Assembly: GCF_014280235.1 (NCBI RefSeq)
Contig: NZ_CP047940.1
Location: 1,612,001 to 1,676,000 of the forward strand
DNA: 64,000 nucleotides
Reading direction: 5' to 3'
Source: Cyanobium sp. NS01
Lineage (GTDB): Bacteria > Cyanobacteriota > Cyanobacteriia > PCC-6307 > Cyanobiaceae
Shown here: piece by piece, positions 1 through 64,000 of the stretch
How the letters are laid out: every line of letters begins with the position of its first letter
Position numbering within the stretch: the first letter of the stretch is position 1
Made by a program: the position numbers and the translations under genes
The notes under the pieces: model-generated
Told to the model about the DNA's origin: nothing
Seen by the model: the letters and a program-made list of their open reading frames with translations, nothing else
The model's database searches: none

Positions 1-460
1 GGCCATGGCTGGCTGGTGAACGACACCGCCGTTCAGCCCCGGCGCCGCCAGCGCCGCGCAAGGGGCGCGAAGCGCAGCGCAGCGACTCGCGTCAGCCCTT
101 GTGCGGCGCGCAAGCCGGGGCAGGCCGGGTGGCGTGATCGCCAGACCTCAGGGACGCCTTCCCGTTTCGCTGCCCGGAGGTTCAGCTCTACAGGAGGAAC
201 TGGCTGGTGGAGGATGCGCCTATCGGCAGCGGCCGCCAGGTGCACTGGGCCACGACCGGGCTGGACCAAGGCGGATTCGGTATGGGCTGGCGTTGTTGCT
301 GTGAGGGTCTGTGAACCTCCGCTGGCCGTCGCAGCTCCCGGCGGCAGCGCCAAAACCCCAGTGCTGCAGGGCATCGCCGCAGGCGTATGCAACTTCTGGA
401 TTGTTTTCTGACTCGATGTGGCCTGGGGCAGGGTGCGGCACGAGGCAGAATTGACTCTGA
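1..460. other. Window-edge stretch without a recognised gene
   Basis: No convincing gene is visible. An open plus-strand stretch from about 138 to 314 (59 codons, no good start, preceded by TGA at 135-137) has a protein-like composition, with residues such as NWLVEDAPIGSGRQVHW, and could be the tail of a decayed gene. I cannot assign it to a family. The other reading frames here are Arg/Ala/Gly-rich in the way typical of GC-rich non-coding frames. Confidence 0.3.
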
Positions 461-1075
461 ATGGCCAGCCGCATGGTTTTTCTACCCCCCACCTCGGATT
501 TTCCGCCTGACCCCGAGCCCTTGAGTCGGGAGGATCTGAACAGCACCTATCTCGAGCTACGCAACTGCTACAAGAGCTCGATTCGCAGCCGCGGCCAGCA
601 CCGCAGCCTGGCCAACAAGGCACGAGATGAAACGGCACAGCTCAAGCAGCGCCTGCTGGATCTTGCCGCGCGGGAAGCATCGGTCCGGAAGGACGTGTAC
701 GAAATGCTGGAGATCGTCACCTCCCTGGCCGGTGACATTGAAGACGCTGGCGACGATCTGGTGAATGAATTCGGCCGCTACAAGCTCGGCCGCAAGACCT
801 ATCAAGGCGGTTCTTTCCTTGGTGGCCTCGTGCAGGCCGTGATCCGCTTCATCAACCGCTGGACCCACACCAAGGAGCGGGTGGTACAGCTGGATCAGAA
901 GCGTCAGGAGTTCATCGAGAAGACCAAGAATCTGCCGCCGCTCCCCCTGGGTGGGAACGGCCACGGCGGCCCCGTGAACCAGACGGAACCGTCTTCTCCC
1001 GCCAAGGTGGAGCTCGTGGACAGCCCAGCAGCCCAGCAGGCCCAGGAGGTCAAGGCCGATGGGACAACTCACTGA
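461..1075 (+). CDS. Hypothetical protein with coiled coil
   Basis: This 204-residue protein has no recognised family. Residues about 20-80 are rich in K, E, Q, R and L with heptad-like spacing (NKARDETAQLKQRLLDLAARE), which suggests a coiled coil. A middle segment around 115-130 is Gly-rich and hydrophobic (GGSFLGGLVQAVIRFINRW) and could be a membrane-associated amphipathic helix. The C-terminal 50 residues are Pro/Ser/Ala-rich and probably disordered. Its end overlaps the start of the next gene by 17 bases, so the two are probably co-transcribed and translationally coupled. Codon use fits the surrounding chromosome. Function unknown. Confidence 0.7.
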   Translation: MASRMVFLPPTSDFPPDPEPLSREDLNSTYLELRNCYKSSIRSRGQHRSLANKARDETAQLKQRLLDLAAREASVRKDVYEMLEIVTSLAGDIEDAGDDLVNEFGRYKLGRKTYQGGSFLGGLVQAVIRFINRWTHTKERVVQLDQKRQEFIEKTKNLPPLPLGGNGHGGPVNQTEPSSPAKVELVDSPAAQQAQEVKADGTTH

Positions 1076-1559
1076 CACCCTGCGGGCCACGTTGCGGGAC
1101 CTGGCCCAATCCGACGCCAGGCTCTACCGCGGGTTGCACGAGGAGCTGGGCGACACCAAACCAGCCAGCAACTCGCCCGCAGCGCTGCTGGACGGGGACG
1201 CCCCTGCCAGTCGAGAAGAACTGGAGGGCCTGTCGATCGCTGCACTCTGGACACTCTGCAAGGCGCGCGGCATCAAGGGCCTCAGCAAGGGCCCGGTGCC
1301 GAAACAGGTGGATGCCCTGCTCAGCCACCCGGATGGGCCGCCCCTGCGGAGCGCCCTACCCGTCAAGGCCACCAAGGGCAGCAAGGGTGGGGCATCTGGC
1401 GGCAAGGCCATGGCCAAGGCTGGCGCCGCCGAGCTGCAGGTCCTGGAGCAACGTCTCGATCGGGTGGAGCAGCTGGTGGTGCTGATCGCCCAGCAGGTGG
1501 GGGTCCCCCCTGCAGCGATCGCCCAAGTGACGACACCTGCAGCCCTTCCGCCAACCTGA
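1059..1559 (+). CDS. SAP-like motif hypothetical protein
   Basis: A 166-residue protein that overlaps the preceding gene. Residues about 55-90 (LSIAALWTLCKARGIKGLS followed by KGPVPKQVDALL) resemble a SAP-type helix-extension-helix motif: a Leu-rich first helix, the CKARGI-KGLS turn and a second helix ending in LL. SAP motifs often bind nucleic acid, but the match here is by eye only. A Lys/Gly/Ala-rich linker (about 105-130) leads to a short Leu/Val coiled coil (QVLEQRLDRVEQLVVLIAQQ) and a disordered tail. Overlap with the upstream coiled-coil protein suggests a joint role. Function unknown. Confidence 0.65.
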   Translation: MGQLTDTLRATLRDLAQSDARLYRGLHEELGDTKPASNSPAALLDGDAPASREELEGLSIAALWTLCKARGIKGLSKGPVPKQVDALLSHPDGPPLRSALPVKATKGSKGGASGGKAMAKAGAAELQVLEQRLDRVEQLVVLIAQQVGVPPAAIAQVTTPAALPPT

Positions 1560-1584
1560 ATTACTTCTGTGCTGGCGCCAGCCC

Positions 1585-1782
1585 ATGGCGGTGAACCGGG
1601 AGACGCTGGAGAAGCTGGGTCGCTTCCTGCTGCGCGGCCTGCGCATCGGCGCCAGCACGGTGTCGATTGTGGAGCTGCTGCGCAACGACTGGACCGGCGG
1701 CATCAGCGCCGGTGTGGCCTGGTTGGTGTTTCTGCAGGTGGAGCGACGGCTGCCGCCCCTCAGCTCGGAGCCCGAGGACTGA
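1585..1782 (+). CDS. Small hypothetical protein, possibly membrane-associated
   Basis: A 65-residue protein whose ATG lies 26 bases past the preceding stop, on the same strand. Residues 8-55 form a moderately hydrophobic stretch with one possible membrane helix (GISAGVAWLVFLQVE). The C-terminus is acidic. Its stop region overlaps the convergent PPC-domain gene by about 23 bases. No family recognised. It may be the third gene of a small operon with the two preceding hypothetical genes. Confidence 0.5.
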   Translation: MAVNRETLEKLGRFLLRGLRIGASTVSIVELLRNDWTGGISAGVAWLVFLQVERRLPPLSSEPED

Positions 1783-2164
1783 TCCGCAGCTCGGAGTAGC
1801 CGGTGGCCGGGTCGAGCTCCCGGCTGAACTGCCAGTCCGGCAGCAGGCCCAGCAGCAGCTCGGCGGTGGTGCGCACCAGCGAGCCGGCGCAGAGGTGCCC
1901 ACCGATCACGGCGCCGTTGCTGTCGGCAACAGCGATGTGCAGATGGGCGCCATCGGGCGAGAGGGTGCCGGAGAGGCTGAGGATCTCCAGCTCGCCCTGG
2001 ATCACGGTGGCTTCAGAGGCTCCCGCGAAGCGCACCCGGGCGACTGACAGGCTGCCCACGGCGCTGATCACGCAGCAGGCCTGTGCGTCTTGTTCGGCCA
2101 TCCAGGTCTGCAGCGCCCGGCGCAGGTCAGCGCCCGGCTGCAGGCGCAACGGCACCACCTTCAT
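1760..2164 (-). CDS. PPC (DUF296) domain protein
   Basis: This 134-residue protein matches the PPC/DUF296 family (plant and prokaryote conserved domain). Hallmarks are an N-terminal LRLQPGADLRRAL, the core CCVISAVGSLSVARVRF, a sheet segment ELEILSLSGTLSPDGAHLH and the Gly-His motif GAVIGGHLCAGSLV, which carries the conserved metal-binding type histidines. In bacteria these are small stand-alone trimers of unclear function; in plants the domain accompanies AT-hook proteins. I chose the ATG at 2164 because MKVVPLRLQPG is the family's usual start. Its first four bases overlap the end of the acetyltransferase gene upstream on the same strand, so the two form an operon. Confidence 0.85.
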   Translation of the reverse strand: MKVVPLRLQPGADLRRALQTWMAEQDAQACCVISAVGSLSVARVRFAGASEATVIQGELEILSLSGTLSPDGAHLHIAVADSNGAVIGGHLCAGSLVRTTAELLLGLLPDWQFSRELDPATGYSELRISPRAPS

Positions 2165-2721
2165 GGGGTTGGCCCCTCCACAAGCTCCTGGACCATCACC
2201 AAGGCATCGACGTAACCCAACTGCTTGTGGCGGAACGCCCCCGGCAGGGTTCCCACCAGCTGAAAGCCGTTGCGCTGCCAGCAACCGATGCCGGCGCTGT
2301 TGGTGCTCACCACCAGGTTGTACTGCATCGCCCGGAACCCCAGCCGCCGCGCCGTCTGCAGGGAGTGCTTACAGAGGCGGCTGCCCACACCCTGGCGCCG
2401 GCAGTGCTCGGCCACCACATAGCCCGCGTTGGCCACATGGGCACCGAGAGCCAGGGAGTTGGGCCTGAGGTAGTACGTGCCCACAAGGGCACCGGTCGCA
2501 TCCACGGCCACCATCACCGCCTGGCTCTGCTCCACCCACGCCACCTGAGCCTCGGTCTCGCTGATGTCTGGGTCGTTGGGGAAGGTTTCACCGGCGCCGA
2601 ACACCGGCTCCAGCAGCGCCCACACCCCCGGCCAGTCGGCCGCCTCATAGGGGCGGATCTGCAGGGGCGATCGGGAGGAGGTCAGAGCAGCGCAGGTGTG
2701 ACCATGTGATTGTCTCGCCAA
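2161..2721 (-). CDS. GNAT family N-acetyltransferase
   Basis: A GNAT acetyltransferase of about 185 residues. The fold is shown by LQIRPYEAADWPGVWALLEPVF (strand 1/helix 1), the VGTYYLRPNS beta strands and the acetyl-CoA pyrophosphate loop CRRQGVGSRLCKHSL (Q/RxxGxG/A), followed by GFRAMQYNLVVSTNSAGIGCW (motif B, helix and bulge). The substrate cannot be told. The open frame extends upstream to 2814, but that part is Pro/Arg/Ser-rich and contains a perfect hairpin at 2726-2749. I therefore place the start at the TTG at 2721; the conserved domain begins near 2665. The gene overlaps the PPC gene by four bases (ATGA type), pointing to one transcript. Confidence 0.8.
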   Translation of the reverse strand: MARQSHGHTCAALTSSRSPLQIRPYEAADWPGVWALLEPVFGAGETFPNDPDISETEAQVAWVEQSQAVMVAVDATGALVGTYYLRPNSLALGAHVANAGYVVAEHCRRQGVGSRLCKHSLQTARRLGFRAMQYNLVVSTNSAGIGCWQRNGFQLVGTLPGAFRHKQLGYVDALVMVQELVEGPTP

Positions 2722-2725
2722 CAGG

Positions 2726-2749
2726 AAGGCGCCCCGTGGGGGGCGCCTT
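2726..2749. terminator. Perfect inverted repeat, likely terminator
   Basis: A perfect 10-bp inverted repeat, AAGGCGCCCC and GGGGCGCCTT, separated by four bases (GTGG). It lies just upstream of the acetyltransferase coding region and has no long T-tract. It could end transcription entering from either side or act in the acetyltransferase leader. Confidence 0.5.
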
Positions 2750-3193
2750 AGCACCGGTCGCGGATCTGAGCCTTGGCATCTGGGACTCGATCGGGTCGGG
2801 TGTCTGTGGTTCACGCGTTGTCTGTCTGGGGCCTGACAGGAAAGGACTGGAGATCACGTCTGGGAGAAGAGATGCTCGGGGCTTGACCTTCTCGGTTGTG
2901 ATCCCGGCTCGGGTTATGCAGCCCGAGATTTAAGAACGCGGGAAACAGAACTGGCGTATCGCTCTCTGCGGTTACGGGATGACGCTCGCGCCGCGTCACC
3001 GAGTTCACCTTGTGTGTGTCGCATCGTTGGCGCACCTCCGCTGAGCGCACCGGCTCGGGTGTTCCCTGGCCGGACTCTGTTGGAGGGCGAGGGTCGGGTT
3101 GGCTCCCGGGCCTCCCCTCAAGTTCAAGGTACGTCGTTTTTCAGGTGGTAGTGGCCCTTTGGAGTGCCTGTTCCCGTACCGCCAGAAACCCTG
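2750..3193. other. Gene-free stretch
   Basis: About 440 bases with no coding pattern I can support on either strand. It separates the acetyltransferase operon from the metal-resistance region and adjoins the nuclease relic. No tRNA-like fold, repeat family or IS end was seen. Confidence 0.4.
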
Positions 3194-3478
3194 TCAGCGC
3201 AACGCTTCACAGGCTTGTCCATCGTCGTTGCCATCGAGATAGGTGTGCCCCTGGCGCAGCAGCTCCTGAGCACGGGCATAGGAGCCGATCTCCTTGCAGC
3301 TGTAGCGGCGGCCGCCAGGGGTTGTGCCATCGGGGATCACCGTTGTGCTGCGGCATCGCCGGAAATCTCAGGTCTGGGTGATCCCACCCGGCACCTGCCA
3401 GACCCCGTAGCGCAGCCGGCTGGCGCGAAACTCGGCGCACAGAACCTCCTTAGCATCGCAGCCGCTCAGATACTGCCG
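3194..3478 (-). pseudogene. Relic of a nuclease C-terminus with Excalibur domain
   Basis: Reading the minus strand gives a 5'-truncated frame: QYLSGCDAKEVLCAEFRASR, then RYGVWQVPGGITQT, a TGA at 3368-3370, then DFRRCRSTTVIPDGTTPGG and RRYSCKEIGSYARAQELL, ending in YLDGNDDGQACEALR. The first part is the C-terminus of a staphylococcal-nuclease-like (thermonuclease) protein, where family members have VPGGI...PWDFRR. The TGA replaces the expected Trp codon before DFRR. The last part is an Excalibur calcium-binding motif (DGNDDGQACE). The frame begins directly after the stop of the DUF302 gene, so the N-terminal nuclease core is missing. Recognition is from remembered family patterns. Confidence 0.65.
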
Positions 3479-3484
3479 CTAGCG

Positions 3485-3877
3485 CTAAGCCGCAGCGTCC
3501 TCGATGATCGCCGTGGTGGAGGCCTCCACCGCGCGGGCCACCTCCTTCAGGGCGGGATCGGCCGAGAGGCTGGCGAGCATCGCCTCGGGCCGGATCATGC
3601 CGATGCGGGTCTGGCCAGTTTCGGTGTAGACGGAGATCCGGCAGGGCAGCGCCATGTTGAGCGCCATTGTGGTGCTGAGCAATGCGGCGGCCTGCTGGGG
3701 GTTGCACACCTCGAAGATGCGGCACTGCTCCAGGAACGGCTGACCTTTACTGCGCAGGGTGTGGCCCAGATCATGCACGGCCAGCACGCCGAAGCCATGC
3801 TGCGCCACCGCCTTCTGTAGGGCGGCGCTGGCCTCCTCGAAGGATTTCGGCGTGTCGATGATGAAGAACTGATCCAT
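3485..3877 (-). CDS. DUF302 domain protein
   Basis: A 130-residue DUF302 protein. It starts MDQFFIIDTPKSFEEASAAL, continues with the conserved HGFGVLAVHDLGHTLRSKG and a Cys-containing segment (EQCRIFEVCNPQQA), then the ALPCRISVYTE core and a Met-containing region. DUF302 proteins are small alpha/beta proteins often linked to metal or redox stress. The gene sits 8 bases downstream of the DUF305 gene and behind a MerR regulator, so a copper-related periplasmic or cytoplasmic role is likely. The open frame begins earlier, but MDQFF is the family-like start. No signal peptide is visible. Confidence 0.8.
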   Translation of the reverse strand: MDQFFIIDTPKSFEEASAALQKAVAQHGFGVLAVHDLGHTLRSKGQPFLEQCRIFEVCNPQQAAALLSTTMALNMALPCRISVYTETGQTRIGMIRPEAMLASLSADPALKEVARAVEASTTAIIEDAAA

Positions 3878-3885
3878 CGGTGGCC

Positions 3886-4629
3886 TCAGCGTGTGCCGTA
3901 CCAACTGCGATACCACTGGGACATCTGCTGGATTTCATCGCTCTGCACCCGCACCATGGCCTGCTGCAACTGACGAAGCTCCGGGTGCTGCGAATTGGTC
4001 TGGGCCATCGAGGCCATCATCACGCCCATCTGGTGGTGGGGAATCATCTGCTCAATGAAGGCACGGTCGAAGTCAGGGGCTGCGCTCAGGGCAGAGAGGT
4101 TCGTGCCACCACCCATCTGTCCCATGCCCATGCCCATGCCCATGCCCCCGCCCATGCCCCCGCCCATGCCCATTCCTCCACCCATGCCCATGCCGTTCTG
4201 CCAACCCCAGCCTGTGCCCGGTCCCCAACTGGGCACATCTTTGCCGTACCACTGCTCGTACCAGGCACGCATCTGGGCGTTCTCGCGGGTCTGACTGGCC
4301 TTGATGCTCTTCGCCAGGGCCTTGATCTCGGGCCGCTGGGCGCGGGTGAGGGCGAGATCGGCCATGGCGATCGCCCCGTCGTGGTGGGGGATCATCATCA
4401 CGACGAACTGCTGATCCGAATAACCCATCCCCATCTGGCCCGGGCCACCCACGCCTCCTCGATACCCGGGCATACCGGCACCGCCCTCGTAGCCGGGCAT
4501 GCCGGCACCGCCCATACCCTGGGACAGGCACCGGGTGCCAGCCCAAAGGGAGACCGCGATGATGCCTCCCGTGGCCAGCAGCAGGGCTGGCCGTCCGAAG
4601 ACTCTTCGGCGTGGTTCGATGTTGGCCAT
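3886..4629 (-). CDS. DUF305 protein with Met/Gly-rich linker
   Basis: A 247-residue DUF305 protein with two ferritin-like half domains, each carrying the MIPHH signature: MMIPHHDGAIAMADLAL and, in the second half, QMIPHHQMGVMMASM. An N-terminal membrane anchor or signal segment (ALLLATGGIIAVSLWAG) directs it out of the cytoplasm. Between the halves is a striking Met/Gly repeat of about 40 residues (alternating MGMG and GGG), and the region after the anchor is Gly/Met-rich too. Such Met runs bind Cu(I) in copper proteins, so I infer periplasmic copper binding. The ATG at 4629 follows AAAGG at a good distance. It lies in an operon after the MerR gene and before DUF302. Confidence 0.85.
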   Translation of the reverse strand: MANIEPRRRVFGRPALLLATGGIIAVSLWAGTRCLSQGMGGAGMPGYEGGAGMPGYRGGVGGPGQMGMGYSDQQFVVMMIPHHDGAIAMADLALTRAQRPEIKALAKSIKASQTRENAQMRAWYEQWYGKDVPSWGPGTGWGWQNGMGMGGGMGMGGGMGGGMGMGMGMGQMGGGTNLSALSAAPDFDRAFIEQMIPHHQMGVMMASMAQTNSQHPELRQLQQAMVRVQSDEIQQMSQWYRSWYGTR

Positions 4630-4737
4630 CCTTTCGACGCCGCTCGCGAACTGTCCATCTCCAAGGTGGCCACGGGCTTGCGAGTGGATTGACAATCCAG
4701 CCAAATGTTCATGCGACCTCCGCTGGCCGGGGGCTGA

Positions 4738-5127
4738 TCAGACGTTGAGATTCGGGCAGATCACGGCCATGTTCGGCGCTGGATCGCTCTGCCAGTTCTG
4801 CAGCAGGCTTTGCAGTTCCCTCCTGAACAGACGCAGCTCCCGCAGCCGTTCGTCCACCAGATCGATCTGCCGTTGGAGCTGCCGCTGGATGTCGCCGCAG
4901 GGGAGCTCACCGGCATCGTGCACCGCCAGGCACTCCTGAATGTCATCAAGAGTCAGTCCGAGGCTCTTGAGCCGCCGGATGAAGTCCAGGCGCCGCAGGC
5001 TCTCCTCACCGAACAGGCGGTAACCGCCTTCGCTGCGGCCCACCGCCGGCAGCAGGCCGAGCTCTTCGTAGTAGCGGAGCGTTTTCACGGGCAGGCCACT
5101 GCGGCTGGCCAGGGCGCCGATCTTCAT
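4738..5127 (-). CDS. MerR family regulator (copper type inferred)
   Basis: A MerR family activator of 129 residues from MKIGALASRSGLPVKTLRYY. It has the winged-helix DNA-binding domain (LRYYEELGLLP, GGYRLFGEESLRRL), a long dimerisation helix (QLQRQIDLVDERLREL) and Cys residues that could bind metal (ECLAVHDAGELPCG, and VICPNLNV at the end). The frame stays open upstream to a GTG at 5244 or ATG at 5232, but that extension is Ala/Pro-rich and would overlap the operator, so I prefer the ATG at 5127. It is divergent from the Cu-ATPase gene, and MerR-type operators lie between them. Regulation of the copper genes here is inferred. Confidence 0.85.
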   Translation of the reverse strand: MKIGALASRSGLPVKTLRYYEELGLLPAVGRSEGGYRLFGEESLRRLDFIRRLKSLGLTLDDIQECLAVHDAGELPCGDIQRQLQRQIDLVDERLRELRLFRRELQSLLQNWQSDPAPNMAVICPNLNV

Positions 5128-5245
5128 GCCGACAGGCACTGGCGCCGCCCCTGGAGGGCGGCCGGCCCGTGGTGTGGCGGCGGAGCGGGAGGCGGCGGGT
5201 GCAGGTGCGGGAGCGGGAGTGACGGCGGCCATGGGCAAACACACT

Positions 5246-5268
5246 CTCCATTACTGGGGAGACTCTAA
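5246..5268 (-). promoter_or_regulatory. Possible autoregulatory MerR operator
   Basis: On the minus strand TTAGAGT is followed by CTCC-N8-GGAG, which resembles the CTCCAG dyads of the three copper operators. It lies just upstream of the MerR gene. A good -10 hexamer is not obvious. Confidence 0.4.
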
Positions 5269-5321
5269 CCATCTCTGTCCGCCGTCGTTCTCCCGGCAGG
5301 CCGTTTGAATCCACCAGGGCC

Positions 5322-5353
5322 TTGACTCTCCAGTCCACTGGACGCCATAGGTT
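5322..5353 (+). promoter_or_regulatory. MerR-type promoter/operator of the Cu-ATPase
   Basis: TTGACT (5322-5327), a 20-base spacer and TAGGTT (5348-5353). The spacer holds a perfect dyad, TCCAGT-CC-ACTGGA (5329-5342). The overlong spacer with a central dyad is the mark of promoters twisted open by MerR-family activators. The ATPase start lies about 110 bases downstream. Confidence 0.75.
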
Positions 5354-5464
5354 GAAGCCCCCCCCTGCAGCGCCCCGGCCCTGCCTCCAGGTCCCCCGCT
5401 GAGCACCCCGTCCGCCAACCCTCCCTGCTGCCATGCCGAGGATCCAGCCGGCGCGGCCGATGGC

Positions 5465-7497
<2,033 letters not shown>

Positions 7498-7498
<1 letters not shown>

Positions 7499-7974
7499 TG
7501 ACACTCCCAGCCCTGATGCCGCTCCTGTCTGCCGTCGCCGCCACCGCTGCCACCAGCGCCTCCACCGCCGAGCCGCTCTGGCGCAGCATCGAGCAGCCCG
7601 TGCTGCTGAAGCTGCTGGTGGCCGGCGCAGGGGTGGCGCTGATCATCTGGGAGCTGTGGTGGTTCCTCGGCCGCCATGGTGGTGGCGTGGCGGCCCGCGA
7701 GGGCGAGCACGGCCTGCAGGAGATCACCATCACCGTGGATGGGGGCTATGCGCCCTCACGGATCCGGGTGAAGGCCGGCCAGCCGGTGCGGCTTACGTTC
7801 CACCGGGTCGATCCGAGCGGCTGCGTGGCCAAGGTGATCTTCCCTGATTTCCACAAATCTCTCGATCTGCCCCTGGATGCCACCACCTCCGTGGACTTGC
7901 CGGCCAGGGCTGCCGGCACCTATCCCTTCCACTGCGGCATGAACATGGTGCGAGGCAGCCTTGAGGTGGAGTGA
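7498..7974 (+). CDS. Membrane-anchored cupredoxin-domain protein
   Basis: A 158-residue protein with one transmembrane helix (about 35-57) followed by a cupredoxin-like domain (about 73-158). Candidate copper ligands are H102, C109 and the H145-C146-G147-M148 cluster in YPFHCGMNM, matching the C-terminal His/Cys/Met ligand loop of cupredoxins. The ATG overlaps the TGA of the Cu-ATPase, so the two are made together. I infer that it accepts Cu(I) from the ATPase on the periplasmic or lumenal side, or stores it. ATPase-cupredoxin pairs are known in other bacteria. The N-terminus is Ala/Thr-rich and could be a short signal. Confidence 0.85.
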
Positions 7975-7990
7975 CCCGGGGCGGCGCGAT

Positions 7991-8014
7991 CCTGATCGGT
8001 CGAGGCTGATCAGG
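7991..8014. terminator. Hairpin between convergent genes
   Basis: CCTGATC (7991-7997) and GATCAGG (8008-8014) form a 7-bp stem between the stop of the cupredoxin gene and the stop of the convergent multicopper oxidase gene. No T-run follows, so terminator function is a guess from its position. Confidence 0.35.
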
Positions 8015-9521
8015 CGCTGATCTCCAAGGTGCCCATCATGCCCAGCTCCTCGTGATCGAGGATGTGGCAGTGATACACCGTGCGTCCGGCGAAATCATCG
8101 AACCGGGTGCGAACCCGTACGGTTTCGCCTGGGCGCAACAGCACCACATCTCTCCAGGCGCGCCACGGCTCCGGCGTGCCGTTGCGGCTGATCACCTGGA
8201 AGGGGTTGATGTGCACGTGAAAGGGGTGATCCATCACCCCGTCGTTCACCAGCTCCCACTCCTCGGTGTCACCGAGGCGCACGGAGGTGTCGGTGCGGCC
8301 GTGCTCGTAGGCCCGGCCATTGATCAAGAACACCATGCCCATGCCGGGGGCCATGCCGTGGTTGAGCACGAAGCGGCGGCGGCGCACCGGCGCCGGCAGG
8401 GGCTCCACCGGCAGCAGGCGCTCGGGCAGCGGCAGGGGCGTCACCGAGCCCGCGTAGTTCAAGGTGGCGATCGGCACCGGAGCCTGCTGCTCAAAGCCTG
8501 ATCCCATCCTTCCTCTGCCCATTCCCATTCCCATTCCCATTCCTCTACCCATGCCCATGCCCATGCGGCTGCCCCTACCGCCCATCATTCCGCCGGCCCC
8601 CCTGGCGTAGGGAAGGTTGAGCAGCCGGTAACGACCGCCCTGGCGCTCGCCCCGCACCAGCACCTCAGCCCGCTCGCCGGGGGCCAGCAGCAGTTCCGAC
8701 AGCTCCACTGGTGCCTCGATGGCACCGCCATCGGTGGCGATCAGGTGGAAGGGGTGATCCTCGAGGGCCAGCCGCCAGAAGCGGGCATTGGAGGCGTTCA
8801 CGATCCGCAACCGCAGCAGACCCCCTGAGGGGATCGTCAGCGCCGGGTTCACCTGACCGTTGACGGTGAGCACCGCTCCCTCACGCCCCAGCATCATCCC
8901 CATGCCCATCGGGCTGGAACCCGCCTCACCGGGAAGGTCTTTGAGGAAAAGCACCTGCTCCTCGGCGGCGCGGACTTCGGGGATCTGATCCAGGGCACCG
9001 CGCACGATGAACACCCCTCCGAGGCCGCCGAACACCTGATCGGCCACCGTGCCATGTCGGTGGGGGTGGTAATAGAAAGTGCCGGCAGGATGGTCGGCCG
9101 GCAGGGTGAAGGCGTAGCTGTGGCTTGCGCCGGGGGCCACGCTCACGAACACGTTGTCAGCACTGCCGCCGGGAGAGATGTGGAGGCCGTGGTAGTGCAG
9201 GTTGGTGGGGCGAGACAGGCGGTTGACCAGCTCGATCCGCACGGCATCGCCGGGTTCGGCCTCCAGCAGGGGCCCAGGCAGCAGGCCGTTGTAGGTGAGG
9301 GCCCTGGACGGGCCGCCCGGGATCGCCACATTGGTTTCCTGGGCCACCAGTTCCAGGTCCAGGCGTCCGCCGCTGGAGCGCAGGCGGGCCTGAGCTGGTA
9401 CACCCGTGCTGGCTTGGGATCGAAGCTGGGCAGTGCGTCCCAGCAGGGCTGAGCCGGTGGCGATGGCTGAAGCACCACCGACCATGGCAAGAAAGGAACG
9501 GCGACCAAGATGCAAGACCAT
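8010..9521 (-). CDS. Multicopper oxidase with Met-rich insert
   Basis: A 503-residue multicopper oxidase. The four copper-ligand motifs are HYHG (109-112), HPHRHG (152-157), HPFHVH (432-437) and HCHILDH followed by EELGMM (484-495), giving type 1 and trinuclear centres; the Met in EELGMM fits a CueO-like axial ligand. A twin-arginine signal is visible at the start (GRRSFLAMVGG). Residues 308-345 are a Met/Gly/Arg-rich insert like the Met-rich Cu(I) sites of CueO/CopA oxidases. It probably oxidises Cu(I) to Cu(II) in the periplasm. The ATG at 9521 has GGGAGAG just before it and follows the DUF411 gene by seven bases, so they share the promoter at 10125. Confidence 0.9.
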   Translation of the reverse strand: MVLHLGRRSFLAMVGGASAIATGSALLGRTAQLRSQASTGVPAQARLRSSGGRLDLELVAQETNVAIPGGPSRALTYNGLLPGPLLEAEPGDAVRIELVNRLSRPTNLHYHGLHISPGGSADNVFVSVAPGASHSYAFTLPADHPAGTFYYHPHRHGTVADQVFGGLGGVFIVRGALDQIPEVRAAEEQVLFLKDLPGEAGSSPMGMGMMLGREGAVLTVNGQVNPALTIPSGGLLRLRIVNASNARFWRLALEDHPFHLIATDGGAIEAPVELSELLLAPGERAEVLVRGERQGGRYRLLNLPYARGAGGMMGGRGSRMGMGMGRGMGMGMGMGRGRMGSGFEQQAPVPIATLNYAGSVTPLPLPERLLPVEPLPAPVRRRRFVLNHGMAPGMGMVFLINGRAYEHGRTDTSVRLGDTEEWELVNDGVMDHPFHVHINPFQVISRNGTPEPWRAWRDVVLLRPGETVRVRTRFDDFAGRTVYHCHILDHEELGMMGTLEISA

Positions 9522-9528
9522 CTCTCCC

Positions 9529-10095
9529 TCAGGCCTCGATCTGCAGGAAGGTGCGGCGGGAGCCATCGCGACCGAAGGAGTAAACCGTGTAGGACTCGCT
9601 ACGCAGGGATGATTCCATGCCCGGCGAACCGAGGGGCATTCCCGGCACGGCGATTCCCACCACCGCCGGTCGCTGCCGCAGCAGCTGATCGATCGCCTCG
9701 GCAGGGACGTGCCCCTCGATCACAAAACCAGCCACCTTGGCGGTGTGACAGGACGCCAAGTCTCCTGGGACGTTCAATGAGCTCTTGACCGCTTCCAGGT
9801 CGGCCACAACGTGATCCTTCACGCTGAAGCCGTTGGCACGCAGGTGGTCGAGCCACCCCTTGCAGCAACCGCAGCTGGCCGTGCGGTAGGCCGTCACCTG
9901 GCGGCTGGTTGCCAAGGCGTCAGTCGACGCTGCACTCCGAGCCACTGACGTCCGGACGGTGGACGGCGAGAGCCAGTAGCCGACGCCAACCGCGGAGAGC
10001 CCGGCCAGGACCGTGGCCAGAAGCCACCCCCGGCGGTGCGACCGCGACGCACCGCCAGAGGTGGAATGATCTGGATCGGGTTGCGGCACGTTCAT
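9529..10095 (-). CDS. DUF411 (CopG-like) copper-binding protein
   Basis: A 188-residue DUF411 protein. An N-terminal membrane/signal helix (about 23-43) is followed by the thioredoxin-like domain, with the metal motif C75-G-C77-C78-KGW, the second ligand pair C116-H117 in DLASCHTAKVAGFVIEGHVP, and the conserved VVGIAVPGMPLGSPGME with two Met residues. The related CopG protein of other bacteria binds a copper cluster in the periplasm. It is the first gene of the operon with the multicopper oxidase and starts about 23 bases after the predicted transcription start of a MerR-type promoter. Copper handling is well supported by family and context. Confidence 0.88.
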   Translation of the reverse strand: MNVPQPDPDHSTSGGASRSHRRGWLLATVLAGLSAVGVGYWLSPSTVRTSVARSAASTDALATSRQVTAYRTASCGCCKGWLDHLRANGFSVKDHVVADLEAVKSSLNVPGDLASCHTAKVAGFVIEGHVPAEAIDQLLRQRPAVVGIAVPGMPLGSPGMESSLRSESYTVYSFGRDGSRRTFLQIEA

Positions 10096-10124
10096 TCCTA
10101 GCCGATGAGTGAAGGATTGAACTC

Positions 10125-10156
10125 ATCCTAAAGGCTCCATCTGGCTGGAGAGTCAA
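10125..10156 (-). promoter_or_regulatory. MerR-type promoter/operator of DUF411-oxidase operon
   Basis: On the minus strand TTGACT (10156-10151), a 20-base spacer and TAGGAT (10130-10125). The spacer carries the dyad CTCCA-N6-TGGAG (10135-10150). Spacing, -35 box and the CTCCAG half-site match the sites at 5322 and 10983. Confidence 0.75.
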
Positions 10157-10222
10157 GGGATGACTGATCTGTGGCCTGCAAGCAGAGCCACTCCTTTGCG
10201 GGCGCCCGGCTGCCTGGAGGGC

Positions 10223-10960
10223 TCAGAGGGCAAAGAGCCTGTCGTATTTGTAGTACTCCGGTTTGCGCAAGCCCTCCAACGCCAGCATCCGCCGCAGCTC
10301 GATGATCTCGGCCCTCTGGGCCACGATCACCTCCCGCGCGAAGCGCCGGATGGTGGGGTTGGTGCTCTTGGCCCGGGCATCGTGGGCCATCATCAACGCC
10401 CCCGCGTGGTGCTCGATCATGCCCTCAAGGAACCAGACCACCCGGTTCTCCTTTGTGGGTCCGTCGCCCATCATCCGCATGCCGTCGATCTGGGACTGGC
10501 TCATGCGGGTCAGGCCCGCGAGGCTGTTTGGATCGCCGCCGCTCGCCAGCGTCACTGGATAAACGGGGGCCTGGGGATACCAGGCCTTGCGCCACAGCCC
10601 CATCGCCCGGATCTCTTTGGCCTGATCCCTCCAGATTGAATTTCCGAGCGCCCCAACACCGGGTTGGCCGATCCCGAAGACGAACTCGCTCATGCGCAGG
10701 GCCCCCGTGTGGTGCTGCACCATGCCGTCGATGAAGCGCAGGTCGTAGGTGGAGCCAGCCGGGCCCACGTCATGAGCATGGGCGCCATGGGCAGGGGCGG
10801 ATCCAGCAGGGGCAGACATCCCAGGCATGTCCATCATCCCTGGCATGCCTTGGTGTCCTTCGTGATTCATGCCACCGGGCATCTGGGCCAGGGCAGGAAC
10901 TGCCACGGTGAGGGCAGAGGCGAGACCGATCAAGGTTGGCGTGAAGCGGGAAGGGCGCAT
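10223..10960 (-). CDS. Secreted DUF305 protein, Met/His-rich N-terminus
   Basis: A 245-residue DUF305 protein. A cleavable signal peptide is visible (LIGLASALTVAVPALA), followed by a Met/His/Gly-rich stretch (MPGGMNHEGHQGMPGMMDMP, then AHGAHAHD) that could bind copper. Two ferritin-like halves follow, each with an HH signature: GMVQHHTGALRMSEF and GMIEHHAGALMMAHD. It is probably a periplasmic copper-binding protein, the second of this family in the cluster. The ATG at 10960 sits 16 bases after the predicted start of a MerR-type promoter, which fixes the N-terminus. It is transcribed alone, with a 127-base gap to the DUF411 promoter. Confidence 0.87.
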   Translation of the reverse strand: MRPSRFTPTLIGLASALTVAVPALAQMPGGMNHEGHQGMPGMMDMPGMSAPAGSAPAHGAHAHDVGPAGSTYDLRFIDGMVQHHTGALRMSEFVFGIGQPGVGALGNSIWRDQAKEIRAMGLWRKAWYPQAPVYPVTLASGGDPNSLAGLTRMSQSQIDGMRMMGDGPTKENRVVWFLEGMIEHHAGALMMAHDARAKSTNPTIRRFAREVIVAQRAEIIELRRMLALEGLRKPEYYKYDRLFAL

Positions 10961-10982
10961 GGCGGCAGGTTGAGGCCACCTC

Positions 10983-11014
10983 ACCGTATAGTCTCCTGTG
11001 GTCTGGAGAGTCAA
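10983..11014 (-). promoter_or_regulatory. MerR-type promoter/operator of DUF305
   Basis: On the minus strand TTGACT (11014-11009), a 20-base spacer and TACGGT (10988-10983). The spacer holds an imperfect dyad, CTCCAGACCACAGGAG. It is the same architecture as the sites at 5322 and 10125, so one regulator probably serves all three. Confidence 0.75.
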
Positions 11015-11063
11015 GGGCAAGGGCGCAGCAAATCCGCGCCGGCCGATGCCGGTCCTCCAAGAC

Positions 11064-11378
11064 TTGACTCTCCCCTCAAGCGCCAACAAGTGCTGGGCGT
11101 GGGTGGGCCAGTCCTTCGATCCCGATCGCATTGAAATCCGTGTTGTCCTCGAAAGCACGGAAGACTGGTTGATCATCAATGACGATGTCATGGATTACCC
11201 CATCCATCTGCACCTCAATCCCTTCCAGGTGACCACCCGTGTTGGCCGCGCCGAATCCCAGCGCCACTGAAATGACAAGGTGCTGGTGCGCTCGGGAGAG
11301 GGGAGGTGCGCCTTCGGCTGAGCGTTCTCGATTTCGCAGGTCGCACTGTTTCCAACTGCCACAACCTCGATCACATTG
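11064..11378 (+). pseudogene. Relic of a multicopper oxidase C-terminus
   Basis: In one frame FDPDRIEIRVVLESTEDW continues into LIINDDVMDYPIHLHLNPFQV and stops at 11268-11270. In another frame VLDFAGRTVSNCHNLDHID follows (about 11320-11380). Together these are the last two copper motifs of a multicopper oxidase: MDHPFHVHINPFQ has decayed to MDYPIHLHLNPFQ, and FAGRTVYHCHILDHEE to FAGRTVSNCHNLDHID. The wording closely parallels the intact oxidase at 8010-9521, so this is probably a worn, duplicated or replaced copy. A TTGACTCTCC stretch at 11064, like the copper operators but without the second half, lies at its front. The rest of the gene is missing. Confidence 0.7.
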
Positions 11379-11786
11379 ATGCGCCACGTCCTAACCCTGT
11401 TGCTGACCTGTTGGCTTGCAGCTCCTTCGTTGGCGGCTGAATTAGAGGCCTGTCGGAACCTGCTGGAGCAACGCAATGCCCTGGCCGAGCAGGCCATCAA
11501 GGCCGAAATCGCCCTGGTTCGAACCATCCGTGAACGGATCTGCCCGGTCCTCAGCCAGCAGGCCGATGGGGCCAATGCCAACGACCGCAACGAGCGGACC
11601 ATCGACTACCAGGCCCTGCTCGACTGCCGCCACAAGGCGGAAGAACAGCTGCTACGCAGCCAGCGGGTTCTCTACGTCAACCGCAGGCAGTTCAGGTTCT
11701 ACACGGCGGCTGGAGCCGAGCTGGCCCGGCAAGCCGATGGGCTGGATCAGCTGTTGCAGGATCGAGAGTGCTCCCAGCTGCGTTGA
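11379..11786 (+). CDS. Hypothetical secreted protein
   Basis: A 135-residue protein with a clear signal peptide (MRHVLTLLLTCWLAAPSLAA) and a mature part that is helical and charged, with four Cys residues (EACRNLL, RERICPVL, LLDCRHKAEE, DRECSQLR) that could make two disulfides. It is predicted to be periplasmic. I start at ATG 11379, since the in-frame TTG just before it has no support. It lies between the oxidase relic and the Zn/Cd-type ATPase promoter, with stop and promoter only 36 bases apart. No family recognised; a metal-stress link is suggested only by location. Confidence 0.65.
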   Translation: MRHVLTLLLTCWLAAPSLAAELEACRNLLEQRNALAEQAIKAEIALVRTIRERICPVLSQQADGANANDRNERTIDYQALLDCRHKAEEQLLRSQRVLYVNRRQFRFYTAAGAELARQADGLDQLLQDRECSQLR

Positions 11787-11822
11787 TCAACAACCTGCGG
11801 AAACACGGACCCACCCAGACCC

Positions 11823-11853
11823 TTGACCCTGAAGTGACTACAGGCTGTTTGCT
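11823..11853 (+). promoter_or_regulatory. ZntR/CadR-type promoter of the Zn/Cd ATPase
   Basis: TTGACC, a 19-base spacer and TTTGCT. The spacer has the dyad CCTG-N9-CAGG (CCTGAAGTGACTACAGG), close to operators bound by Zn/Cd/Pb-responsive MerR proteins. It shares CCTTGACCCTGAAG with the site at 14580. Confidence 0.7.
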
Positions 11854-11873
11854 GGGGTCTGGATGACAGGACC

Positions 11874-14081
11874 ATGGCGGAACATTGCTGCAACAGCGGA
11901 ACCAGCGGACAGAAGACCGGAGCCACCACGGAACCGGAGCCGGCAAGCGGCAGAGAAACGCTGTTTCGGATCAGCGCCATGGATTGCGCCACCGAGGAAA
12001 CCGAGATCCGCCATGCCCTTTCAGGTCTCGACGGCATCCGCAGCCTGAGGTTCCTACTGGCCGAGCGCATGCTGGCGATCGATGCGGATGCAGCCGCGCT
12101 CAACTCCGCCCTTGCGGCGATCCGCCGTTTGGGATTCAATCCGGAGCCGATCAGCGCCGATCACCGGCCGTCCGCCGCCCAGACCCGCGCCGAACGGCGC
12201 CTTGAACGAATCCGCCTGGGGGGTTCCCTGGCATTGGCGCTCACGGCGGAGCTGCTGCATCTGGTCGTTCCCGCCTACCCGGGCCATGAACTGGTGGAGA
12301 TCGGGATCGCCCTCGCCGCGATCGCCCTGGCAGGCTTCTCCGTGTTTCGCAAGGGCCTCGCGGCCCTGCGCCAGGGCCGGCTGAACATCAATGCGCTGAT
12401 GAGCGTGGCGGTCACGGGCGCCTTTCTGATCGGCCGCTTCCCCGAGGCCGCCATGGTGATGGCGCTCTATGCCGTGGCTGAGGCGATCGAAGCGCGGGCC
12501 GTGGAGCGGGCCCGCCAGGCGATCACCAGCCTGATGGCCCTGGCCCCCGATGAGGCGGAGATTCGCCAGAGCGATGGCCGCTGGCAAAGAGTTTCCGCCA
12601 GTGCTGTGGCCATCGGAGATGTGGTGCGCGTTCGCCCGGGCGAGCGCCTGCCGCTCGATGGCACGGTGCTCCGCGGCGAGAGTGCGATCAACCAGGCCCC
12701 GATCACCGGCGAAAGCCTGCCGGTCGACAAAGGCCCAGGCGATGCGGTGTTTGCGGGCACCATCAACCAGGGCGGCGCCCTGGACATCCAGGTCACGGAG
12801 CCGGCTTCGCTCAGCACCCTGGCGCGCATCATCCAGGCCGTGGAGGAAGCCCAGGCCTCCCGTGCTCCGATCCAGCGCTTCGTCGATCGCTTCGCGGCCC
12901 GCTACACCCCGGCGGTGTTCGTGGTGGCCCTGGCCGTTGCCCTGCTGGCGCCGCCCTTGCTCGGATTCACGCCGCTTCAGGCGATCTACAAGGCGCTGGT
13001 GCTGCTGGTGATCGCCTGCCCCTGTGCGCTGGTGATCGCTACACCGGTCACGGTGGTGAGCGGCCTGGCCACCGCCGCCCGCCGCGGCATCATCATCAAA
13101 GGCGGCCTCTATATCGAGGAGGCCCGCAAGATCAAGGTGCTGGCCCTCGACAAGACCGGAACGATCACCCTGGGCCAGCCCAAGCTGGTGGCCTTCTCCT
13201 CACGGCGAGAAGGGGCGGACGCTGGCGCTCTGAAACAGCTGGCCAGCAGCCTGGCGGAGCGCTCCGACCATCCGGTGTCGCGGGCGGTGGCCGCCGGCCT
13301 TGATGGCGAGCGGCTGGCTGTGGAGGCCTTCGAGGCCCTGCCGGGGCGCGGGGTGCGGGGCGTGATTGCGGGGCGGCCACTGATGCTGGCCAATCACCGC
13401 TGGATCGAGGAGCTGGGGCTTTGCTCCAGCGACCTGGAAGCATCGATGCAGGTTCACGAGCGCCAGGGCCATTCGCTCAGCCTGCTGGCCGATGACAGCG
13501 GCGTGCTCGCCCTGATCGCCGTCGCCGACACCGTTCGGCCCAGCTCGGCGACGGCCATGGAGGCCCTGCGGTCCCTAGGCGTCACTCCAGTGATGCTCAC
13601 GGGTGACAACGCAGCCACCGCCTCTGCGATTGCGGCCGTGGCCGGCATCGAGCAGGTGAAGAGCAACCTGCTGCCCCAGGAGAAGCTCGAGGCGGTGGCC
13701 GATCTGCAGGCCCGCTACGGATTCGCGGCCATGGCCGGCGATGGCATCAACGACGCCCCGGCCCTGGCCCAGGCGGACATCGGCTTTGCGATGGGGGCAG
13801 CCGGCACCCACATCGCCATCGAAGCCGCCGATGTGGTGATCATGAACGACGATCTGATGCGCGTACCGGAAACGATCGCCCTCTCTCGCCGCACCTTTCG
13901 CATCCTGCGCCAGAACATCGCGCTGGCGTTGGGAATCAAGGCCCTGTTTCTGGTGCTCACCGTGGCCGGAAATGCCACCATGTGGATGGCGGTCTTCGCG
14001 GACATGGGCACCAGCTTGATCGTGATCGCCAATGGCCTGCGGCTGCTACGCACTCCCACGCTTGGCAAGATCAAGGGCTGA
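11874..14081 (+). CDS. zntA: Zn/Cd/Pb P1B-type ATPase
   Basis: A 735-residue P-type ATPase. The N-terminus has a Cys pair (EHCCNSG) and an HMA-like domain with the MDCATEE variant (Cys38), a form seen in Zn/Cd pumps. TGES lies at about 278, CPC at 382-384, DKTGT at 426, the HP motif in RSDHPVSRA, and GDGINDAP near the C-terminal third. The last helices carry NATMWMAVFADMGTSLIVIANGLRL, whose Asp in DMGTS is the P1B-2 (Zn, Cd, Pb) signature in place of the Cu-type motif. It should export divalent soft metals. It stands under a CadR/ZntR-like promoter and precedes a MerR gene on the opposite strand. The gene symbol is by family; zntA and cadA cannot be separated. Confidence 0.88.
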   Translation: MAEHCCNSGTSGQKTGATTEPEPASGRETLFRISAMDCATEETEIRHALSGLDGIRSLRFLLAERMLAIDADAAALNSALAAIRRLGFNPEPISADHRPSAAQTRAERRLERIRLGGSLALALTAELLHLVVPAYPGHELVEIGIALAAIALAGFSVFRKGLAALRQGRLNINALMSVAVTGAFLIGRFPEAAMVMALYAVAEAIEARAVERARQAITSLMALAPDEAEIRQSDGRWQRVSASAVAIGDVVRVRPGERLPLDGTVLRGESAINQAPITGESLPVDKGPGDAVFAGTINQGGALDIQVTEPASLSTLARIIQAVEEAQASRAPIQRFVDRFAARYTPAVFVVALAVALLAPPLLGFTPLQAIYKALVLLVIACPCALVIATPVTVVSGLATAARRGIIIKGGLYIEEARKIKVLALDKTGTITLGQPKLVAFSSRREGADAGALKQLASSLAERSDHPVSRAVAAGLDGERLAVEAFEALPGRGVRGVIAGRPLMLANHRWIEELGLCSSDLEASMQVHERQGHSLSLLADDSGVLALIAVADTVRPSSATAMEALRSLGVTPVMLTGDNAATASAIAAVAGIEQVKSNLLPQEKLEAVADLQARYGFAAMAGDGINDAPALAQADIGFAMGAAGTHIAIEAADVVIMNDDLMRVPETIALSRRTFRILRQNIALALGIKALFLVLTVAGNATMWMAVFADMGTSLIVIANGLRLLRTPTLGKIKG

Positions 14082-14097
14082 GCCTGGTCGGAAATGG

Positions 14098-14514
14098 TCA
14101 GATCTGAGCCTTGTCGATTCCAGCCGAACGGTTCAATTCCATGAGGATGCCACAGGTCTTCACCTCATCCGGTTGCTGACAAAGCTCTCTGAGCTGCCGT
14201 AGCTGATCCTGGAGTTTGTGCAACTCATTCACGCGGGCATCGACCTCGGCGATCTTCTCGTCCAGCAGGGCATTCACCGTCAGACAGCTTCCGGACGGTG
14301 TGTCGAGCACCTTGATCAGGATGCGGACCTCCTCCAGGCTCATGTCAAGGCTGCGGCAGTAGCGGATGAAGCGCAACTGCTCCACATGCCGCGGCGAATA
14401 GAGGCGATAGTTGCCATCCGTGCGCTGTGGCAGCGGCAGCAAGTGCTCGCGTTCGTAATAGCGGATGGTTTCGATCTTGACCCCGGTGGACCGTGCCAAC
14501 TCGCCGATCTGCAT
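14098..14514 (-). CDS. MerR family regulator, CadR/PbrR/ZntR type
   Basis: A 138-residue MerR regulator starting MQIGELARSTGVKIETIRYYE, with AAGGGGA just upstream. It has the winged helix (YYEREHLLPLP, GNYRLYSPRHVEQL), the dimer helix and a metal-binding loop with Cys in SGSCLTVN, LCQQPDEVK and KTCGIL. Three spaced Cys residues of this kind are typical of Cd/Pb/Zn sensors of the CadR/PbrR group. It lies convergent to the Zn/Cd ATPase gene (16 bases between stops) and divergent from the VKOR gene. I infer that it controls the two CCTGAAG-type operators at 11823 and 14580. Confidence 0.87.
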   Translation of the reverse strand: MQIGELARSTGVKIETIRYYEREHLLPLPQRTDGNYRLYSPRHVEQLRFIRYCRSLDMSLEEVRILIKVLDTPSGSCLTVNALLDEKIAEVDARVNELHKLQDQLRQLRELCQQPDEVKTCGILMELNRSAGIDKAQI

Positions 14515-14579
14515 GGATTCATCCCCTTGGGTAGGTGGCAAGTCGGGCGGACAAGCCTCCCTGGCGCAACGCTAGGCCC

Positions 14580-14610
14580 TTGACCCTGAAGCCACTTCAG
14601 GCTTTTCAAT
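14580..14610 (+). promoter_or_regulatory. Second CadR/ZntR-type promoter, before the VKOR gene
   Basis: TTGACC (14580-14585), a 19-base spacer and TTCAAT (14605-14610). The spacer has a perfect dyad, CCTGAAG-CCA-CTTCAGG (14585-14601). The -10 box overlaps the first possible ATG of the VKOR gene at 14609, which argues for a later start codon. Confidence 0.7.
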
Positions 14611-14638
14611 GGCCGTATCTCAGCCGTTCTCTCCCCCT

Positions 14639-15562
14639 GTGAGCAGCGCTACGCGAACCAAACCTCTCTCCAGCCGTCGATCTAGCCAGGAGCCAGGCCG
14701 GCCCTGGGTGCGGCTCACCATGGCCGTGCTCGCCACGATCGGCATAATCGACACCGGCTCGATCACCGCCAAGCGCTGGGGTTGGATCGGCAGCCTCTCC
14801 TGTCCGGGCGGCAGCGATGGCTGCGACAAGGTGCTCGGCAGCGCCTGGGGCACGCTGCTGGGCCAGCCGCTTTCTCTGTTTGGATGCCTGGCCTACACCA
14901 CGGTGCTCCTGCTGGCCCTGATGCCGTTGCTGCGAGGAGGTCTGCGGGCCCCAGCCTCGGAGGGCAATCGCTGGGCTCTGTTCCTCGTCAGCTGCGGCAT
15001 GGCCGTCTTCAGCCTGGTGCTGATGGGGCTCCTGGTCTTCGAGATCAAGGCCTTCTGCACCTTCTGTGTGGTGTCGGCCGCCCTCAGCCTCGCGCTGTTC
15101 CTGTTGAGCCTTGTTGGAGGTGGCTGGATCGACCGCAGCCAACTGATCTTTCGCGGAGTGATGACAGTCCTCCTTGTTGGTCTGCTGGGGCTGGGCTGGG
15201 CAGCATCGGCGGACCAGCCTGTCGCTCAAAGCGGACGGGCGGCTCCAGCTGTCATCAGCGCCAGTTCGCCGGCCAAGATTGCCCTGGCGGAGCATCTGAG
15301 CAGCGTCGGCGCCCGGGTGTTCACGGCGTACTGGTGCCCCCACTGCCATGACCAGAAGGAGGCCTTCGGCAAGGAGGCCGCCGCCAAGCTCCAGGTGATC
15401 GAATGCGCCGAAGACGGCGCCAACAGCCAGGCGCAGCTGTGCAAGCAGCAGGGGGTTCAGGGCTATCCCAGCTGGCAGATCAAGGGCGTCGTGGATTCGG
15501 GCGTCAAGCCACTGAACACCCTCGCTGATCTCAGTGGCTACACCGGTCCGCGTGACTTCTGA
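14639..15562 (+). CDS. VKOR-thioredoxin fusion, disulfide-forming
   Basis: A membrane oxidoreductase of about 307 residues. The vitamin K epoxide reductase domain has about four to five TM helices, the outer Cys pair in SLSCPGGSDGCDKVLGS and the active-site CTFC. A C-terminal thioredoxin-like domain has YWCPHCHDQKEAFG plus further Cys residues (IECAEDG, LCKQQGVQGYP with the cis-Pro). Such fusions oxidise thiols of exported proteins in cyanobacteria. The ATG at 14609 overlaps the predicted -10 box, so I moved the start to the GTG at 14639; GTG 14708 or ATG 14720 are also possible. Control by a Zn/Cd-type MerR promoter is the notable feature. Confidence 0.85.
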   Translation: MSSATRTKPLSSRRSSQEPGRPWVRLTMAVLATIGIIDTGSITAKRWGWIGSLSCPGGSDGCDKVLGSAWGTLLGQPLSLFGCLAYTTVLLLALMPLLRGGLRAPASEGNRWALFLVSCGMAVFSLVLMGLLVFEIKAFCTFCVVSAALSLALFLLSLVGGGWIDRSQLIFRGVMTVLLVGLLGLGWAASADQPVAQSGRAAPAVISASSPAKIALAEHLSSVGARVFTAYWCPHCHDQKEAFGKEAAAKLQVIECAEDGANSQAQLCKQQGVQGYPSWQIKGVVDSGVKPLNTLADLSGYTGPRDF

Positions 15563-15603
15563 GCAGGCCGTGATCCCTTCCCCAGGGCGGGGTCAGCCCA
15601 GCC

Positions 15604-16974
15604 ATGCCCCAGCAGGATCGCCGCCACCCTCGCCTTACCCTCCAACTCCGCTGGCGTCGCTTCATGCCTGATGCACCGCTCGGCACGGCCGCGCGCACCA
15701 ATGCCCAGACGGTGGAGGTGCCTGCAGGCCTGGGCATGCTGCGCACCTTCATGCGGGTGCTGGGCCCCGGCTACCTGGTGGCCGTGGGCTACATGGATCC
15801 GGGCAACTGGGCCACCGATCTTGCGGCGGGCTCCCAGTTCGGCTACCGCCTGCTCTGGGTGATCGGGCTCTCCAGCCTGATGGCGATGGTGCTCCAGTCG
15901 CTCTGCTGCCGGCTGGGCATCGCCACAAGGCTGGACCTGGCCCAGGCCTGCAGCCGTCTGCTGCCGCGGTTCTGGCGAATCCCCCTCTGGTTGCTGGCCG
16001 AAGTGGCGATCATTGCCTGCGACCTGGCCGAGCTGGTGGGCAGCGCCATTGCCCTGCAGCTGCTTTTCGGTCTTCCATTGCCCTGGGGGGTGGGCCTCAC
16101 GGCCGCCGACACCCTGTTGCTGCTGGCGCTGCAGCGCTTCGGGATCCGGCGGCTGGAGGCCCTGGTGATCGCCCTGGTCGCCCTGGTCGGGGGTTGCTTC
16201 GCGGTGGAAATGTTCTTGCTGCAGCCCAACTGGAGCCAGGTGGGCCAGGGCTTCCTTCCCCAGGCCGCCAGCCTCAGGGACGGGCAGCAGCTGTTTCTGG
16301 CGGCCGGCATTCTCGGTGCCACGGTGATGCCCCACAACCTCTATCTCCATTCCTCGCTGGTGCAGACCCGCCACTGGAGCGCGGCGAAGGGAGCAACGCG
16401 CAGGGCACTCGCCTTCAGCACCTGGGACACCCTGATCGCCCTCAGTCTGGCCTTTCTGATCAATGTCTCGATCCTGGTGCTGGCCGCCGGCAGCTTCTAC
16501 GGACGGCTACCGCAGCCGGTCACGGATCTGAGCGAGGCCTACCGGCTGCTGACGCCGATGCTGGGCACGTCGCTCGCCAGCGTGCTGTTCGGCGTGGCCC
16601 TGCTGGCGGCGGGCCAGAGCTCGACGCTCACCGCCACCATGGCCGGCCAGATCGTGATGGAGGGGTTCCTGCAGATCCGTCTGCCGGACTGGAAGCGGCG
16701 GCTGCTCACCCGCGGTCTCGCGCTGATCCCGGCGATGGCCACAGTGATCCTGTTCGGTGAACGGGCCACAACAAATCTGCTGGTGCTGAGCCAGGTGGTG
16801 CTGTCTCTGCAGTTGCCCTTCGCGGTGATCCCGCTGGTGTGGTTCTGCGGCCGCCGGGGCCTGATGGGCGATCTGAAAGCACCGCTCTGGCTCCAGGCCG
16901 CGGGCTGGATCTGCGCCAGCGTGATTGTGCTGATCAACCTCTCGATGCTGAGCGCGGTGTTGCGGGGCGTCTGA
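15604..16974 (+). CDS. mntH: NRAMP family Mn(II)/divalent metal transporter
   Basis: A 456-residue NRAMP transporter with about eleven TM helices. The metal-binding motifs are clear: DPGN (about 65-68, in GYMDPGNWATD) in helix 1 and MPHN (about 242-245, in GATVMPHNLYLHSS) in helix 6. It imports Mn(II) or Fe(II) with protons. An internal start at 15664 (MPDAPLG) is possible, since the first 20 residues are basic and unconserved. It lies 41 bases after the VKOR gene on the same strand, so read-through from the Zn/Cd-type promoter is possible. The Mn exporter homologue at 17.5 kb runs the opposite way. Confidence 0.9.
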   Translation: MPQQDRRHPRLTLQLRWRRFMPDAPLGTAARTNAQTVEVPAGLGMLRTFMRVLGPGYLVAVGYMDPGNWATDLAAGSQFGYRLLWVIGLSSLMAMVLQSLCCRLGIATRLDLAQACSRLLPRFWRIPLWLLAEVAIIACDLAELVGSAIALQLLFGLPLPWGVGLTAADTLLLLALQRFGIRRLEALVIALVALVGGCFAVEMFLLQPNWSQVGQGFLPQAASLRDGQQLFLAAGILGATVMPHNLYLHSSLVQTRHWSAAKGATRRALAFSTWDTLIALSLAFLINVSILVLAAGSFYGRLPQPVTDLSEAYRLLTPMLGTSLASVLFGVALLAAGQSSTLTATMAGQIVMEGFLQIRLPDWKRRLLTRGLALIPAMATVILFGERATTNLLVLSQVVLSLQLPFAVIPLVWFCGRRGLMGDLKAPLWLQAAGWICASVIVLINLSMLSAVLRGV

Positions 16975-17113
16975 ACCGTTGACAAAAGCAGCCTCTCCTC
17001 AGACCCATGACGAGCAAAAAACACTGGGACACGATCTGAGCATCCAAGGCCACTGAGTCGTTGAGCTGATACCAGAGGCACCACGGTGACCAAGCGGCTG
17101 GATGCCTGGAGCC

Positions 17114-17275
17114 TCATACCACCACAAGCTGCAGCAAACCGCGCTCCAATCCCACGAGTGCGGAGACACCGATCAGGGGCAACACGCCCCAGGGGAAGCG
17201 CAGCAGCAGGGTCAGCGACATGAAGATCAGGAAGAGTGCAAGGGCATCGAGCTGGCCAGTGTTTTCCCCATTTGG
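17114..17275 (-). pseudogene. Possible C-terminal relic of a chromate transporter
   Basis: A short minus-strand frame, ENTGQLDALALFLIFMSLTL then LLRFPWGVLPLIGVSALVGL, ends at a TGA at 17116-17114. The Arg-Phe-Pro turn between two hydrophobic helices and the final Gly-Ala-Leu-Val-Gly-Leu pattern resemble the end of ChrA-type chromate transporters. There is no start and no upstream domain, so it would be a remnant. The match is by eye and weak. The rest of 16975-17496 shows no gene. Confidence 0.35.
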
Positions 17276-17496
17276 GCCTGCTCTGATGGCTGGTCAGCGC
17301 CACCAGGTCAGCGAGGTGCTGGACTTCTGGTTCGTTCAGAGCCGGCCGCGCCAGCCGTCGACAGCAGCATGTAGTGGCGCGGGGGGAGGCGAAGACCATT
17401 GGGGGAGAGAGGTTGACGGGAGGTGGTCAGGCGCCTTCTCACCGAGACGCCCCAAGGCGGCATCCCGCCAGCTCAGCCTGGGCCCTGCTGATCCGT

Positions 17497-18150
17497 TCAG
17501 CCCAGGGCCTGTTTGAACGCGAAGAGCCCAAAGGCGATGAACAGGCCACCGCTCAGCTGATAGAGCAACTCTTCGCTGATGCGACCTCCGATCCACTTGC
17601 CGGCCCCCACCGCCAGCCAAGTGACCAGGGCGTGGCCGACCAGGGTGCCCTCCAGCAGGCCCGCGAAGGTGAAGGCCGGTGCGGTGGCCAGAAAGATGGT
17701 GGTGAACTGGGTGCGATCGCCCAGCTCGGCGATGAACACCAGCACGAAGGCCTCCCAGATCACCGCCCAGGTGGTGCTGATGCGGCGCCGGCTCTCCGCC
17801 TCATCAATGCTCTGCTGGGCTTCCTGCTCCTCCTCGTCCGCCTCATTCGCCTCCATGCCCTGGGCGTCGACGAGCAGCTTGAGACCAAAACCGACGAACA
17901 GCGCCGCCGCCAGCCACGGCACCACCGTGGCGGGCAGCAGCTCCCGCAGGCCGTAGCCCAGACCCAGCGAGATCAGGGTGACGGCCGTGAGGGCTGCAAA
18001 GGCGCCGATGAAGACATCCCGGCCGCGGTGACGCGCCGCCAGGATCAGCGCCATTAAGAAGGTCTTGTCACCCAGTTCGGCCAGGGTGATGGCGGTGAAG
18101 CTTGCCCCAAAAGCTGCCACCGCTGGATCGGAAGGAAGAGGAGTGCTCAT
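17497..18150 (-). CDS. TMEM165/GDT1 (Mnx-type) Mn exporter homologue
   Basis: A 217-residue protein of the UPF0016 (TMEM165/GDT1) family. Both family signatures E-x-G-D-[KR]-[TS] are present: ELGDKT at 25-30 and ELGDRT at 142-147, each in a cluster of three TM helices joined by an acidic Glu-rich loop (about 97-122). Cyanobacterial members (Mnx) move Mn(II) or Ca(II) out of the cytoplasm into the thylakoid lumen or periplasm. It lies among metal genes near MntH, giving import and export of Mn in one neighbourhood. Translation ends 30 bases from the next minus-strand relic region; transcription appears independent. Confidence 0.88.
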   Translation of the reverse strand: MSTPLPSDPAVAAFGASFTAITLAELGDKTFLMALILAARHRGRDVFIGAFAALTAVTLISLGLGYGLRELLPATVVPWLAAALFVGFGLKLLVDAQGMEANEADEEEQEAQQSIDEAESRRRISTTWAVIWEAFVLVFIAELGDRTQFTTIFLATAPAFTFAGLLEGTLVGHALVTWLAVGAGKWIGGRISEELLYQLSGGLFIAFGLFAFKQALG

Positions 18151-18182
18151 CGCCGCAGGTTGCGCCGCAGCTCATGAAGAAG

Positions 18183-19574
18183 TCATGAGGTTTGCGGCGG
18201 ATCCACGGCAGTTGTGAGCTCCACCAGCAGTACACACAGGCCGGGCCGGCTCTCGCCGAGGCGTAGCTCACCGCCGTGGCGGCGGGCGATGGCGCGGCCG
18301 ATTGCCAGTCCCAGCCCGCTGTGGCCGCCGCGATCGGCGCCACTCCAGAAGCGATCGAACACCTGCTCCCGCTGGGCCGCCGGGATGCCGGGCCCCTGAT
18401 CGCGTACTGCCACCTGCACCTGCCGTTTCGTCGTTGTCACGTCGAGGCTCACCCGGCCTCCCTCGGGGCTGTGGCGAATGGCATTGAGCACCAGGTTGGT
18501 GAACAGGCGCAGCAGTTCCTCGCTGTCGCCCTCCACCAGAACGCTGTGCTCTTCCGGCGCGGGACTGAGCCGCAGCTGGATCGCGCGCGCGGCCGCCTGG
18601 GGTGCGTAGCAGCGGATGAGATCCTCCAGCAGTTCCAGCAGATCGAACCGCTGCCAGTCCCGAGGTCGCCCGTCACTGCCGTCGCAGCTCTGCTGCAGCC
18701 GGGCCAGGGTCAGCAGATCCTCCAGCAGCTCGCCCATCCGACGGCTGAGGCGGTCGAGCTCAGGCCAGGCCAGGCCGGGGTGTGGGCGCAGTTCCAGCGG
18801 CACCCCCGCCAGCAGGGTGCGCAGGGCCGTGAGTGGATGGCGCAACTCGTGGGAGGCATCGGCGGTGAAGCGCTGCAAGGCACGCAGGTACTCCTGCATG
18901 GGGAGGAAGGCAGCCCGCAGCATGCGGCGGCCCGCCAACAGAGCCGCCAGAGCGGTGACGATGCCACCTAGCAGCAGACCGCGGCGCAGCCGTTCCAGAT
19001 CGGCCAGAGCGGCACGGTCCGAGAGGGCCACCCGCACGTAACCAAGCCGTTGTTCCGTCGAAGTTGCGCCCGCCGCCTGGGGGAGGTTGTTCCCACTGGG
19101 ATCGGCCCCAGCGTGCAGCGGCTCCGTTTGGACCACCTGAACGAGGCTGACGCCACCCGGCCAGCGCTGCCAGCTCGGGATGGAGGTGGACTGCGGCAGT
19201 GCCTCTTGCATGGCCGGCACGGCCAGGAAGCCCTGTTCGCTGAGCAACTGGCCATGTCGTATCGAACCATTGCACCCGCTGCTGAACCAACGCCGGAACG
19301 GCGATCCGCTGCGGACCGGCCCGGAACTTGGCACGCCCTTCCGCCTCGCCCATCTCATGGGCGATCAGGGGCAGCTGGGCCGCGGCCGTGGCGGCCAGCT
19401 GGCCAGCTCGGTGCGCTGGTCCTCGCCCCGCTGCACAGCGATGCCCCAATAGAGGGTGCCGGAGAAGGACAGCAGCAGCAGCAACGCGAAGCCGCCACCC
19501 TGCAGGAGGAGCCGGCGTTTGAGCTGCAGCGGATCAGTCGGTAGCGCTTGCGTGGAGCCGGCAGCCATGGCCAT
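18183..19574 (-). pseudogene. Sensor histidine kinase broken by two frameshifts
   Basis: Three frames make up one kinase. Frame A (from 19574): KRRLLLQGGGFALLLLLSFS, a membrane helix, to about 19390 (GEDQRTELAS). Frame B: QLAATAAAQLPLIAHEMGEA to VQQRVQWFDT (about 19390-19260). Frame C: GQLLSEQGFLAVP to the end at 18183, with a second TM helix, the H-box ASHELRHPLTALR, N-box NLVLNAIRHSPEGG, DQGPGIP and GHSGLGLAIG. It resembles the RppB/NrsS type of cyanobacterial kinases, as does the intact one at 22426. Two frameshifts in the sensor part would stop production of a full protein. Sequencing error cannot be excluded, but the partner regulator is shifted too. Confidence 0.75.
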
Positions 19575-20219
19575 ACACCGTTTCGATCAGGTTCGGATCA
19601 CAGCCAGCGGCAGTGAGCTTCTGACGCAGGTTGCGCATCTGGGCGCGTAGGGCGTCCTCGCCGACGACGCGGCGGCCATCGGCGCAGGCGTGCAGCAGCT
19701 CACTCTTGCGGCAGCTGGCGCCGCGGGCGCGCAGCAGCTGCTCCAGCAGCAGGGCCTCCTTGGGGGTGAGCTCCAGGGGATGCCCACGCACCAACGCCAC
19801 GGTCTGACCGGGCTGGAGCGCCAGCGGACCCAGCACAACTGGCTCTGCAGGGGGCGATTGGCGCGGCGCAGCAGGGCCGCCAGCCGCACCCGCAACAGCT
19901 CGGGATCGAAAGGCTTGACGACGTAGTCATCGGCGCCTCCCTCGAAGCCGAGCAGCTTGTCGGTGCGTCCATCACGGGCGGTGAGCATCAGCACCAGCGG
20001 CTGATGGCACGGCAGCCGGCGCAGCTGCCGGCAGAGCGTCAGGCCGTCGGTGTCGGGCAAGCCGAGATCGAGCAGCACCAGATCGAAGCGCTCCTGCTTC
20101 AGCCAGCCCATCGCCTCGCCCCCCGTGCCCGCGACCTCAAGGCCATAGCCCCACTGGAGCAGCAGCCGTTGCATGGCCTCCTGGAGGGTCGGGTCGTCCT
20201 CGACGAGCAGGAGCTTCAT
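19534..20219 (-). pseudogene. Response regulator frameshifted between domains
   Basis: The receiver domain is intact from MKLLLVEDDPTLQEAMQRLL through the phospho-Asp region FDLVLLDLGLPDTDG, MLTARDG and GADDYVVKPFDPEL, to RRANRPLQSQ. At about 19850 the frame breaks. The winged-helix OmpR-type effector continues in another frame as LGPLALQPGQTVALVRGHPL, ELTPKEALLLEQLL, then IETVYGHGCRLHASATD, ending at 19534. A one-base gain (or two-base loss) separates receiver and DNA-binding domain, so the product would lack DNA binding. The 3' end overlaps the start of the frameshifted kinase, the normal operon arrangement of RppA/RppB-like pairs. Confidence 0.75.
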
Positions 20220-20237
20220 GGCCGTCCCACTCCCTGA

Positions 20238-21206
20238 TCAGAGGGCTCCATCCGTCTGAGCCGCGCTCTCCAGTTGCAGCGTGCTCTTGCGGATTCCAAA
20301 CGCTTCCAGCCGTCGCTGGGCCGAGGCCAGGAGCTGATCCCGGCTGAGACCCTCACGCAGCAGGCGATCGGGATCAATCACCACATGCGCGGTGAGGGCT
20401 GTGCGGGAGGTGCTCAGCCCCCAGACATGCAGTTTCTCCACCTCAAGCACTGCAGGCAGCGACGCCAGAGCCTGCTCCACCTCCATGAGATCGACATGGC
20501 GCGGGGCGGCGTCGAGGGTGAGGGCGAGCGCCTCGCGCAACAGGCCCAGGGCGCTCCAGATCACCGCGGCCCCCACGCCAATGGCCGTGACGGCATCGAG
20601 CCACAGCCAGCTGGTGGCCCCCACCACCAGGGCGCTCAGCAGCACCGCCACCGAGACGGCGGCATCGGTGAGCAGATGCAGCACCGCCGCCCGCTGGTTG
20701 AGGTCGTGGTGGTGGTCGTGGCCGAACAGGCGGGCCGAGAGCAGGTTGATGGCGATGCCGGCGGCCGCCGCCCAGGCCACCGGGCCCACGATCAGCGGCA
20801 CCGGGTTGAACAGACGCTGGATCGCTTCCACCACCACCACCGCACCGGCCGCGAAGATCAGCAGGCCGTTCACCAGCGACACGATCTGGGTGCTGCGGCC
20901 GAATCCGTAGGTGAAGCGCCCGCGGGCCGGCCGGCAGCTGAGACGATCCGCCCCCCAGCCCAGGGCCAGGCTGACCACATCGCCGAGGTTGTGGAGGGCA
21001 TCGCCGATCAGCGCCAGCGAGCCGAAGCCAAAGCCCACCACCAGCTGCAGGGCAGTGAGGCCGCTGTTGAGGGCGATGCTCCAGCGGAAGGCCCTTCCGG
21101 CCTGACCGTCTGGTTGCTGGCCATGGCTGTGGTCGTGATGGTGATCATCGCCAGGCCCATGGGGGTGATCGTGAGGTTCTGCTCCGTGCCCGTGCTGGCC
21201 GCCCAT
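20238..21206 (-). CDS. Cation diffusion facilitator (Zn/Co/Cd efflux)
   Basis: A 322-residue CDF transporter (CzcD/ZitB group). The His-rich N-terminus (GGQHGHGAEPHDHPHG, then DDHHHDHSHG) can bind zinc. Six TM helices include the site motif IGDALHNLGDVVSLAL in helix 2 and LHLLTDAAVSVAVLL in helix 5 (HxxxD pairs), and a second His stretch (FGHDHHHD) lies in the loop between helices 4 and 5. The C-terminal cytoplasmic domain (VEKLHVWGLSTSRTALTAHV) is the usual ferredoxin-like fold. It exports Zn(II), Cd(II) or Co(II) by proton exchange. It lies 18 bases upstream of the frameshifted response regulator on the same strand and directly after a small upstream protein gene. Confidence 0.9.
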   Translation of the reverse strand: MGGQHGHGAEPHDHPHGPGDDHHHDHSHGQQPDGQAGRAFRWSIALNSGLTALQLVVGFGFGSLALIGDALHNLGDVVSLALGWGADRLSCRPARGRFTYGFGRSTQIVSLVNGLLIFAAGAVVVVEAIQRLFNPVPLIVGPVAWAAAAGIAINLLSARLFGHDHHHDLNQRAAVLHLLTDAAVSVAVLLSALVVGATSWLWLDAVTAIGVGAAVIWSALGLLREALALTLDAAPRHVDLMEVEQALASLPAVLEVEKLHVWGLSTSRTALTAHVVIDPDRLLREGLSRDQLLASAQRRLEAFGIRKSTLQLESAAQTDGAL

Positions 21207-21209
21207 GGC

Positions 21210-21413
21210 TCAGGTCTCCTGCTGGGCCGTCAGGTAGAGGGCGATCATCTCCTCCATCCCCTGCTGGGTGCGGCCATGGGGCCTGAGGCCCTTGGCGGCC
21301 CAGACCCGATCGAGCTCCATGCGCAGCTCTTCTGGAATCCAGCAGGAGAGCAGCACCTTGCCTTCTCGGCTGGAGGAACAGCGCTTGGCGGCCATCGACA
21401 CCCCCGTGGTCAT
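21210..21413 (-). CDS. Small hypothetical protein, possibly ribbon-helix-helix
   Basis: A 67-residue protein from the ATG at 21413, preceded by GGTA at short distance. Residues EGKVLLSCWIPEELRMELDR followed by VWAAKGLRPHGRTQQGMEEM have the order strand, helix, turn, helix (short basic strand then PEELRMEL), as in ribbon-helix-helix regulators, though I cannot confirm it. It ends only three bases before the CDF gene, which favours one operon and perhaps a regulatory role. Upstream, TACATGTATACA includes overlapping palindromes that could be an operator and a -10 element. Confidence 0.55.
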   Translation of the reverse strand: MTTGVSMAAKRCSSSREGKVLLSCWIPEELRMELDRVWAAKGLRPHGRTQQGMEEMIALYLTAQQET

Positions 21414-21416
21414 TAC

Positions 21417-21434
21417 CAAACTGTATACATGTAG
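21417..21434. promoter_or_regulatory. Palindrome-rich divergent promoter region
   Basis: The short gap between the divergent small protein gene and the hydrolase gene contains TGTATACA and TACATGTA, two overlapping palindromes. They could provide -10 elements and an operator for the ribbon-helix-helix-like product of 21210-21413. Confidence 0.4.
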
Positions 21435-21439
21435 ATGAC

Positions 21440-22360
21440 TTGGTCTGCCCTCCCTTGACCACTGCCGTCCAATCCTCCAGATCCGCTCACCGCCGTTCCT
21501 ACCTCTGGCGTCATGGCGGGCGAACCCTTGAAATCGCCATGACGGACCAGGGGGGCAGCGGCCCGGCCTGGTTGCTGCTGCCGGCGCTGAGCACGATCTC
21601 CAGCCGTCAGGAATGGCAGCCCTTCTGCGATGCCATTCCTGACGGCCCGGGTGAGCCATCCGAGCGACCCCGGCTGATCAGCCTTGACTGGCCAGGGTTC
21701 GGGGAGAGTGATCGGCCTCGGCTGCCGTACGACGCCGAGCTCCTGGCCCTGTTCCTGGCTGATGTCCGACGCGAGGTCTGCCCGACCGACTGTGGTCTGA
21801 TCGCCGCTGGCCATGCCGCCGGCATCGCCCTGCTCGCCGCTGAGCACCATGGCCTGGAGTTTCGCGAGTGGGTGTTGGTGGCCCCCACCTGGCGCGGGCC
21901 GCTGCCGACGATGGCCGGCCGCCGTAGCCGCGCTTTCCCGGCGATCCGTTCCCTGGTGGAGGCGCCGCTGCTCGGGCCCCTGCTCTACCGGCTCAACACC
22001 ACCACAGCCATGCTCGGCTGGATGAGCCGCCGCCACGTGGATGTGGCCGGTCACGGCCTGAGCCCCGAGGGCCTTGCTGCGCGGCAGCGGATCGCCCGCC
22101 AGCTGGGGGCACGTTTCGCCAGCTCTTCCTTCGTGACCGGAGGCCTCGATCCCTACGACGCCCCCCAGGGCTGGCTTGAAGCAGCACAAGACCTGAAGAG
22201 TCCGCTGACGGTGGCGATCGCCGACCAGGCGCCGCCGAAATCCCTTGCAGCGATGCAGGCCCTGGCGGCGGTGGCCGATCACACCCTGCATCTCCCCGGC
22301 CGGCTTGGGGCCCATGAGGAATGCGGGCGGGAGCTGGCCGCCCTGCTCCGCCGATGCTGA
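21440..22360 (+). CDS. Alpha/beta hydrolase-fold protein lacking nucleophile Ser
   Basis: A protein of about 300 residues with an alpha/beta hydrolase fold: GPAWLLLPALSTISSRQEW (oxyanion strand region), LISLDWPGFGESDRP (the usual D-x-x-G-x-G-x-S), LIAAGHAAGIALLAAEH at the nucleophile elbow, and DHTLHLPGRLGAHEE near the C-terminus holding the catalytic His position. The elbow reads G124-H-A126-A-G128 instead of GxSxG, so the expected Ser is Ala and classic hydrolysis is unlikely. The start is uncertain: TTG at 21440 or TTG at 21458 open the frame, with no ATG before residue 34. It is divergent from the CDF operon. Related cyanobacterial proteins exist as I recall, with unclear function. Confidence 0.7.
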   Translation: MVCPPLTTAVQSSRSAHRRSYLWRHGGRTLEIAMTDQGGSGPAWLLLPALSTISSRQEWQPFCDAIPDGPGEPSERPRLISLDWPGFGESDRPRLPYDAELLALFLADVRREVCPTDCGLIAAGHAAGIALLAAEHHGLEFREWVLVAPTWRGPLPTMAGRRSRAFPAIRSLVEAPLLGPLLYRLNTTTAMLGWMSRRHVDVAGHGLSPEGLAARQRIARQLGARFASSSFVTGGLDPYDAPQGWLEAAQDLKSPLTVAIADQAPPKSLAAMQALAAVADHTLHLPGRLGAHEECGRELAALLRRC

Positions 22361-22425
22361 GATACCTGGCCCCCCTGCCCCGTGGTGTGTGTCTGGTGGG
22401 CCTGATCAGCCGGGTGAGAGGCAAG

Positions 22426-23787
22426 TCAGTGGCCAGCTGACAACCGGACCATGAACACGGCTCCCTGTCCTGCTGCAGACCGAACAGTGATCGCACCGCC
22501 ATGGTGACGTGCGATCGCCTGAGCGATGGCTAACCCCAGGCCCGTGCCCCCCTGCTGCCGGGATCGGGCCGCATCAAGCCGGGTAAAGCGATCGAAGATC
22601 CTCGCCTGCTGATCGACGGGGATTCCAGGGCCACTGTCGCTGATGGCCAGCACAACCTCCCGGCCCTGCTTGTCCAGCCTCACGTCGACAACACCGTCTG
22701 CCGGGGTGTAGTGAATGGCATTGCTGAGCAGGTTGATCACGAGCCTGCTGAGCTCCGATTCAACGCCCAGAACCCTGGCGCAAGGGCTGAGGTGCTCCGC
22801 CTTGAGGCTGACCTGAGCAGCAGCGGCCACTTCACTGAACTCCTCCACCACATCCATCACGATCTCGGTGAGATCACAAACCTCCTTGAGGCCTTGAGGC
22901 GAGGATCGCTCCAGGCTCGCGAGCAGCAGCAGATCAGCAATCAGCTGCTGCAGCCTCCGCCCCTGGGCCAGAACCCGATCCAGACTGGTCACCTGCATGT
23001 TGCTGGTGGAAGGATCGGCTGTGCTGCGCTCCGCCTCCACGACGGCCAACAGGTTGGCCAGTGGTGTTCGCAGTTCATGGGCCACATCAGCGCTGAATTG
23101 TTCCTGGCGCCGGTAGGCCTCCAGCAGAGGAGCCATGGCCAGCCCCGCCAACCACCAGCTGGCTACGGCTACCCCCACCATCGCTAGAAGGAAGACCCCA
23201 TGGCCCAGCCACCACAAGCGGTTCGCTTCGGCATCGAGGTGCTCCAGGCTGCTTGAGATCTGCAGGTAGCCCCAGATCAGTTCGCCGGGGCCATGGGAGT
23301 GATGCAGGTGAATCGCATAGGTGCCCCAGCGTTCTCCGGCTCGCTCACCGGTCAATGCCCAGCCCAGCAGCCCAGGTTTCTGCCTCACCGGCAAGGCGCC
23401 AGGGGAGTTGGCGATCAGAACCCCGTGGTGATTGAACACTCGCAGCTTGTAGCGGTCGGGATCGCTTGCACTGATCGCATGCCGATGGATCAGATCCGTC
23501 GGCGGAATGCAGGGCTTGCCTGCCAGGCAGAGGCCCGGCAGCACCGCAGCCAGGGCGCCGGAGGGCCGGGCCTCCGGCGGCAAGGCGGGCTTGAGACTGT
23601 CGTGCAGCGTGCCGGCGAGGCTCTGCAATTCACGCCTGATCGCCGTTTCCTGGGTCTGCAGCAGCAACCGGCCCATGGCAAAGCCGGCTGCATAGAGCAG
23701 TGTGCCCATCACCAGCAACGACAGGCCTGCCAGGCGCAAGCGGGCGCGCCACAGCAATCTTGGCGTTGAGGAACGGTGATGGCTCAC
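22426..23787 (-). CDS. Sensor histidine kinase (RppB/NrsS-like)
   Basis: A 453-residue kinase. The GTG start at 23787 overlaps the stop of the response regulator (GTGA), the usual coupling. It has TM helix 1 (GLSLLVMGTLLYAAGFAMG), a periplasmic sensor of about 150 residues with two Cys (GLCLAGKPCIPP) and His-rich YAIHLHHSHGPGELIW, TM helix 2, then the HisKA H-box DVAHELRTPLANLLA and HATPase motifs (NLLSNAIHYTPADG, DSGPGIP, GGTGLGLAIAQA). The His/Cys in the sensor suggest metal sensing, as in the nickel-sensing NrsS of Synechocystis. It lies divergent from the RND efflux operon, its probable target. Confidence 0.87.
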   Translation of the reverse strand: MSHHRSSTPRLLWRARLRLAGLSLLVMGTLLYAAGFAMGRLLLQTQETAIRRELQSLAGTLHDSLKPALPPEARPSGALAAVLPGLCLAGKPCIPPTDLIHRHAISASDPDRYKLRVFNHHGVLIANSPGALPVRQKPGLLGWALTGERAGERWGTYAIHLHHSHGPGELIWGYLQISSSLEHLDAEANRLWWLGHGVFLLAMVGVAVASWWLAGLAMAPLLEAYRRQEQFSADVAHELRTPLANLLAVVEAERSTADPSTSNMQVTSLDRVLAQGRRLQQLIADLLLLASLERSSPQGLKEVCDLTEIVMDVVEEFSEVAAAAQVSLKAEHLSPCARVLGVESELSRLVINLLSNAIHYTPADGVVDVRLDKQGREVVLAISDSGPGIPVDQQARIFDRFTRLDAARSRQQGGTGLGLAIAQAIARHHGGAITVRSAAGQGAVFMVRLSAGH

Positions 23788-24494
23788 GTCTCCGCGGTCG
23801 CAGGCGGTGCGAGCCGATACCCCTTGCTGGGCACCGTTTCGATCGGCGAGGGAAGGCCGTGGGCCGCCAGCTTGCGCCGCAGCAGCCGCACTTGGGCAGC
23901 CACCACGTTGCTCACCGGGTCCTGATGCAGATCCCACAGTTGATGGCGCAGCCGTGAGCCGGGAATGATCTGGCCTGGATGCTTCAGGAAATAGGCCATC
24001 AACTGCTGCTCCTTGGCCGACAGTTCCACGCGCACCTCACCGGTGGTGGTCGTGACCAGCAGCGTGCCTACATTGGGATCCAATCGATAACTACCGGCTG
24101 CCAACAAGGGCTCCCGGTAGCCGGGGTGGCGCCGCTGAAGGGCCCTGATCCTCGCCAGCAGCTCCTCCATCGCAAAAGGTTTGCTGAGGTAGTCATCAGC
24201 ACCCGCATCGAGGCCCTCCACCCGATCGGCAGTCTCGGCGCGGGCCGTGAGCAACAACACCGGTAGCCCCATGCCAGCGGCCCGGGCGCGCCGGCAAAGG
24301 TCAACACCGCTCAGATCCGGCAGCATCCAATCGAGGATGGCGAGGTCGTAACGGGCAAGTTTACCGCTCAGCAGGCTCCAACCCTCCAGACCGCCGGAGC
24401 AGTAATCCACCACATGGCCCTGGCGTTGCAGCACCGTCTGGACAGCTGCAGCCAGATCCTCTTCGTCTTCCACCAGCAGGATCCGCAGCAACAT
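23784..24494 (-). CDS. OmpR-type response regulator (RppA/NrsR-like)
   Basis: A 236-residue response regulator. The receiver has ILLVEDEEDLAAAV, the phospho-Asp in DLAILDWMLPDLSG, LLLTARAE and GADDYLSKPFAMEEL. The winged-helix effector spans about 130-230 (ELSAKEQQLMAYFLKHPGQI, NVVAAQVRLLRRKL, IETVPSKGYRLAPP). It overlaps the kinase gene by four bases, so it is transcribed first in the pair. It is divergent from the adaptor/RND operon with a gap of about 100 bases, and probably activates it on metal stress, as NrsR does for the nickel operon in Synechocystis. The metal specificity cannot be read from the sequence. Confidence 0.87.
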   Translation of the reverse strand: MLLRILLVEDEEDLAAAVQTVLQRQGHVVDYCSGGLEGWSLLSGKLARYDLAILDWMLPDLSGVDLCRRARAAGMGLPVLLLTARAETADRVEGLDAGADDYLSKPFAMEELLARIRALQRRHPGYREPLLAAGSYRLDPNVGTLLVTTTTGEVRVELSAKEQQLMAYFLKHPGQIIPGSRLRHQLWDLHQDPVSNVVAAQVRLLRRKLAAHGLPSPIETVPSKGYRLAPPATAET

Positions 24495-24597
24495 CAGGGG
24501 TGGGCTCCGGATGGCAGATGCTAGTGAGTGCCGGCGATTTCACCTGTTTTTCATCCCGGTTGCTCCATCCTCCGCCCATCCACCGTTCCCATGGGCC

Positions 24598-25176
24598 TTG
24601 GTCAACCGATTCCTGCAGCTGGCCGCTCGAGCCAGCCTCTCCACCGCTGCCCTGCTCGCCATCGCCACGGCATCACCGCTAGCCAGGGCCCACGTGGGCC
24701 ACGGTGATGAGTTCCAGCAGCAGGGGGATGTGCGCCAGGTGAAGCGCAATGCCGACAGCGATGGGCTGCTGGGTGTGGCCACGGCCAAGCCCGAACAAGG
24801 ACCTGATGGCCTCACCGTGCCCGCCACTGCACTGGTGGATGCCGATGGCAAGTCCCTGCTGTTCGTGCAGACCGAGAAGACCTACGACCCAGTCTTCGTG
24901 CAGACCGGAGCCAACCAGGGAGACCGCGTGGTCGTGACGGAGGGAATCGATAACACCGATGACGTGGTGCTGTCGGGTGTGCTCTCGCTCTACGCCGAAT
25001 CGAAGAAGACCCAGCAGGTGGAGGCTCCTGCGGCTGATGCCGGTGCTGTTGCCAAGGCCGAGGACGGTTCCAACTCCAGCGGCAACCTGCCGTTGATCGC
25101 TGGCACAGCCGGTGTTGCCGCGGTGGTGGCCGCAGGGGCGGTGCTGATCAACCGCCGCGGCAAGCAGGGCGAATGA
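24598..25176 (+). CDS. Small adaptor-like periplasmic protein of RND operon
   Basis: A protein of about 192 residues. A signal peptide (ASLSTAALLAIATASPLARA) is followed by HVGHGDEFQQQGDVRQ, then a domain matching the C-terminal part of RND membrane-fusion proteins (LTVPATALVDADGKSLLFVQ, VFVQTGANQGDRVVVTEGID). At the end there is a Gly/Ala-rich TM helix (LPLIAGTAGVAAVVAAGAVL). It lacks the hairpin and lipoyl parts, so it is a mini-adaptor, separate from the full one at 28301. The frame opens at 24511, but the TTG at 24598 gives a clean signal peptide and leaves room for a promoter. Its stop overlaps the RND pump start (ATGA). Confidence 0.75.
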   Translation: MVNRFLQLAARASLSTAALLAIATASPLARAHVGHGDEFQQQGDVRQVKRNADSDGLLGVATAKPEQGPDGLTVPATALVDADGKSLLFVQTEKTYDPVFVQTGANQGDRVVVTEGIDNTDDVVLSGVLSLYAESKKTQQVEAPAADAGAVAKAEDGSNSSGNLPLIAGTAGVAAVVAAGAVLINRRGKQGE

Positions 25177-28100
25177 TCGAAAAGCTGCTCAACACCACGC
25201 TGCGGTTCTCGATCGCCCGTCGTTGGCTGATCGTGGCCGCTGCGGTGGTCATCAGTCTCTGGGGCCTGCTGGCCGTGAGCCAGATGCCGCTGGATGTTTT
25301 TCCGCCCTTTGCACCGCCGCAGGTGGATGTACAGACCAGCGCTGACGGCCTCTCGCCTGAGGAGGTGGAAGCCCGGATCACCCTGCCGATTGAATCGGCC
25401 GTGAACGGCATCCCCGGCGTGGAGACGGTGCGCTCCTCCTCCAAGGCGGGCCTGTCGATGGTGCAGGTGGTGTTCCACCAGAACGCCGACATCTACCGCG
25501 CTCGCCAGTCGGTGGCGGAGCGGTTGCAGCAGGTGAGCACCCAGCTTCCCGCCAATGCCGCCGCACCGGAGTTGTCGCCGCTTGTGTCACCGCTCGGCAC
25601 GATCCTGCAGGTGGCCTTCACGGTGAAAGGCGATGGCGCCACATCCTTGATGGATCTGCAGCAGCTGTTGCTGCGCTCCTATCGCCAGGCCATCCTGGCG
25701 GTCCCTGGTGTGGCCCAGGTGACGATCTACGGGGGTGATGAGCAGCAGTTCCAGGTGCTGATCGACCCCCAGGAACTGCAGGTGCAGAACGTCTCGCTCC
25801 AAGCAGTAATGGAGGGGGTCTCCAATGCCATGGCCACCAGCCCCGGAGGCTTCCTGATTGCCGGCGGCCAGGAGCGGCTGATCCGCCCGATGGGACAAAT
25901 CGAGCAAGTCAGCGACCTGGCTGATGCAGCGGTGCGCAACGAGCAGGGGCAACCGGTGCTGCTTTCCACCCTGGCGGAGGTCAAACGCGACGCGGCTCTC
26001 AAACGGGGTGACGCCAGCTTCAACGGCAAGCCCGCCGCCGTGCTGATGGTGACCAAGCAGCCCGACGTGGACACACCCACCGTGACCCGCGCGGTGGAGC
26101 GACGCCTGGCCGAACTGAACCGAACCCTGCCGGCGGATGTGCAGACCCACGTCACCTTTCGGCAGAGCAACTTCATTGACAGCGCCATCCGCAATGTGAG
26201 CGAGTCGCTGCTGCAGGGGGTGGTGATCGTCTCGGTGGTGATCGTGCTGTTCCTGATGAACTGGCGCGCCGCCATAATCAGCCTCAGCGCCATTCCGCTT
26301 TCGCTGCTGATCGGCCTGATGCTGATGAAAGCGCTTGGGCTGGGGATCAACACCATGACCCTGGGCGGGCTGGTGGTGGCGATCGGCTCGGTGGTCGACG
26401 ACTCGATCGTCGACATGGAGAACTGCTACCGGGGCCTGTGCCGCAACCAGGCGAGCAGCACGCCCAAATCACCGCTGCAAGTGGTGTTTGACACCTCGCT
26501 GGAGGTGCGCCAGCCCGTGCTGTTCTCCACCGTGATCATTGCGGTGGTGTTCGCGCCGATCTTCTCGCTCACCGGCGTGGAAGGACGGATCTTTGCGCCC
26601 ATGGGCCTGGCTTACCTGCTCTGCATCGGCAGCTCCACCCTGGTAGCAGTGACCCTGTCACCTGCCCTCTGCGCCATCCTGCTGGCGCCGGTTCAGCTGC
26701 CGGAGGAGAACACCTGGATCGCCAACCAGGCCCAGCGCCTCTATCGCCCTGTGCTGGATCTGGCCCTGGCCTCCCCGCAGCGGGTGCTGGCCATGGCCCT
26801 TGCTCTGGTGATCGCCACCACCCTCATCCTGCCGGCACTGGGACGGGTGTTTCTGCCCGAGTTCCGTGAAAAGTCGCTGGTGAATTCGATGGTGCTTTAC
26901 CCCGGGGTGTCGCTGGAGATGACCAATCGGGCCGGCCTGGCCCTGACCCGTTCGCTGCAGAACAACCCTCTGTTCGAGTGGGTGCAGGTGCGCACCGGCC
27001 GCGCGCCTGGTGATGCCGATGGTGCGGGTGTGAACCTTGCCCATGTGGATGTGGAACTCAGCGATCAGGCGATGGCCAACCGCCCAGCCGCCATTGCTGA
27101 ACTGCGGCAGGCGTTTCAGAAGCTGCCGGGCGTGGCTTCCAACATCGGCGGCTTCATCTCCCACCGCATGGATGAGGTGCTCTCCGGGGTCCGCAGTGCC
27201 ATCGCGATCAAGATCTACGGCACCGATCTGGGCGAGCTGCGCCGCATCGGCGAGGCCGTGGAGACAGCGATCAAGCCGATCACCGGAGTGGTGGATCTGC
27301 AGCTGGAGCCCCAGCTGCCCATCCCCCAGTTGCAGATCCACTACGACCGCCCCCTGGCCTCGGCCCTTGGCCTCAGCATTGAAAAGCTGTCGCAGGCCGT
27401 GGAGATTGCCTTCAACGGCAAGGTGGTGGGCCACGTGGTGGAAGCCGGCGTGCGCAGCGATGTGCTGGTGCAGCTGCAGCCGGACGCGCGCGCAAACCTG
27501 GAGGCCATTCGCTCGGTGCCGGTGGCCTTCTCCAATGGCATGACGGTGCCGCTGGGCAGCGTCGCCTGGATCGACGAAGGCCTCGGCTCCAACGTCGTCA
27601 ACCGGGAGGACGTCTCCCGCATGATCGTGGTCTCCACCAACGTCAGCGGCCGGCCCCTCGGCACTGTCGTCAAAGACATCCAGCGCACCATCGCCCGTGA
27701 GGTGCCACTGCCTCAGGGCTACACGATCCGCTACGGCGGTCAGTTCGAATCAGAAGAACGGGCAACCGCGTCTCTGGTCGTCTACAGCGCTGTTGCCGCA
27801 GTGGTGATCAGTGTGCTGATGGTGATTTCGGTGAAATCAGTGCCCGCCACAGTGGCGATCATGCTCAACCTGCCCCTGGCCCTGATCGGAGGTGTGGTGG
27901 CGGTGTTGCTCACGGGAGGAGTGCTATCGATCGCCTCCTTGATCGGCTTCATCACGCTGTTTGGCATCGCCGTGCGCAATGGGCTGTTGCTGGTGGACAA
28001 CTACAACCGCCGCCATGGCGCAGGGCAACCCCTGGGCGAGGTGATCCGTGAGGGAAGCCTGGAGCGCCTCAACGCCATCCTGATGACAGCCCTCTCCTCG

Positions 28101-28304
28101 GCCCTTGGCGCCTTGCCGTTGGCGCTGGCGTTCGGGGCCGGCAACGAAATCCTGCAGCCCCTGGCCGTTGTGGTGCTGGGCGGCCTGATCACCTCCACGG
28201 CGCTGACGCTGCTGGTGCTGCCCGCGCTGTACGTGCGCTTTGGCCGTTGGCTGTTGCCTCCTGTCGCAGCTCCGTCGCCCTCCCTCGTTGCGTCCCATCC
28301 ATGA
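25173..28304 (+). CDS. RND heavy-metal efflux pump (CzcA/NrsA type)
   Basis: A 1043-residue HME-RND transporter with twelve TM helices and two periplasmic loops. Features: N-terminal LRFSIARRWLIVAAAVVISL, the PLDVFPPFAPPQVDVQT motif after TM1, GVAQVTIYGGDEQQFQV in the porter domain, VVDDSIVDMEN in TM4 (the Asp pair carrying protons) and a TM10-12 block ending VVVLGGLITSTALTLLVLPA. The TM4 Asp-rich motif and family likeness point to divalent cation export (Ni, Co, Zn or Cd) across the envelope. It is coupled to the mini-adaptor upstream (4-base overlap) and the full adaptor downstream (4-base overlap). Confidence 0.9.
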   Translation: MIEKLLNTTLRFSIARRWLIVAAAVVISLWGLLAVSQMPLDVFPPFAPPQVDVQTSADGLSPEEVEARITLPIESAVNGIPGVETVRSSSKAGLSMVQVVFHQNADIYRARQSVAERLQQVSTQLPANAAAPELSPLVSPLGTILQVAFTVKGDGATSLMDLQQLLLRSYRQAILAVPGVAQVTIYGGDEQQFQVLIDPQELQVQNVSLQAVMEGVSNAMATSPGGFLIAGGQERLIRPMGQIEQVSDLADAAVRNEQGQPVLLSTLAEVKRDAALKRGDASFNGKPAAVLMVTKQPDVDTPTVTRAVERRLAELNRTLPADVQTHVTFRQSNFIDSAIRNVSESLLQGVVIVSVVIVLFLMNWRAAIISLSAIPLSLLIGLMLMKALGLGINTMTLGGLVVAIGSVVDDSIVDMENCYRGLCRNQASSTPKSPLQVVFDTSLEVRQPVLFSTVIIAVVFAPIFSLTGVEGRIFAPMGLAYLLCIGSSTLVAVTLSPALCAILLAPVQLPEENTWIANQAQRLYRPVLDLALASPQRVLAMALALVIATTLILPALGRVFLPEFREKSLVNSMVLYPGVSLEMTNRAGLALTRSLQNNPLFEWVQVRTGRAPGDADGAGVNLAHVDVELSDQAMANRPAAIAELRQAFQKLPGVASNIGGFISHRMDEVLSGVRSAIAIKIYGTDLGELRRIGEAVETAIKPITGVVDLQLEPQLPIPQLQIHYDRPLASALGLSIEKLSQAVEIAFNGKVVGHVVEAGVRSDVLVQLQPDARANLEAIRSVPVAFSNGMTVPLGSVAWIDEGLGSNVVNREDVSRMIVVSTNVSGRPLGTVVKDIQRTIAREVPLPQGYTIRYGGQFESEERATASLVVYSAVAAVVISVLMVISVKSVPATVAIMLNLPLALIGGVVAVLLTGGVLSIASLIGFITLFGIAVRNGLLLVDNYNRRHGAGQPLGEVIREGSLERLNAILMTALSSALGALPLALAFGAGNEILQPLAVVVLGGLITSTALTLLVLPALYVRFGRWLLPPVAAPSPSLVASHP

Positions 28305-29470
28305 ACCCGAGCCTGCATCGCATCAAGGATCGTCTGCGTCAGCCCCAGGTGCTGCTTCCTTTGGCCCTCGGAGGATCCCTGTTGCTGGGCATCGCGCTGG
28401 GGCGCCTCCAGCCGGGCCCAGCCACCGTGCCCGTGGCTAAAGAATCAGCAAGCACCACGCGCAGCGGCTCCCTTGCCTTCAGTGAAGAGCAATTGCGGCG
28501 CTCGGGGCTCAGCACCATTCGCCCAGATCTGAGCACGGGCACCGCACGTCCGATTTCCGGGTTTGTGGACGCAGCCGTCGGAGCGCGCTCCAGTGCAAGC
28601 ATGCAGGTGGCCGGCCGCATCGTTCGCCTGCTGGTGGCACCAGGCGCTGCCGTCCAGGCCGGTGAGCCGATCGCTGAAGTTCAGAGCCCCGACGCGGCGG
28701 TGGTGCGAGCCGATGCGGATACAGCCCAGGCCACGGCGCAGTCCCTTGGTTATCAGTATCGCCTGGCCCTACCGATGGCCCAGCAGGGGGCGCTCTCGGC
28801 CCAGGAATTGGAGAGCCGCCGCATCGCCAGCGTCACCGCAGCCAATGCCGCCAGGGCGGCGGCAGCCAAGGCCATGGCGATGGGACAGCCCGATGCCATG
28901 GGACGCCTGCTGATCCGCAGCCCGATCCGTGGCCAGATCGCCGCCGTGAAGACCTCCCCCGGGTCAGTGCTCCAGACCGGCGATGAGGTGGCCCAGATCA
29001 GCGATGCTCGCGGCAGCGAATTGCGCTTCCTGGTGTCGCCGGTGCTGGCCGCCAACCTGGAGATCGGCCAGCGACTGCGGGTGAGAGCAGGATCGCGGGA
29101 TCTGCGGGCTCGCGTCTTGGCGGTGGTCCCCGACAGCGGCAGTGGAAATCGTGTCACCGTGGTGCGCGCCGAGACGGTGGATGCGCCCATGCCCCCTGCC
29201 GGCACGGCTGTGACGGCCTTTGTCCAGGTGCCGGCCTCCGCGCAACGGTTCACGGTGCCGGCGGATGCTGTTCAGTTGGTCAATGGCATGGCGGTGGTGT
29301 TCCGCTATCAACGGGGCGTAGTGGAGCCAGTTCCGGTGGTGGTGGGCCAGCAGTCCGCTGAGCGCGTTGAAATCCTGCAAGGCGTGCGCGGCAGCGAGAT
29401 CCTGCTTAGTGGGAACACGGCAAAACTGCGTGATGCCCTGGCCGGGGAACGGCGACTAAGCGAGAACTGA
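28301..29470 (+). CDS. RND periplasmic adaptor (membrane-fusion) protein
   Basis: A 389-residue HlyD/CzcB-type adaptor. A TM anchor near the N-terminus (VLLPLALGGSLLLGIALG) is followed by a lipoyl half (MQVAGRIVRLLVAPGAAVQAG), a helical hairpin (about 140-190), the second lipoyl half (LIRSPIRGQIAAVKTSPGSV) and beta-barrel and MP domains (FTVPADAVQLVNGMAVVFRY, VVGQQSAERVEILQGVRGSE). It connects the RND pump to an outer-membrane channel; no TolC-like gene is in the window. The ATG at 28301 overlaps the RND stop (ATGA) and is the natural start. This gene order (pump, then adaptor) is the reverse of many czc/nrs operons. Confidence 0.88.
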   Translation: MNPSLHRIKDRLRQPQVLLPLALGGSLLLGIALGRLQPGPATVPVAKESASTTRSGSLAFSEEQLRRSGLSTIRPDLSTGTARPISGFVDAAVGARSSASMQVAGRIVRLLVAPGAAVQAGEPIAEVQSPDAAVVRADADTAQATAQSLGYQYRLALPMAQQGALSAQELESRRIASVTAANAARAAAAKAMAMGQPDAMGRLLIRSPIRGQIAAVKTSPGSVLQTGDEVAQISDARGSELRFLVSPVLAANLEIGQRLRVRAGSRDLRARVLAVVPDSGSGNRVTVVRAETVDAPMPPAGTAVTAFVQVPASAQRFTVPADAVQLVNGMAVVFRYQRGVVEPVPVVVGQQSAERVEILQGVRGSEILLSGNTAKLRDALAGERRLSEN

Positions 29471-29491
29471 TCGAGCGTCCGAAAGCAGTCG

Positions 29492-30571
29492 ATGGCCTGG
29501 TCTTCTCTCCGACGTGGACAGCTGGCTGGCCTGGCGGCCGCCGTCTTATTCGGCATCAGCGCCCCGCTGATCAGCACCGTGACTGGTTCTGGCTCGGCTC
29601 TGAGTATCGCCGGGCTGCTCTATGGGGGCGCCACCCTGGCCCTACTGACGGTGCGGCTGTTCCGAGACACCGAGGCCGAAACCTCCGTAGGCAGGCAGGA
29701 CTGGCCAGCGCTCGCGGCCCTCACCCTGCTCGGCGGCGTGGTGGGACCGGTAGCCCTGGTGATGGGCCTGGCGCGCCTGCCCGCGGCCTCCAGCTCGCTG
29801 CTGCTCAACCTGGAGGCGGTGTTCACCCTGGCGATCGCCGTGCTGCTGGGGCGAGAGCACTTAGGCCGGCGGGGACTGCTTTCCGCTGGGCTCACGATCG
29901 CCGCGGCGGTGCTGCTCTCCGAGGGCTCCCTCAGCGGAGCCAATGCAGGGGGCAGTGCCCTGATCGCTTTGGCCACGTTGGCCTGGGGTATCGATAACAA
30001 CCTCAGCCAGAGCCTCAGCCTGCGCAATCCGATCCAGATCGCCACCTGCAAGGCCGCGGGCGCGTCGCTGCCGATGCTGGCGCTGGCGTTGCTGCTCGGG
30101 CACCCCTTCCCGGCGCTGCCAGTCATGTTGGCATTGCTGGCGATCGGGGCCCTGGGCTACGGCATTTCGATCTGGCTGGATCTGCTGGCCCTGCGCGATC
30201 TCGGTGCTGCCCGCGAGGCGGTGCTGTTCTCCACCGCGCCGTTCGTGGGTGCCCTGTTCTCCCTGGTCATCCTGCGCGAGGCCTTCACGCCCCAGTTGCT
30301 GGTGGCCGCTGGCCTGATGGCCGCGGGTGTTCTGCTGCTGCTGCTGGAGCAGCACAGCCACTGGCATCGCCATGACGTGCTCCGTCATGCCCATCGCCAC
30401 CGGCACGATCCACTCGGCGGCGATCCCCATCACGAGCACCGCCATCAACCCGAGGAGCTCGAGGGTGTCGCTGCCGATCAGCCCTTCTGGCACGCCCATG
30501 AGCATTGCCACGGGGAGCTGGAGCACGCACACCCACACGTCAGCGACACCCATCACCGCCATCGCCACTGA
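29492..30571 (+). CDS. EamA/DMT permease with His-rich C-terminal tail
   Basis: A 359-residue drug/metabolite (EamA) transporter with about ten TM helices in two repeats (LAAAVLFGISAPLISTVTGS, SSLLLNLEAVFTLAIAVLLG, ALGYGISIWLDLLALRDLGA). After residue 285 a cytoplasmic tail of about 75 residues is crowded with His (HSHWHRHDVLRHAHRHRHD, DPHHEHRHQ, HAHEHCHGELEHAHPH, HHRHRH). This recalls the His-rich tails of nickel/cobalt exporters such as NrsD or RcnA, but on a different permease family. It is the last gene of the RND operon, 21 bases after the adaptor, so it probably exports the same metal (nickel or cobalt inferred). Confidence 0.85.
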   Translation: MAWSSLRRGQLAGLAAAVLFGISAPLISTVTGSGSALSIAGLLYGGATLALLTVRLFRDTEAETSVGRQDWPALAALTLLGGVVGPVALVMGLARLPAASSSLLLNLEAVFTLAIAVLLGREHLGRRGLLSAGLTIAAAVLLSEGSLSGANAGGSALIALATLAWGIDNNLSQSLSLRNPIQIATCKAAGASLPMLALALLLGHPFPALPVMLALLAIGALGYGISIWLDLLALRDLGAAREAVLFSTAPFVGALFSLVILREAFTPQLLVAAGLMAAGVLLLLLEQHSHWHRHDVLRHAHRHRHDPLGGDPHHEHRHQPEELEGVAADQPFWHAHEHCHGELEHAHPHVSDTHHRHRH

Positions 30572-30620
30572 GCAGGCATCGGCTCTCGCCTGCTGGGGCA
30601 TGCGACAGCAGGAGGTCGAA

Positions 30621-30906
30621 TCAGCCCTGCGGCAGCGGCGAAAGTTCCCAATGCTGCGCACAGACCTGCCAGCCCTGCTGCCGCTTCTGGGCCCAGAGCC
30701 GGATCGCCTGCTCGCCTGTGAGCTCCCTGCGCAGCTTGGAATAGTGCTGGCTCTCCGCTGGGTATGAGCTCCCCGAGGGTCACCTCCAGGCTCTGGCTCC
30801 AGCGGTCGTAACGCCGTGGCATGAAGTGCAGCACCTGGCGGCCGTCGCTCAGCCAGCCTTCCCGGGGTGAGAGCGGCGGCCGGCCGGGCCTGTCCGTGAA
30901 GTTCAT
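30621..30906 (-). pseudogene. Frameshifted small conserved protein
   Basis: Two frames join into one protein of about 95 residues. The first, from the ATG at 30906, reads MNFTDRPGRPPLSPREGWLS, DGRQVLHFMPRRYDRW and SLEVTLGELIPSG. The second reads ESQHYSKLRRELTGEQAIRL, WAQKRQQGWQVCAQHWELSP, ending at 30621. The change of frame lies near 30755. The product resembles a small cyanobacterial protein of unknown function. It sits seven bases after the Cys-rich protein gene upstream, so they were probably co-transcribed. A one-base loss would give a truncated, altered C-terminus. Confidence 0.6.
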
Positions 30907-30913
30907 ATGCCGC

Positions 30914-31198
30914 TCAGGCCACCTCCGGCGCCCAGCCCTTCTGCCGCACCAAGTCGTCGGTCCAGCCCTGGCAGCGGCTGGTGAGGTGCTCACCATGCGC
31001 GATCAGCCCTTGGTGCAGCTGGCAGGTGAGCACCGGGATGCAGTTCACCCCGGCGTGGTGGCAGAACCAGTGGCAGGTCATGCAGACCTTGCGGCTGCGG
31101 GTCTTCTGCAGGGTGCCCTCATCGAGGTAGGGCCACTCCTCGATCGGGGTTTCGAGCCGGGCATTCAGTGCTGCTGGTCGGGGGAGAGGGGCACCCAT
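30914..31198 (-). CDS. Cys/His-rich hypothetical protein
   Basis: A 94-residue protein with a compact Cys/His core: VCMTCHWFCHHAGVNCIPVL, TCQLHQGLIAHGEHL and SRCQGWTDDLVRQKGW. At least six Cys and six His could bind one or two zinc ions, as in small zinc-ribbon or HNH-like modules, although no HNH signature is complete. It is at the left edge of the phage-derived block and just upstream of the frameshifted small gene. Function unknown. Confidence 0.65.
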   Translation of the reverse strand: MGAPLPRPAALNARLETPIEEWPYLDEGTLQKTRSRKVCMTCHWFCHHAGVNCIPVLTCQLHQGLIAHGEHLTSRCQGWTDDLVRQKGWAPEVA

Positions 31199-31268
31199 GA
31201 CTCATGGCTAATGCGTACGCATGTACTAGCACGGTTGCCCCTGTCGTGTCCTGTCCTGTCCGATCAGC

Positions 31269-32195
31269 TCAGCCGTGGTGGAGAGCGGCTGTCTCTAGCT
31301 GTGACTGGTGCTGAACCAGAAACGTCTCAATCCAGTCGTGATGCCTGCGGTGGCAGATCCGATCCGCAATCGAGGGGGCATCAGCCGGCACCTGGAACCG
31401 CTTGCGGAAGGCCTTGCTGAACCCCTCCAGCACCGGCGCTGGCAGGGCCCGGATGGTGGCGTGCAGCTGACGAATGGTGGCAGGATCGAGAGGCATCAGG
31501 CCGGGATCCGGTTGTTGTGGTCGGGCTGTTGCATCAGCTGGAGCAGCTTGAACTGTTGCAGCTGCGGGTGGCGCAGGTTTCGATGTCGCCTCGCTCTGGG
31601 CCTCCTGAGTGAATGGGGCTCGGTGCTGAGCTGGAGCCGATGCATCGGGCACCACTCGCAACGCTGAGGGCCTGCCCGCTGGCTGGTTGGCGGGACGAGC
31701 ACCTCCCCCACCAGCAGCCCCGGTCACCTCCCGCTGCTGCTTGTCGTAAAGCGCCAGACCGAAGGGATTGCCGAAGGTCATCAGCGCCCGCTTCATGGCG
31801 TCGGTTTCGGCCTCTTTGAGGGCGGATTCATGAGCCTGGCCCAGGTCGGTGTCGATGCCGTGGCCGGCCCCGCAGCCCTCGCGGATCAACGGGGCACCGG
31901 TGCCCTCGCCGACGGTGATGCGCACGCGGGCGGTGTAAGTGACCCCCCAGCCGGGGCGCTGCTCCCGGCTCGTGCCTCTGGCACCGATGGTGCGCTCGCT
32001 CTGGTTGACGCAGCGGAGGGCGACGGTTTGGCGCTGCCAGCCGTCAAAGCCAAAGATCCGGTTGGCTTCCGCGATCACCTGCCAGCCCTCCAGATAGCTG
32101 ACGGAGCTGCGGCCCTGCTCGCGCTGGCGCACCTTGGCGCGATCCAGTGGAGCGGAGAGGGCAGTGATCTGCTCGGCAGAGAAGGTGCAGGTCAT
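31269..32195 (-). CDS. Rad52/Rad22-family single-strand annealing protein
   Basis: A 308-residue protein. Residues about 10-155 match the Rad52/Rad22 domain: LDRAKVRQREQGRSSVSYLE, GWQVIAEANRIFGFDGW, VTYTARVRITV, and EGCGAGHGIDTDLGQAHESA followed by LKEAETDAMKRALMTFGNPFG, which is the most conserved Rad52 block. The rest is Ala/Pro/Gln-rich and disordered up to a helical C-terminus. These proteins anneal single-stranded DNA, and phage members serve recombination. It lies in a minus-strand row with Gp157 and SLOG genes, which supports a phage or integrative-element origin. Confidence 0.85.
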   Translation of the reverse strand: MTCTFSAEQITALSAPLDRAKVRQREQGRSSVSYLEGWQVIAEANRIFGFDGWQRQTVALRCVNQSERTIGARGTSREQRPGWGVTYTARVRITVGEGTGAPLIREGCGAGHGIDTDLGQAHESALKEAETDAMKRALMTFGNPFGLALYDKQQREVTGAAGGGGARPANQPAGRPSALRVVPDASAPAQHRAPFTQEAQSEATSKPAPPAAATVQAAPADATARPQQPDPGLMPLDPATIRQLHATIRALPAPVLEGFSKAFRKRFQVPADAPSIADRICHRRHHDWIETFLVQHQSQLETAALHHG

Positions 32196-32256
32196 GGCGG
32201 CGATGGGATGGGGTGGCGGAGATGAGGCGTGATGGCGGGGACGGGGAGAGATCAGC

Positions 32257-32469
32257 TCAGCTGGCGTTGGCTTCCGTGTTGAGCGGCTCGATCAACAACC
32301 AGCAGGGCGGCTCGCTGCAGAAGATGTGTTGGGGGGAGGGCCGGCGGCTGCCCTTGCGGGTGATCGGCACCACCCAGCTGCACAGCCGGGTCGACCAGAT
32401 GTGGCCCCTGGGCCGGGAGCTGGTGGGGCGGTTGGTGCCGGTGGCGCTGGCGTAGCTGGAGAGATCCAT
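32257..32469 (-). CDS. Small hypothetical protein of the phage-like module
   Basis: A 70-residue basic protein lying between the Gp157 and Rad52 genes on the same strand: SYASATGTNRPTSSRPRGHI, STRLCSWVVPITRKGSRRPS, HIFCSEPPCWLLIEPLN. Position, size and direction fit a small early phage gene. No family recognised. A competing longer frame over the same bases has a composition typical of a shadow frame. Confidence 0.5.
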   Translation of the reverse strand: MDLSSYASATGTNRPTSSRPRGHIWSTRLCSWVVPITRKGSRRPSPQHIFCSEPPCWLLIEPLNTEANAS

Positions 32470-32526
32470 GGCTCCGGTGATGGGTGATCGGTGGTGTGTC
32501 GCTCTGCTTGAGACGGCCTCTGGCCG

Positions 32527-33147
32527 TCAGTGGATGCGCCAGCTGCGGCGGGAGAGGAGGTGGGCGCCTTCGATGTGGCGGCCTGCTTTGAGGGCCTCTT
32601 TGATGGCGGCCTTGTCCGGCTTGCTGGTGGTGGTGACGGCGAGCCACTGGGGATCGAGGGCTTCCTCGTCGTCGATCTCGACCGCCTGAGACTTGCGGGA
32701 GGTGAGCTCGTGGTTGGGAAAGCTGAACCGGGTGGCCTTGGGCTGCAGGCGGGTCAGCACCAGCACGAGGGAGTGCTCCAGGGCATCGGCGCGGCTGTTG
32801 TCGCCGGCGGCCAGGGCGGTGAGCCGCTTGGCCTGCTGCTGGCGGTAGGCGGCCTGGCCGCGCAGGTGCTCGATCACCCAGCAAGTGGCATCGGCCTTGG
32901 CAGCGATGGCGGCCTTGTTGCCTTCATCGGCCAGCAGGGCGGTCTCGAGTTCGCCGAGGATCTGCTGGCGTTCGTCTGGTTCATCGGTTTCCAGCCGCTC
33001 GGCCAGCTGGGCAATGGCGGTGGTGAGCTCCTGGGACTCGATGCCTAGCTGCCAGAGGGAACCGGAACGCTGCAGGGTGCAGGACGGCCCGGCGGCCTGG
33101 GGGAGAGATGGGGAGAGCGGAGCGGCTGGGGCAGTGAGCGCGGCCAT
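32527..33147 (-). CDS. Siphovirus Gp157-like protein
   Basis: A 206-residue protein resembling the siphovirus Gp157 family. It has an N-terminal helical region with acidic heptads (LAERLETDEPDERQQILGEL), a central long helix (AAYRQQQAKRLTALAAGDNS), VLVLTRLQPKATRFSFPNHE (the family's turn from helix to the RLKxYL-like region) and a C-terminal EIDDEEALDPQWLAVTTTSK with KAAIKEALKAGRHIEGAHL. In phages Gp157 accompanies Rad52/RecT-type recombination genes. Exact function unknown, often cited as linked to phage resistance. It sits two genes upstream of the Rad52-like gene. Confidence 0.75.
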   Translation of the reverse strand: MAALTAPAAPLSPSLPQAAGPSCTLQRSGSLWQLGIESQELTTAIAQLAERLETDEPDERQQILGELETALLADEGNKAAIAAKADATCWVIEHLRGQAAYRQQQAKRLTALAAGDNSRADALEHSLVLVLTRLQPKATRFSFPNHELTSRKSQAVEIDDEEALDPQWLAVTTTSKPDKAAIKEALKAGRHIEGAHLLSRRSWRIH

Positions 33148-33198
33148 GGGGTGATGAATGAAGATGGAACACGAGAAGAACGGGGCGGCGATTGCCGC

Positions 33199-33720
33199 TC
33201 AAGCGGCGAGGGGCTCCGGCGAGAACGGCGGCGGCACCTCCATCACCACCACCGGCACCGGCGAACGGGCGGAGCAGCGGCGGGCCTGCTGAACCAGCGA
33301 GGCCGTGCCAGGCCCACCGGGGAAGGCGATCACCAGCACCGAGACGCTGAAGGCTGGGGAGGTGTGGGCCTGGGCTTCCACCAGGGCCTGCTCAAGCAGA
33401 AGGCGATTGCGGATGGGGCCGGCACTGCGGCCATAGCGGCGCCAATCAGCGACGAGGGACTGAACCCGCCAGCCGAGCTGATGGGCCGCACGACCGATGG
33501 CACGATCAGCGCCACGGGCCCCGCCATGAAGCAGCAGATGGACAGGCCGGCCACCGCTGCGCTGGAGCAGGGCGGAGGCGATGCGCTCCTGAGGCCAGAA
33601 GAGATCACGGCCACCAGCGGCGACGATGACGATCGAGCGATGGGCCAACGCCGGCGGCGGCAGGAGGCCAAGGGAAGACAATGCAGCGGCCTGGGCCACT
33701 GCAGCAGAGGACAAGCTCAT
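33199..33720 (-). CDS. SLOG (DUF2493/YspA-like) nucleotide-binding protein
   Basis: A 173-residue protein with the SLOG/DUF2493 fold. The marks are IVIVAAGGRDLFWPQERIAS, LLLHGGARGADRAIGRAAHQ (the GGARGAD nucleotide-binding loop), VADWRRYGRSAGPIRNRLLL and VIAFPGGPGTASLVQQARR (GGPGT). Such proteins bind nucleotide-derived ligands and are frequent in phages and mobile elements. The first 25 residues are Ala/Leu-rich and may be extra. It is the first gene of the minus-strand run Gp157, small protein, Rad52. Its promoter is predicted at 33806-33827. Confidence 0.8.
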   Translation of the reverse strand: MSLSSAAVAQAAALSSLGLLPPPALAHRSIVIVAAGGRDLFWPQERIASALLQRSGGRPVHLLLHGGARGADRAIGRAAHQLGWRVQSLVADWRRYGRSAGPIRNRLLLEQALVEAQAHTSPAFSVSVLVIAFPGGPGTASLVQQARRCSARSPVPVVVMEVPPPFSPEPLAA

Positions 33721-34157
33721 GGGCTACAGAGCAAACGAACGGGGCAAGTTGTCCGAGGATTTCGTTGCCGCAGGCGATGGGCTCGTGGCCTTTGGCGCAG
33801 CTCTTATTCTACCAGTACAAATGCACTGAGAAGCGGGCAGAGCGGCTGCAGGGCAATGGATCTACGCAAAGCAAAGGCATGCGCTGATGGATCGGAAAGC
33901 TGAAAAGCAGACCCGCCAGATTCAGCACTGAATGCCCAGCTGGCCGCGCAGCCGCGTGAGGAAACCTGGGGCTTCACCCCAGCCCTATCGATGCGGGTGA
34001 GGGCCCGGCCACCGCAGCCGCGGGAGAGCTGCCACGCCTGCCCACCCCCAAACCGGCCCCGGAGCGGAGGGCGGCGGCGGCTGGCCGATGCACGCCGCGG
34101 CGCAGCCGTGGCACGCTGAAGGACGGCCGTCGCCGACCGGAGCCCTGCGGTGCCTGC
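33721..34157. other. Intergenic stretch of the mobile module
   Basis: About 440 bases between the SLOG gene and the Fic gene. Apart from the promoter/LexA-like site at 33806-33827 and GC-rich sequence near 34000-34130, I see no gene. Confidence 0.4.
33806..33827 (-). promoter_or_regulatory. Extended -10 promoter overlapped by LexA-like box
   Basis: On the minus strand TGG precedes TAGAAT (33811-33806), an extended -10 element. Just upstream, 33814-33827 reads AGTACAAATGCACT, matching the cyanobacterial LexA consensus RGTAC-N3-DGTWCB at 13 of 14 positions. This would put the SLOG-Gp157-Rad52 genes under SOS control. Confidence 0.45.
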
Positions 34158-34751
34158 TCAGCTCTCTCGGGCAAAGGCCAGCAGTGCAGTGAGATCACCG
34201 CGGTCAGCTCGCTGAAGAGCGCTGATGTACTGCTGCCTCAGAGCTGAGGCATTCACCAGGGAACTGCTGCTGCCCCAGGAGAAGCGAGGTGCACCCAGCT
34301 GCTCGATCAACGCGTCAGCGATCAGGCGGGCGTGGCGACCGTTGCCGTTGGGGAAGGGGTGGATGGAGACCAGCCGGTGATGGAAACGGATGGCGATCAG
34401 ATCCACCACATCCACCCGGTGCTCCACCTGGAAGGCGATGTCGGCCAGCAGGGCCGGGACTTGCATCCGGATCTGCCGCCAGTCGGCGCCGATGCTCTTG
34501 TCGCTGCTCCGGTACTGACCGGCCCAACGCCAGCTTTGGCCAAACATCTCGCGGTGCAGGCGTCGCAGCCAGCTTTCTTCCAGCGGCCGGGGCCGTCGCT
34601 GGCGGGACAGCCAGAGCAGAGCAGCTTCGATGTTCTGCTGCTCCCATTCGTTCAGCTGGCTGCGATTCACCAGATGGGAGGGCAGCAGCCCCTCCAGCTC
34701 CTCCCCATCGAGAGGCGTCGCCCCGGCCGGTAGGTCCTCGTTCAACCCCAT
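34158..34751 (-). CDS. Mobile mystery protein B (Fic/Doc domain)
   Basis: A 197-residue Fic-domain protein. The catalytic motif is HPFPNGNGRHARLIADALIE (HPFxxGNGR), preceded by the usual HREMFGQSWRWAGQYRSSDK and IAFQVEHRVDVVDLIAIRFH. Fic proteins attach AMP or other groups to targets. The N-terminal half (LEGLLPSHLVNRSQLNEWEQ) is as in mobile mystery protein B, regularly found after the XRE protein A on integrative elements. Its ATG at 34751 lies inside the end of the upstream gene (10-base overlap), so the pair is coupled like a toxin-antitoxin system. Confidence 0.87.
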   Translation of the reverse strand: MGLNEDLPAGATPLDGEELEGLLPSHLVNRSQLNEWEQQNIEAALLWLSRQRRPRPLEESWLRRLHREMFGQSWRWAGQYRSSDKSIGADWRQIRMQVPALLADIAFQVEHRVDVVDLIAIRFHHRLVSIHPFPNGNGRHARLIADALIEQLGAPRFSWGSSSSLVNASALRQQYISALQRADRGDLTALLAFARES

Positions 34752-35203
34752 AGCCGGGTGCCGCTGGTGCGGAGGATCTCCTGAGCCATGGCTTCGAGCC
34801 GCTGCTGTGCTCCCTCGGATGGCGAATCGATGGGCTGCGCTTCCAGCGCCATGGTGCGGCCGGCGCGTTGCTGCCACTGCTGCGCCAGCCTCAGGGCCTG
34901 CTGCCTTCTCATCTCCCGCAGCGGCTGTCTTGGCACCAACGTGTACTGCAGCTCGCAGTCGAGCGCCTCGGCCACCCGCCGCAGGGTGCCGAGCGTGATG
35001 GCATCGGTCGCCTCGGCCTGTTCCAGCTTTCGCAACCCGGAAGCGGTGATTTCTAAGCGAGCCGCAAGTGCAGCGGAGGTCATGCCCAGGGCCTCACGGA
35101 TGGACCGCAGCCAGCCCGCCGGCGGCCGTTGCGCCAGTGAATGGCTGGCGGCGTCCTGAAGCACCGCATCCATCTGAGCAAGCCGCAGCTCCTTGGGATT
35201 CAT
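34742..35203 (-). CDS. Mobile mystery protein A (XRE-type regulator)
   Basis: A 153-residue protein with a helix-turn-helix: WLRSIREALGMTSAALAARL then EITASGLRKLEQAEATDAI, followed by LRRVAEALDCELQYTLVPRQ. The length and C-terminal helix (QQALRLAQQWQQRAGRTMAL) fit mobile mystery protein A. It would repress the pair and, by analogy, neutralise the Fic partner. The start at 35203 (MNPKELRL) is preferred over an upstream alternative. The stop overlaps the Fic gene start. Confidence 0.85.
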   Translation of the reverse strand: MNPKELRLAQMDAVLQDAASHSLAQRPPAGWLRSIREALGMTSAALAARLEITASGLRKLEQAEATDAITLGTLRRVAEALDCELQYTLVPRQPLREMRRQQALRLAQQWQQRAGRTMALEAQPIDSPSEGAQQRLEAMAQEILRTSGTRLWG

Positions 35204-35373
35204 GGTGAATGCGAGCAATCAGTCCCGCAGGGGAACCACAAAGACAACCTATCACTCCTGTCATGAGCACACCAGGGGGAGTGATCCGTTGCTTCCTGGC
35301 ACGGGGAAGGGAGCCATCGCTCGCGCCACGGGCAGTGTGTCCCTCTGGGCGTCGTGGATCGCAGTCGGGACGT

Positions 35374-36585
35374 TCATCGACCAAGGCGTGCCGCGGCCCG
35401 CTCGAAGGCGTCATCTACAACGTCGTCACCACACCACTTGCTGTAGGCCGCCAGGTGCGTTTCGACGCTATGGCCCATGGCGGCAGCGGCCACCTTCGGC
35501 GGCAGTTCGCAGATCAGGTGGGCGCGGTGGGCGTAGCCATGCCGGGCGGAATAGAGGACCAGCTTCTCCCCTTCTGCCTCGTACTGCTGCCGCAGATCCT
35601 GCCAGTGCCGGCGCCGGCGCATGTACAGACCCAGATCCTCGGCGCCGTAGCCCGGCCGCATCGGCGGTAGTGGCTGGGCTTTGAACTGTTCCAACAGCTC
35701 CCAGGCCTCAGCCCAGTCATCGCAGGGCAGCAGCCGCAGCGGTCTCGGCTTTGTCGCTCCTCGGCTGGTGTTCTTGCGGTAGTTGCACCACAGGCGGCCG
35801 CCGCGCAGCTGAAGGTGTTGCAGCTCCTCTGGTCTGAGGCCATAAGCCGCCAGCAACTGGAATGCGAGGCGCCAACGGGCATCCGGAATGGCCTCCACCA
35901 ACTCCAGGATGTGCTTCACCTCGATCGGGGTGGTGATCGACCGACCCTCCCGCTTGCGGCCCACAAAGGGGTCGAGATCCAGAGGTGGGGCCCATTCCAC
36001 AGCCAGAGCGCCGTTATCGACCCCCCATCGCAGCAGCGCCGCGGTCTGCTGCACCTGCATCTGCCGGCCACGGGAGCCAGGCTGATCAGACCAGCGAGCC
36101 GTCACTGCTTCCAGCAGTTCCCGGGGATTGGTTGGTGCTTTCTTGCTGGCGAGGATGGCCAGCAGTTCTGCCATTCGGCGCTGATAAACGGCGGCCCAGG
36201 TCCGGGGCTTGATGGCTCCGCTGCTCAGCTTTCGGGCTTTGAATCGCTCAACCAGCTCAGGCCAATCGATAGGGCCAGCATCCGGATCAGCTGTTGGCTC
36301 ACCGATGGCCAGTGCGGCTGCAATGGCCCGATCGAGTGAAAGTCCCTCGCTATGGGCAGCGTGGATCGCCAGAACCGTCTCTCGGATCGCATCGGCCTGG
36401 TCATGGGCCCATTCGATGGGCAACAGAACCTGATGACGACCGCCGGCGCCATCGACCGTGAGGCGCGTACGCCCTCGCAGATCGGAAACGCGCCAGCCGC
36501 TGCTCGTGCCTCGCTGGGTGAGGGAGAGGCGCAGGCCGGAGCGGAGCACAGAAGCCCAGGCATCTGAGGCTCTAGAAGCTCCCAT
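35374..36585 (-). CDS. Tyrosine-type integrase
   Basis: A 403-residue site-specific recombinase. The N-terminal part holds an arm/core-binding region (about 105-200, WPELVERFKARKLSSGAIKP). The catalytic domain shows R251 in AYGLRPEELQHL, H349/R354 in SARHGYAHRAHL, H372 in MGHSVETHL and the nucleophile Y381 in AAYSKW. It integrates and excises a mobile element at a tRNA gene. A 3' half of tRNA-Pro lies 165 bases upstream of its start, so this end of the element is at hand. Three 12-bp direct repeats overlap its start codon. It ends near the mobile mystery gene pair. Confidence 0.9.
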   Translation of the reverse strand: MGASRASDAWASVLRSGLRLSLTQRGTSSGWRVSDLRGRTRLTVDGAGGRHQVLLPIEWAHDQADAIRETVLAIHAAHSEGLSLDRAIAAALAIGEPTADPDAGPIDWPELVERFKARKLSSGAIKPRTWAAVYQRRMAELLAILASKKAPTNPRELLEAVTARWSDQPGSRGRQMQVQQTAALLRWGVDNGALAVEWAPPLDLDPFVGRKREGRSITTPIEVKHILELVEAIPDARWRLAFQLLAAYGLRPEELQHLQLRGGRLWCNYRKNTSRGATKPRPLRLLPCDDWAEAWELLEQFKAQPLPPMRPGYGAEDLGLYMRRRRHWQDLRQQYEAEGEKLVLYSARHGYAHRAHLICELPPKVAAAAMGHSVETHLAAYSKWCGDDVVDDAFERAAARLGR

Positions 36586-36619
36586 GTGAGCAAATATGTG
36601 AGCAAATATGTGAGCAAAT
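36584..36619. repeat. Three perfect 12-bp direct repeats at integrase start
   Basis: ATGTGAGCAAAT occurs three times head to tail (36584-36595, 36596-36607, 36608-36619). The first copy overlaps the integrase start codon at 36585-36583. They could be binding sites of the integrase arm domain, of an excisionase or of a repressor. Confidence 0.85.
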
Positions 36620-36749
36620 CGACCCCCTCAGCTTGGCACGGGCTGCCGTGGGCTGCCATCCCCTTGCACGGCAAACAGCAGTGACAGCAGTGCTTTTCGG
36701 CCCAGACTCCAGTCCTGGCAATCGATCCCTCAAACCCGTAAAAGAGAGT

Positions 36750-36791
36750 TTTGGGAGCACTAGGTCGCAGGTTCGAATCCTGTCGCCCCGA
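36750..36791 (+). other. tRNA-Pro(TGG) 3' fragment, probable att site
   Basis: The sequence from TTTGGGA (anticodon loop with TGG) through GCACT (3' anticodon stem) and GGTCGCAGGTTCGAATCCTG to TCGCCCCGA is the 3' half of a tRNA-Pro: the T-stem pairs GCAGG/CCTGT, and the acceptor strand CGCCCCG and discriminator A are present. No 5' half precedes it (the bases before do not pair with GCACT, and no CGGGGCG is found about 35 bases upstream). Integration into the tRNA 3' end typically leaves this. With the integrase alongside, it marks an element boundary. Confidence 0.8.
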
Positions 36792-36898
36792 TTGATTGTT
36801 CAGCGGTTGGGCCCACCCCGGTGGCACAGGGGCTGGACAGAAGTCCCGCCACCTGACTGGGGGCTTACCGGCAAAGGAATGGAGATCCGAAACCGGCC

Positions 36899-37006
36899 AT
36901 GGCGAGAGCTGTCCACCTCGGGCGGGGTGAGATCAAGCTGAGCGAGGACGCGCTGATCGAACTTTCATGGGAGTGTTACGACCCGGAGACGGCACCTATG
37001 GCATGA
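36899..37006 (+). CDS. Very small open frame coupled to next gene
   Basis: A 35-codon frame (MARAVHLGRGEIKLSEDALI, then ELSWECYDPETAPMA). Its TGA overlaps the ATG at 37003 (ATGA), which speaks for coupled translation. It resembles no family I know and could be a relic end of a small antitoxin-like protein. Confidence 0.35.
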   Translation: MARAVHLGRGEIKLSEDALIELSWECYDPETAPMA

Positions 37007-37425
37007 CATCCGGAGAAGACCACAGCCACCGCCCTTCCTTGCGCGGTCCGCGCCCGCGGCGGCCGCTGCTGGCGTTGCCGGCGCTGCTGCTGGCCTGGAC
37101 GGCACTGCAGCTGGGCCGTTCAGCCCTGGCCTCCCCCATCAACATGATCTGCTCGTTAGCGCCGTCCTCGGTGGGGGGCCTGGGGACCCTCGTTGATTTC
37201 AACCTCCGCGAAGGCTCTGCCAGTGGTTCGTCGTTCTGGCCGCTCAGCGGCCAGCGCCGAACAGTGCAGGCCAGGGTTGGCAGTGGACAGATTCAAATCC
37301 TGCAGCCCGGCAGCCAAGTGGTGCTGTTCAGCATCGATCGCCTCAGCGGCAGAATCGCCACCCCAGCCGGTGAGCAGGGACGCTGCACGAACGCCGGCTA
37401 CGTGCGGGTGGATCGGGCCATTTAG
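37003..37425 (+). CDS. Hypothetical secreted protein
   Basis: A 140-residue protein. The basic N-terminus and hydrophobic stretch (RRPLLALPALLLAWTALQLG) form a signal peptide or anchor. The mature part looks beta-rich with two Cys (NMICSLAPSSVGG, GRCTNAGYVRV). I choose the ATG at 37003, coupled to the small upstream frame, though the frame is open from 36967. Just right of the att fragment, it may belong to the flanking chromosome or to another insertion. No family recognised. Confidence 0.55.
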   Translation: MTSGEDHSHRPSLRGPRPRRPLLALPALLLAWTALQLGRSALASPINMICSLAPSSVGGLGTLVDFNLREGSASGSSFWPLSGQRRTVQARVGSGQIQILQPGSQVVLFSIDRLSGRIATPAGEQGRCTNAGYVRVDRAI

Positions 37426-37561
37426 AAGCGTGCCGCTCAAGGGCTGGCGCAAGCCGGTCCGCGGCAGGAGATGGGACACCTGGGGCATTGGTTTCTGTGA
37501 GCGCTGCGGCCGGCCCTTGACGCTGGCCGCGCTGGCGCTTGCGGTCCTGCGCTTGCCACCC

Positions 37562-38557
37562 GTGGCTGTTGTTTCCACATCACGATCCACCACCACACCG
37601 AAAGGCACTCCCGGCCCCAAGCTCTCGCCAGAAGAGAAGCTGGTGGCCTCCCTGGTCGCCCTGCTGGAGGCGGGCACCACCCCCTGGCGGCGCGAGTGGG
37701 ATGCCGCCGCTGGCGGGCACCACGTGAATCTGCTCTCCGGCCGTCGCTACCGCGGTGCCAATCCGGTGCTGCTCACCCTGGGCATGCATCTGCGGGCTTC
37801 AGCGCTGCCCTATTGGTGCGGCTTTGCCGAAGCCAAGGCGCTGGGGATCTTCCCCCGCAAGGGGAGCAAAGCCGTGCACGTGCTGCGGCCCCAGGTGCAT
37901 CAGCGGGGAGAAGGCCAGCTGGCCGAGGCTGATCCGGCCGATGCGGCTGGCCGCCGCTGGGTGAGCTACCGGCCGGTGGCGGTCTTCAATGCCGCCGATC
38001 TGGAGGGCGAGGCGCTGGAGGGGCTCCTCCAGAAGCGCCGCCAGGCCGAGGGGGTGATCCAGCGGCCCGAGCCCGAGCGGCTGGCGGCGGCTGAGACCGT
38101 CCTCAGCCGCTGGCCGGTGCCGGTGCGCCATGGCGGCGATCGGGCCTGCTATCTGCCGGGGCCGGATCGCATCCAGCTGCCGGATCGCTCGGCCTTCCAT
38201 TCAGCGGCGGCCCTCTATGCCACCTGGGCCCATGAGGCGATCCACTCCTCCGGCCACAGCTCCCGGCTGGCCCGGGATCTCTCCGGCGGCATGGGCGAGG
38301 GCGGCGATGGCGGCAGGGCCTATGCCCGTGAGGAGCTGGTGGCCGAGCTGGGGGCGGTGCTGCTGGGCGATCGGCTCGAGATCGGCAGTGCCATGGCCAA
38401 TCACGCCGCCTATCTGGGCCACTGGGTCGAGCTGCTGCGCGAATCGCCCCGGGTGCTGCTGCAGGTGCTCAGCGATGCCAGGAAGGCCGCCGATCTGATC
38501 TGCCCCGAGGGGTCAGAAGTGCCCAGCCCCACGACGCTTCAGCGGATAAGGCCCTGA
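37562..38557 (+). CDS. ArdC-like antirestriction / zincin-like protein
   Basis: A protein of about 331 residues. The N-terminal ArdC-type domain binds single-stranded DNA (LVASLVALLEAGTTPWRREW, NLLSGRRYRGANPVLLTLGM, YWCGFAEAKALGIFPRKGSK, YRPVAVFNAADLEG). A metallopeptidase-like domain follows with HEAIHSSGHSSRLARDL (HExxH) and AYAREELVAELGAVLLGDRL. Such proteins are carried by plasmids and integrative elements and protect incoming DNA from restriction. The start is uncertain: I take the GTG at 37562 because the preceding part is not like the family. It stands alone on the plus strand. Confidence 0.82.
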   Translation: MAVVSTSRSTTTPKGTPGPKLSPEEKLVASLVALLEAGTTPWRREWDAAAGGHHVNLLSGRRYRGANPVLLTLGMHLRASALPYWCGFAEAKALGIFPRKGSKAVHVLRPQVHQRGEGQLAEADPADAAGRRWVSYRPVAVFNAADLEGEALEGLLQKRRQAEGVIQRPEPERLAAAETVLSRWPVPVRHGGDRACYLPGPDRIQLPDRSAFHSAAALYATWAHEAIHSSGHSSRLARDLSGGMGEGGDGGRAYAREELVAELGAVLLGDRLEIGSAMANHAAYLGHWVELLRESPRVLLQVLSDARKAADLICPEGSEVPSPTTLQRIRP

Positions 38558-38681
38558 TCCGGGCGGCCAATCAGCAGCAGCCGCTCCGGCACCCTTCCTG
38601 GCGACATTTGTCCAAGTCGGGCACCAGGGGCCTGCCCGCCGATTCGTTCGCGCTGGCCCGCCGCCCTCCCATCCCCAAGGC

Positions 38682-38695
38682 AATGCACATGCATT
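38682..38695. promoter_or_regulatory. Inverted repeat, candidate toxin-antitoxin operator
   Basis: AATGCA-CA-TGCATT is a perfect 6-bp inverted repeat 29 bases before the antitoxin start. AbrB-type antitoxins such as PrlF bind short palindromes in their own promoter. Confidence 0.45.
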
Positions 38696-38956
38696 CCCGT
38701 TAAGGAGCAACCGTTGGGTCTCCAATGGCCGCTCTCTCTTCTCCCACTGTTGAAGCCTCGAGCGTGGGCTCACCACCGGAGGAGGTGGAATCGGCCCTGA
38801 CGGATCGCTATCAGACCACCGTGCCGAAGCCGGTGCGCAAGGCCCTTGGGCTTCGCAAGCGCGACCGGATCCGCTACGCCTTTCGCTCCAATGGTGAGGT
38901 GGTGCTGACGTGACCCCCTTTATCGGTCCAGGGCTTATGAGAGTGGGTGGTTGTGG

Positions 38957-39855
38957 TCATGCTGCAGCTCCCTGTTGAGCTGCCTCCAGGGGCGTACGCC
39001 CCTGGAGGGCCGAGTGCGGCCTGAGTGAGTTGTACTCCCAGCGCCAACGATCGGCCAGGATCTGCGCCTCGGGGGCTGTTGTGAACAGCTCGGTGTTGAG
39101 GAACTCATCCCGGAACCGGCCGTTGAACGACTCGGCGAATCCGTTCTCCCACGGGGATCCTGGCTCGATGTAGGCCGTGCTGGTAGTGCTGCTGGCCTCG
39201 CACCAGTCCCGTAGGGCCTGGGCAATGAACTCCGGCCCGTTGTCCGATCGGATGTACGCCGGTGCTGGGTAGAGGCTGGTGAGTTCCTCCAGCACGGCCA
39301 CCACGTCCTTGGCCTTGCAGCGCCTGCCCACCCGGATCGCCAGGCAGAGGCGGCTGTGCTCATCGATCACGTTCAGGAACTTGAGCCTGCGCCCATCAGC
39401 GGTGGCGTCGAACTGGAAGTCCATGGCCCACACCTGGTGGGGATGCTCAGCCCGATGACGCCGCACCGAGCCGTCCGCGGGCCGTGCCCGCTTTCGCTTC
39501 CTGGGAGTGGGCCGCTGCAGCCCCTCCTCGCGCCAGAGCCGTTGCACCCGTTTGTGGTTCACGGTCCAGCCCTCCCGCCGCAGCAGGCGGTAGGCCATCC
39601 GGCGGCCCCAACGGATGTGGTCCGCGGCGATCTCGCGGAGACGCTGCCGGAGCTTGGCCTCCTCGATCGAGACGACCTTGCCGCCATGGCGCTGGGTGCT
39701 GCGGTGCTGGCCCACCACCCGGCAGGCCAGGCGTTCAGAGGCCCGGTAACGCTCCTGCAGGACCGTGACGGCCCTGCGGCGACGCTCCGGGCTCAGAAGT
39801 TTCCCTCGGCGAGGTCCTTGAGCATGGCCTTCTCCAACTCTGCTTCCGCCAAAAG
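38957..39855 (-). CDS. IS3-family transposase OrfB (DDE integrase)
   Basis: OrfB of the IS, fused to OrfA by frameshifting. Its unique part starts after the slippery site at 39805-39799. It shows an HTH_21-like region ([20 protein letters not shown]) and the rve integrase core: first Asp in [20 protein letters not shown], second Asp in [11 protein letters not shown], the Glu in [16 protein letters not shown], ending [20 protein letters not shown]. It cuts and joins the IS ends. The domain is complete and has no stop. It shares the 5' reading frame with the OrfA overlap, so I give only approximate upstream limits. Confidence 0.88.
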
Positions 39856-40071
39856 CTTCTTGAGCCGGGCGTTCTCCTTCTCCAGCTGGGTCAGCCGTCT
39901 GGCCTCCTCGGCCTGCATGCCCCCGTACTGCTGCCTCCAGCGGTGGTAGGTCGGTTGCGTCACCTCGATGACGCGGCAGACGTCGGCGACGGTTTTTCCC
40001 TGGGCGATCAACTGCTCGGCCGTCTTGAGCTTGCGGATGATCTGCTCGGCTGTGTGCCTGGTGCGTTTCAT
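39793..40071 (-). CDS. IS3-family transposase OrfA
   Basis: A 92-residue OrfA starting [20 protein letters not shown]. It has the HTH of the transposase_8 family ([20 protein letters not shown]) and a leucine-zipper coiled coil ([20 protein letters not shown]). Its end carries the heptamer G-GGA-AAC (39805-39799), followed four codons later by its stop, which is ideal for a programmed -1 shift into OrfB. The frame is open further upstream, but MKRTRHT is the usual start. Confidence 0.88.
39799..39805 (-). promoter_or_regulatory. Slippery heptamer for -1 frameshifting
   Basis: On the minus strand the sequence reads GGGAAAC, split G-GGA-AAC in OrfA and GGG-AAA-C in OrfB. It lies in the overlap between the two frames, as in IS3-type frameshift signals that yield the OrfAB fusion transposase. 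Confidence 0.7.
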
Positions 40072-40366
40072 GGTCGAGTCCCCGGCCCAGTTTGGCCGGC
40101 TGAAGACTCTCATTCACCCTGGACCGGTTTCCGGGGTCCACATCAGTGCTGCAGCGCGTCAGCCCGGCGGTAGAAGTCGACGATCCGGCGTTGGCCCCCT
40201 TTCTGGCCCTGCTGAAGCAGGACATCAGCCAGCATCCAGAGCGCTTGCGGCCCATCACCGCTGATCTGGTCAGCCGCTTGCAGGATCTGGTGGGTGCCAT
40301 CGATGTAGACATCGATCAAGTGCTTCCCGACGACGACGACATCGCCAGCGACGAGCCCGCCTGACG

Positions 40367-40870
40367 GTGGGCACCGCTGCAGGATCGCCCGCGGTGATCA
40401 ACGGGTGGAGGGTCTATGCGCACCCGTTGTTTCTCGATCAGCTGGAGTCGTTGCTCGCAGATGTGGAGAAGCTACGCCGCAAAGACCCGCCGGGATACGG
40501 CAGCAAGAACGCCAGCAACCGCCTTGCGGCCATCGCCCGCCTGATGCTCCAGAACATTCCCCGGGATCCCAGCCGCAAGGAGTACCAGCAGGGATCCACG
40601 CTCGGGGCTGAGCATCGCCACTGGCGACGGGCCAGGTTCTTTCAGCAATACCACTTGTTCTTCCATTTTCACACCCGCTCACGGCTGATCGTGCTGGGCT
40701 GGGTGAACGACACCGGCACCAAACGCGCCTACGGCAGCAAGACCGATGCCTATCAGGTGTTCCAGTCCATGCTGACCAGCGGCCATCCGCCAGATGACTG
40801 GGAGGAGCTCTTGCAAGAAGCGGGGCAGGCCACCGGGGGTTTGCAGCAACTCACGGATCAGCTGCCTTGA
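40367..40870 (+). CDS. yhaV: YhaV-family toxin (RNase)
   Basis: A 167-residue YhaV-type toxin: INGWRVYAHPLFLDQLESLL, IARLMLQNIPRDPSRKEYQQ, RHWRRARFFQQYHLFFHFHT and LIVLGWVNDTGTKRAYGSKT are in family order and complete. YhaV is a ribosome-dependent RNase of type II toxin-antitoxin systems. It starts with GTG two bases after the antitoxin stop. The toxin frame is intact although its antitoxin gene is interrupted by an IS, so either expression is lost (the promoter is cut off), the C-terminal half antitoxin still binds, or another antitoxin acts. Confidence 0.88.
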   Translation: MGTAAGSPAVINGWRVYAHPLFLDQLESLLADVEKLRRKDPPGYGSKNASNRLAAIARLMLQNIPRDPSRKEYQQGSTLGAEHRHWRRARFFQQYHLFFHFHTRSRLIVLGWVNDTGTKRAYGSKTDAYQVFQSMLTSGHPPDDWEELLQEAGQATGGLQQLTDQLP

Positions 40871-41262
40871 GCTGAAGCGGAAATTGGCATGCTGGCTGCC
40901 ACCTCCTCAGCTGGTATCCGTTTGCCGTTCTGCCGGCCTATCGAACCAGAAGGTGCGTTCTGCAAACCAGCAGAAGACAACATCAACGCACCCAGAGCCT
41001 GCTGAAGCCAGCGGCATCTCCAGTACTGCACCATTCCAGCCTGGCGTAGCTTTCAGCCTCTAAATTTGGACAGAGCGCGGCCAAGCAGGCGCCTCGGGCG
41101 CAGTCCAACCCACTCACCACTCCACCGATCGCCTGCGCCAGGCCGGCCTGCAGGATGATGACCGGATCGAGATCGTCGTTGGGCCCAACAGCAGGCTGAG
41201 CGTGGAGCCTGGGCAGCAGCTGGATCGCGCCTGTTTCTGAACCCCCGCCCTGCCGTAGTCCA
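40871..41262. other. Intergenic stretch with a gene-end remnant
   Basis: No full gene. A plus-strand frame ending at about 41238-41240 reads HHSTDRLRQAGLQDDDRIEI, VVGPNSRLSVEPGQQLDRAC, then stops. It looks protein-like but has no start or family match, so I regard it as a possible remnant. The remainder shows nothing. Confidence 0.35.
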
Positions 41263-42600
41263 GTGGCCAGCAAGCGCACCCTCAAGGCCAGCAACCTGGA
41301 AGCCCTGGGGGCTGCCGTCCTGGCGGAGCTGCTGATCGAGGTGAGCGGTGGCAACGCCGTGATCCAGAGGCGGCTGCGGCTGGCCCTGGCCGCCGCCGAG
41401 GGGAGCGCCGCCGCCGCTCAGGACGTGCGCAAACGTCTGAGCGCCATGGATCGGGCCAGCAGCTTGGTGGACTCGCGCAGGCGCAAGGCCCTGGTGAGTG
41501 AGCTGGAAGCTCAGCTCCAGGCGATCAGCGGCCCGATCGCAACCGCTGACCCGAAGCTGGCCTGCGATCTCCTGCTCCGTTTGCTGGAACTCGCCGAAGG
41601 GGTGCTGCAGCGCTGCACAGGCAACACCAGCACGGTGGTCGCCGTGTTCGAGCGGGCCGCCAAGCAGCTCGGGCCGCTGGCCCAGGCCGCCCAGCTGCAG
41701 CCGGAAGCCCTGGTGGAGCAGGTTGCCGAGCTGCTGGCCGAGAACGGCCATGAGCAGTTCGATGCGCTGGTGCCGGCACTCACCGAGGCCCTTGGCAAAA
41801 GGGGCCTGAAGCTGCTGGAGAGCAGTTGCCGCCAGCGTGGCAGCCGCGACGGCGACACACACCTGCTCCAGATCGCTCTGGCCCGGGGGGATGTGGAGGG
41901 CTACCTGGCCCAGTTCGATGCTGAGGATCTGCGCTGGCGCGACATCGCCGCCGGCGTGGCCCAGCAGCTGCTGAGGTGCGAGCGGGCGGAGCAAGCCCTG
42001 CAGATTCTCGATGCAGCCACGGAAGAGGTCGCAGATCTCGAGGAGTCGGCGTGGCACGACAGCCGCATCGCCGTGCTTGAGGCCCTCAATCGCCGGGCGG
42101 AAGCCCAGGAGATGCGCTGGCAGTGGTTCAGCCACAGCCTCTCGATCCCCCACCTGCGCGAGTACCTGCAGCGCCTGAACGACTTTGAGGATGTGGAGGC
42201 GGAGGAGCGGGCCCTGCAGCTGGCCGGGCAGCATCCGGAGAGCCTGCGGGGGCTGCAGTTCCTGGTGGCATGGCCGGCCATCTCCCGCGCAGCCCGCCAT
42301 GTATTGGCTCATGCACGCGAGTGGGATGGGGAGGCTTACACGATTCACTGCGCCGCCGCCGAGCGCCTAGGTGCACAGCATCCCCTCGCGGCCACGCTGC
42401 TGCTACGGCCGCTGGTGGTGTTCGCGCTGGAGATGGGCCGCAACAAGCGCTACCGCTACGCCGCCGAGCAGCTGCGCAGCTGCGACCAGCTGGCGGCCCA
42501 CATCGACTACTGGCAGGGGCACCCAGACCACGCCACCTACGTCGAGAGCCTTCATGACAGGTTCGGAGGAACCTGGCAGTTCTGGGAAAGGCTGGAGTGA
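41263..42600 (+). CDS. DUF6880-like large helical protein
   Basis: A 445-residue protein with many repeated helices, rich in Ala, Leu and Glu, with no TM segment or signal. Segments such as LLRLLELAEGVLQRCTGNTS, YLAQFDAEDLRWRDIAAGV, LEALNRRAEAQEMRWQWF and RYRYAAEQLRSCDQLAAHID give a TPR-like pattern and match my memory of the DUF6880 family, often near SWIM zinc-finger proteins. Function unknown. Its stop overlaps an upstream in-frame start of the next gene, although the better start there is 42699. Confidence in the gene is high, in the family moderate. Confidence 0.75.
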   Translation: MASKRTLKASNLEALGAAVLAELLIEVSGGNAVIQRRLRLALAAAEGSAAAAQDVRKRLSAMDRASSLVDSRRRKALVSELEAQLQAISGPIATADPKLACDLLLRLLELAEGVLQRCTGNTSTVVAVFERAAKQLGPLAQAAQLQPEALVEQVAELLAENGHEQFDALVPALTEALGKRGLKLLESSCRQRGSRDGDTHLLQIALARGDVEGYLAQFDAEDLRWRDIAAGVAQQLLRCERAEQALQILDAATEEVADLEESAWHDSRIAVLEALNRRAEAQEMRWQWFSHSLSIPHLREYLQRLNDFEDVEAEERALQLAGQHPESLRGLQFLVAWPAISRAARHVLAHAREWDGEAYTIHCAAAERLGAQHPLAATLLLRPLVVFALEMGRNKRYRYAAEQLRSCDQLAAHIDYWQGHPDHATYVESLHDRFGGTWQFWERLE

Positions 42601-42698
42601 TGGAGAGGTCAAAGGCGATGATTTGCAGACTCAGCACGACACGCAGCACAACACCCACCACGCGTCTTCACCGAAAGCGGAGCAACGAGATCTTGTCC

Positions 42699-43346
42699 AT
42701 GTCGCTGCAGCTGTTCCGCCAGTTCCGATGCCTCGCCTGCCAGGCTTCGATCTTCGCCCTGGCCCTGGCGCCGCTGCTGGCGACGGCAGCACCCAACGGC
42801 ACATGGCTGTCGCAGCCCCAGATCTGGTATTACAGCTCCACCAACAGGATGGGCGAGCTGATGGCTCGGATTCGAGCCGTGCGCTATCGCGTGGTCTTTC
42901 TCGACTACCGCAAGGTCTCTGATGCCACGCAACAGCAGGTAGCCCGGGAGGCCCGCCAGCAGGGATTGATGCCGGTGGTGTGGGTTCAATCGCCCCAATA
43001 CCGCTCCCTGAGCGTGCCCGACCTGTTGCATGAAGCACGCCACGGCGATGGCATTCAGGTGGATGATCACTTTTTTGCGAATTACACGCTCTACGATTTC
43101 TATCGGCTTCGCCAGCTCTACACCAAACCGATCTTCTGCAGCATCCAGCCCTTCCAGGTTGGCCTGGTGCCTCCCAGGGGATGCAATCAGCTCGATGTTC
43201 AATGCTACACAGCCCAGACGTTCCAGCAATGCGTCAAAACGGCCGACCGACTGGGCGCCGTTGTGAGCTTGTCAGAGCAAAACACCCTGGGCTATCAGAA
43301 CAGCATCGGCACGCGCTACTTCAATACGTTTTTGTGGCCGGGCTGA
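42699..43346 (+). CDS. Hypothetical secreted protein
   Basis: A 215-residue protein with a signal peptide from MSLQLFRQFRCLACQASIFA to the Ala-rich cleavage region (ATAAPNGTW). The mature part (WYYSSTNRMGELMARIRAVR, VVFLDYRKVSDATQQQVARE, MPVVWVQSPQYRSL, GIQVDDHFFANYTLYD) has the alternation of strands and helices of a TIM-barrel, with Asp-Asp in IQVDDHF as a possible active site like that of a glycoside hydrolase-like domain. This is only a shape argument. The frame opens earlier, at 42597, but that part has no coding pattern. No family known. Confidence 0.6.
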   Translation: MSLQLFRQFRCLACQASIFALALAPLLATAAPNGTWLSQPQIWYYSSTNRMGELMARIRAVRYRVVFLDYRKVSDATQQQVAREARQQGLMPVVWVQSPQYRSLSVPDLLHEARHGDGIQVDDHFFANYTLYDFYRLRQLYTKPIFCSIQPFQVGLVPPRGCNQLDVQCYTAQTFQQCVKTADRLGAVVSLSEQNTLGYQNSIGTRYFNTFLWPG

Positions 43347-43408
43347 TTTGTGGCCGGGCTGACTCTGCCGAGACTCCATCGCCAGAACTCAGGCGCCGCC
43401 ATCGCCCT

Positions 43409-44221
43409 CTAATCGCCCACCGTCACCAGCCGGTCGAGGCGCAACTGGTGCTCCGGGCTGGTGAGCCGCCCATAGGCCAGGGCGACGACGCCAAACACGC
43501 CCAGGGCCGTGGCAGAAGCCACCATGAACAGGATCACAATCTGGTAGCGCACGGCCGCTGCGGGCGCCGCTCCCTGGAGAATCTGGCCGGTCATCATCCC
43601 CGGCAGACTCACCAGCCCCATCACCATCATGGAATTGATCGTGGGAATCATCGCCACGCGGATGGCATCACGCACCACCTCCTGACAGGCCTCCCAGCGC
43701 GTGGCACCAAGGGCCAGGGCCGTCTCCACCCGATCGCGCCCGCTGCCCAGGCCCTCCATGAAGCGATCGAGGCCGAGGGAGATGCCGTTGAGCGCATTGC
43801 CCAGCACCATGCCCAGCAGGGGAATCAGGTACTGGGGGTTGTACCAGGGCTGGGGTTGGATCAGCCCCGCCACCGCCAGCCCCGTGACCAGGGCCGAGGC
43901 CGCCAGCACCGACAGCAGGCTGTTGAGATAGATCCCCACGAAGCGGCGCCGGGTGCGCTGCACCGCCGAGATCCCGGCGATCATCGCCATCGCCGCCCCC
44001 AGCAGCACGATCAGCGGGGCATTGTCCTGGCGAAACAGCCACTCGAGCACCGAGCCCACCAGCAGCAACTGCACCACCATCCGCACGGAGGCCACCAGCA
44101 GGCTGCGAGCCAGGCCCAGGCGCAGCGCCAGCGACAGGCCCACATTCACCAGGATCAGCAGGGCCGACAGCGCCAGACGGCCATCGCTGATCGCCAGGGC
44201 TCCGGCCTCCGATGGGGTCAT
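43409..44221 (-). CDS. fetB: FetB-like iron export permease (UPF0014)
   Basis: A 270-residue membrane protein of the FetB/YbbM (UPF0014) family with about seven TM helices. Recognisable parts are SLLVASVRMVVQLLLVGSVL, NPQYLIPLLGMVLGNALNGI, DRVETALALGATRWEACQEV (EAA-like loop contacting the ATPase) and NSMMVMGLVSLPGMMTGQIL. In E. coli FetAB lowers free iron under peroxide stress. The ATG overlaps the stop of the ATP-binding gene upstream (ATGA), so both are translated together. Confidence 0.88.
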   Translation of the reverse strand: MTPSEAGALAISDGRLALSALLILVNVGLSLALRLGLARSLLVASVRMVVQLLLVGSVLEWLFRQDNAPLIVLLGAAMAMIAGISAVQRTRRRFVGIYLNSLLSVLAASALVTGLAVAGLIQPQPWYNPQYLIPLLGMVLGNALNGISLGLDRFMEGLGSGRDRVETALALGATRWEACQEVVRDAIRVAMIPTINSMMVMGLVSLPGMMTGQILQGAAPAAAVRYQIVILFMVASATALGVFGVVALAYGRLTSPEHQLRLDRLVTVGD

Positions 44222-44868
44222 GGCTGCAGCTCCAGGGTGCGGGTCGCCAGGCGCTGAACCTGGTCGCCGTCATGGCTGGTGAACAGCAGCGCCCGGGGGC
44301 CTGCGGCCAGCCAGCTGATCAGCAGGGTCTCGACGGCGTTGGTGGTGGTGCCATCGAGGGAGGCCGTGGGTTCATCCAGCAGCAACACGCTGGGGTCGAA
44401 CTGCAGGGCCCGCAGCAGCGCCAACAGCTGCAGCTCGCCGCCAGAGAGCCTCTCGGCGTCGTAATTCAGAAAGGAAGGATCGCGGCCCAGGGCCGCCAAC
44501 CAGGAGGTGATGCGCCCGGGCCTCCAGCCAGCCTGGCGCCGCCGCTCATGAAAACGCCAGGGGCTGCGCAGGTTGGCCTCCACCGTGCCCGCGTGGGCGA
44601 CAGGCCGCTGGGCGAGGTAGAGCACCAGCGAACGCCAGCGGGGCAGTCCCCAGCCCTGCGGCGATCGCCCCTGCAGGCGGATCGAGCCTGCCTGAAGCGG
44701 ATCCAGCAGGGCCATCGCTCGCAGCAACAGCGTCTTGCCCGCCCCAGAAGGCCCCAGCAGCCCCAGGCGCTCGCCGGCGGCCAGCTCCAGATCCAGCCGG
44801 CTCCAGAGCCGTCGATCGCCCAGCTGGCGCTGTAGCCCTTCGGCGCGCAGGAGCAGAGGACAGTCCAC
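44218..44868 (-). CDS. fetA: FetA-like ABC ATP-binding protein
   Basis: A 216-residue ABC ATPase. Walker A is LLGPSGAGKTLLLRAMA, the Q-loop lies at LVLYLAQRPVAHAG, the ABC signature is RLSGGELQLLALLRAL, Walker B is SVLLLDEPTASLD, and the switch His follows (LLFTSHDGDQV). It pairs with FetB, with a 4-base overlap, and should power iron (or other substrate) export. A good start MDCPLLLRAEGLQRQL is at 44868. Together they form a two-gene operon. Confidence 0.88.
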   Translation of the reverse strand: MDCPLLLRAEGLQRQLGDRRLWSRLDLELAAGERLGLLGPSGAGKTLLLRAMALLDPLQAGSIRLQGRSPQGWGLPRWRSLVLYLAQRPVAHAGTVEANLRSPWRFHERRRQAGWRPGRITSWLAALGRDPSFLNYDAERLSGGELQLLALLRALQFDPSVLLLDEPTASLDGTTTNAVETLLISWLAAGPRALLFTSHDGDQVQRLATRTLELQP

Positions 44869-45211
44869 GGCGGAGAGCGGATTCAGAGCCCAGTCTGCTC
44901 AGACCCGGCCCGGCTTAACCAAGGCTGTGATAGGCCCACCTCCGCGCTGCCATCGTGAGGCCCTGAAGTGCAATCGCAATCGCCGTATCGCGACCAACCG
45001 ACAGCATCCTGAGGAAAACATCAGGAGCAGAGCGGGGACCGTCCAAGGCCAAGGGTGGCACCGTGCAACGGCTTCATGGATGTCAGGACCAGCGCTACAC
45101 CAGCCCGACGTTGAGTCCAAAGACACCTGTGCCTCAGTGGTCGCAGGACAGCTCAAAAACCAAAAACCCACCTAGGATGGTCAGGGCTCGAGGAAGGGGA
45201 AATAGGACACC
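44869..45211. other. Gene-free stretch between divergent genes
   Basis: A divergent intergenic region of 343 bases between fetA and the fatty-acid hydroxylase gene. No reading frame or repeat can be supported. It should hold both promoters. Confidence 0.4.
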
Positions 45212-45988
45212 ATGACCACGCCACTGAGCCAAGCAGAAGCCCTCACAGCACGCCTCGCTGATCACTCTCTGGTCTTTTACGGATTCAGCATCTTTGCCAT
45301 CATTCTGATTCGTTATTTCGTGATGGCCGGTGTCTCCTGGTGGCTGCTGTACGCGCGCTCCGAGCAGGTCGGCGATGGAATCCGCCGTGACATTTACCTC
45401 TCTGTGCTCTCGGCCGGCGTGTTTGCCCTGGCGACGGCGGGGTTGATCACACTGCAGACCATGGGGCTCACCCGGCTCTATAGCCAACCGCAGCAGTACG
45501 GCTGGTGGTATCTCGGGCTCAGCTATGGCGCCGTGCTGATCCTGCAGGACGCCTTCTTCTACGCCAGCCACCGGCTCTTCCATCACCCCGCCCTCTACCC
45601 CTGGTTCCACCAGGGCCATCACCGCAGCCGCCAGCCCACCCCCTGGACGTCCTTTGCCTTTGACCCCCTGGAAGCGGCCGTTCAGGCGCTGTTTCTGGTG
45701 GCGGTGGTGATGCTGCTGCCCCTGCACCCGGTGACGCTGCTGGCGGTGCTCACCACCATGACCATCTGGGCGATCGTGAACCACCTCGGCCTCGATCACC
45801 TGCCGTTGCGCTTTCCGCACCACTGGCTGGGGCGCTGGCTGATCGGCCCGGCCCACCACTCGATCCACCACCGTCGCCAGGGCTTGCACTACGGGCTCTA
45901 CTTCACCCTGTGGGACAGGGTCTTCGGCACCGAAGACGCCACCTACGCCCAGCGGCTTCAGGCCAGGGGCGGGGCGATCCTCCCCTAG
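45212..45988 (+). CDS. Fatty-acid hydroxylase / sterol desaturase family
   Basis: A 258-residue membrane di-iron enzyme. The His boxes are ASHRLFHHPALYPWFHQGHH (HRLFHH and HQGHH) and the C-terminal GPAHHSIHHRR, as in the fatty-acid hydroxylase superfamily. There are about four TM helices before and between them. Possible substrates are fatty acids or carotenoid-like lipids; none can be chosen from the sequence. AGGAAGGGGA stands before the ATG. The 3' end overlaps the convergent GSH-hydroquinone reductase gene by four bases. Confidence 0.85.
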   Translation: MTTPLSQAEALTARLADHSLVFYGFSIFAIILIRYFVMAGVSWWLLYARSEQVGDGIRRDIYLSVLSAGVFALATAGLITLQTMGLTRLYSQPQQYGWWYLGLSYGAVLILQDAFFYASHRLFHHPALYPWFHQGHHRSRQPTPWTSFAFDPLEAAVQALFLVAVVMLLPLHPVTLLAVLTTMTIWAIVNHLGLDHLPLRFPHHWLGRWLIGPAHHSIHHRRQGLHYGLYFTLWDRVFGTEDATYAQRLQARGGAILP

Positions 45989-46956
45989 CCGCGCCCGTGG
46001 GGCTCCAGCCAATCCAGATCAGGCCCCAGGGGCACCACCCCGGTGGGATTGATGGTGGCGTGGCTCTGGTAATAGTGGCGCTTGATGTGATTGAAATTCA
46101 CCGTTTCGGCCACCCCCGGCACTTGATAGAGCTCACGGCTGTAGGCCCAGAGCTGGGGATAGTCCACCAGCCGCCGCAGGTTGCACTTGAAGTGACCCAC
46201 ATACACCGGATCAAAGCGAAGCAGGGTGGTGAACAGGCGCCAGTCCGCCTCGGTGATCACCTCCCCCACGAGATAGCGCTGGCCTGAAAGACGCTGCTCC
46301 AGCTGATCCAACAGGGCGAACAGGAGCTGCAGGGCTTCTTCATAGGCCTGCTGGGTGGTGGCGAAACCACAGCGATACACGCCGTTATTCACCTGCCGGT
46401 ACACCTGATCATTGATGGCATCAATCTCCTGCCGCAGTGAGTGGGGATAGAAATCACCCGGCAGGGCACCGAGCTGATCAAAGCTGGAGTTGAACATCCG
46501 AATGATTTCAGATGATTCATTGCTCACGATCGTGCGCTGCTGCTTGTCCCACAGCACGGGAACGGTGACCCTGCCGCTATAGCTGGAATCAGCCAGGGTG
46601 TAGAGCTGGTGCAGCACCTGGGCCCCCTCATTCGGGTCGCCCACCACGCCCTCGCCTGGGTTGAAGGTCCAGCCCTGATCCCCCATGAACCAGTGCACCA
46701 CCGACACAGGAATGAGCGTCTCGAGACCCTTGAGGGCACGGACGATCAGGGTGCGGTGGGCCCAGGGGCAGGCCAGCGACACATAGAGGTGGTAGCGGCC
46801 TGGCTCGGCCTCAAAACCGGCCTGGCCGGAGGGGCCGGCCTGGCCATCGGGGGTGATCCAGTGGCGGAACGCCGCGCGGGAACGCTCGAAGCGCCCGCCG
46901 CTCTGGCTCGTGTCGTACCACTGGTCGCGCCACACACCCTCCACCAACAGGCCCAT
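45985..46956 (-). CDS. Glutathionyl-hydroquinone reductase (Xi-class GST)
   Basis: A 323-residue Xi-class glutathione transferase (ECM4/YqjG/PcpF group). An N-terminal FRHWITPDG segment is followed by the active-site Cys in YHLYVSLACPWAHRTLIVRA, HWFMGDQGWTF, VTVPVLWDKQQRTIVSNESS (the GSH-binding SNESSEIIRM motif), the helical C-domain and the hallmark end FNHIKRHYYQSHATINPTGV. It reduces glutathionyl-hydroquinones, useful in quinone-rich photosynthetic cells. I start at MGLLVEGVWRDQWYD (46956); the open frame upstream is not conserved. It is divergent from the Hlip gene. Confidence 0.88.
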   Translation of the reverse strand: MGLLVEGVWRDQWYDTSQSGGRFERSRAAFRHWITPDGQAGPSGQAGFEAEPGRYHLYVSLACPWAHRTLIVRALKGLETLIPVSVVHWFMGDQGWTFNPGEGVVGDPNEGAQVLHQLYTLADSSYSGRVTVPVLWDKQQRTIVSNESSEIIRMFNSSFDQLGALPGDFYPHSLRQEIDAINDQVYRQVNNGVYRCGFATTQQAYEEALQLLFALLDQLEQRLSGQRYLVGEVITEADWRLFTTLLRFDPVYVGHFKCNLRRLVDYPQLWAYSRELYQVPGVAETVNFNHIKRHYYQSHATINPTGVVPLGPDLDWLEPHGRG

Positions 46957-47033
46957 CGGAGTGCCGTCGCTGGGTCGACCGTAATGGACCCCTCCAGCCG
47001 GCCAAGGGGACGGCCCATGAGAACAGCGTGTTA

Positions 47034-47060
47034 CGTTTCGTTGCATTGCTTTACGAAACG
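47034..47060. promoter_or_regulatory. Inverted repeat just before the Hlip gene
   Basis: CGTTTCGT (47034-47041) and ACGAAACG (47053-47060) form a perfect 8-bp inverted repeat with an 11-base spacer, ending two bases before the Hlip ATG. It could be an operator or a 5' leader hairpin that hides the start. Confidence 0.5.
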
Positions 47061-47062
47061 CC

Positions 47063-47305
47063 ATGACCTCCAGTTCCGCCGGCCAGCGCCCCGCATCCCT
47101 TGACAGCCAGGAGCTGCAGCAACGGCACCTCGAGCAGCTGCAGAACGCCGAGCGCTTCAACGGCCGGGCCGCCATGGTGGGGCTGGTGATCGGCGTGGTG
47201 GTGGAAGGGCTCACCGGCTTCGGCATCGCCCACCAGATCGGCCTCGGCGCCCTGGTGGATGGCTATGCGGCCTGCAGGACCAACCTGCTGCCCTTCTGCT
47301 TCTGA
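47063..47305 (+). CDS. High-light-inducible (Hlip/SCP) protein
   Basis: An 80-residue protein with the chlorophyll-binding helix ERFNGRAAMVGLVIGVVVEG (ExxNGRxAMxG, the Hlip/CAB signature). Hlips protect photosystem II and chlorophyll synthesis under strong light and stress. It has a charged N-terminus (SQELQQRHLEQLQNA) and a short hydrophobic tail. It is divergent from the GST gene and has an inverted repeat at its start. This is the clearest sign of a cyanobacterial host. Confidence 0.9.
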   Translation: MTSSSAGQRPASLDSQELQQRHLEQLQNAERFNGRAAMVGLVIGVVVEGLTGFGIAHQIGLGALVDGYAACRTNLLPFCF

Positions 47306-47326
47306 GCCCCGCCCACCTGCTCCACC

Positions 47327-47434
47327 GTGATCCTCACCCTCGCCATCGAGCTGGCCTCCACCGTGCTGGGGCTGCCCCTGCGCCAGATCGGGCTGGCCCT
47401 GGGCTTTGCCCGGGTGCTGGTGCCCATCGCCTGA
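47327..47434 (+). CDS. Possible small hydrophobic peptide
   Basis: A 35-codon frame from GTG: VILTLAIELASTVLGLPLRQ and IGLALGFARVLVPIA, downstream of the Hlip gene. It is hydrophobic with one possible TM helix. Short length, GTG start and absence of a family make it doubtful. Confidence 0.25.
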   Translation: MILTLAIELASTVLGLPLRQIGLALGFARVLVPIA

Positions 47435-47446
47435 ACGGTTGCCGGC

Positions 47447-48739
47447 TCAGGGGGCGCGGAAGGCTGCCCTCTGCGCCTCGTTCCAGCTGGGGCCGCCCAG
47501 CCAGCGGCCCAGGGCGGCGGCAATCGCCGAGGCCGTGAGCAGCCAGGGCAGCAGGGCCCCATTGCCCTGAAGGGTGAACACGAACAGGGCGCAGAACAGC
47601 GGTGTGCGGCAGGCGCCGCTGAACAGGGCGGCGGCCGCCACCCCCGCCAGGGCCGCCTGTTGCTGCGGCGGCAGACCGCCCAGCCAGGGCGTCACCAGCA
47701 CGGCCCCGAGGCTCATCGAATCGTGCATGAGGCCGCCGGGGGCTCCGATGGCGATGCTCAGCAGTGGCCCAAGCAACCTCGGCAGGCCCCCCCACCATGC
47801 CGTTGTGGGGGCACCGGCCAGGGCAGGTCCCAGCACCAGCGAGCCGTCGTTGAGGCTGAGGCCACCGCTGAGCACGGCCAGCAGTGCCAGGGCCAGCACA
47901 ACGCCAAGGCCGCTGAGCCAGGCGGAGCGGCCCCGCAGCTGCCGGGCCAGCTCTCCCGCCAGGGGAAGCAGCAGCCGCACCAGCAGCACCCCCAGCAACG
48001 CTGTGATCACGGTGATCAGCAGCGCCAGCGGCAGCAGACGGAACTCCAGAGCCGCCCCCATCCCCTCCGCCAGCCGGGCCGGCTGGCCCAGCCGTGAATT
48101 GAGCGCGCCGCCGATGCCGGCGAGGATCAGGGTGGGCACCACCAGCGGCAGGCCATGCACGGCGCTGAGTTCTTCCAGGGCATAGGCGGCCCCCAGCAGT
48201 GGCGAGCGAAACGCCGCCCCGAGGCCGGCGCCGCCGCCGATGGCGGCCAGCAGGGCCAGGGGCACCTGGCGCAGCAAGGGCAAGCGCTGGCGCAGGGCCA
48301 GCAGCGTCGAGGCCCCCAGGGCCGCAGAGGGCGATTCCGTTCCCACGCTGAGGCCGGCCAGATGGGTGAGGGCCACCAGCGGCAGGCGTGCCAGCTGATG
48401 CTTCAGATCAAGGCTGGCGCTGGCCCTTTGGCGCTCCTCCTCCCCGACGGCGTCCTGCAGCACCAGCACGCCGGTGATGCCGCCGCCGCGGCCGGCCGCC
48501 AGCGGCCCCCAGGCCAGGGGCAGGAACAGACCTGTGCCCAACAGCGGCAGCAACAGCAGCCAGGGCCGCTGCGCCAGCCCTCCGCCACTCCAGAGCTGCT
48601 GCAAACGAAAGCCCAGCTCCGAGAGCCACTGGTAGGGAAGCTCCACCAGGCCGATCACACCACCCGCCAGCAGCAGAGTCAGCGACCAGGCCAGCGCAGC
48701 GCGCAGGCTCTGGGCAGGGGAGCGGCGAGGGCCGGTCAT
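47447..48739 (-). CDS. ClC-family chloride channel/transporter
   Basis: A 430-residue ClC protein with about ten to twelve membrane helices. Recognisable ion-path segments are GRGGGITGVLVLQDAVGEEE, GLSVGTESPSAALGASTLLA (the GKEGP-type loop reads GTESP) and FSGACRTPLFCALFVFTLQG near the end. The start MTGPRRSPAQSLRAAL (48739) is chosen because the frame upstream crosses the promoter of the next gene. ClC proteins exchange Cl- for protons or conduct Cl-. It is divergent from the YdeP/FdhF-like gene. There are no CBS domains. Confidence 0.85.
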   Translation of the reverse strand: MTGPRRSPAQSLRAALAWSLTLLLAGGVIGLVELPYQWLSELGFRLQQLWSGGGLAQRPWLLLLPLLGTGLFLPLAWGPLAAGRGGGITGVLVLQDAVGEEERQRASASLDLKHQLARLPLVALTHLAGLSVGTESPSAALGASTLLALRQRLPLLRQVPLALLAAIGGGAGLGAAFRSPLLGAAYALEELSAVHGLPLVVPTLILAGIGGALNSRLGQPARLAEGMGAALEFRLLPLALLITVITALLGVLLVRLLLPLAGELARQLRGRSAWLSGLGVVLALALLAVLSGGLSLNDGSLVLGPALAGAPTTAWWGGLPRLLGPLLSIAIGAPGGLMHDSMSLGAVLVTPWLGGLPPQQQAALAGVAAAALFSGACRTPLFCALFVFTLQGNGALLPWLLTASAIAAALGRWLGGPSWNEAQRAAFRAP

Positions 48740-48893
48740 CGGCTGCTGGAGGGCACGGCGATCATGCCGTTGGGGCGGCTGAACGCCTAGGGGATGTGTC
48801 GATCCAACGCGCTGGAGGTTCCGGCAGCCACAGGGCCAGCCTGCCCGCAGCGGCGCGCGCCATGCTGAATCCATTGGCACCAGAGGCAATGTC

Positions 48894-51140
48894 GTGAAGA
48901 CAGACGAGCCCGGGTCCCCCAGCGTCGGCGGCGGTTGGCCGGTGATCGACGGCTGGGCCAGGGCCACCCTCTCGCCGAAGGGCCCCCTGCTCTGGCAGAC
49001 CCTGCTGCACAAGAGCGCCTGCCTCTCCTGCGCCTGGGGCACCGGCGGCCAGAACGGCGGCTTCCGCGACGAGCTGGGCGAACCCCTGCAGCGCTGCCTC
49101 AAGAGCGTGGAGGCGATCAGCGCCGAACTGCAGCCGGCGGTGCCCGAGGCCGTGTTCGGCCAGCGCAGCCTTCGGGAGCTGCAACAGCTCAGCTCCCTGG
49201 AGGCCGACCGCCTCGGCCGCCTCAGCCACCCCTTGATCCTGCGCGAGGGCCGCAGCCACTACGAACGGCTCGGCTGGGACGACGTGTTCGAGCTGGCGGA
49301 GGCCGCCTTCCGCCGCCCGCCGGAACGGGTGGCCTCCTACAGCTCGGGCCGCTCCTCCAACGAGGCCGCCTACCTGCTGCAGCTGCTGCTGCGGGCCTGG
49401 GGCTCCAACAACCTGGCCGACTGCTCCGACCTCTGCCACGCCCCCTCCACCGTGGGGCTGGCCGAGGTGTTCGGCTCGGGCACCTCGATGGTGAGCCTGG
49501 AGAGCCTGCAGCAGGCCGACTGTGTGGTGCTGGTGGGCTCCAACGCGCCGGCCAACCACCCGCGGCTGATGAATGAGCTGATCCGGCTGCGGGAGCGGGG
49601 CGGCTCGGTGCTGGTGATCAACCCGGTGCTGGAGGTGGGACTGCTCAAGTTCGGCTCGCCCGCCTTTCCGATCAAGTCGATGCTGCGGGGGTCGGAGATC
49701 GCCTCGCTGTTCCTGCAACCGGTGCCGGGCAGCGACACGGCGGTGTTCCTGGGCATCCAGAAGGCGTTGCTGGAGGCCGGCTCGATCCAGTGGGACTTCC
49801 TCAAGGCCCACACCGAGAACTGGCAGGCGGTGCTGGAGCCGCTGCAGGCCACCTCCTGGGAGGCGATCTGCGCCTGCTGCGGCCTCAGCCGCGAGGAGAT
49901 CGAGCAGGCCGCCGCCATGATCAGCCGCGCCCGAGGCGTGGTGTTCGCCTGGGCGATGGGCATCACCCACCACGTGAACGGCACCGCCAATGTGCAGGCG
50001 ATCGCCAACACCGCCCTGCTGAGCGGCAATGCCGGCCGGCCCGGGGCGGGCACGATGCCGATCCGGGGCCACTCCAACGTGCAGGGCTTCGGCTCGATGG
50101 GGGTGTCGGTGAAGCTGCGGGCGGCGATGCAGGAGGCCCTCGAAGCCCTGCTGGGGCGCCCCCTCAGCCGGGTGCCCGGCTACGACACCCGCGCCCTGAT
50201 CGAAGCCGCCGACAGCGGGGCCGTGGACACGCTGCTCTGCCTGGGGGGCAACCTCTGGGGCGCCAATCCCGATTCGCAGCAGGCCCGCCGCGCCCTGGGC
50301 CGCATCGACACGGTGATGTATCTGGCCACCAAGCCCAACCAGGGCCATTTCCATGGTCTCGCCGCCCAGACCACCCTGCTGCTGCCGGTGTTCAACCGCT
50401 TCGAAACGCCGCACCGCACCACCACCGAGTCGGGCAACAACTTCGTGCGGCTGAACGAACCCGGCAGCACCCACCTCAAGCAGGCCGATCTGATCAGCGA
50501 GGTGGGTTTCCTGGCAGAGCTGGCCCGGCGGCTGATGGGCAGTGAGCCCGTGGACTGGGGCCGTCTGCAGGATCCCGCCTACATCCGCGAGCTGATCGCC
50601 CGCACCGTGCCGGGCTACGGCCCGATCGCCGCCATCGACTCCACCAACAGGGAATTCAGCGTGGAGGGGCGGGTGTTCGACAGGCCCCACTTCCCCACCC
50701 CCTCAGGGCGGGCGCGGATGCGGCCCACGCCCCTGCCGGCGCTGTCGTTGCCGGGGCCCGATCACTTCGGGGGCCTGGCCCCTCGCGAGAAGGGCCTGGT
50801 GCTGGCCTTGATCACCGCCCGCAGCTACTCCCAGCACAACACCGTGGTGTACAAACCCGGCGATGCCTACCGGGGCATGCCCCACCGCAACACCATCCTG
50901 ATGAACCGGGTCGACCTGGCCCGCGCAGGCCTGGAGGCCCACCAGCGGGTGACGGTGCAGGGGGAGGCCGGCAGCCTGGAAGCCGTGGAGATCATTCCCG
51001 GCGAGATCCGCGAGGGGGCGGCGCTGATGTTCTACCCGGAGGTGAACGTGCTGATGACCCCCCGGGTGGATCCCCGCTCGGGCACCCCGGCCTTCAAGCG
51101 GGTGCCCGTGCTGGTGCGGGCTGGGGTCAGTGGGCCTTGA
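48894..51140 (+). CDS. YdeP/FdhF-like molybdopterin oxidoreductase
   Basis: A 748-residue molybdopterin-dependent enzyme of the FdhF/YdeP subfamily. The N-terminus has KSACLSCAWGTGGQNGGFRD (two Cys, fewer than the four needed for a [4Fe-4S] cluster), SSGRSSNEAAYLLQLLLRAW, DLCHAPSTVGLAEVFGSGTS, the molybdopterin segments GITHHVNGTANVQAIANTAL and GHSNVQGFGSMGVS, and the dinucleotide-binding C-terminus (LITARSYSQHNTVVYKPGDA, MFYPEVNVLMTP). The E. coli relative YdeP is linked to acid resistance. The true substrate is unknown. It lies next to a ClC gene and ends 14 bases into the convergent PsiE-like gene. Confidence 0.87.
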   Translation: MKTDEPGSPSVGGGWPVIDGWARATLSPKGPLLWQTLLHKSACLSCAWGTGGQNGGFRDELGEPLQRCLKSVEAISAELQPAVPEAVFGQRSLRELQQLSSLEADRLGRLSHPLILREGRSHYERLGWDDVFELAEAAFRRPPERVASYSSGRSSNEAAYLLQLLLRAWGSNNLADCSDLCHAPSTVGLAEVFGSGTSMVSLESLQQADCVVLVGSNAPANHPRLMNELIRLRERGGSVLVINPVLEVGLLKFGSPAFPIKSMLRGSEIASLFLQPVPGSDTAVFLGIQKALLEAGSIQWDFLKAHTENWQAVLEPLQATSWEAICACCGLSREEIEQAAAMISRARGVVFAWAMGITHHVNGTANVQAIANTALLSGNAGRPGAGTMPIRGHSNVQGFGSMGVSVKLRAAMQEALEALLGRPLSRVPGYDTRALIEAADSGAVDTLLCLGGNLWGANPDSQQARRALGRIDTVMYLATKPNQGHFHGLAAQTTLLLPVFNRFETPHRTTTESGNNFVRLNEPGSTHLKQADLISEVGFLAELARRLMGSEPVDWGRLQDPAYIRELIARTVPGYGPIAAIDSTNREFSVEGRVFDRPHFPTPSGRARMRPTPLPALSLPGPDHFGGLAPREKGLVLALITARSYSQHNTVVYKPGDAYRGMPHRNTILMNRVDLARAGLEAHQRVTVQGEAGSLEAVEIIPGEIREGAALMFYPEVNVLMTPRVDPRSGTPAFKRVPVLVRAGVSGP

Positions 51141-51690
51141 GCTCGGCCTTGAAGCGGGCCGACACCTTGGACTCTGGATCCACCCCCTCAAAGGTGGCGG
51201 GCAGCCAGACGCGCACCACCATCAGCACCGCCATGGTGATCAGGAAGAGGCACACCGCAAGAATCTGGTGCCAGTCGGTTTCGAGCACGCCATTCACGAT
51301 CACTTCCCGCAGCACCGACACGATCGCAATCTCCACCGACACCCCGATCGACACCCGCTGTTCCTGCAGATAGATGATCAGCAGGCGGAATAACTCCACC
51401 AGGATCAGGATGAACAGGATGTCTGCCGTGATGGCGTGGAACTGGGGTTCCTGCAACAGAGAGGAGAACAGCACCTTCATCTGCAGCACCATCACACAGA
51501 AGATGCCCACGCACAGGGTGATGGCGATCAGGTCCTGAACCGCCTCCAGCGATTGCACGATCTGAACGCGGCGCAACTGCTGATGCCAGGCCAATCGGAC
51601 CTGGGGTTCCGGGGCAACAGGGGAGCTGGGCTTGACGGCGGCGGTGGGTGGTCGTTCGGCGGGGAGCTGGGCGGTACTGCTGGTCATCAC
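51127..51690 (-). CDS. PsiE-like membrane protein
   Basis: A 187-residue protein with four TM helices and a PsiE-like core: LEAVQDLIAITLCVGIFCVM, ADILFILILVELFRLLIIYL, QRVSIGVSVEIAIVSVLREV and HQILAVCLFLITMAVLMVV. PsiE is the phosphate-starvation-inducible E family, of unknown biochemical role. The N-terminal 40 residues are Pro/Ala-rich. The start is either Met1 or Met2 (51690 or 51687). The 3' end overlaps the YdeP-like gene by 14 bases, convergently. Confidence 0.75.
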   Translation of the reverse strand: MMTSSTAQLPAERPPTAAVKPSSPVAPEPQVRLAWHQQLRRVQIVQSLEAVQDLIAITLCVGIFCVMVLQMKVLFSSLLQEPQFHAITADILFILILVELFRLLIIYLQEQRVSIGVSVEIAIVSVLREVIVNGVLETDWHQILAVCLFLITMAVLMVVRVWLPATFEGVDPESKVSARFKAELKAH

Positions 51691-51869
51691 TGAATCAGCT
51701 CAGAGAACGGAACATCCGCGGCCCGCGCTGAGGCGGAGAGGCGAACGCCCTGGAGTTGGTGACGGAACGTTAACCGGCAGTTTTCTTATGGGTCAATGAA
51801 TTTCTGATCAGTTCTGATGATCGCAGTGATGGCCATGCCCGGCACCAGCCGTGCCCCGAAAGGCCGGGA

Positions 51870-52820
51870 TCAGGCCAGCGGCCTTGGCCTGGGCGGCTGG
51901 GCCTGGCGGGACGGCCAGCCGCCACTGGCCAGCATCACGCCTCCCACCACGACGCCCGTGCCGAGCAGCACCGTCGGCCCCGCGGCCTCCCCCAGCAGGG
52001 CTGCCGCACTGAGCACCGCCACAGCGATCGTCAGGGATCCCACGATCGCCACGCGGGCCACGCTGAAGTGCTGGTAACAGAGGCGCAGGCTCCACTCACT
52101 GCCCAGCACCAGGGTGATGGCGTAGAGGCCGATCACCCCCGCCACCCACCAGAGCTGCAGGTGCATGAAGTGCTCCGGCCCATACAGCACCAGGCCCAGC
52201 ACCAGAAACAGCAGGGCCGCCACCAGGGAGGGCAGGCCGGTGGTGAGGCCGATCCCCAGGCCCTCGCAGCCGAGCCGGCGGGCCGTCACGGCGCTGCAGG
52301 AGAAGCCGACCACCCCCGCCAGGCCCCAGCCCAGCCCAGCCAGACGGCCGCTGGCCATCGGCATGCCCGAGCCCAGGGAGGCCAGGGCCAGGCCAGCGGC
52401 AATCAGACCACTGGTGAGCCAGAAGCGGCGCGGCAGCGGTTCACCCAGCCACAGCAGGGACAGCAGCGCCGAAGCCGGCAGCACCAGGCTGAACAGCAGC
52501 GTCTTCTCGATCACCGCCAGGGCCTCGATCGCCACGTAACTGCCGAACGGCCCCACCAGGCTCCCGGCCAGCATGTCCAGCCCCAGCCAGCGCAGTTGCC
52601 CCGGGCTCAGCCGGGGCAACTGGCGGCGGATCGCCCGCCGGTCGATGGCCACGCTGCTCACCCCCACCACCACCAGGGCGAAGAAAAAGAGGTTGCAGGC
52701 ACTGATCGGGTTGGCGCCGTCGATCGGATGGGCGGCGCCCTGCAGCTGCAGACCACGCACCACCGTGCTCTCCAGGCCCTTGAGCACCACGTAGGCCAAA
52801 AGGGCCAGCAGGCCGGTCAT
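51870..52820 (-). CDS. EamA/DMT family permease
   Basis: A 316-residue drug/metabolite transporter with ten TM helices: LLALLAYVVLKGLESTVVRG, NLFFFALVVVGVSSVAIDRR, SYVAIEALAVIEKTLLFSLV, LGWGLAGVVGFSCSAVTARR and LTIAVAVLSAAALLGEAAGP. The substrate is unknown. Compared with the His-tailed DMT protein at 29492 it has no metal-binding tail. It lies 16 bases after the prohibitin gene stop on the same strand, so the two may be co-transcribed. Confidence 0.82.
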   Translation of the reverse strand: MTGLLALLAYVVLKGLESTVVRGLQLQGAAHPIDGANPISACNLFFFALVVVGVSSVAIDRRAIRRQLPRLSPGQLRWLGLDMLAGSLVGPFGSYVAIEALAVIEKTLLFSLVLPASALLSLLWLGEPLPRRFWLTSGLIAAGLALASLGSGMPMASGRLAGLGWGLAGVVGFSCSAVTARRLGCEGLGIGLTTGLPSLVAALLFLVLGLVLYGPEHFMHLQLWWVAGVIGLYAITLVLGSEWSLRLCYQHFSVARVAIVGSLTIAVAVLSAAALLGEAAGPTVLLGTGVVVGGVMLASGGWPSRQAQPPRPRPLA

Positions 52821-52836
52821 GAGCGCTGCTCCGCCC

Positions 52837-53640
52837 TCAGCGACGGCCGTTGACGATCACTGAGGGGCTGCCGCCCGCCAGTCCCGGCAGGGCGGGCACC
52901 ACGGAGGTCTGGCCGTCCCACTTGTCGAGGAAGAGTTTGTAGAGCACCTGGTCATCGAGGCTCTGGTTGAGGATCTCGTAGCGCTTGGCCTCCTGGTCGG
53001 CGATCTTCACTTCCGTCTGGGCGCGCAGCAGTTGCTGTTCAGCGATCTGCTTCTGCTCGATCGCAGCCCGGTATTCCTCGGCGATCTGCAGACCGGTGAG
53101 GTCAAGGCCCTGCACGATCACGTAGTTGAACTTGCTGAGTTCCCCGGCCACCTTGTCCTGAACCAGCTCGGAGATGCTGTTCCACTCGGTGGCGATCGTC
53201 ACCAGTTCGTACTGGGAAAACACTGATTTCAGCGCCTTGAGCAGCGAAGGCTGGATCACCCGGGCATAGATCTGGGAGTTGTCGGTGGCGATCGTCTCAA
53301 AGATCCGTCCCGCCTCGACGGGCTTCACGGCGTACTTCACGGTGGCCGTGGCCTCGATCACCTGCAGGTCTTTGGTGAGGGTGGAGAACTGCTCAGGGCG
53401 CACCTGGGTGCGCACGTCGAAAAAGGAGATGGCCTGCACCAGGGGAACCTTGAAATTGGCTCCGGGATTGCGCTGTCCACCGGTCACCTTGCCCAGGGTG
53501 GTGACCACCGCCACGGTGCCCGCCGGAACGATGAAGATGGTCTGGCTCACCAGGATCAGCAGGGCCAGAGCCCCCGCGATGATCAGCTGAAAGGCCGAGC
53601 CGAGCCCCCCTCCACCGGCTGGACGCATGGAACCTTGCAT
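52837..53640 (-). CDS. Prohibitin-like SPFH/band 7 protein
   Basis: A 267-residue SPFH protein. The N-terminal TM helix (LIIAGALALLILVSQTIFIV) is followed by the band 7 domain (GTVAVVTTLGKVTGGQRNPG, PLVQAISFFDVRTQVRPEQF, ATATVKYAVKPVEAGRIFET) and a coiled coil (AEEYRAAIEQKQIAEQQLLR, AQTEVKIADQEAKRYEI), as in prohibitins. It forms ring-like membrane assemblies and helps protein quality control. An alternative start MRPAGGG lies five codons in. Downstream, the EamA gene follows closely. Confidence 0.87.
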   Translation of the reverse strand: MQGSMRPAGGGGLGSAFQLIIAGALALLILVSQTIFIVPAGTVAVVTTLGKVTGGQRNPGANFKVPLVQAISFFDVRTQVRPEQFSTLTKDLQVIEATATVKYAVKPVEAGRIFETIATDNSQIYARVIQPSLLKALKSVFSQYELVTIATEWNSISELVQDKVAGELSKFNYVIVQGLDLTGLQIAEEYRAAIEQKQIAEQQLLRAQTEVKIADQEAKRYEILNQSLDDQVLYKLFLDKWDGQTSVVPALPGLAGGSPSVIVNGRR

Positions 53641-54460
53641 GAAGACGGAGTGCCGGGTGAGCCCAGACCCTAGACAGATGGGCTGCAGGGCCAGCGAGCG
53701 GCTGCGGCCGGGAGCGTGGAGGGCTGGCAGCCAGGACGCCAGGATCCTGGGCTGAGGTCAGGGCCGGGTTGAAAACCTTCTTGATGAAGGACTATGGCCG
53801 CCGGTGAAGACCCATGACGGCTGCGGGGGCTCAATGGACAGCACCTGCACACCTGAACCAAGCTCAACCCATCGGGATTCGGAGGCTCCACCGATGGAAG
53901 ACACCCCCCCGCAGCAGACAGCAGGAGCGCGCTGACGATCCGGCCCCTGCTCCAACACTCTCAACGGATCACCGACGTTCCAGGCCTGTCGCAGGCTGAA
54001 GGGCCGTGAAGCTGTCTTCGCAGTCTCACTCCCTCCACCCCCAGCCTTCGCCATCCACCGCATCGCTCACCGGACCTGTCCTCGACCATGTCCCCAGGTG
54101 CCCCGGATCCCAACGGAATGTCCCCTTGGACACCTGGCCCCAGGTGCCAGCGCCAGCAGCTCCGCCAAACCAACACGCTGCCACTGCGATCGGAAGGTCT
54201 GCGGTGGCAGCAGCCCAGGCCCGGAGCTCCCCTCCGGGCTTTGTTGTTGCTCAGAATGATGGCCTGATCAAGCCGTGGAAGGGCCCGGCAAGACGCCATG
54301 ATTCGGTTCTCCACCCGCAGCCTGGGGGTGAACCGACTGTTGTCGTGGGGGCCGAATCAGATCGTTCGGTTCACCCCATCCCAGCATCGGCCCAGCTGGG
54401 CGATGGTTGTTGCACGGGGGCGATGAGACCCCGCACACCAGCAACTTCGCCACCAGAACC
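53641..54460. other. Long gene-free stretch with hairpins
   Basis: About 820 bases between the prohibitin and Hsp20 genes. I see no supportable reading frame; the open frames are Pro/Ser/Arg-rich shadows. A strong hairpin at 54218-54238 (GCCCGGAG and CTCCGGGC, followed by TTTGTTGTT) looks like a terminator and could end a small RNA coming from upstream. Confidence 0.45.
54218..54246 (+). terminator. Hairpin with T-rich tail
   Basis: GCCCGGAG, a short loop and CCTCCGGGC are followed by TTTGTTGTTG. The stem plus T-rich tail is a plausible rho-independent terminator on the plus strand. There is no recognised gene just upstream, so the transcript might be non-coding. Confidence 0.5.
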
Positions 54461-54877
54461 ATGCTCAATCTGCGCACCACTTCTCCCTTTGAACTGTTCG
54501 ATCGGCTCGATGAACAGCTCTCCCAGCAACGTCAGGAGGCCGGGCGTGTGCCCGCCGCTGAAGTGCATGACACCGCCGAGGCCTATACGATCAGCCTGGA
54601 ACTCCCTGGGGTTGACCGCAACGCCATCGATGTGAAGGCCACCGAGCGCACCCTGCAGATCAGTGCCGAACGCCGCTCCACGCTGGACTCGGCGGCCCAG
54701 ACGCAGCGGCAACCCCTGATCAGCGAGTTCCGCTACGGCACCTGGAGCCGCAGCTTCCGCTTCGCAAACCCGATTGATCCCCAGCGGATCAGTGCCGTGT
54801 ACCGCGACGGCGTGCTCACCGTGACGGCGCCCAAGGCCCCGCAACACACCAGCGTGTCGGTGAAAGTGGAGGGTTGA
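54461..54877 (+). CDS. Hsp20/alpha-crystallin small heat-shock protein
   Basis: A 138-residue small heat-shock protein. It has the ACD core: VHDTAEAYTISLELPGVDRN, AIDVKATERTLQISAERRST and FRYGTWSRSFRFANPIDPQR. The strand ISAVYRDGVLTVTAPKAPQ has GVLTVT in the place of the family's A/G-x-L mark. It holds unfolding proteins during heat or light stress. The start MLNLRTTSPFELFDRLDEQL is typical; the frame opens earlier in the gene-free region. It is followed by a strong terminator at 54946. Confidence 0.9.
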   Translation: MLNLRTTSPFELFDRLDEQLSQQRQEAGRVPAAEVHDTAEAYTISLELPGVDRNAIDVKATERTLQISAERRSTLDSAAQTQRQPLISEFRYGTWSRSFRFANPIDPQRISAVYRDGVLTVTAPKAPQHTSVSVKVEG

Positions 54878-54945
54878 CTGCCCGAGACTTCCCCATAGCC
54901 CCAGGCAGCAAGAGCCGGGATCTGCAACAGGTCTGAGAACACTGA

Positions 54946-54971
54946 GCCCCCGGTTGGTCCCGGGGGCTTTT
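54946..54971 (+). terminator. Rho-independent terminator after Hsp20
   Basis: GCCCCCGG (54946-54953) and CCGGGGGC (54960-54967) form a perfect 8-bp GC stem with a 6-base loop, followed by TTTT. It is a classic intrinsic terminator 69 bases after the Hsp20 stop. Confidence 0.85.
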
Positions 54972-55531
54972 CGTGCCGGGCGCTGGGAGCCAGGTCATGC
55001 GACCAACGCCAAGGGAGCACTTGGTGGCTTCGAGGCATCAGGCCCCAGCCTGTGTCAATGGCCATGGTGTGCGAATCGGGTGGGGCATTGCGACATTCGG
55101 TGAGTGCATCTGCTGAAACCCAAAGATCGCCTGGCAGACAGCACCACTGGAAGGATCAAGAACGATTCGATGCTGGCGCCGTGGTTGACATCCAAGTCGA
55201 CTGATGCCAACCGCTGATCAACTCGATCAAGAAGACTTCGTGCAGTACAAAGGCCGGCTAGAAGCTATTCCGAGCGGTGCCAGCAAGCAACAGTGATGAT
55301 CCTGTTGAGATCCACCTGCAGGATAAGTTTGAAACCAAAGAGGTCGTGCTTCTGATCAGCTCGGTGACCTAGACTGGCAGCTAACCAGCCTCCCCAAGAA
55401 GTTGTCCCTTTGCGGATCCGAACACTCACTGCCATGGCCCACTTCCATACCATTGTCTGCTTCCACGCCCCTGTCTGCTTCCACGCCCCTGTCTGCTTTC
55501 CGAATTCAGCGATCGGGGCCTGAATCACCTG
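54972..55531. other. AT-richer intergenic stretch with tandem repeat
   Basis: About 560 bases without a supportable gene. Base composition drifts to more A/T here and the following gene shares this. It includes the tandem repeat at 55454-55497. Confidence 0.4.
55454..55497. repeat. 18-bp tandem repeat
   Basis: CTGTCTGCTTCCACGCCC is repeated head to tail, about two and a half times, with a weaker further partial copy (TTGTCTGCTTCCACGCCC at the front). The last copy ends in CTGTCTGCTTTCC. It lies about 35 bases before the DUF1349-like gene. Confidence 0.75.
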
Positions 55532-56194
55532 TTGCAGTCCCTCAGTAGCGGCCTCATGCTGGACCTGGATTTGGCTTCAGGAGAATGGATGAACATGCCA
55601 AAACAATACACAGTGACACACGCCAGCGTCGGGATCACGACGGAGCCCAACACAGACTTGTGGCAGAGGACTTACTATGGTTTCAGAAATAATAATGCCC
55701 CAGCGCTGCTCTTCAAGTCCAATCAGAATTTCACATTCACATCCAAAGCAAACTTTCAATACCGACAACAATTTGATCAATGCGGCTTGATTGTCTATAT
55801 CAATCAAGATCATTGGTTCAAATCTTCCATTGAATACGAGAACGCCAACTTTTCCAGGGTTGGCTGTGTTGTCACCAACCATGGCTATTCGGACTGGTCA
55901 ACAGCAGACATCAGCAGTCTTTCCGAGATCTGGTATCGCCTTAGTCGCCGAGGCCCGGATTTCTTGATCGAATACTCACTAAATGGAAGCAGCTTTACTC
56001 AAATGCGGATTTTTCACTTGCATTCACTAGGCCAAACAACAGAAGCAATGGACGGAGTCAACCCACCCTTACAAGCCGAGAACAACATCAGATTTGGCCT
56101 TTATGCCTGTAGCCCAGGCAACTCAGCATTCAGGGCGGAGTTTAGGCAGTTTACGCTTAAATCATGCACCTGGACAGCACATTATGCGTTGTGA
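55532..56194 (+). CDS. DUF1349-like protein, horizontally acquired in look
   Basis: A 220-residue protein with a DUF1349 pattern (a concanavalin-like jellyroll): PALLFKSNQNFTFTSKANFQ, QFDQCGLIVYINQDHWFKSS, IEYENANFSRVGCVVTNHGY, SDWSTADISSLSEIWYRLSR, FLIEYSLNGSSFTQMRIFHL and IRFGLYACSPGN. Members are linked to sugar or enolase regulation, but the function is unclear. Its codon use is AT-richer (many AAT, TTT, ATT) than the GC-rich neighbours. That, and the repeats in front, indicate transfer from elsewhere. The first residues are uncertain; an internal MLDLDLASGEWMN start is possible. Confidence 0.8.
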   Translation: MQSLSSGLMLDLDLASGEWMNMPKQYTVTHASVGITTEPNTDLWQRTYYGFRNNNAPALLFKSNQNFTFTSKANFQYRQQFDQCGLIVYINQDHWFKSSIEYENANFSRVGCVVTNHGYSDWSTADISSLSEIWYRLSRRGPDFLIEYSLNGSSFTQMRIFHLHSLGQTTEAMDGVNPPLQAENNIRFGLYACSPGNSAFRAEFRQFTLKSCTWTAHYAL

Positions 56195-56302
56195 ATAGAA
56201 TGAAGCCAGGTCTAAAGTACGCTTGGAGGAAAGCCCACACCCAATCGCCGCCAGCAGTGGATTTCACGTCAATTAAGCGGTGCATGGTGATCACCTAGCA
56301 CC

Positions 56303-56980
56303 ATGAAACTGACGGGTATTCTGTTGGCAGCGGTAGCGGTCACGGCCTGCACGGAAGGCCCTTCCTTGGTGCAACTCGCACAGGAGCCCGCTGATACCGT
56401 GCGGTCGTATCCCGTGTATGTGGTGAATCATGGCTGGCATGCTGGCCTGATCATTCCAGCAAGTCATCTGAATGAGGCCATTCCTGAACTCGGGAAGCGC
56501 TTCGGTTCCACCTTCTACTATGAGATCGGCTGGGGAGATAGAGAGTTTTACCAAGCACCGGCCCCCTCGGCCGAACTAGCCGCTCAGGCCATCGTTCGCT
56601 CAACAGGATCTGTGCTGCATATTGCAGCAGTTCCAGGCTCTCCAACGCGATATTTTCAACCGATGGAGGTTGTCAACACATGTCTCACCAAAGAGCAGGT
56701 TGAGTCACTCGTCACCTATGTGTCGAACAGTTTTGCCCGCGACCACCGCGGCAACGTGATGCAGCTGAGCCAGGGCCTCTACGGCAATAGCCAGTTCTAT
56801 GCCGGGCAGGGAAACTACTCCTTGCTGAACACATGTAACACATGGATTTCAGGAGGGCTGAAGAGTGCTGGAATCGATCTATCACCACCACTCACCCTGA
56901 CATCCGGAAGTGTGATGCGTTCCATTCGAGCACTTCGACAGCGCTGTACTTCAAGGCCCAATCCTGAAGACCATGGGTAG
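56303..56980 (+). CDS. DUF2459 family protein
   Basis: A 225-residue protein resembling DUF2459: YPVYVVNHGWHAGLIIPASH (with the conserved NHGWHAG), YEIGWGDREFYQAPAPSAEL (the W-G-D motif) and NTCNTWISGGLKSAGIDLSP (NTCN/W). The N-terminus (KLTGILLAAVAVTACTEG) looks like a lipoprotein signal with Cys 16 as lipid site. The conserved His/Cys/Asp suggest an enzyme-like pocket, but the role is unknown. It lies between the AT-rich DUF1349-like gene and the membrane protein gene. Confidence 0.82.
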   Translation: MKLTGILLAAVAVTACTEGPSLVQLAQEPADTVRSYPVYVVNHGWHAGLIIPASHLNEAIPELGKRFGSTFYYEIGWGDREFYQAPAPSAELAAQAIVRSTGSVLHIAAVPGSPTRYFQPMEVVNTCLTKEQVESLVTYVSNSFARDHRGNVMQLSQGLYGNSQFYAGQGNYSLLNTCNTWISGGLKSAGIDLSPPLTLTSGSVMRSIRALRQRCTSRPNPEDHG

Positions 56981-57056
56981 TGAGTATGTTTGCTGATCGC
57001 TTTGCGACAGTATCCGATTACTCTCCTCAGAAATCGTTCTGCATTCAGATTTCGGC

Positions 57057-58031
57057 ATGCCCCCTTCCACCAGCCCTGCCCAGGCTCCAGCTGCCGGCTC
57101 ACCGCTGGAGTTGCCAGACCTGGTGTATCCGCCCCTTCCCTGGGGCTTTCAGAAGGCCGCTCCGAAAACCTCCCTCAGTCCCGCCCTCGCCCGTACGGCA
57201 CGCCCCCTGGTGCTCAACCTGGTGGAGTTGATCCACTGGGCCTCCTTCCCCCTGGGTTTCTGGATCCTCGCCTACATTTTCGTGCATGCCGACGTGATCG
57301 CCACCCACGTGGATGGCGATCTGATGCGAGTGTTCTGGCTGCAACTGGGCATGGCCTGCCAGGTGTTCGGCGGCGGCATCAGCGGCATCCTGATGCACGA
57401 GTATGAAGGCTGGCAGATCACTCCCTTCCGCAACATTCTCGGCCTTCAGCAGAACGCGCCATCCCAGGATGTGGCCCAGGTGCTGGTGCCGAATTTCAAC
57501 AATGCCTGGCTGCGGGCAGTGGCCTACCAGATGTTGTTCAGCTTCCAGACCGCCGGGCTCGGCTTCTTCAGCCTCGGCGTGTTTGGTGCCCAGCCCGTGC
57601 CCTTGCTGCTGGTGTTCGGGGGCATCGCCATTGCCCTTCTGGGTCCTTCGGAACCGCGCACAAGGTTTTTCCGCGTCGTCGACGGGGAAGCGCGGCCGGT
57701 GCTGCCGCTCTCCTGGTCATTGCTGATCGTGTTTGCACTCAATGCGCTCGCCAATCTGATCGCCTGCCACCACTTCTTTGGCCCCACCATCGCCGAGGCC
57801 TGGCCCCCCACCCTGCTGCCCTGGCTCGCCGCCGTGGTGCCGGCCTGGCTGGTGCCCTGGCTGGCTCTGCTGGCCCCCCTCACGGTGGCCGCCGGAGGCG
57901 CCTACGAAGGCTGGGTGGCCGAATCTTCCTTCAACCAATGGCAACACTTCATTGCCTTTGTGCTGCTCACGCTGGGGTTGGGATTGTATGGCCTCTTCTA
58001 TTGGCACATGGTCAACGTGGGGGTGCATTGA
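57057..58031 (+). CDS. Hypothetical multi-pass membrane protein
   Basis: A 324-residue protein with about seven TM helices: LVELIHWASFPLGFWILAYI, VFWLQLGMACQVFGGGISGI, LVFGGIAIALLGP, SWSLLIVFALNALANLIACH, WLAAVVPAWLVPWLALLAPL and FVLLTLGLGLYGLFYWHMVN. His residues occur within helices (ELIHWASF, ACHHFFGP, FYWHMV), giving possible heme or metal sites. No family recognised. The next gene begins at the base after its stop, so they form a pair. Confidence 0.7.
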   Translation: MPPSTSPAQAPAAGSPLELPDLVYPPLPWGFQKAAPKTSLSPALARTARPLVLNLVELIHWASFPLGFWILAYIFVHADVIATHVDGDLMRVFWLQLGMACQVFGGGISGILMHEYEGWQITPFRNILGLQQNAPSQDVAQVLVPNFNNAWLRAVAYQMLFSFQTAGLGFFSLGVFGAQPVPLLLVFGGIAIALLGPSEPRTRFFRVVDGEARPVLPLSWSLLIVFALNALANLIACHHFFGPTIAEAWPPTLLPWLAAVVPAWLVPWLALLAPLTVAAGGAYEGWVAESSFNQWQHFIAFVLLTLGLGLYGLFYWHMVNVGVH

Positions 58032-59852
58032 GTGATCAACCGCTTGTTCTGGCTCGGATCACCACTGGTCGCGGCCCTGCTGGCCCTCACCCTGCTGCTG
58101 GCCTGGCTGTTTCCCCCGGCCGCCTGGTGGAGCGGTGGGCTGTTGCTGCTGATGGGCCTCATTCTGCTCGCCTATCGCCTCGGGTGGAACGGGGAGCCGC
58201 TGGTGCTGGAACCCACCGAGGCCACCGGGCCGGAGCTCGCGGTGGTGTTCATCCAGGGGGAAGGGATCCCGCCCGAGCGCTACCGCCCCGTAGCCGAAGC
58301 GATCCAGCGCCACTGCGCCTCGCGGCGACTCTGGGTGGCGTTGCCGCGCTTCCTCGGCGACTCGCCCATTCCGCGTGAAACCCCACTGGTGGTGGCCCAG
58401 GCCCGCCGCGCGCTGGAGCAGCGCGGCATGGCGGCCGGCAGCCCCTGTCTGTTCGTCGCCCACTCGGTGGGGGGCATCGCCATTCAGAAATTCCTCAAGG
58501 CCTTCCCCGAGCAGGGGATCGGCCAGGTGTTGATGGGGTCATTCCTGGGCCGCTGGAATCTCAGCGGGCTCGATGCCCAGGGCCGCACCCTGATCGACTA
58601 CCCACGGCCCACCCTCACCCTGGCCGGCACGCTCGATGGGCTGGCCCGGATCAGCCGCTTCGCCGTGGCGACCTGGCTGCAACGTATCAACGCCGCCCCT
58701 GAGACCCGGCCGGAACGGTTTCCCGTGGTGACGCTTGAGGGGGCGAGCCACATGCAGTTCGCCTCCGGCGAAGCTGTGCCCTACGTGAAGGCCTTCGATC
58801 TGGTGCCCACCGCCGAGACCGTGGCGGTGCATGAGCGCATCGGCCTGCTGGTGGCCGCCTTCCTGAACAACTGCCTGAACGAGGCGTCCGCAACCCCAAG
58901 CCCCGTGCTGGAGGATGCGGCAACGGAGAGCGCCGCCTGGCTGGCCCCTCTGATCGCGGCCCTGCAGATGGAGGGGTACAACGGCTTCAAGCCGGCCTGC
59001 TACGACACCGCAGAAACCAACAGCCGCACCGATCCCCGCTGCACGCCCTACTCCCCCTGGATTCAGGAGCACGCCAATCCGCTGATGGCCGGAGAGCCCG
59101 AAGCACCCGTGCGCTTTGGCCTCACAGCCCTCGACAGCTTCCACCGCAGCTACACCTACAACCCCTTCGCCACGCCTCCGGTCCACGTTCCCCAGATCCA
59201 GGCACACTGTGCGCCCCCAACCCCCTGCCAGGTGTCGGTCACCAGTGTCACCCAGGCCCTGTATAGCCTGTTCACGGTGCTGGACACCGGCTTCTTCCCG
59301 ATCGCCGCCTTTTCGCTGCGCAGCAAACTGAACTCGCGCCAATCCTTCTGGAGCCATGGGGGCGTGCCGGATCCAGACTTCACCAGCACGGACGGGCCTT
59401 CCCGCGCCCAGCCGATCAACGAGGCCGTTTTCCGCTGGACCCTCGAGCAGAGTGATGAGCACAGCCGCCGCCGGTTCGAGAGCCTCGGCCAGCCGATGCT
59501 GATGCGGAGCGACACAGTGCGCCCGGCCATCGGTCCGCTGTGGATCTGGAGTTACCCCAGCTACCGCTATGAGCAGCAGCCCGAGGGGCTGGTGCTTGGG
59601 GTGAGCGCCACGGTGATGAAGACCCCGCTCGACAGCCTGATTGCGGCAGCCAGGGGCTTTCACTATTGTCAGCTGCTCTCACCGGCCGCCGCGATGGAAT
59701 GGATCTACATTGATGGTCTGAGAAACAAGGCATCGCTTTCGGGCCGACTGTTCATCTACGGGCCGGTCGCGGGTTTCGACAAGGCCGCCGCCTACCTGGG
59801 CCGCTCCCTGGTCAACCAGACCCGCACGGCTTCACTGCTGCGGCGCCGCTGA
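58032..59852 (+). CDS. Membrane-anchored alpha/beta hydrolase-like protein
   Basis: A 606-residue protein. TM segments near the N-terminus (LFWLGSPLVAALLALTLLLA, GGLLLLMGLILLAYRLGWN) are followed by an alpha/beta hydrolase domain: AVVFIQGEGIPPERYRPVAE, the elbow CLFVAHSVGGIAIQKFLKAF (HSVGG with a Ser nucleophile), PTLTLAGTLDGLARISR and TLEGASHMQFASG (Asp and His of the triad). A large C-terminal region from about residue 280 has no known fold, with Pro/Cys-rich parts (CAPPTPCQVSVTSVTQALYS). It starts with GTG directly at the stop of the membrane protein gene. Lipid or ester cleavage is likely but unproven. Confidence 0.7.
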   Translation: MINRLFWLGSPLVAALLALTLLLAWLFPPAAWWSGGLLLLMGLILLAYRLGWNGEPLVLEPTEATGPELAVVFIQGEGIPPERYRPVAEAIQRHCASRRLWVALPRFLGDSPIPRETPLVVAQARRALEQRGMAAGSPCLFVAHSVGGIAIQKFLKAFPEQGIGQVLMGSFLGRWNLSGLDAQGRTLIDYPRPTLTLAGTLDGLARISRFAVATWLQRINAAPETRPERFPVVTLEGASHMQFASGEAVPYVKAFDLVPTAETVAVHERIGLLVAAFLNNCLNEASATPSPVLEDAATESAAWLAPLIAALQMEGYNGFKPACYDTAETNSRTDPRCTPYSPWIQEHANPLMAGEPEAPVRFGLTALDSFHRSYTYNPFATPPVHVPQIQAHCAPPTPCQVSVTSVTQALYSLFTVLDTGFFPIAAFSLRSKLNSRQSFWSHGGVPDPDFTSTDGPSRAQPINEAVFRWTLEQSDEHSRRRFESLGQPMLMRSDTVRPAIGPLWIWSYPSYRYEQQPEGLVLGVSATVMKTPLDSLIAAARGFHYCQLLSPAAAMEWIYIDGLRNKASLSGRLFIYGPVAGFDKAAAYLGRSLVNQTRTASLLRRR

Positions 59853-59880
59853 GGCGATCCTCCTTTCCAGGCCAGAAGGC

Positions 59881-60432
59881 ATGAGTGAGCGCATGGGTTC
59901 CTGGATTGCGGCAGCCACGATGCGCGCCTGGGCCCTGCACGCGGCCCGCACCACAGTGGCTGCGACGCTCGCACTGGGGCTGGCCAGCCTGGCTCGTCTT
60001 CCTGATGCCTACTGGGCTCCAATCACCACCCTGATTGTGATGCAGTCCAGCCTCGGAGCCGCCTGGGCTGTTTCGAAGGATCGGCTGATCGGCACAGTGC
60101 TGGGTTCATGCTTCGGCGCACTGCTGGCCAGCTCCATCGCGCCAGCAAGCCTGGCGTTTGCGATTGGTGTGTTTGTGGTGGGGCTGCTGTGTGGCGTGCT
60201 GAAACTCAATCTGGCGGCTTACCGGTTTGGTGGCGTCACCTTGGCTGTCGTGGTCCTTGTGACGAGTGGGCAGCCCACCTGGCTGGTGGGCCTGCACCGG
60301 CTGCTGGAAGTGTCACTGGGGATCGTGGTTGGCCTCGCCACAACGGCCCTATGGCCGGGGGATCAGACGCTGGCAGGGGGCGGCCGCCGCTCCACCAGGA
60401 CACGAAGCCCCGGCCATCGGGAACAGAGATGA
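59881..60432 (+). CDS. FUSC-like membrane protein
   Basis: A 183-residue membrane protein of the FUSC/aromatic-acid exporter type: TTVAATLALGLASLARLPDA, YWAPITTLIVMQSSLGAAWA, DRLIGTVLGSCFGALLASSI, LAFAIGVFVVGLLCGVLKLN, and HRLLEVSLGIVVGLATTALW (the conserved R-x-x-E-x-x-x-G-x-x). It is half the size of full FUSC proteins. It follows the hydrolase gene by 28 bases on the same strand. Substrate unknown. Confidence 0.8.
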   Translation: MSERMGSWIAAATMRAWALHAARTTVAATLALGLASLARLPDAYWAPITTLIVMQSSLGAAWAVSKDRLIGTVLGSCFGALLASSIAPASLAFAIGVFVVGLLCGVLKLNLAAYRFGGVTLAVVVLVTSGQPTWLVGLHRLLEVSLGIVVGLATTALWPGDQTLAGGGRRSTRTRSPGHREQR

Positions 60433-60477
60433 GCCACTGTTTTAGATGCTAGCCTCGAAATAAGAAGAAGAGTTTCC

Positions 60478-60735
60478 ATGTCAGTCAACCTGACCAAAGA
60501 CGTGCGTAGAAAAGCAACTGCCTCACTTGCGCGATACTTTGAAGAAGTCAAGGAAGAAGAAATCGGTGTCATCGCGGCAAACGGACTACTTGACTTCTTC
60601 GTGCAGGAAGTAGGGCCGAGCATCTACAACAAGGCGGTGGCTGACGTTCTGCAACGCCTTCAGGCGCAACTCTCAGAGATAGACATCGATTGCCATGAAG
60701 GAGAATTTCAATACTGGCCCGAGCGGGGCCAATAG
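60478..60735 (+). CDS. DUF2164 family protein
   Basis: An 85-residue protein with DUF2164 features: LARYFEEVKEEEIGVIAANG then LLDFFVQEVGPSIYNKAVAD, with Gly-Pro-x-x-Tyr-Asn near the middle, and DVLQRLQAQLSEIDIDCHEG. The role of this small family is unknown. It lies 45 bases downstream of the FUSC-like gene on the same strand and has less GC than its neighbours. Confidence 0.8.
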   Translation: MSVNLTKDVRRKATASLARYFEEVKEEEIGVIAANGLLDFFVQEVGPSIYNKAVADVLQRLQAQLSEIDIDCHEGEFQYWPERGQ

Positions 60736-60913
60736 GACAGCAACAACCATCACATCAGAGGATCGCAACAGACGCATGACGTGGGATCACGATGTGCCTC
60801 GCTGGTGGGTCTCAGACTTCACCATGACCACTGCAGTGATGGCCGTTCGTCTGTAGCCCTGGCGGGGATGCGTCGATCTGGGCCAGAATGATGGCCCCAG
60901 ATCCATCTCTGCC

Positions 60914-61426
60914 ATGGGCCGCGACCGCGATCCCTTCCGCATCCCGCGTGCCGGCTGGGAAGTGGCGCCACTGGCGGGGCTTGCCTCGATCGATCTCAAC
61001 GGCAGCGGCAGCCCCCTCAGCGGCGCCGAGTTCGTCAGTGAATCCGCCGTGGGTGGGGTGGCGGTGTACGCCATCTACCAGGCCCTGCTGGCCGCGCTGC
61101 GCACCGAGGCGATGCGCCGCCGCGGGGAGATCGATCGCGCCAGCCAGCTCCAGAGCATTGCCGCCACCGTGTGGGAATCGAGCAAACAGGGCGCCGTGGT
61201 GAGCGCAGCCCTTGGGGTGGTGCTGCTCGTGTTCCCCTGGCTGAGCCTGCCGCTGACGCTGCTTGGCGCGGTGGGCATCGGCAAGGCCTCGCTCGACCTC
61301 TTTCATGCCTTCTGGGATGGCCTCAGCCCCGAGCAGCAGGCCGAGCTCACCAGCAGCGCCTTCGAAGCAGGCGTGAACCTGCGGCGCTTTGTTGAGGGCG
61401 CCGGCACTGCCCCCCAGGCAGCCTGA
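60914..61426 (+). CDS. Hypothetical membrane-associated protein
   Basis: A 170-residue protein. The centre has a hydrophobic region (AVVSAALGVVLLVFPWLSLP, LTLLGAVGIGKASLDLFHAF) that could make one or two helices, with a positive N-terminus (MGRDRDPFRIPRAGWEVA) and an Ala-rich tail. It vaguely recalls small membrane proteins in cyanobacteria, but I do not recognise the family. The ATG at 60914 gives the full protein. It ends 10 bases before the convergent deformylase relic. Confidence 0.6.
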   Translation: MGRDRDPFRIPRAGWEVAPLAGLASIDLNGSGSPLSGAEFVSESAVGGVAVYAIYQALLAALRTEAMRRRGEIDRASQLQSIAATVWESSKQGAVVSAALGVVLLVFPWLSLPLTLLGAVGIGKASLDLFHAFWDGLSPEQQAELTSSAFEAGVNLRRFVEGAGTAPQAA

Positions 61427-61435
61427 CCTCACGAC

Positions 61436-61605
61436 CTAACGGGCCTGCGGCGCGGCCAAGCCCGCCCCGTTGCGGGCGACCATCGTGTCGCGAGGTCAGT
61501 GACCAGGGCCTCCAGCTCGACGCTGCCGAAGGCTTCGGGGGGCACCGGAGCCGCCTGTTGACGCAGGCGTGGGTCACCGAGGCGCAGAACGGGGCGGATG
61601 GCCAT
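61436..61605 (-). pseudogene. def: Peptide deformylase N-terminal relic
   Basis: From ATG 61605 the minus strand reads MAIRPVLRLGDPRLRQQAAP, VPPEAFGSVELEALVTDLA. After about 61495 it continues in another frame with TMVARNGAGLAAPQAR and stops at 61436. This is the start of peptide deformylase, with the GAGLAAPQ motif I, where the family reads VARNGAGLAAPQ. The frame is broken and the rest, with the catalytic EGCLS and HEHDH motifs, is missing. It is a short remnant, perhaps of a second def gene. Confidence 0.65.
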
Positions 61606-61639
61606 GGCCCTCGGGCAAGCACCGCTCCAGCCTGACGGC

Positions 61640-62059
61640 TCAGGGCGTGGCAGGCCAGGGCGTCAAGCGAACCGGCTCGCGCCTGGCGATCGAGGCCGTC
61701 CAGCCCCGCAGGCTCAGGCTGGCCAGGCCCGCCAGCAGCGCCGCCGTGGAGCCGCCGGCCAGCCAGTCGCACTTCAGCAGCGGCAGCCGCTCGCTCATCA
61801 GCTCCAGCGGCATCTCCAGCAGCAAGAGGCCGGGATCTTCCGCCCGCTGCAGGGGCCCATCGCCGCTGTGTTGCCACAGCCGCAGCAACAGCTCCAGGGC
61901 CAGCTGCTCAGCCATGGGGCCCGGCGCCTCTGAGGCTGGCTGCGCCGGCAGAGAGAGGCCCGTCAGCGGCAGGGCTCGCTCCCCCGCCACGGTGCAGAGG
62001 GCCAGGGCGACCAGGTAGGGGGCATCGGCCATGGCGCTGAGAGTCGCAGGCTCCACCAT
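61640..62059 (-). CDS. Hypothetical protein upstream of def relic
   Basis: A 139-residue protein (from MVEPATLSAM; 62032 is an alternative start). It is Leu/Ala-rich and helical (LVALALCTVAGERALPLTGL, AEQLALELLLRLWQHSGDGP, PLELMSERLPLLKCDWLAGG). No signal or TM is certain. It may have been co-transcribed with the def relic. No family recognised. Confidence 0.5.
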   Translation of the reverse strand: MVEPATLSAMADAPYLVALALCTVAGERALPLTGLSLPAQPASEAPGPMAEQLALELLLRLWQHSGDGPLQRAEDPGLLLLEMPLELMSERLPLLKCDWLAGGSTAALLAGLASLSLRGWTASIARREPVRLTPWPATP

Positions 62060-62115
62060 GCACCAGGCAGGAATCCGGCGGAATGTGTCACGATCCGCCC
62101 AGAACGCCGAGGGCA

Positions 62116-63918
62116 ATGCTGAGAGCCAGCGCACCAAGGCAGCTCAGGTGGCTCCTGTCGGCCCGCCAGGCGCTCGGCCGCCCGCTGCAGCGGATGCTGC
62201 TGCCCCTCGCCCTGGGGCTGCTTCTCGCCCTGGTGGCCCTGGTGGCCCTGGCGCAGATCAATCTGGGCGAGAACCTCACAGGCGGCAATGGCCGCACCAT
62301 TCCCGATGGCGTGAACCGCTTCGGCGAGATCGAAGTCACGGAGGTCACCTCGCCGATCGACGGCGAGGTGCTGTTCAAGATCGCCTCCCCAACTGTTCTC
62401 GACCGCAGCCAGGTGGTGGAGGGGCAGCACCCTGTGGAGCAGCGCGCCAGGGAAATCCAGGCCCGGGTGGAGCTGGCGGCCGTCGAACGCCAGATGGATG
62501 GCGACAGCCTGCGGGTGGAGAAGGCCACGCTGAACAACGTGATGGTGATCACGGCGCGGGATGACAAGCACTCCCGCCCGCTCGTGCTGGCCTCGGTGAC
62601 CAACGCCGACGCGAACTATTACGGCCTTCCCGTGGAGGAGGTGGCCGAAACCTGGCGCCTAGGACTGGAAAAGGAGATTCGCGACTTCAGCTACAGGCTC
62701 AGGCCCGAAAACCTGGCCCGCAGTCTGTGGCGCTTCCTCAGCATCCTGCTGGTGATGGCCGTTGGCACGGCCCTGATCCTGCTGATCAAAAACCGCATCC
62801 GTCGCCGGCAGCAGGTGCTTCAGACGCGCCTGGACACCTGCCTGGAGTCGCTGCGTCAGAACGACGCCACTCCCGCTGAGGAGGGGAGCGAGGGGCGGAA
62901 CGACAACCTGAACGAGACCACGCTCAAGACGGTTCGACTGCGGCGTCGGCTCGGTCTCTGGGGACTGTGGCAGTGGCTGTTCTTCTGGATGCTGCTGGTG
63001 CTGCTCTATGGGGGCACCTACCTGCTGATCGGCCAGCTTCCCGGCCAGGCCACGCTCACGAGAAGCCTCGTTGACGTGCCCCTGAAGCTGCTCACGGTGT
63101 GGTTCTGCGCCACCCTGGCGATTCGCTTCTCCATCCGTCTGCTGGATCGCTTCGAGGCCCGCTGGCTGGATCGCCAGGCCAGCCGGGGCGGCGACGGCAG
63201 CCAGAGCAAGCGGCTGCGGCTGCGCTTCTCGACGATCCTCGATGCCGGCCGGGGCTTGCTGGTGGTGGTGATCTCGGTGGCGGGGTTGCTCTCGGTGCTG
63301 GGGGTGCTGGGGGTGCCCAGCAGTTCGATCCTGGCCATCAGTGGCCTGCTCGGCCTGGCGATCAGCTTCGGGGCGCAGAACCTGGTGCGCGACCTCGTCA
63401 ATGGCTTTCTGATCCTGGCCGAAGACCAGTTCGCCATCGGCGATGTGATCAACGTGGGCGGCTACAGCGGCGCCGTGGAACGCCTGAATCTCCGCGTCAC
63501 CCAGTTGCGCAGTGCCGATGGGGAGTTCATCACCCTGCCGAACAGCACCATCAGCCAGGTCAAGAACCTCACCCGCAACTGGTCGCGCGTGAACGTCAGT
63601 GTCGACGTGGACGTGGACAGTGACCCCGATCTGGCTCTGGCCGTCACCCGCCGCACCGGCGAGCAGCTGCAGCAGGATCCCGACTGGGGCGGCTTGATTG
63701 TGGCGCCGCCGGCGGTGCTGGGCATTGATGCCATCGGCCACGGCGGCATGAGGGTGACCATCTGGATCGACACCGCCCCCGGCCAGCACTGGGCCGTGAG
63801 CCGGGAGTTCCGCCTGCGCCTGCTGCGGGACCTCCACCAGGCGGGGATCCGGCTGGGCAGCCCGCGTCAGACGTACCTGGGCCAGCCCCCGCAGCTCGAG
63901 GCATTCCAGGACCCCTAG
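62116..63918 (+). CDS. MscS-family mechanosensitive channel
   Basis: A 600-residue MscS-like protein. TM1 near the N-terminus (LLPLALGLLLALVALVALAQ), a periplasmic domain (about 50-195) with SPIDGEVLFKIASPTVLDRS, then TM segments, and the channel core: LAISGLLGLAISFGAQNLVR (pore helix with GAQN), DLVNGFLILAEDQFAIGDVI, NVGGYSGAVERLNLRVTQLR (beta domain) and GEFITLPNSTISQVKNLTRN. It opens under membrane tension on osmotic downshock. The start MLRASAPRQL is taken at 62116. The extended periplasmic part distinguishes it from short MscS proteins. Confidence 0.87.
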   Translation: MLRASAPRQLRWLLSARQALGRPLQRMLLPLALGLLLALVALVALAQINLGENLTGGNGRTIPDGVNRFGEIEVTEVTSPIDGEVLFKIASPTVLDRSQVVEGQHPVEQRAREIQARVELAAVERQMDGDSLRVEKATLNNVMVITARDDKHSRPLVLASVTNADANYYGLPVEEVAETWRLGLEKEIRDFSYRLRPENLARSLWRFLSILLVMAVGTALILLIKNRIRRRQQVLQTRLDTCLESLRQNDATPAEEGSEGRNDNLNETTLKTVRLRRRLGLWGLWQWLFFWMLLVLLYGGTYLLIGQLPGQATLTRSLVDVPLKLLTVWFCATLAIRFSIRLLDRFEARWLDRQASRGGDGSQSKRLRLRFSTILDAGRGLLVVVISVAGLLSVLGVLGVPSSSILAISGLLGLAISFGAQNLVRDLVNGFLILAEDQFAIGDVINVGGYSGAVERLNLRVTQLRSADGEFITLPNSTISQVKNLTRNWSRVNVSVDVDVDSDPDLALAVTRRTGEQLQQDPDWGGLIVAPPAVLGIDAIGHGGMRVTIWIDTAPGQHWAVSREFRLRLLRDLHQAGIRLGSPRQTYLGQPPQLEAFQDP

Positions 63919-63971
63919 ACCGGGCTTCCACGCCATAGCCTCAGCGGTCTTGGCCCTTGGAGAACGCGCCG

Positions 63972-64000
63972 ATGCCGATGACCCGCCGTCGCCGTCTGCA
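63972..64000 (+). CDS. Possible start of a gene cut by the window edge
   Basis: An ATG at 63972 opens a frame MPMTRRRRL that runs to the end of the window. GGAGAACGC precedes it, but only ten codons are present, so this is uncertain. Confidence 0.25.

Follow-up and report, generated by a model that had tools for sequence, protein, structure and literature searches.

A half tRNA-Pro(TGG) gene marks the very probable right end of a 75.4-kb capsid-encoding integrative element in Cyanobium sp. NS01

Introduction

Capsid-forming phage-inducible chromosomal islands (cfPICI) carry an integrase, regulators, replication genes, and their own terminase, portal, scaffold, and capsid, with no recognizable tail. 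Tail-borrowing by capsid-forming satellites is presented as a way of life in at least one published account (PMC11389934), and the tycheposons of Prochlorococcus appear among the proposed phage satellites named there and in a second source (PMC10872708).

The element described here, found in Cyanobium sp. NS01, is like cfPICI in having an integrase, regulators, replication genes, terminase, portal, scaffold, and capsid; profile searches recognized no tail in it. Unlike cfPICI, it is much larger, is cyanobacterial, and carries metal and restriction cargo. It can also be likened, by description rather than by hallmark genes, to tycheposons, with which it shares tRNA insertion, a tyrosine recombinase in picocyanobacteria, and cargo; distant homologs of its integrase adjoin half copies of tRNA-Pro in members of the same family that have small genomes. 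With lambda-type attachment systems it shares a core with flanking arm-type sites (putative here) and an excisionase-like partner, and the three-strand domain modeled at the N terminus of its integrase resembles an arm-binding domain. In contrast to those systems, the box II histidine is replaced by an invariant tyrosine in this integrase family, and the arm motifs vary between elements at the same tRNA.

Results

The DNA analyzed is a 64,000-nucleotide window, bases 1612001-1676000 of the 2,748,087-base single-contig genome. An earlier note on this window had identified a 42-base piece upstream of an integrase gene as the 3′ half of tRNA-Pro(TGG), had taken it to mark one att site of an element reaching toward lower coordinates, and had proposed a genome search for a second copy of the tRNA-Pro repeat. 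Each of these points was borne out. The 42 bases at 36750-36791, TTTGGGAGCACTAGGTCGCAGGTTCGAATCCTGTCGCCCCGA, are separated from the start codon of the integrase by 164 bp and match, base for base, positions 33-74 of a complete tRNA-Pro(TGG) elsewhere in the genome (1573337-1573411), which lies on the same strand as the orphan half and 38.6 kb beyond the left edge of the window. The starts of the two 42-bp repeats are 75,381 bp apart and their unbroken identity is exactly 42 bp, beyond which there is just a short, partly matching stretch after the tRNA end. When the genome was searched with the 21-base middle part of the repeat, exact matches were returned in only two places, and no third exact copy of the repeat was found in the genome. 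No chance match to a 21-base part of the 42-base piece arose in 100 shuffles of the window, and no complete tRNA was found within the window. The 3′ part of the tRNA is therefore directly repeated at both ends of the element, with the full tRNA at one of them (the left), and 36750-36791 very probably forms the right attachment site of an integrative element of 75.4 kb that entered tRNA-Pro(TGG) at the anticodon loop and has the two repeats as its boundaries (Table 1).

Table 1 Features of the right part of the element, in window coordinates.
Feature	Position	Strand	Basis or remark
Right 36.8 kb of the predicted 75.4-kb element	1..36791		Left 38.6 kb outside the window (genome 1573369-1612000)
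Metal cargo	5465..29470		NCBIfam, Pfam histidine kinase; within the repeat-bounded interval, cargo in siblings too
Rad52-family annealing protein, backbone	31269..32195	-	PF04098
Gp157 / Mu Gam-like protein, backbone	32527..33147	-	PF05565, phrog_253
SLOG-family (YspA-like) protein, backbone	33199..33720	-	PF10686; borders on the integrase module in sibling elements
Fic protein, mobile mystery protein B	34158..34751	-	TIGR02613, PF02661
HTH protein, mobile mystery protein A	34742..35218	-	TIGR02612
Tyrosine integrase, lambda-Int-like, box II His to Tyr	35374..36585	-	PHROG integrase, alignment, structure model and Foldseek
Three GTGAGCAAAT units in tandem, period 12; putative arm-type sites for the integrase	36586..36619	+	Adjoin the integrase start codon
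Predicted attR core, 42-bp tRNA-Pro(TGG) 3′ half; right element boundary	36750..36791	+	Identical to intact-tRNA positions 33-74

The earlier note had allowed the element to include either the whole metal-resistance region or only the block at 30.6-36.8 kb. The position of the left copy places the whole region inside, with the element occupying window positions 1-36791 and a further 38.6 kb to the left, where the intact tRNA-Pro lies together with phage-like genes for head and packaging. Genes were called by a codon-usage script, and the main ones were searched against families. Just inside the tRNA at the left end is a gene for a 78-aa HTH_17 protein with weak matches to excisionase families; an excisionase-like protein is found near the att end here and in two siblings. 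It is followed by genes for an anti-repressor, a primase/helicase-like protein, an exonuclease, and a RusA-like resolvase, then by the head and packaging genes, with a type I restriction system between the phage-like head genes and the metal region. The transporters of the metal cargo comprise two heavy-metal P-type ATPases, an Nramp transporter, a CDF transporter, and a CusA/CzcA RND pump with its adaptor, which are accompanied by a multicopper-oxidase-like protein and a two-component system. After the metal region come Rad52, the Gam/Gp157 protein, the SLOG protein, the two mobile mystery proteins (B, a Fic protein, then A, an HTH protein), and finally the integrase. Directly outside the right end lies an ArdC-type antirestriction gene.

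Much of the region from close to the left end up to the SLOG gene aligns with other-genus elements (G035, G096, and G134), mostly at 80-90% DNA identity, with gene order largely kept and the cargo relocated. In G035 and G096, the RND pump block is found between the g40 gene and the capsid gene, not near the Rad52 end. Because gene order is shared with these elements while the cargo has moved, the whole metal region is cargo of the element. The movement of cargo between siblings also means that the 75 kb may have grown stepwise. Separately, g91 (window 30914-31198) encodes a 94-aa cysteine-containing protein that had no family match in profile searches; 2-3 copies, whole or partial, occur in siblings next to cargo blocks.

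The integrase gene faces inward from the right end, and its frame is open and intact-looking. The protein has no match in Pfam or NCBIfam and matches an integrase in PHROGs (E 1.5e-14). In the family alignment R251, K271, R348, and H372 are invariant, Y381 is near-invariant, and an invariant tyrosine, Y345, occupies the usual position of the box II histidine, so that the gene at this end encodes the catalytic R-K-R-H-Y residues, with Tyr for His in box II. An AlphaFold model of the protein (pLDDT 87) shows, close to the N terminus, three strands and a helix. Its best PDB matches in Foldseek are lambda integrase and Tn1549 integrase, and the predicted fold is lambda-Int-like. A scan of the collection with this single integrase protein yielded nine contigs from other genomes, their sources including Cyanobium sp. 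Cruz-8D1, Synechococcus sp. 8F6, and lake MAGs, each with an integrase 83-99% identical to this one and, at the same spot, half a tRNA-Pro of 40-44 bp (one copy degenerate) and paired TTTGCTCAC repeats. More distant members of the integrase family adjoin tRNA-Arg(TCT), tRNA-Gly(TCC), or tRNA-Gly(CCC). One related integrase beside tRNA-Arg (L010:1483-2688) has Asp in place of the catalytic Tyr and is probably inactive, and a 4.6-kb contig with a 99% identical integrase (L145, JAIXWY010000006.1) is filed as an Opitutaceae MAG and is probably mis-binned.

The earlier note had also described the sequence next to the integrase as iterons. The three tandem GTGAGCAAAT repeats are real, but they are better read as arm-type integrase sites than as iterons in the replication sense. 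Element ends were compared by exact motif counts; a test for any shared 10-mer was non-discriminating, with 372 of 2000 random pairs sharing one. GTGAGCAAAT occurs five times in 114 kb, compared with 0.06 expected on one strand, and all of the copies are at the two element ends and on the same strand, three beside the integrase start codon and two no farther than about 210 bp from the tRNA end. In three sibling elements both ends could be read; each of these has its own motif at both ends, and each motif is different: CCGCGCAAAA in the G004 element (tRNA-Pro, two draft contigs), GTGAGAAGGT in the 48.8-kb tRNA-Gly element of G134, and TTCTCTTGCA in the 70.5-kb tRNA-Pro element of G134. In the stretches read from these siblings, every same-strand copy of the motif sits at the two ends, and the tRNA-Pro element of G134 has one extra reverse-strand copy near the tRNA end. 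Of the integrases of the family that were inspected, most have such tandem repeats no more than about 60 bp away from their start codon.

Because the same motif is found at both ends and each sibling has its own, the repeats at 36586-36619 best fit putative arm-type integrase binding sites. As they touch the start codon, integrase binding there might also repress the integrase gene. Tandem 12-bp units next to a gene would suit replication iterons too, but this reading is very improbable and was rejected because the repeats are present at both ends; moreover, each sibling's own motif recurs at both its ends and beside its integrase, and the adjoining integrase is no replication initiator. As a side observation, the element here has three 12-bp repeats where about 99% identical integrases have two beside them, likely owing to a recent 12-bp duplication.

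The phage-like genes in the left part encode a terminase large subunit, a sigma factor, a portal, a scaffold, and a major capsid protein, and the terminase, portal, and capsid frames are open. The order of terminase, sigma factor, portal, two unknowns, scaffold, and capsid with the genes that follow is kept in IMG/VR contigs, and more loosely in a more distant element of G134. For the capsid, close siblings give dN/dS values of 0.013-0.035, and G002 gives 0.145, which indicates that the capsid is under strong selection. The dS values of the element are mostly 0.3-0.5. With guaA as the reference, element genes have a lower dS in the comparisons with G134 and G035, a dS close to that of guaA for G096, and one that is not lower for G002; recent transfer is thus supported by dS only in part. 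PHROGs recognized neither a tail tube nor a tape measure among the element genes tested and the ORFs of the 48.8-kb sibling, and the tape-measure family PF10145 had no match in the genome, so that the absence of tail genes is one seen in profile searches. One sibling encodes a collagen-like, fiber-type protein, and g31, a LysM protein, has a weak baseplate-hub match and a structure model (pLDDT 50) that is uninformative. Head genes with no recognized tail would fit a capsid-forming, tail-borrowing satellite. Places with a major-capsid gene number 4 and 7 in G134 and G178, and several such elements seem to coexist in one genome.

In the genus, the genes 5′ of tRNA-Pro(TGG) form a conserved block and the DNA 3′ of it is variable, and many relatives carry other elements at this tRNA. 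Many of the tRNA 3′-end copies in relatives precede another pair of tandem repeats with yet another motif, which suggests that elements are stacked at one tRNA. No such pair is found in the flank beyond 36791 in the host genome; this flank weakly resembles that of the intact tRNA-Pro in G002 and may be the one that the chromosome had originally. In G035, G134c, and G002, elements are situated close to tRNA-Ser(CGA), and no integrase of this element's family was found near that tRNA in these three.

Other arrangements were seen at tRNA-Pro. In G005, a tRNA-Pro 5′ half (positions 1-41) is found at L081:9484-9524 and, on a different contig, a full tRNA beside a related integrase at L082:19504-19577, an opposite geometry, as if the element there supplied the 5′ half. 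G006 and G134 have a similar integrase located 5′ of tRNA-Pro. In the small-genome relative G031 (L094:2668-4580), a full tRNA-Pro is followed by two more copies of the 3′ half, with spacings of about 0.6 and 1.3 kb, an arrangement reminiscent of stacked mini-elements.

Discussion

The att site and the element boundary are well supported and ordinary in principle, but they open onto a less ordinary element family: tRNA targeting is commonplace, and what sets this element apart is a backbone with head genes and no recognized tail, joined to heavy cargo and to repeats specific to its ends. It is best modeled as an element that integrates into a tRNA gene and encodes a capsid, perhaps a phage satellite that borrows tails, and we infer its mobility and particle formation. 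On insertion, the element's 3′ half would replace the gene's own, leaving the tRNA whole. The integrase would bind the arm repeats and recombine the tRNA core, and, with the HTH_17 protein at the left end as the likely excisionase, the two 42-bp copies would recombine to release a circle. Less certainly, the DNA of the element would be packaged by its own terminase into its own capsid. Because no tail genes were recognized, the tail of a helper phage may be needed, as in capsid-forming phage satellites. This satellite part of the model, with packaging in its own capsid and a tail possibly from a helper, is tentative, and we place it somewhat short of an even chance.

The same genes could instead belong to a complete but poorly recognized temperate phage with a short or divergent tail, which would carry the cargo and have no necessity for a helper. 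Terminase, portal, scaffold, capsid, sigma factors, anti-repressor, and a Gam-like protein are all present, and the fiber-like protein of one sibling and the weak baseplate-hub match of g31 point in the same direction. The major capsid protein is homologous (42%) to that of the tailed cyanophage PSS2 and the terminase (37%) to that of cyanophage S-CBS2, although both of these, in contrast to the element, are isolated tailed phages. Against a prophage stand the lack of any recognized tail tube, tape measure, or PF10145 match in the searches described above and the size of the element, as 75 kb with about 25 kb of metal cargo would be unusual. We consider a prophage a serious possibility, though one that we are inclined to doubt.

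It is unlikely that the locus is a decayed, immobile composite island, formed from an old prophage remnant to which later insertions were added between two copies of the tRNA. The site has IS elements and toxin-antitoxin genes, cargo positions differ among siblings, and integrases are broken in some relatives, as such an origin would predict. However, the integrase, terminase, portal, and capsid frames are open here, the selection on the capsid is strong and purifying, and the 42-bp repeats and arm repeats match at both ends. An integrative conjugative or mobilizable element is highly improbable. Several features seen here are common in ICEs, namely tRNA insertion, an integrase, a large cargo of metal genes, and an ArdC-type gene, which in this case lies immediately beyond the right end. 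However, neither of the two families searched, relaxase PF03432 and coupling protein PF10412, has a match in the genome, and phage packaging genes are present instead.

Returning to the tRNA-integrating, capsid-encoding model, its broadest form is a family of large, capsid-encoding, tail-borrowing satellites spread among freshwater picocyanobacteria, each with a private arm-repeat "address" that pairs its own ends only; this we offer as conceivable, with more doubt than belief. If true, a single tRNA gene could hold a stack of many elements, none of which would excise another, and they would bring metal-resistance and restriction genes with them. Lysogeny in unicellular cyanobacteria has been described as apparently rare (PMC6157547), and this apparent rarity is to be set against a recurrent phage-head-encoding family whose members occupy tRNA genes and bear metal resistance and restriction systems as cargo. 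The repeats that match between the two ends provide a simple means to pair element ends in picocyanobacterial genomes, and a testable idea for how tandem elements at one tRNA remain separate.

Follow-up and report, generated by a model that had tools for sequence, protein, structure and literature searches.

The window analysed here, a stretch of 64,000 nucleotides from Cyanobium sp. NS01, contains a PrlF-YhaV type II toxin-antitoxin module in which the antitoxin gene is split by an insertion sequence (IS). The antitoxin precedes the toxin on the same strand, with both halves of the PrlF family match (PF15937) located directly before the YhaV family match (PF11663). The 5' half of prlF (38725..38913, + strand) consists of approximately 60 native codons followed by codons and a TGA stop from the IS end. 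It encodes the AbrB-type DNA-binding region with the last strand truncated, and it matches positions 1-41 of the PF15937 profile with an E-value of 1.9e-14. The 3' half (40146..40364, + strand) is an open frame of 72 codons that matches positions 45-99 of the same profile (E 6.6e-16) and presumably represents the toxin-binding part. The frame is thus interrupted after about codon 60, and the antitoxin is no longer a single protein with AbrB and toxin-binding parts. The toxin gene yhaV (40367..40870, + strand) encodes a product of 167 amino acids, which covers 137 of the 138 positions in PF11663 (E 3.9e-54).

The host genome is a complete chromosome of 2.75 Mb, and the set to which it was compared contains one genome per species. 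The nearest named relatives at the locus are Synechococcus and Cyanobium strains. An uninterrupted prlF gene, in which a single frame runs through NGEVVLQRVS, was identified in about two dozen relatives (e.g., L014, L054, L055). These genes agree with a preliminary description of the locus, according to which the two flanks of the element rejoin into one PrlF frame, and which had proposed a search of close relatives for the unbroken prlF-yhaV arrangement. We also looked for the same interruption in relatives, and for flanks that fail to rejoin, and found neither.

A search of the whole genome, also proposed there for prlF, recovered no second PrlF or YhaV protein. Two weak AbrB hits (L011, L012) were rejected as a second PrlF, since they match the N-terminal domain only; L011 adjoins a frame that by eye is similar to MazF/PemK. 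Among the other genomes, several genes located upstream of yhaV (L041, L043, L045, L050, L107-L109) contain only the C-terminal part of PrlF, fused to an unrelated N-terminus that is not of the AbrB type. The operator palindrome described below is missing from these loci, and the genes possibly code for antitoxins in which the DNA-binding part has been swapped.

The inserted element and the operator region

The element is 1240 bp long (38906..40145), with its transposase genes on the minus strand. Its ends, TGACGTGACCCCC.../...GGGGTCCACATCA, set the limits at exactly 38906-40145, and it is flanked by a perfect 4-bp duplication of the target site, GTGC, at 38902..38905 and 40146..40149 (both + strand). 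The right copy of the duplication provides the C-terminal fragment of prlF with a possible GTG start codon. The terminal inverted repeats have arms of 33 nt that are 76% complementary. The first gene, orfA (39793..40113, - strand), encodes 106 amino acids with an HTH_Tnp_1 domain (PF01527), and the orfB frame (38957..39811, - strand), which ends at 38957 and has an approximate 5' limit, encodes the integrase core (PF00665 and PF13683). A slippery GGGAAAC is located at 39805-39799, ahead of the orfA stop, and would fit a -1 frameshift from orfA into orfB, as for other members of the IS3 family. Together with the match to the IS3 transposase model (transpos_IS3, NF033516; E 5.5e-67), these features assign the element to the IS3 family, with which it shares the orfA/orfB organization with GGGAAAC, the DDE integrase core, the imperfect terminal repeats of the TG...CA type and the 4-bp duplications at all full copies. 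We found nothing unusual for that family, and no ISfinder name was assigned to the element. A perfect palindrome of 26 nt, CCTCCAGGGGCGTACGCCCCTGGAGG, is located near the left end of the element (38983-39008) and is also present in the other copies.

Upstream of prlF, the palindrome AATGCACATGCATT (38682..38695, + strand) is intact and represents the sole match to this motif in the 2.75-Mb genome. Of 60 distinct intact prlF genes, 48 have the motif upstream and most of the others have a near-match; it is also present 71 bp upstream of prlF in E. coli K-12. In all likelihood AATGCACATGCATT represents the operator of PrlF. It is followed by a C only in the window, and by an A or a G in every relative that bears the motif. 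The palindrome AATGCNNNNGCATT is common to the upstream regions of prlF from E. coli to the cyanobacteria (window 38682-38695; L085:2432-2445), and is likely to be an ancient operator of PrlF.

The gene directly upstream of the module (37193-38557, + strand) codes for an anti-restriction protein of the ArdC type, with an ArdcN domain and a zincin-like peptidase domain. Further upstream, a fragment similar to the 3'-end of a tRNA (gggagcactaggtcgcaggttcgaatcctgtcgcccc) was observed at 36753-36792, where ARAGORN identified no whole tRNA. Beside it is a gene that by eye resembles a tyrosine recombinase (35374-36585, - strand) and has no match in Pfam; the fragment and this gene possibly mark the edge of an integrated island. 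Next to the recombinase-like gene, at 36584-36619, a 12-nt unit (atgtgagcaaat, with close variants) occurs three times head to tail.

Substitutions at conserved positions in YhaV

The toxin had previously been described as complete, which holds for its reading frame and for its coverage of the family profile. It does not hold for the residues, as the window YhaV has lost the basic amino acids at several near-invariant positions. Compared to close relatives, the protein is changed at K51, K90, R96 and R100, and it also carries the substitutions R130Q and R158G. In a wider set of 56 YhaV homologues, including YhaV from E. coli, 28 columns are near-invariant (at least 95% conserved). The window sequence departs from the consensus at four of these columns (K51N, K90R, R96H, R100H), more than any other sequence: 36 of the 56 homologues have no departure, 16 have one, two have two and two have three. 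All four departures fall on the six basic columns among the 28 (hypergeometric P = 0.0007, in a post hoc test made after the substitutions had been seen). In the wider set, K90 and R100 are invariant, K51 is conserved in 55 and R96 in 54 of the 56 sequences, and neither K90R nor R100H occurs in any of them. The basic residues R88 and R120 are retained in the window protein, and R130 is variable in the wider set. The four changed residues correspond to K47, K87, R94 and R98 in E. coli YhaV.

We compared the window protein to proteins with known structures. An AlphaFold model built from an alignment of 38 sequences (pLDDT 89.8; a model from 13 sequences gave 64) has a fold of the RelE type (BECR). 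The best Foldseek matches in the PDB were PfiT, RelE and HigB/HigB2, with a probability of 1.00 to RelE and PfiT chains and E-values of 0.005-0.03; a search of the PDB by sequence recovered no solved relative of YhaV. In the model, residues 90, 96 and 100 are placed on two successive strands of the sheet (87-91 and 95-102). A weak hhalign alignment (E 0.14) places K52, K54 and R61 of RelE opposite R88, R90 and H96 of the window protein, and is consistent with the strand pattern in the model. In RelE, R61 is catalytic and the R61A mutant cleaves with much lower efficiency, while K52A and K54A show no marked drop (PMC2807027). According to a review, the activity of E. coli YhaV is abolished by replacement of two conserved arginines, the positions of which are not given (PMC5408214). 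In addition, the double change of R96H and R100H was not observed in any of the compared relatives with a full-length PrlF. We infer from the conservation pattern that the substitutions in the window protein would abolish the toxicity of YhaV.

Several observations speak against this conclusion. Histidine can serve in the active sites of RNases, and R96H (L064) and R96Q (L098) are both found in relatives that have a PrlF gene, so that R96H alone may be tolerated. K90R is a conservative replacement, and the K54A change in its RelE counterpart barely matters (PMC2807027). The retention of R88 and R120 and the variability of R130 point the same way. Finally, the toxin frame is open and the ratio of private replacement to silent changes is ordinary (0.31 for the window yhaV versus 0.30 for L055), and there is thus no clear sign of free drift. 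We rejected a reading of relaxed selection from this ratio, since the value for the window is not distinctive.

Order of events and alternative explanations

The preliminary description had posed a puzzle: a cell with an intact toxin and a broken antitoxin must have silenced the toxin, rescued itself with half an antitoxin or acquired another antitoxin. Its premise of an intact toxin finds no support, given the loss of the near-invariant basic residues K51, K90, R96 and R100; a toxin that lacks them would need neither silencing nor a rescuing fragment. The account that we favor, and consider likely, is that of a module in decay, in which the toxin was weakened, the antitoxin became expendable and was then split by the IS. 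The YhaV protein with its RelE fold would first have lost its RNase activity, in whole or in part, through substitutions at conserved basic positions, above all R96H and R100H. With a weakened toxin, the PrlF antitoxin would no longer have been essential, and the cell could then have survived the transposition of a resident IS3-family copy into prlF, past about codon 60.

The order of these events was examined by comparison to the sister copies of the element. Five further full copies are present in the same genome, each with a 4-bp target duplication (ACTT, GCGC, CCCC, ATCA, AGCA). The insertion in the window and its GTGC duplication lie at precisely the bases proposed earlier. One of the sister copies (L006/L007; G000:C1:274700-276011) is 1312 bp long owing to an internal tandem duplication of 72 bp, with intact ends and the AGCA duplication. 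The window copy differs from the sister copies at 3 of 1240 sites. The same three sites separate it from four of the five sister copies; the fifth shares two of the differences, while the third site sits at the margin of its duplicated segment. None of the three differences alters the products of orfA and orfB. In elements from other genomes that are 80-92% identical, the window base is the commonest at all three sites, clearly so at the third. Because the sister copies share the differences and the window copy mostly has the commoner state, the window copy lies outside the newest transposition burst, yet hardly any changes are private to it. The earlier view of a recent insertion can be kept in so far as the perfect duplication and the few substitutions indicate that the insertion is young; by the comparison of copies it does not belong to the latest transpositions in this genome.

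With no more than three differences in the whole element, most of the changes in the toxin are probably older than the insertion. If the two were of equal age, six conserved-site changes in 501 bp of the toxin gene would have to be set against 0-3 changes in 1240 bp of the IS (P 0.0006-0.02; 0.007-0.11 if four toxin changes are counted), though so few changes are compared in this dating, and gene conversion among the copies of the element may have obscured it. A single detoxifying change could have been fixed quickly after the insertion, four to six hardly, which makes the order with the toxin first the simplest.

Alternatively, YhaV could be active in principle and hardly produced, with the IS blocking transcription from the prlF promoter. 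The sole presumed operator and promoter region is located 1.7 kb upstream, behind an element with genes that run in the opposite direction, and a change of the nucleotide that directly follows the operator occurs in the window only. A scan with the sigma-70 consensus revealed no outward promoter at the right IS end or at the junction, which fits with a silent toxin gene. Such silencing would nevertheless have had to be immediate and complete at the insertion, and it leaves the clustering of changes on conserved basic positions unexplained; we consider it unlikely.

The absence of a promoter-like site at the junction also bears on a second alternative, in which the toxin is active and neutralized by the C-terminal fragment of 72 amino acids, translated from the GTG made by the duplication, with DNA binding left to a separate protein. 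The C-terminal half is open and matches the profile in full over positions 45-99, the GTG is located exactly at the IS junction, and in six of the relatives mentioned above (L041, L043, L050, L107-L109) the only part of PrlF that is kept directly before yhaV is the C-terminal one, from which it follows that this part can probably act without an AbrB domain. Against this, the GTG is preceded by no more than a weak GGGG, and a toxin short of conserved basic residues makes rescue unnecessary, so that a functional fragment is, on balance, quite unlikely.

It is very unlikely that YhaV has been kept under selection for a use other than RNase activity, such as binding to RNA or to the ribosome. The 167 codons without a stop or frameshift, the replacement-to-silent ratio of 0.31, which is similar to that of some intact relatives, and the confident fold model would all be in line with such a use, but a gene lately freed from selection would look alike, and no conserved lineage with this variant of YhaV was found. 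Least credible of all is a two-piece system, in which a truncated AbrB repressor on the PrlF operator and a separate half-antitoxin together restrain a weakened YhaV.

We also compared the interrupted module to known systems. Like PrlF-YhaV (SohA-YhaV) of E. coli K-12, it has the antitoxin before the toxin, both Pfam families and the AATGCNNNNGCATT palindrome upstream; it differs in that the antitoxin is cut by an IS and the toxin lacks four near-invariant basic residues. In E. coli, breakage of the module looks rare, as a single site holds at least 80% of prlF-yhaV in 5107 of 5426 surveyed genomes. In evolving populations of E. coli, yhaV has been lost through insertion sequences and small deletions (PMC5960147); here too the module was broken by insertion sequences, but in those populations the toxin gene was hit and the antitoxin kept, whereas in the window the antitoxin was hit and the toxin carries point changes. 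An allele of the prlF1 type in E. coli has a duplication of 7 bp, 272 bp into prlF (PMC7686311). It likewise alters the antitoxin and leaves the toxin gene in place; in contrast to the window, only the C-terminal end of the antitoxin is altered and the effect of YhaV on the cell is visible. In the open-licence papers that we searched, no IS-split antitoxin beside a mutated toxin was found.

Insertion of IS elements into toxin-antitoxin genes is already known, and the locus is probably one more ordinary example of a module in decay, instructive for the sequence in which its parts were lost. Under the account favored here, it would serve as a worked case of how a chromosomal toxin-antitoxin module dies, the toxin first and the antitoxin after. 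It also advises caution over "orphan toxins", since an open frame, taken by itself, can belong to a dead enzyme. Finally, the pattern of residues marks K47, K87, R94 and R98 in E. coli YhaV as basic positions of possible catalytic role.
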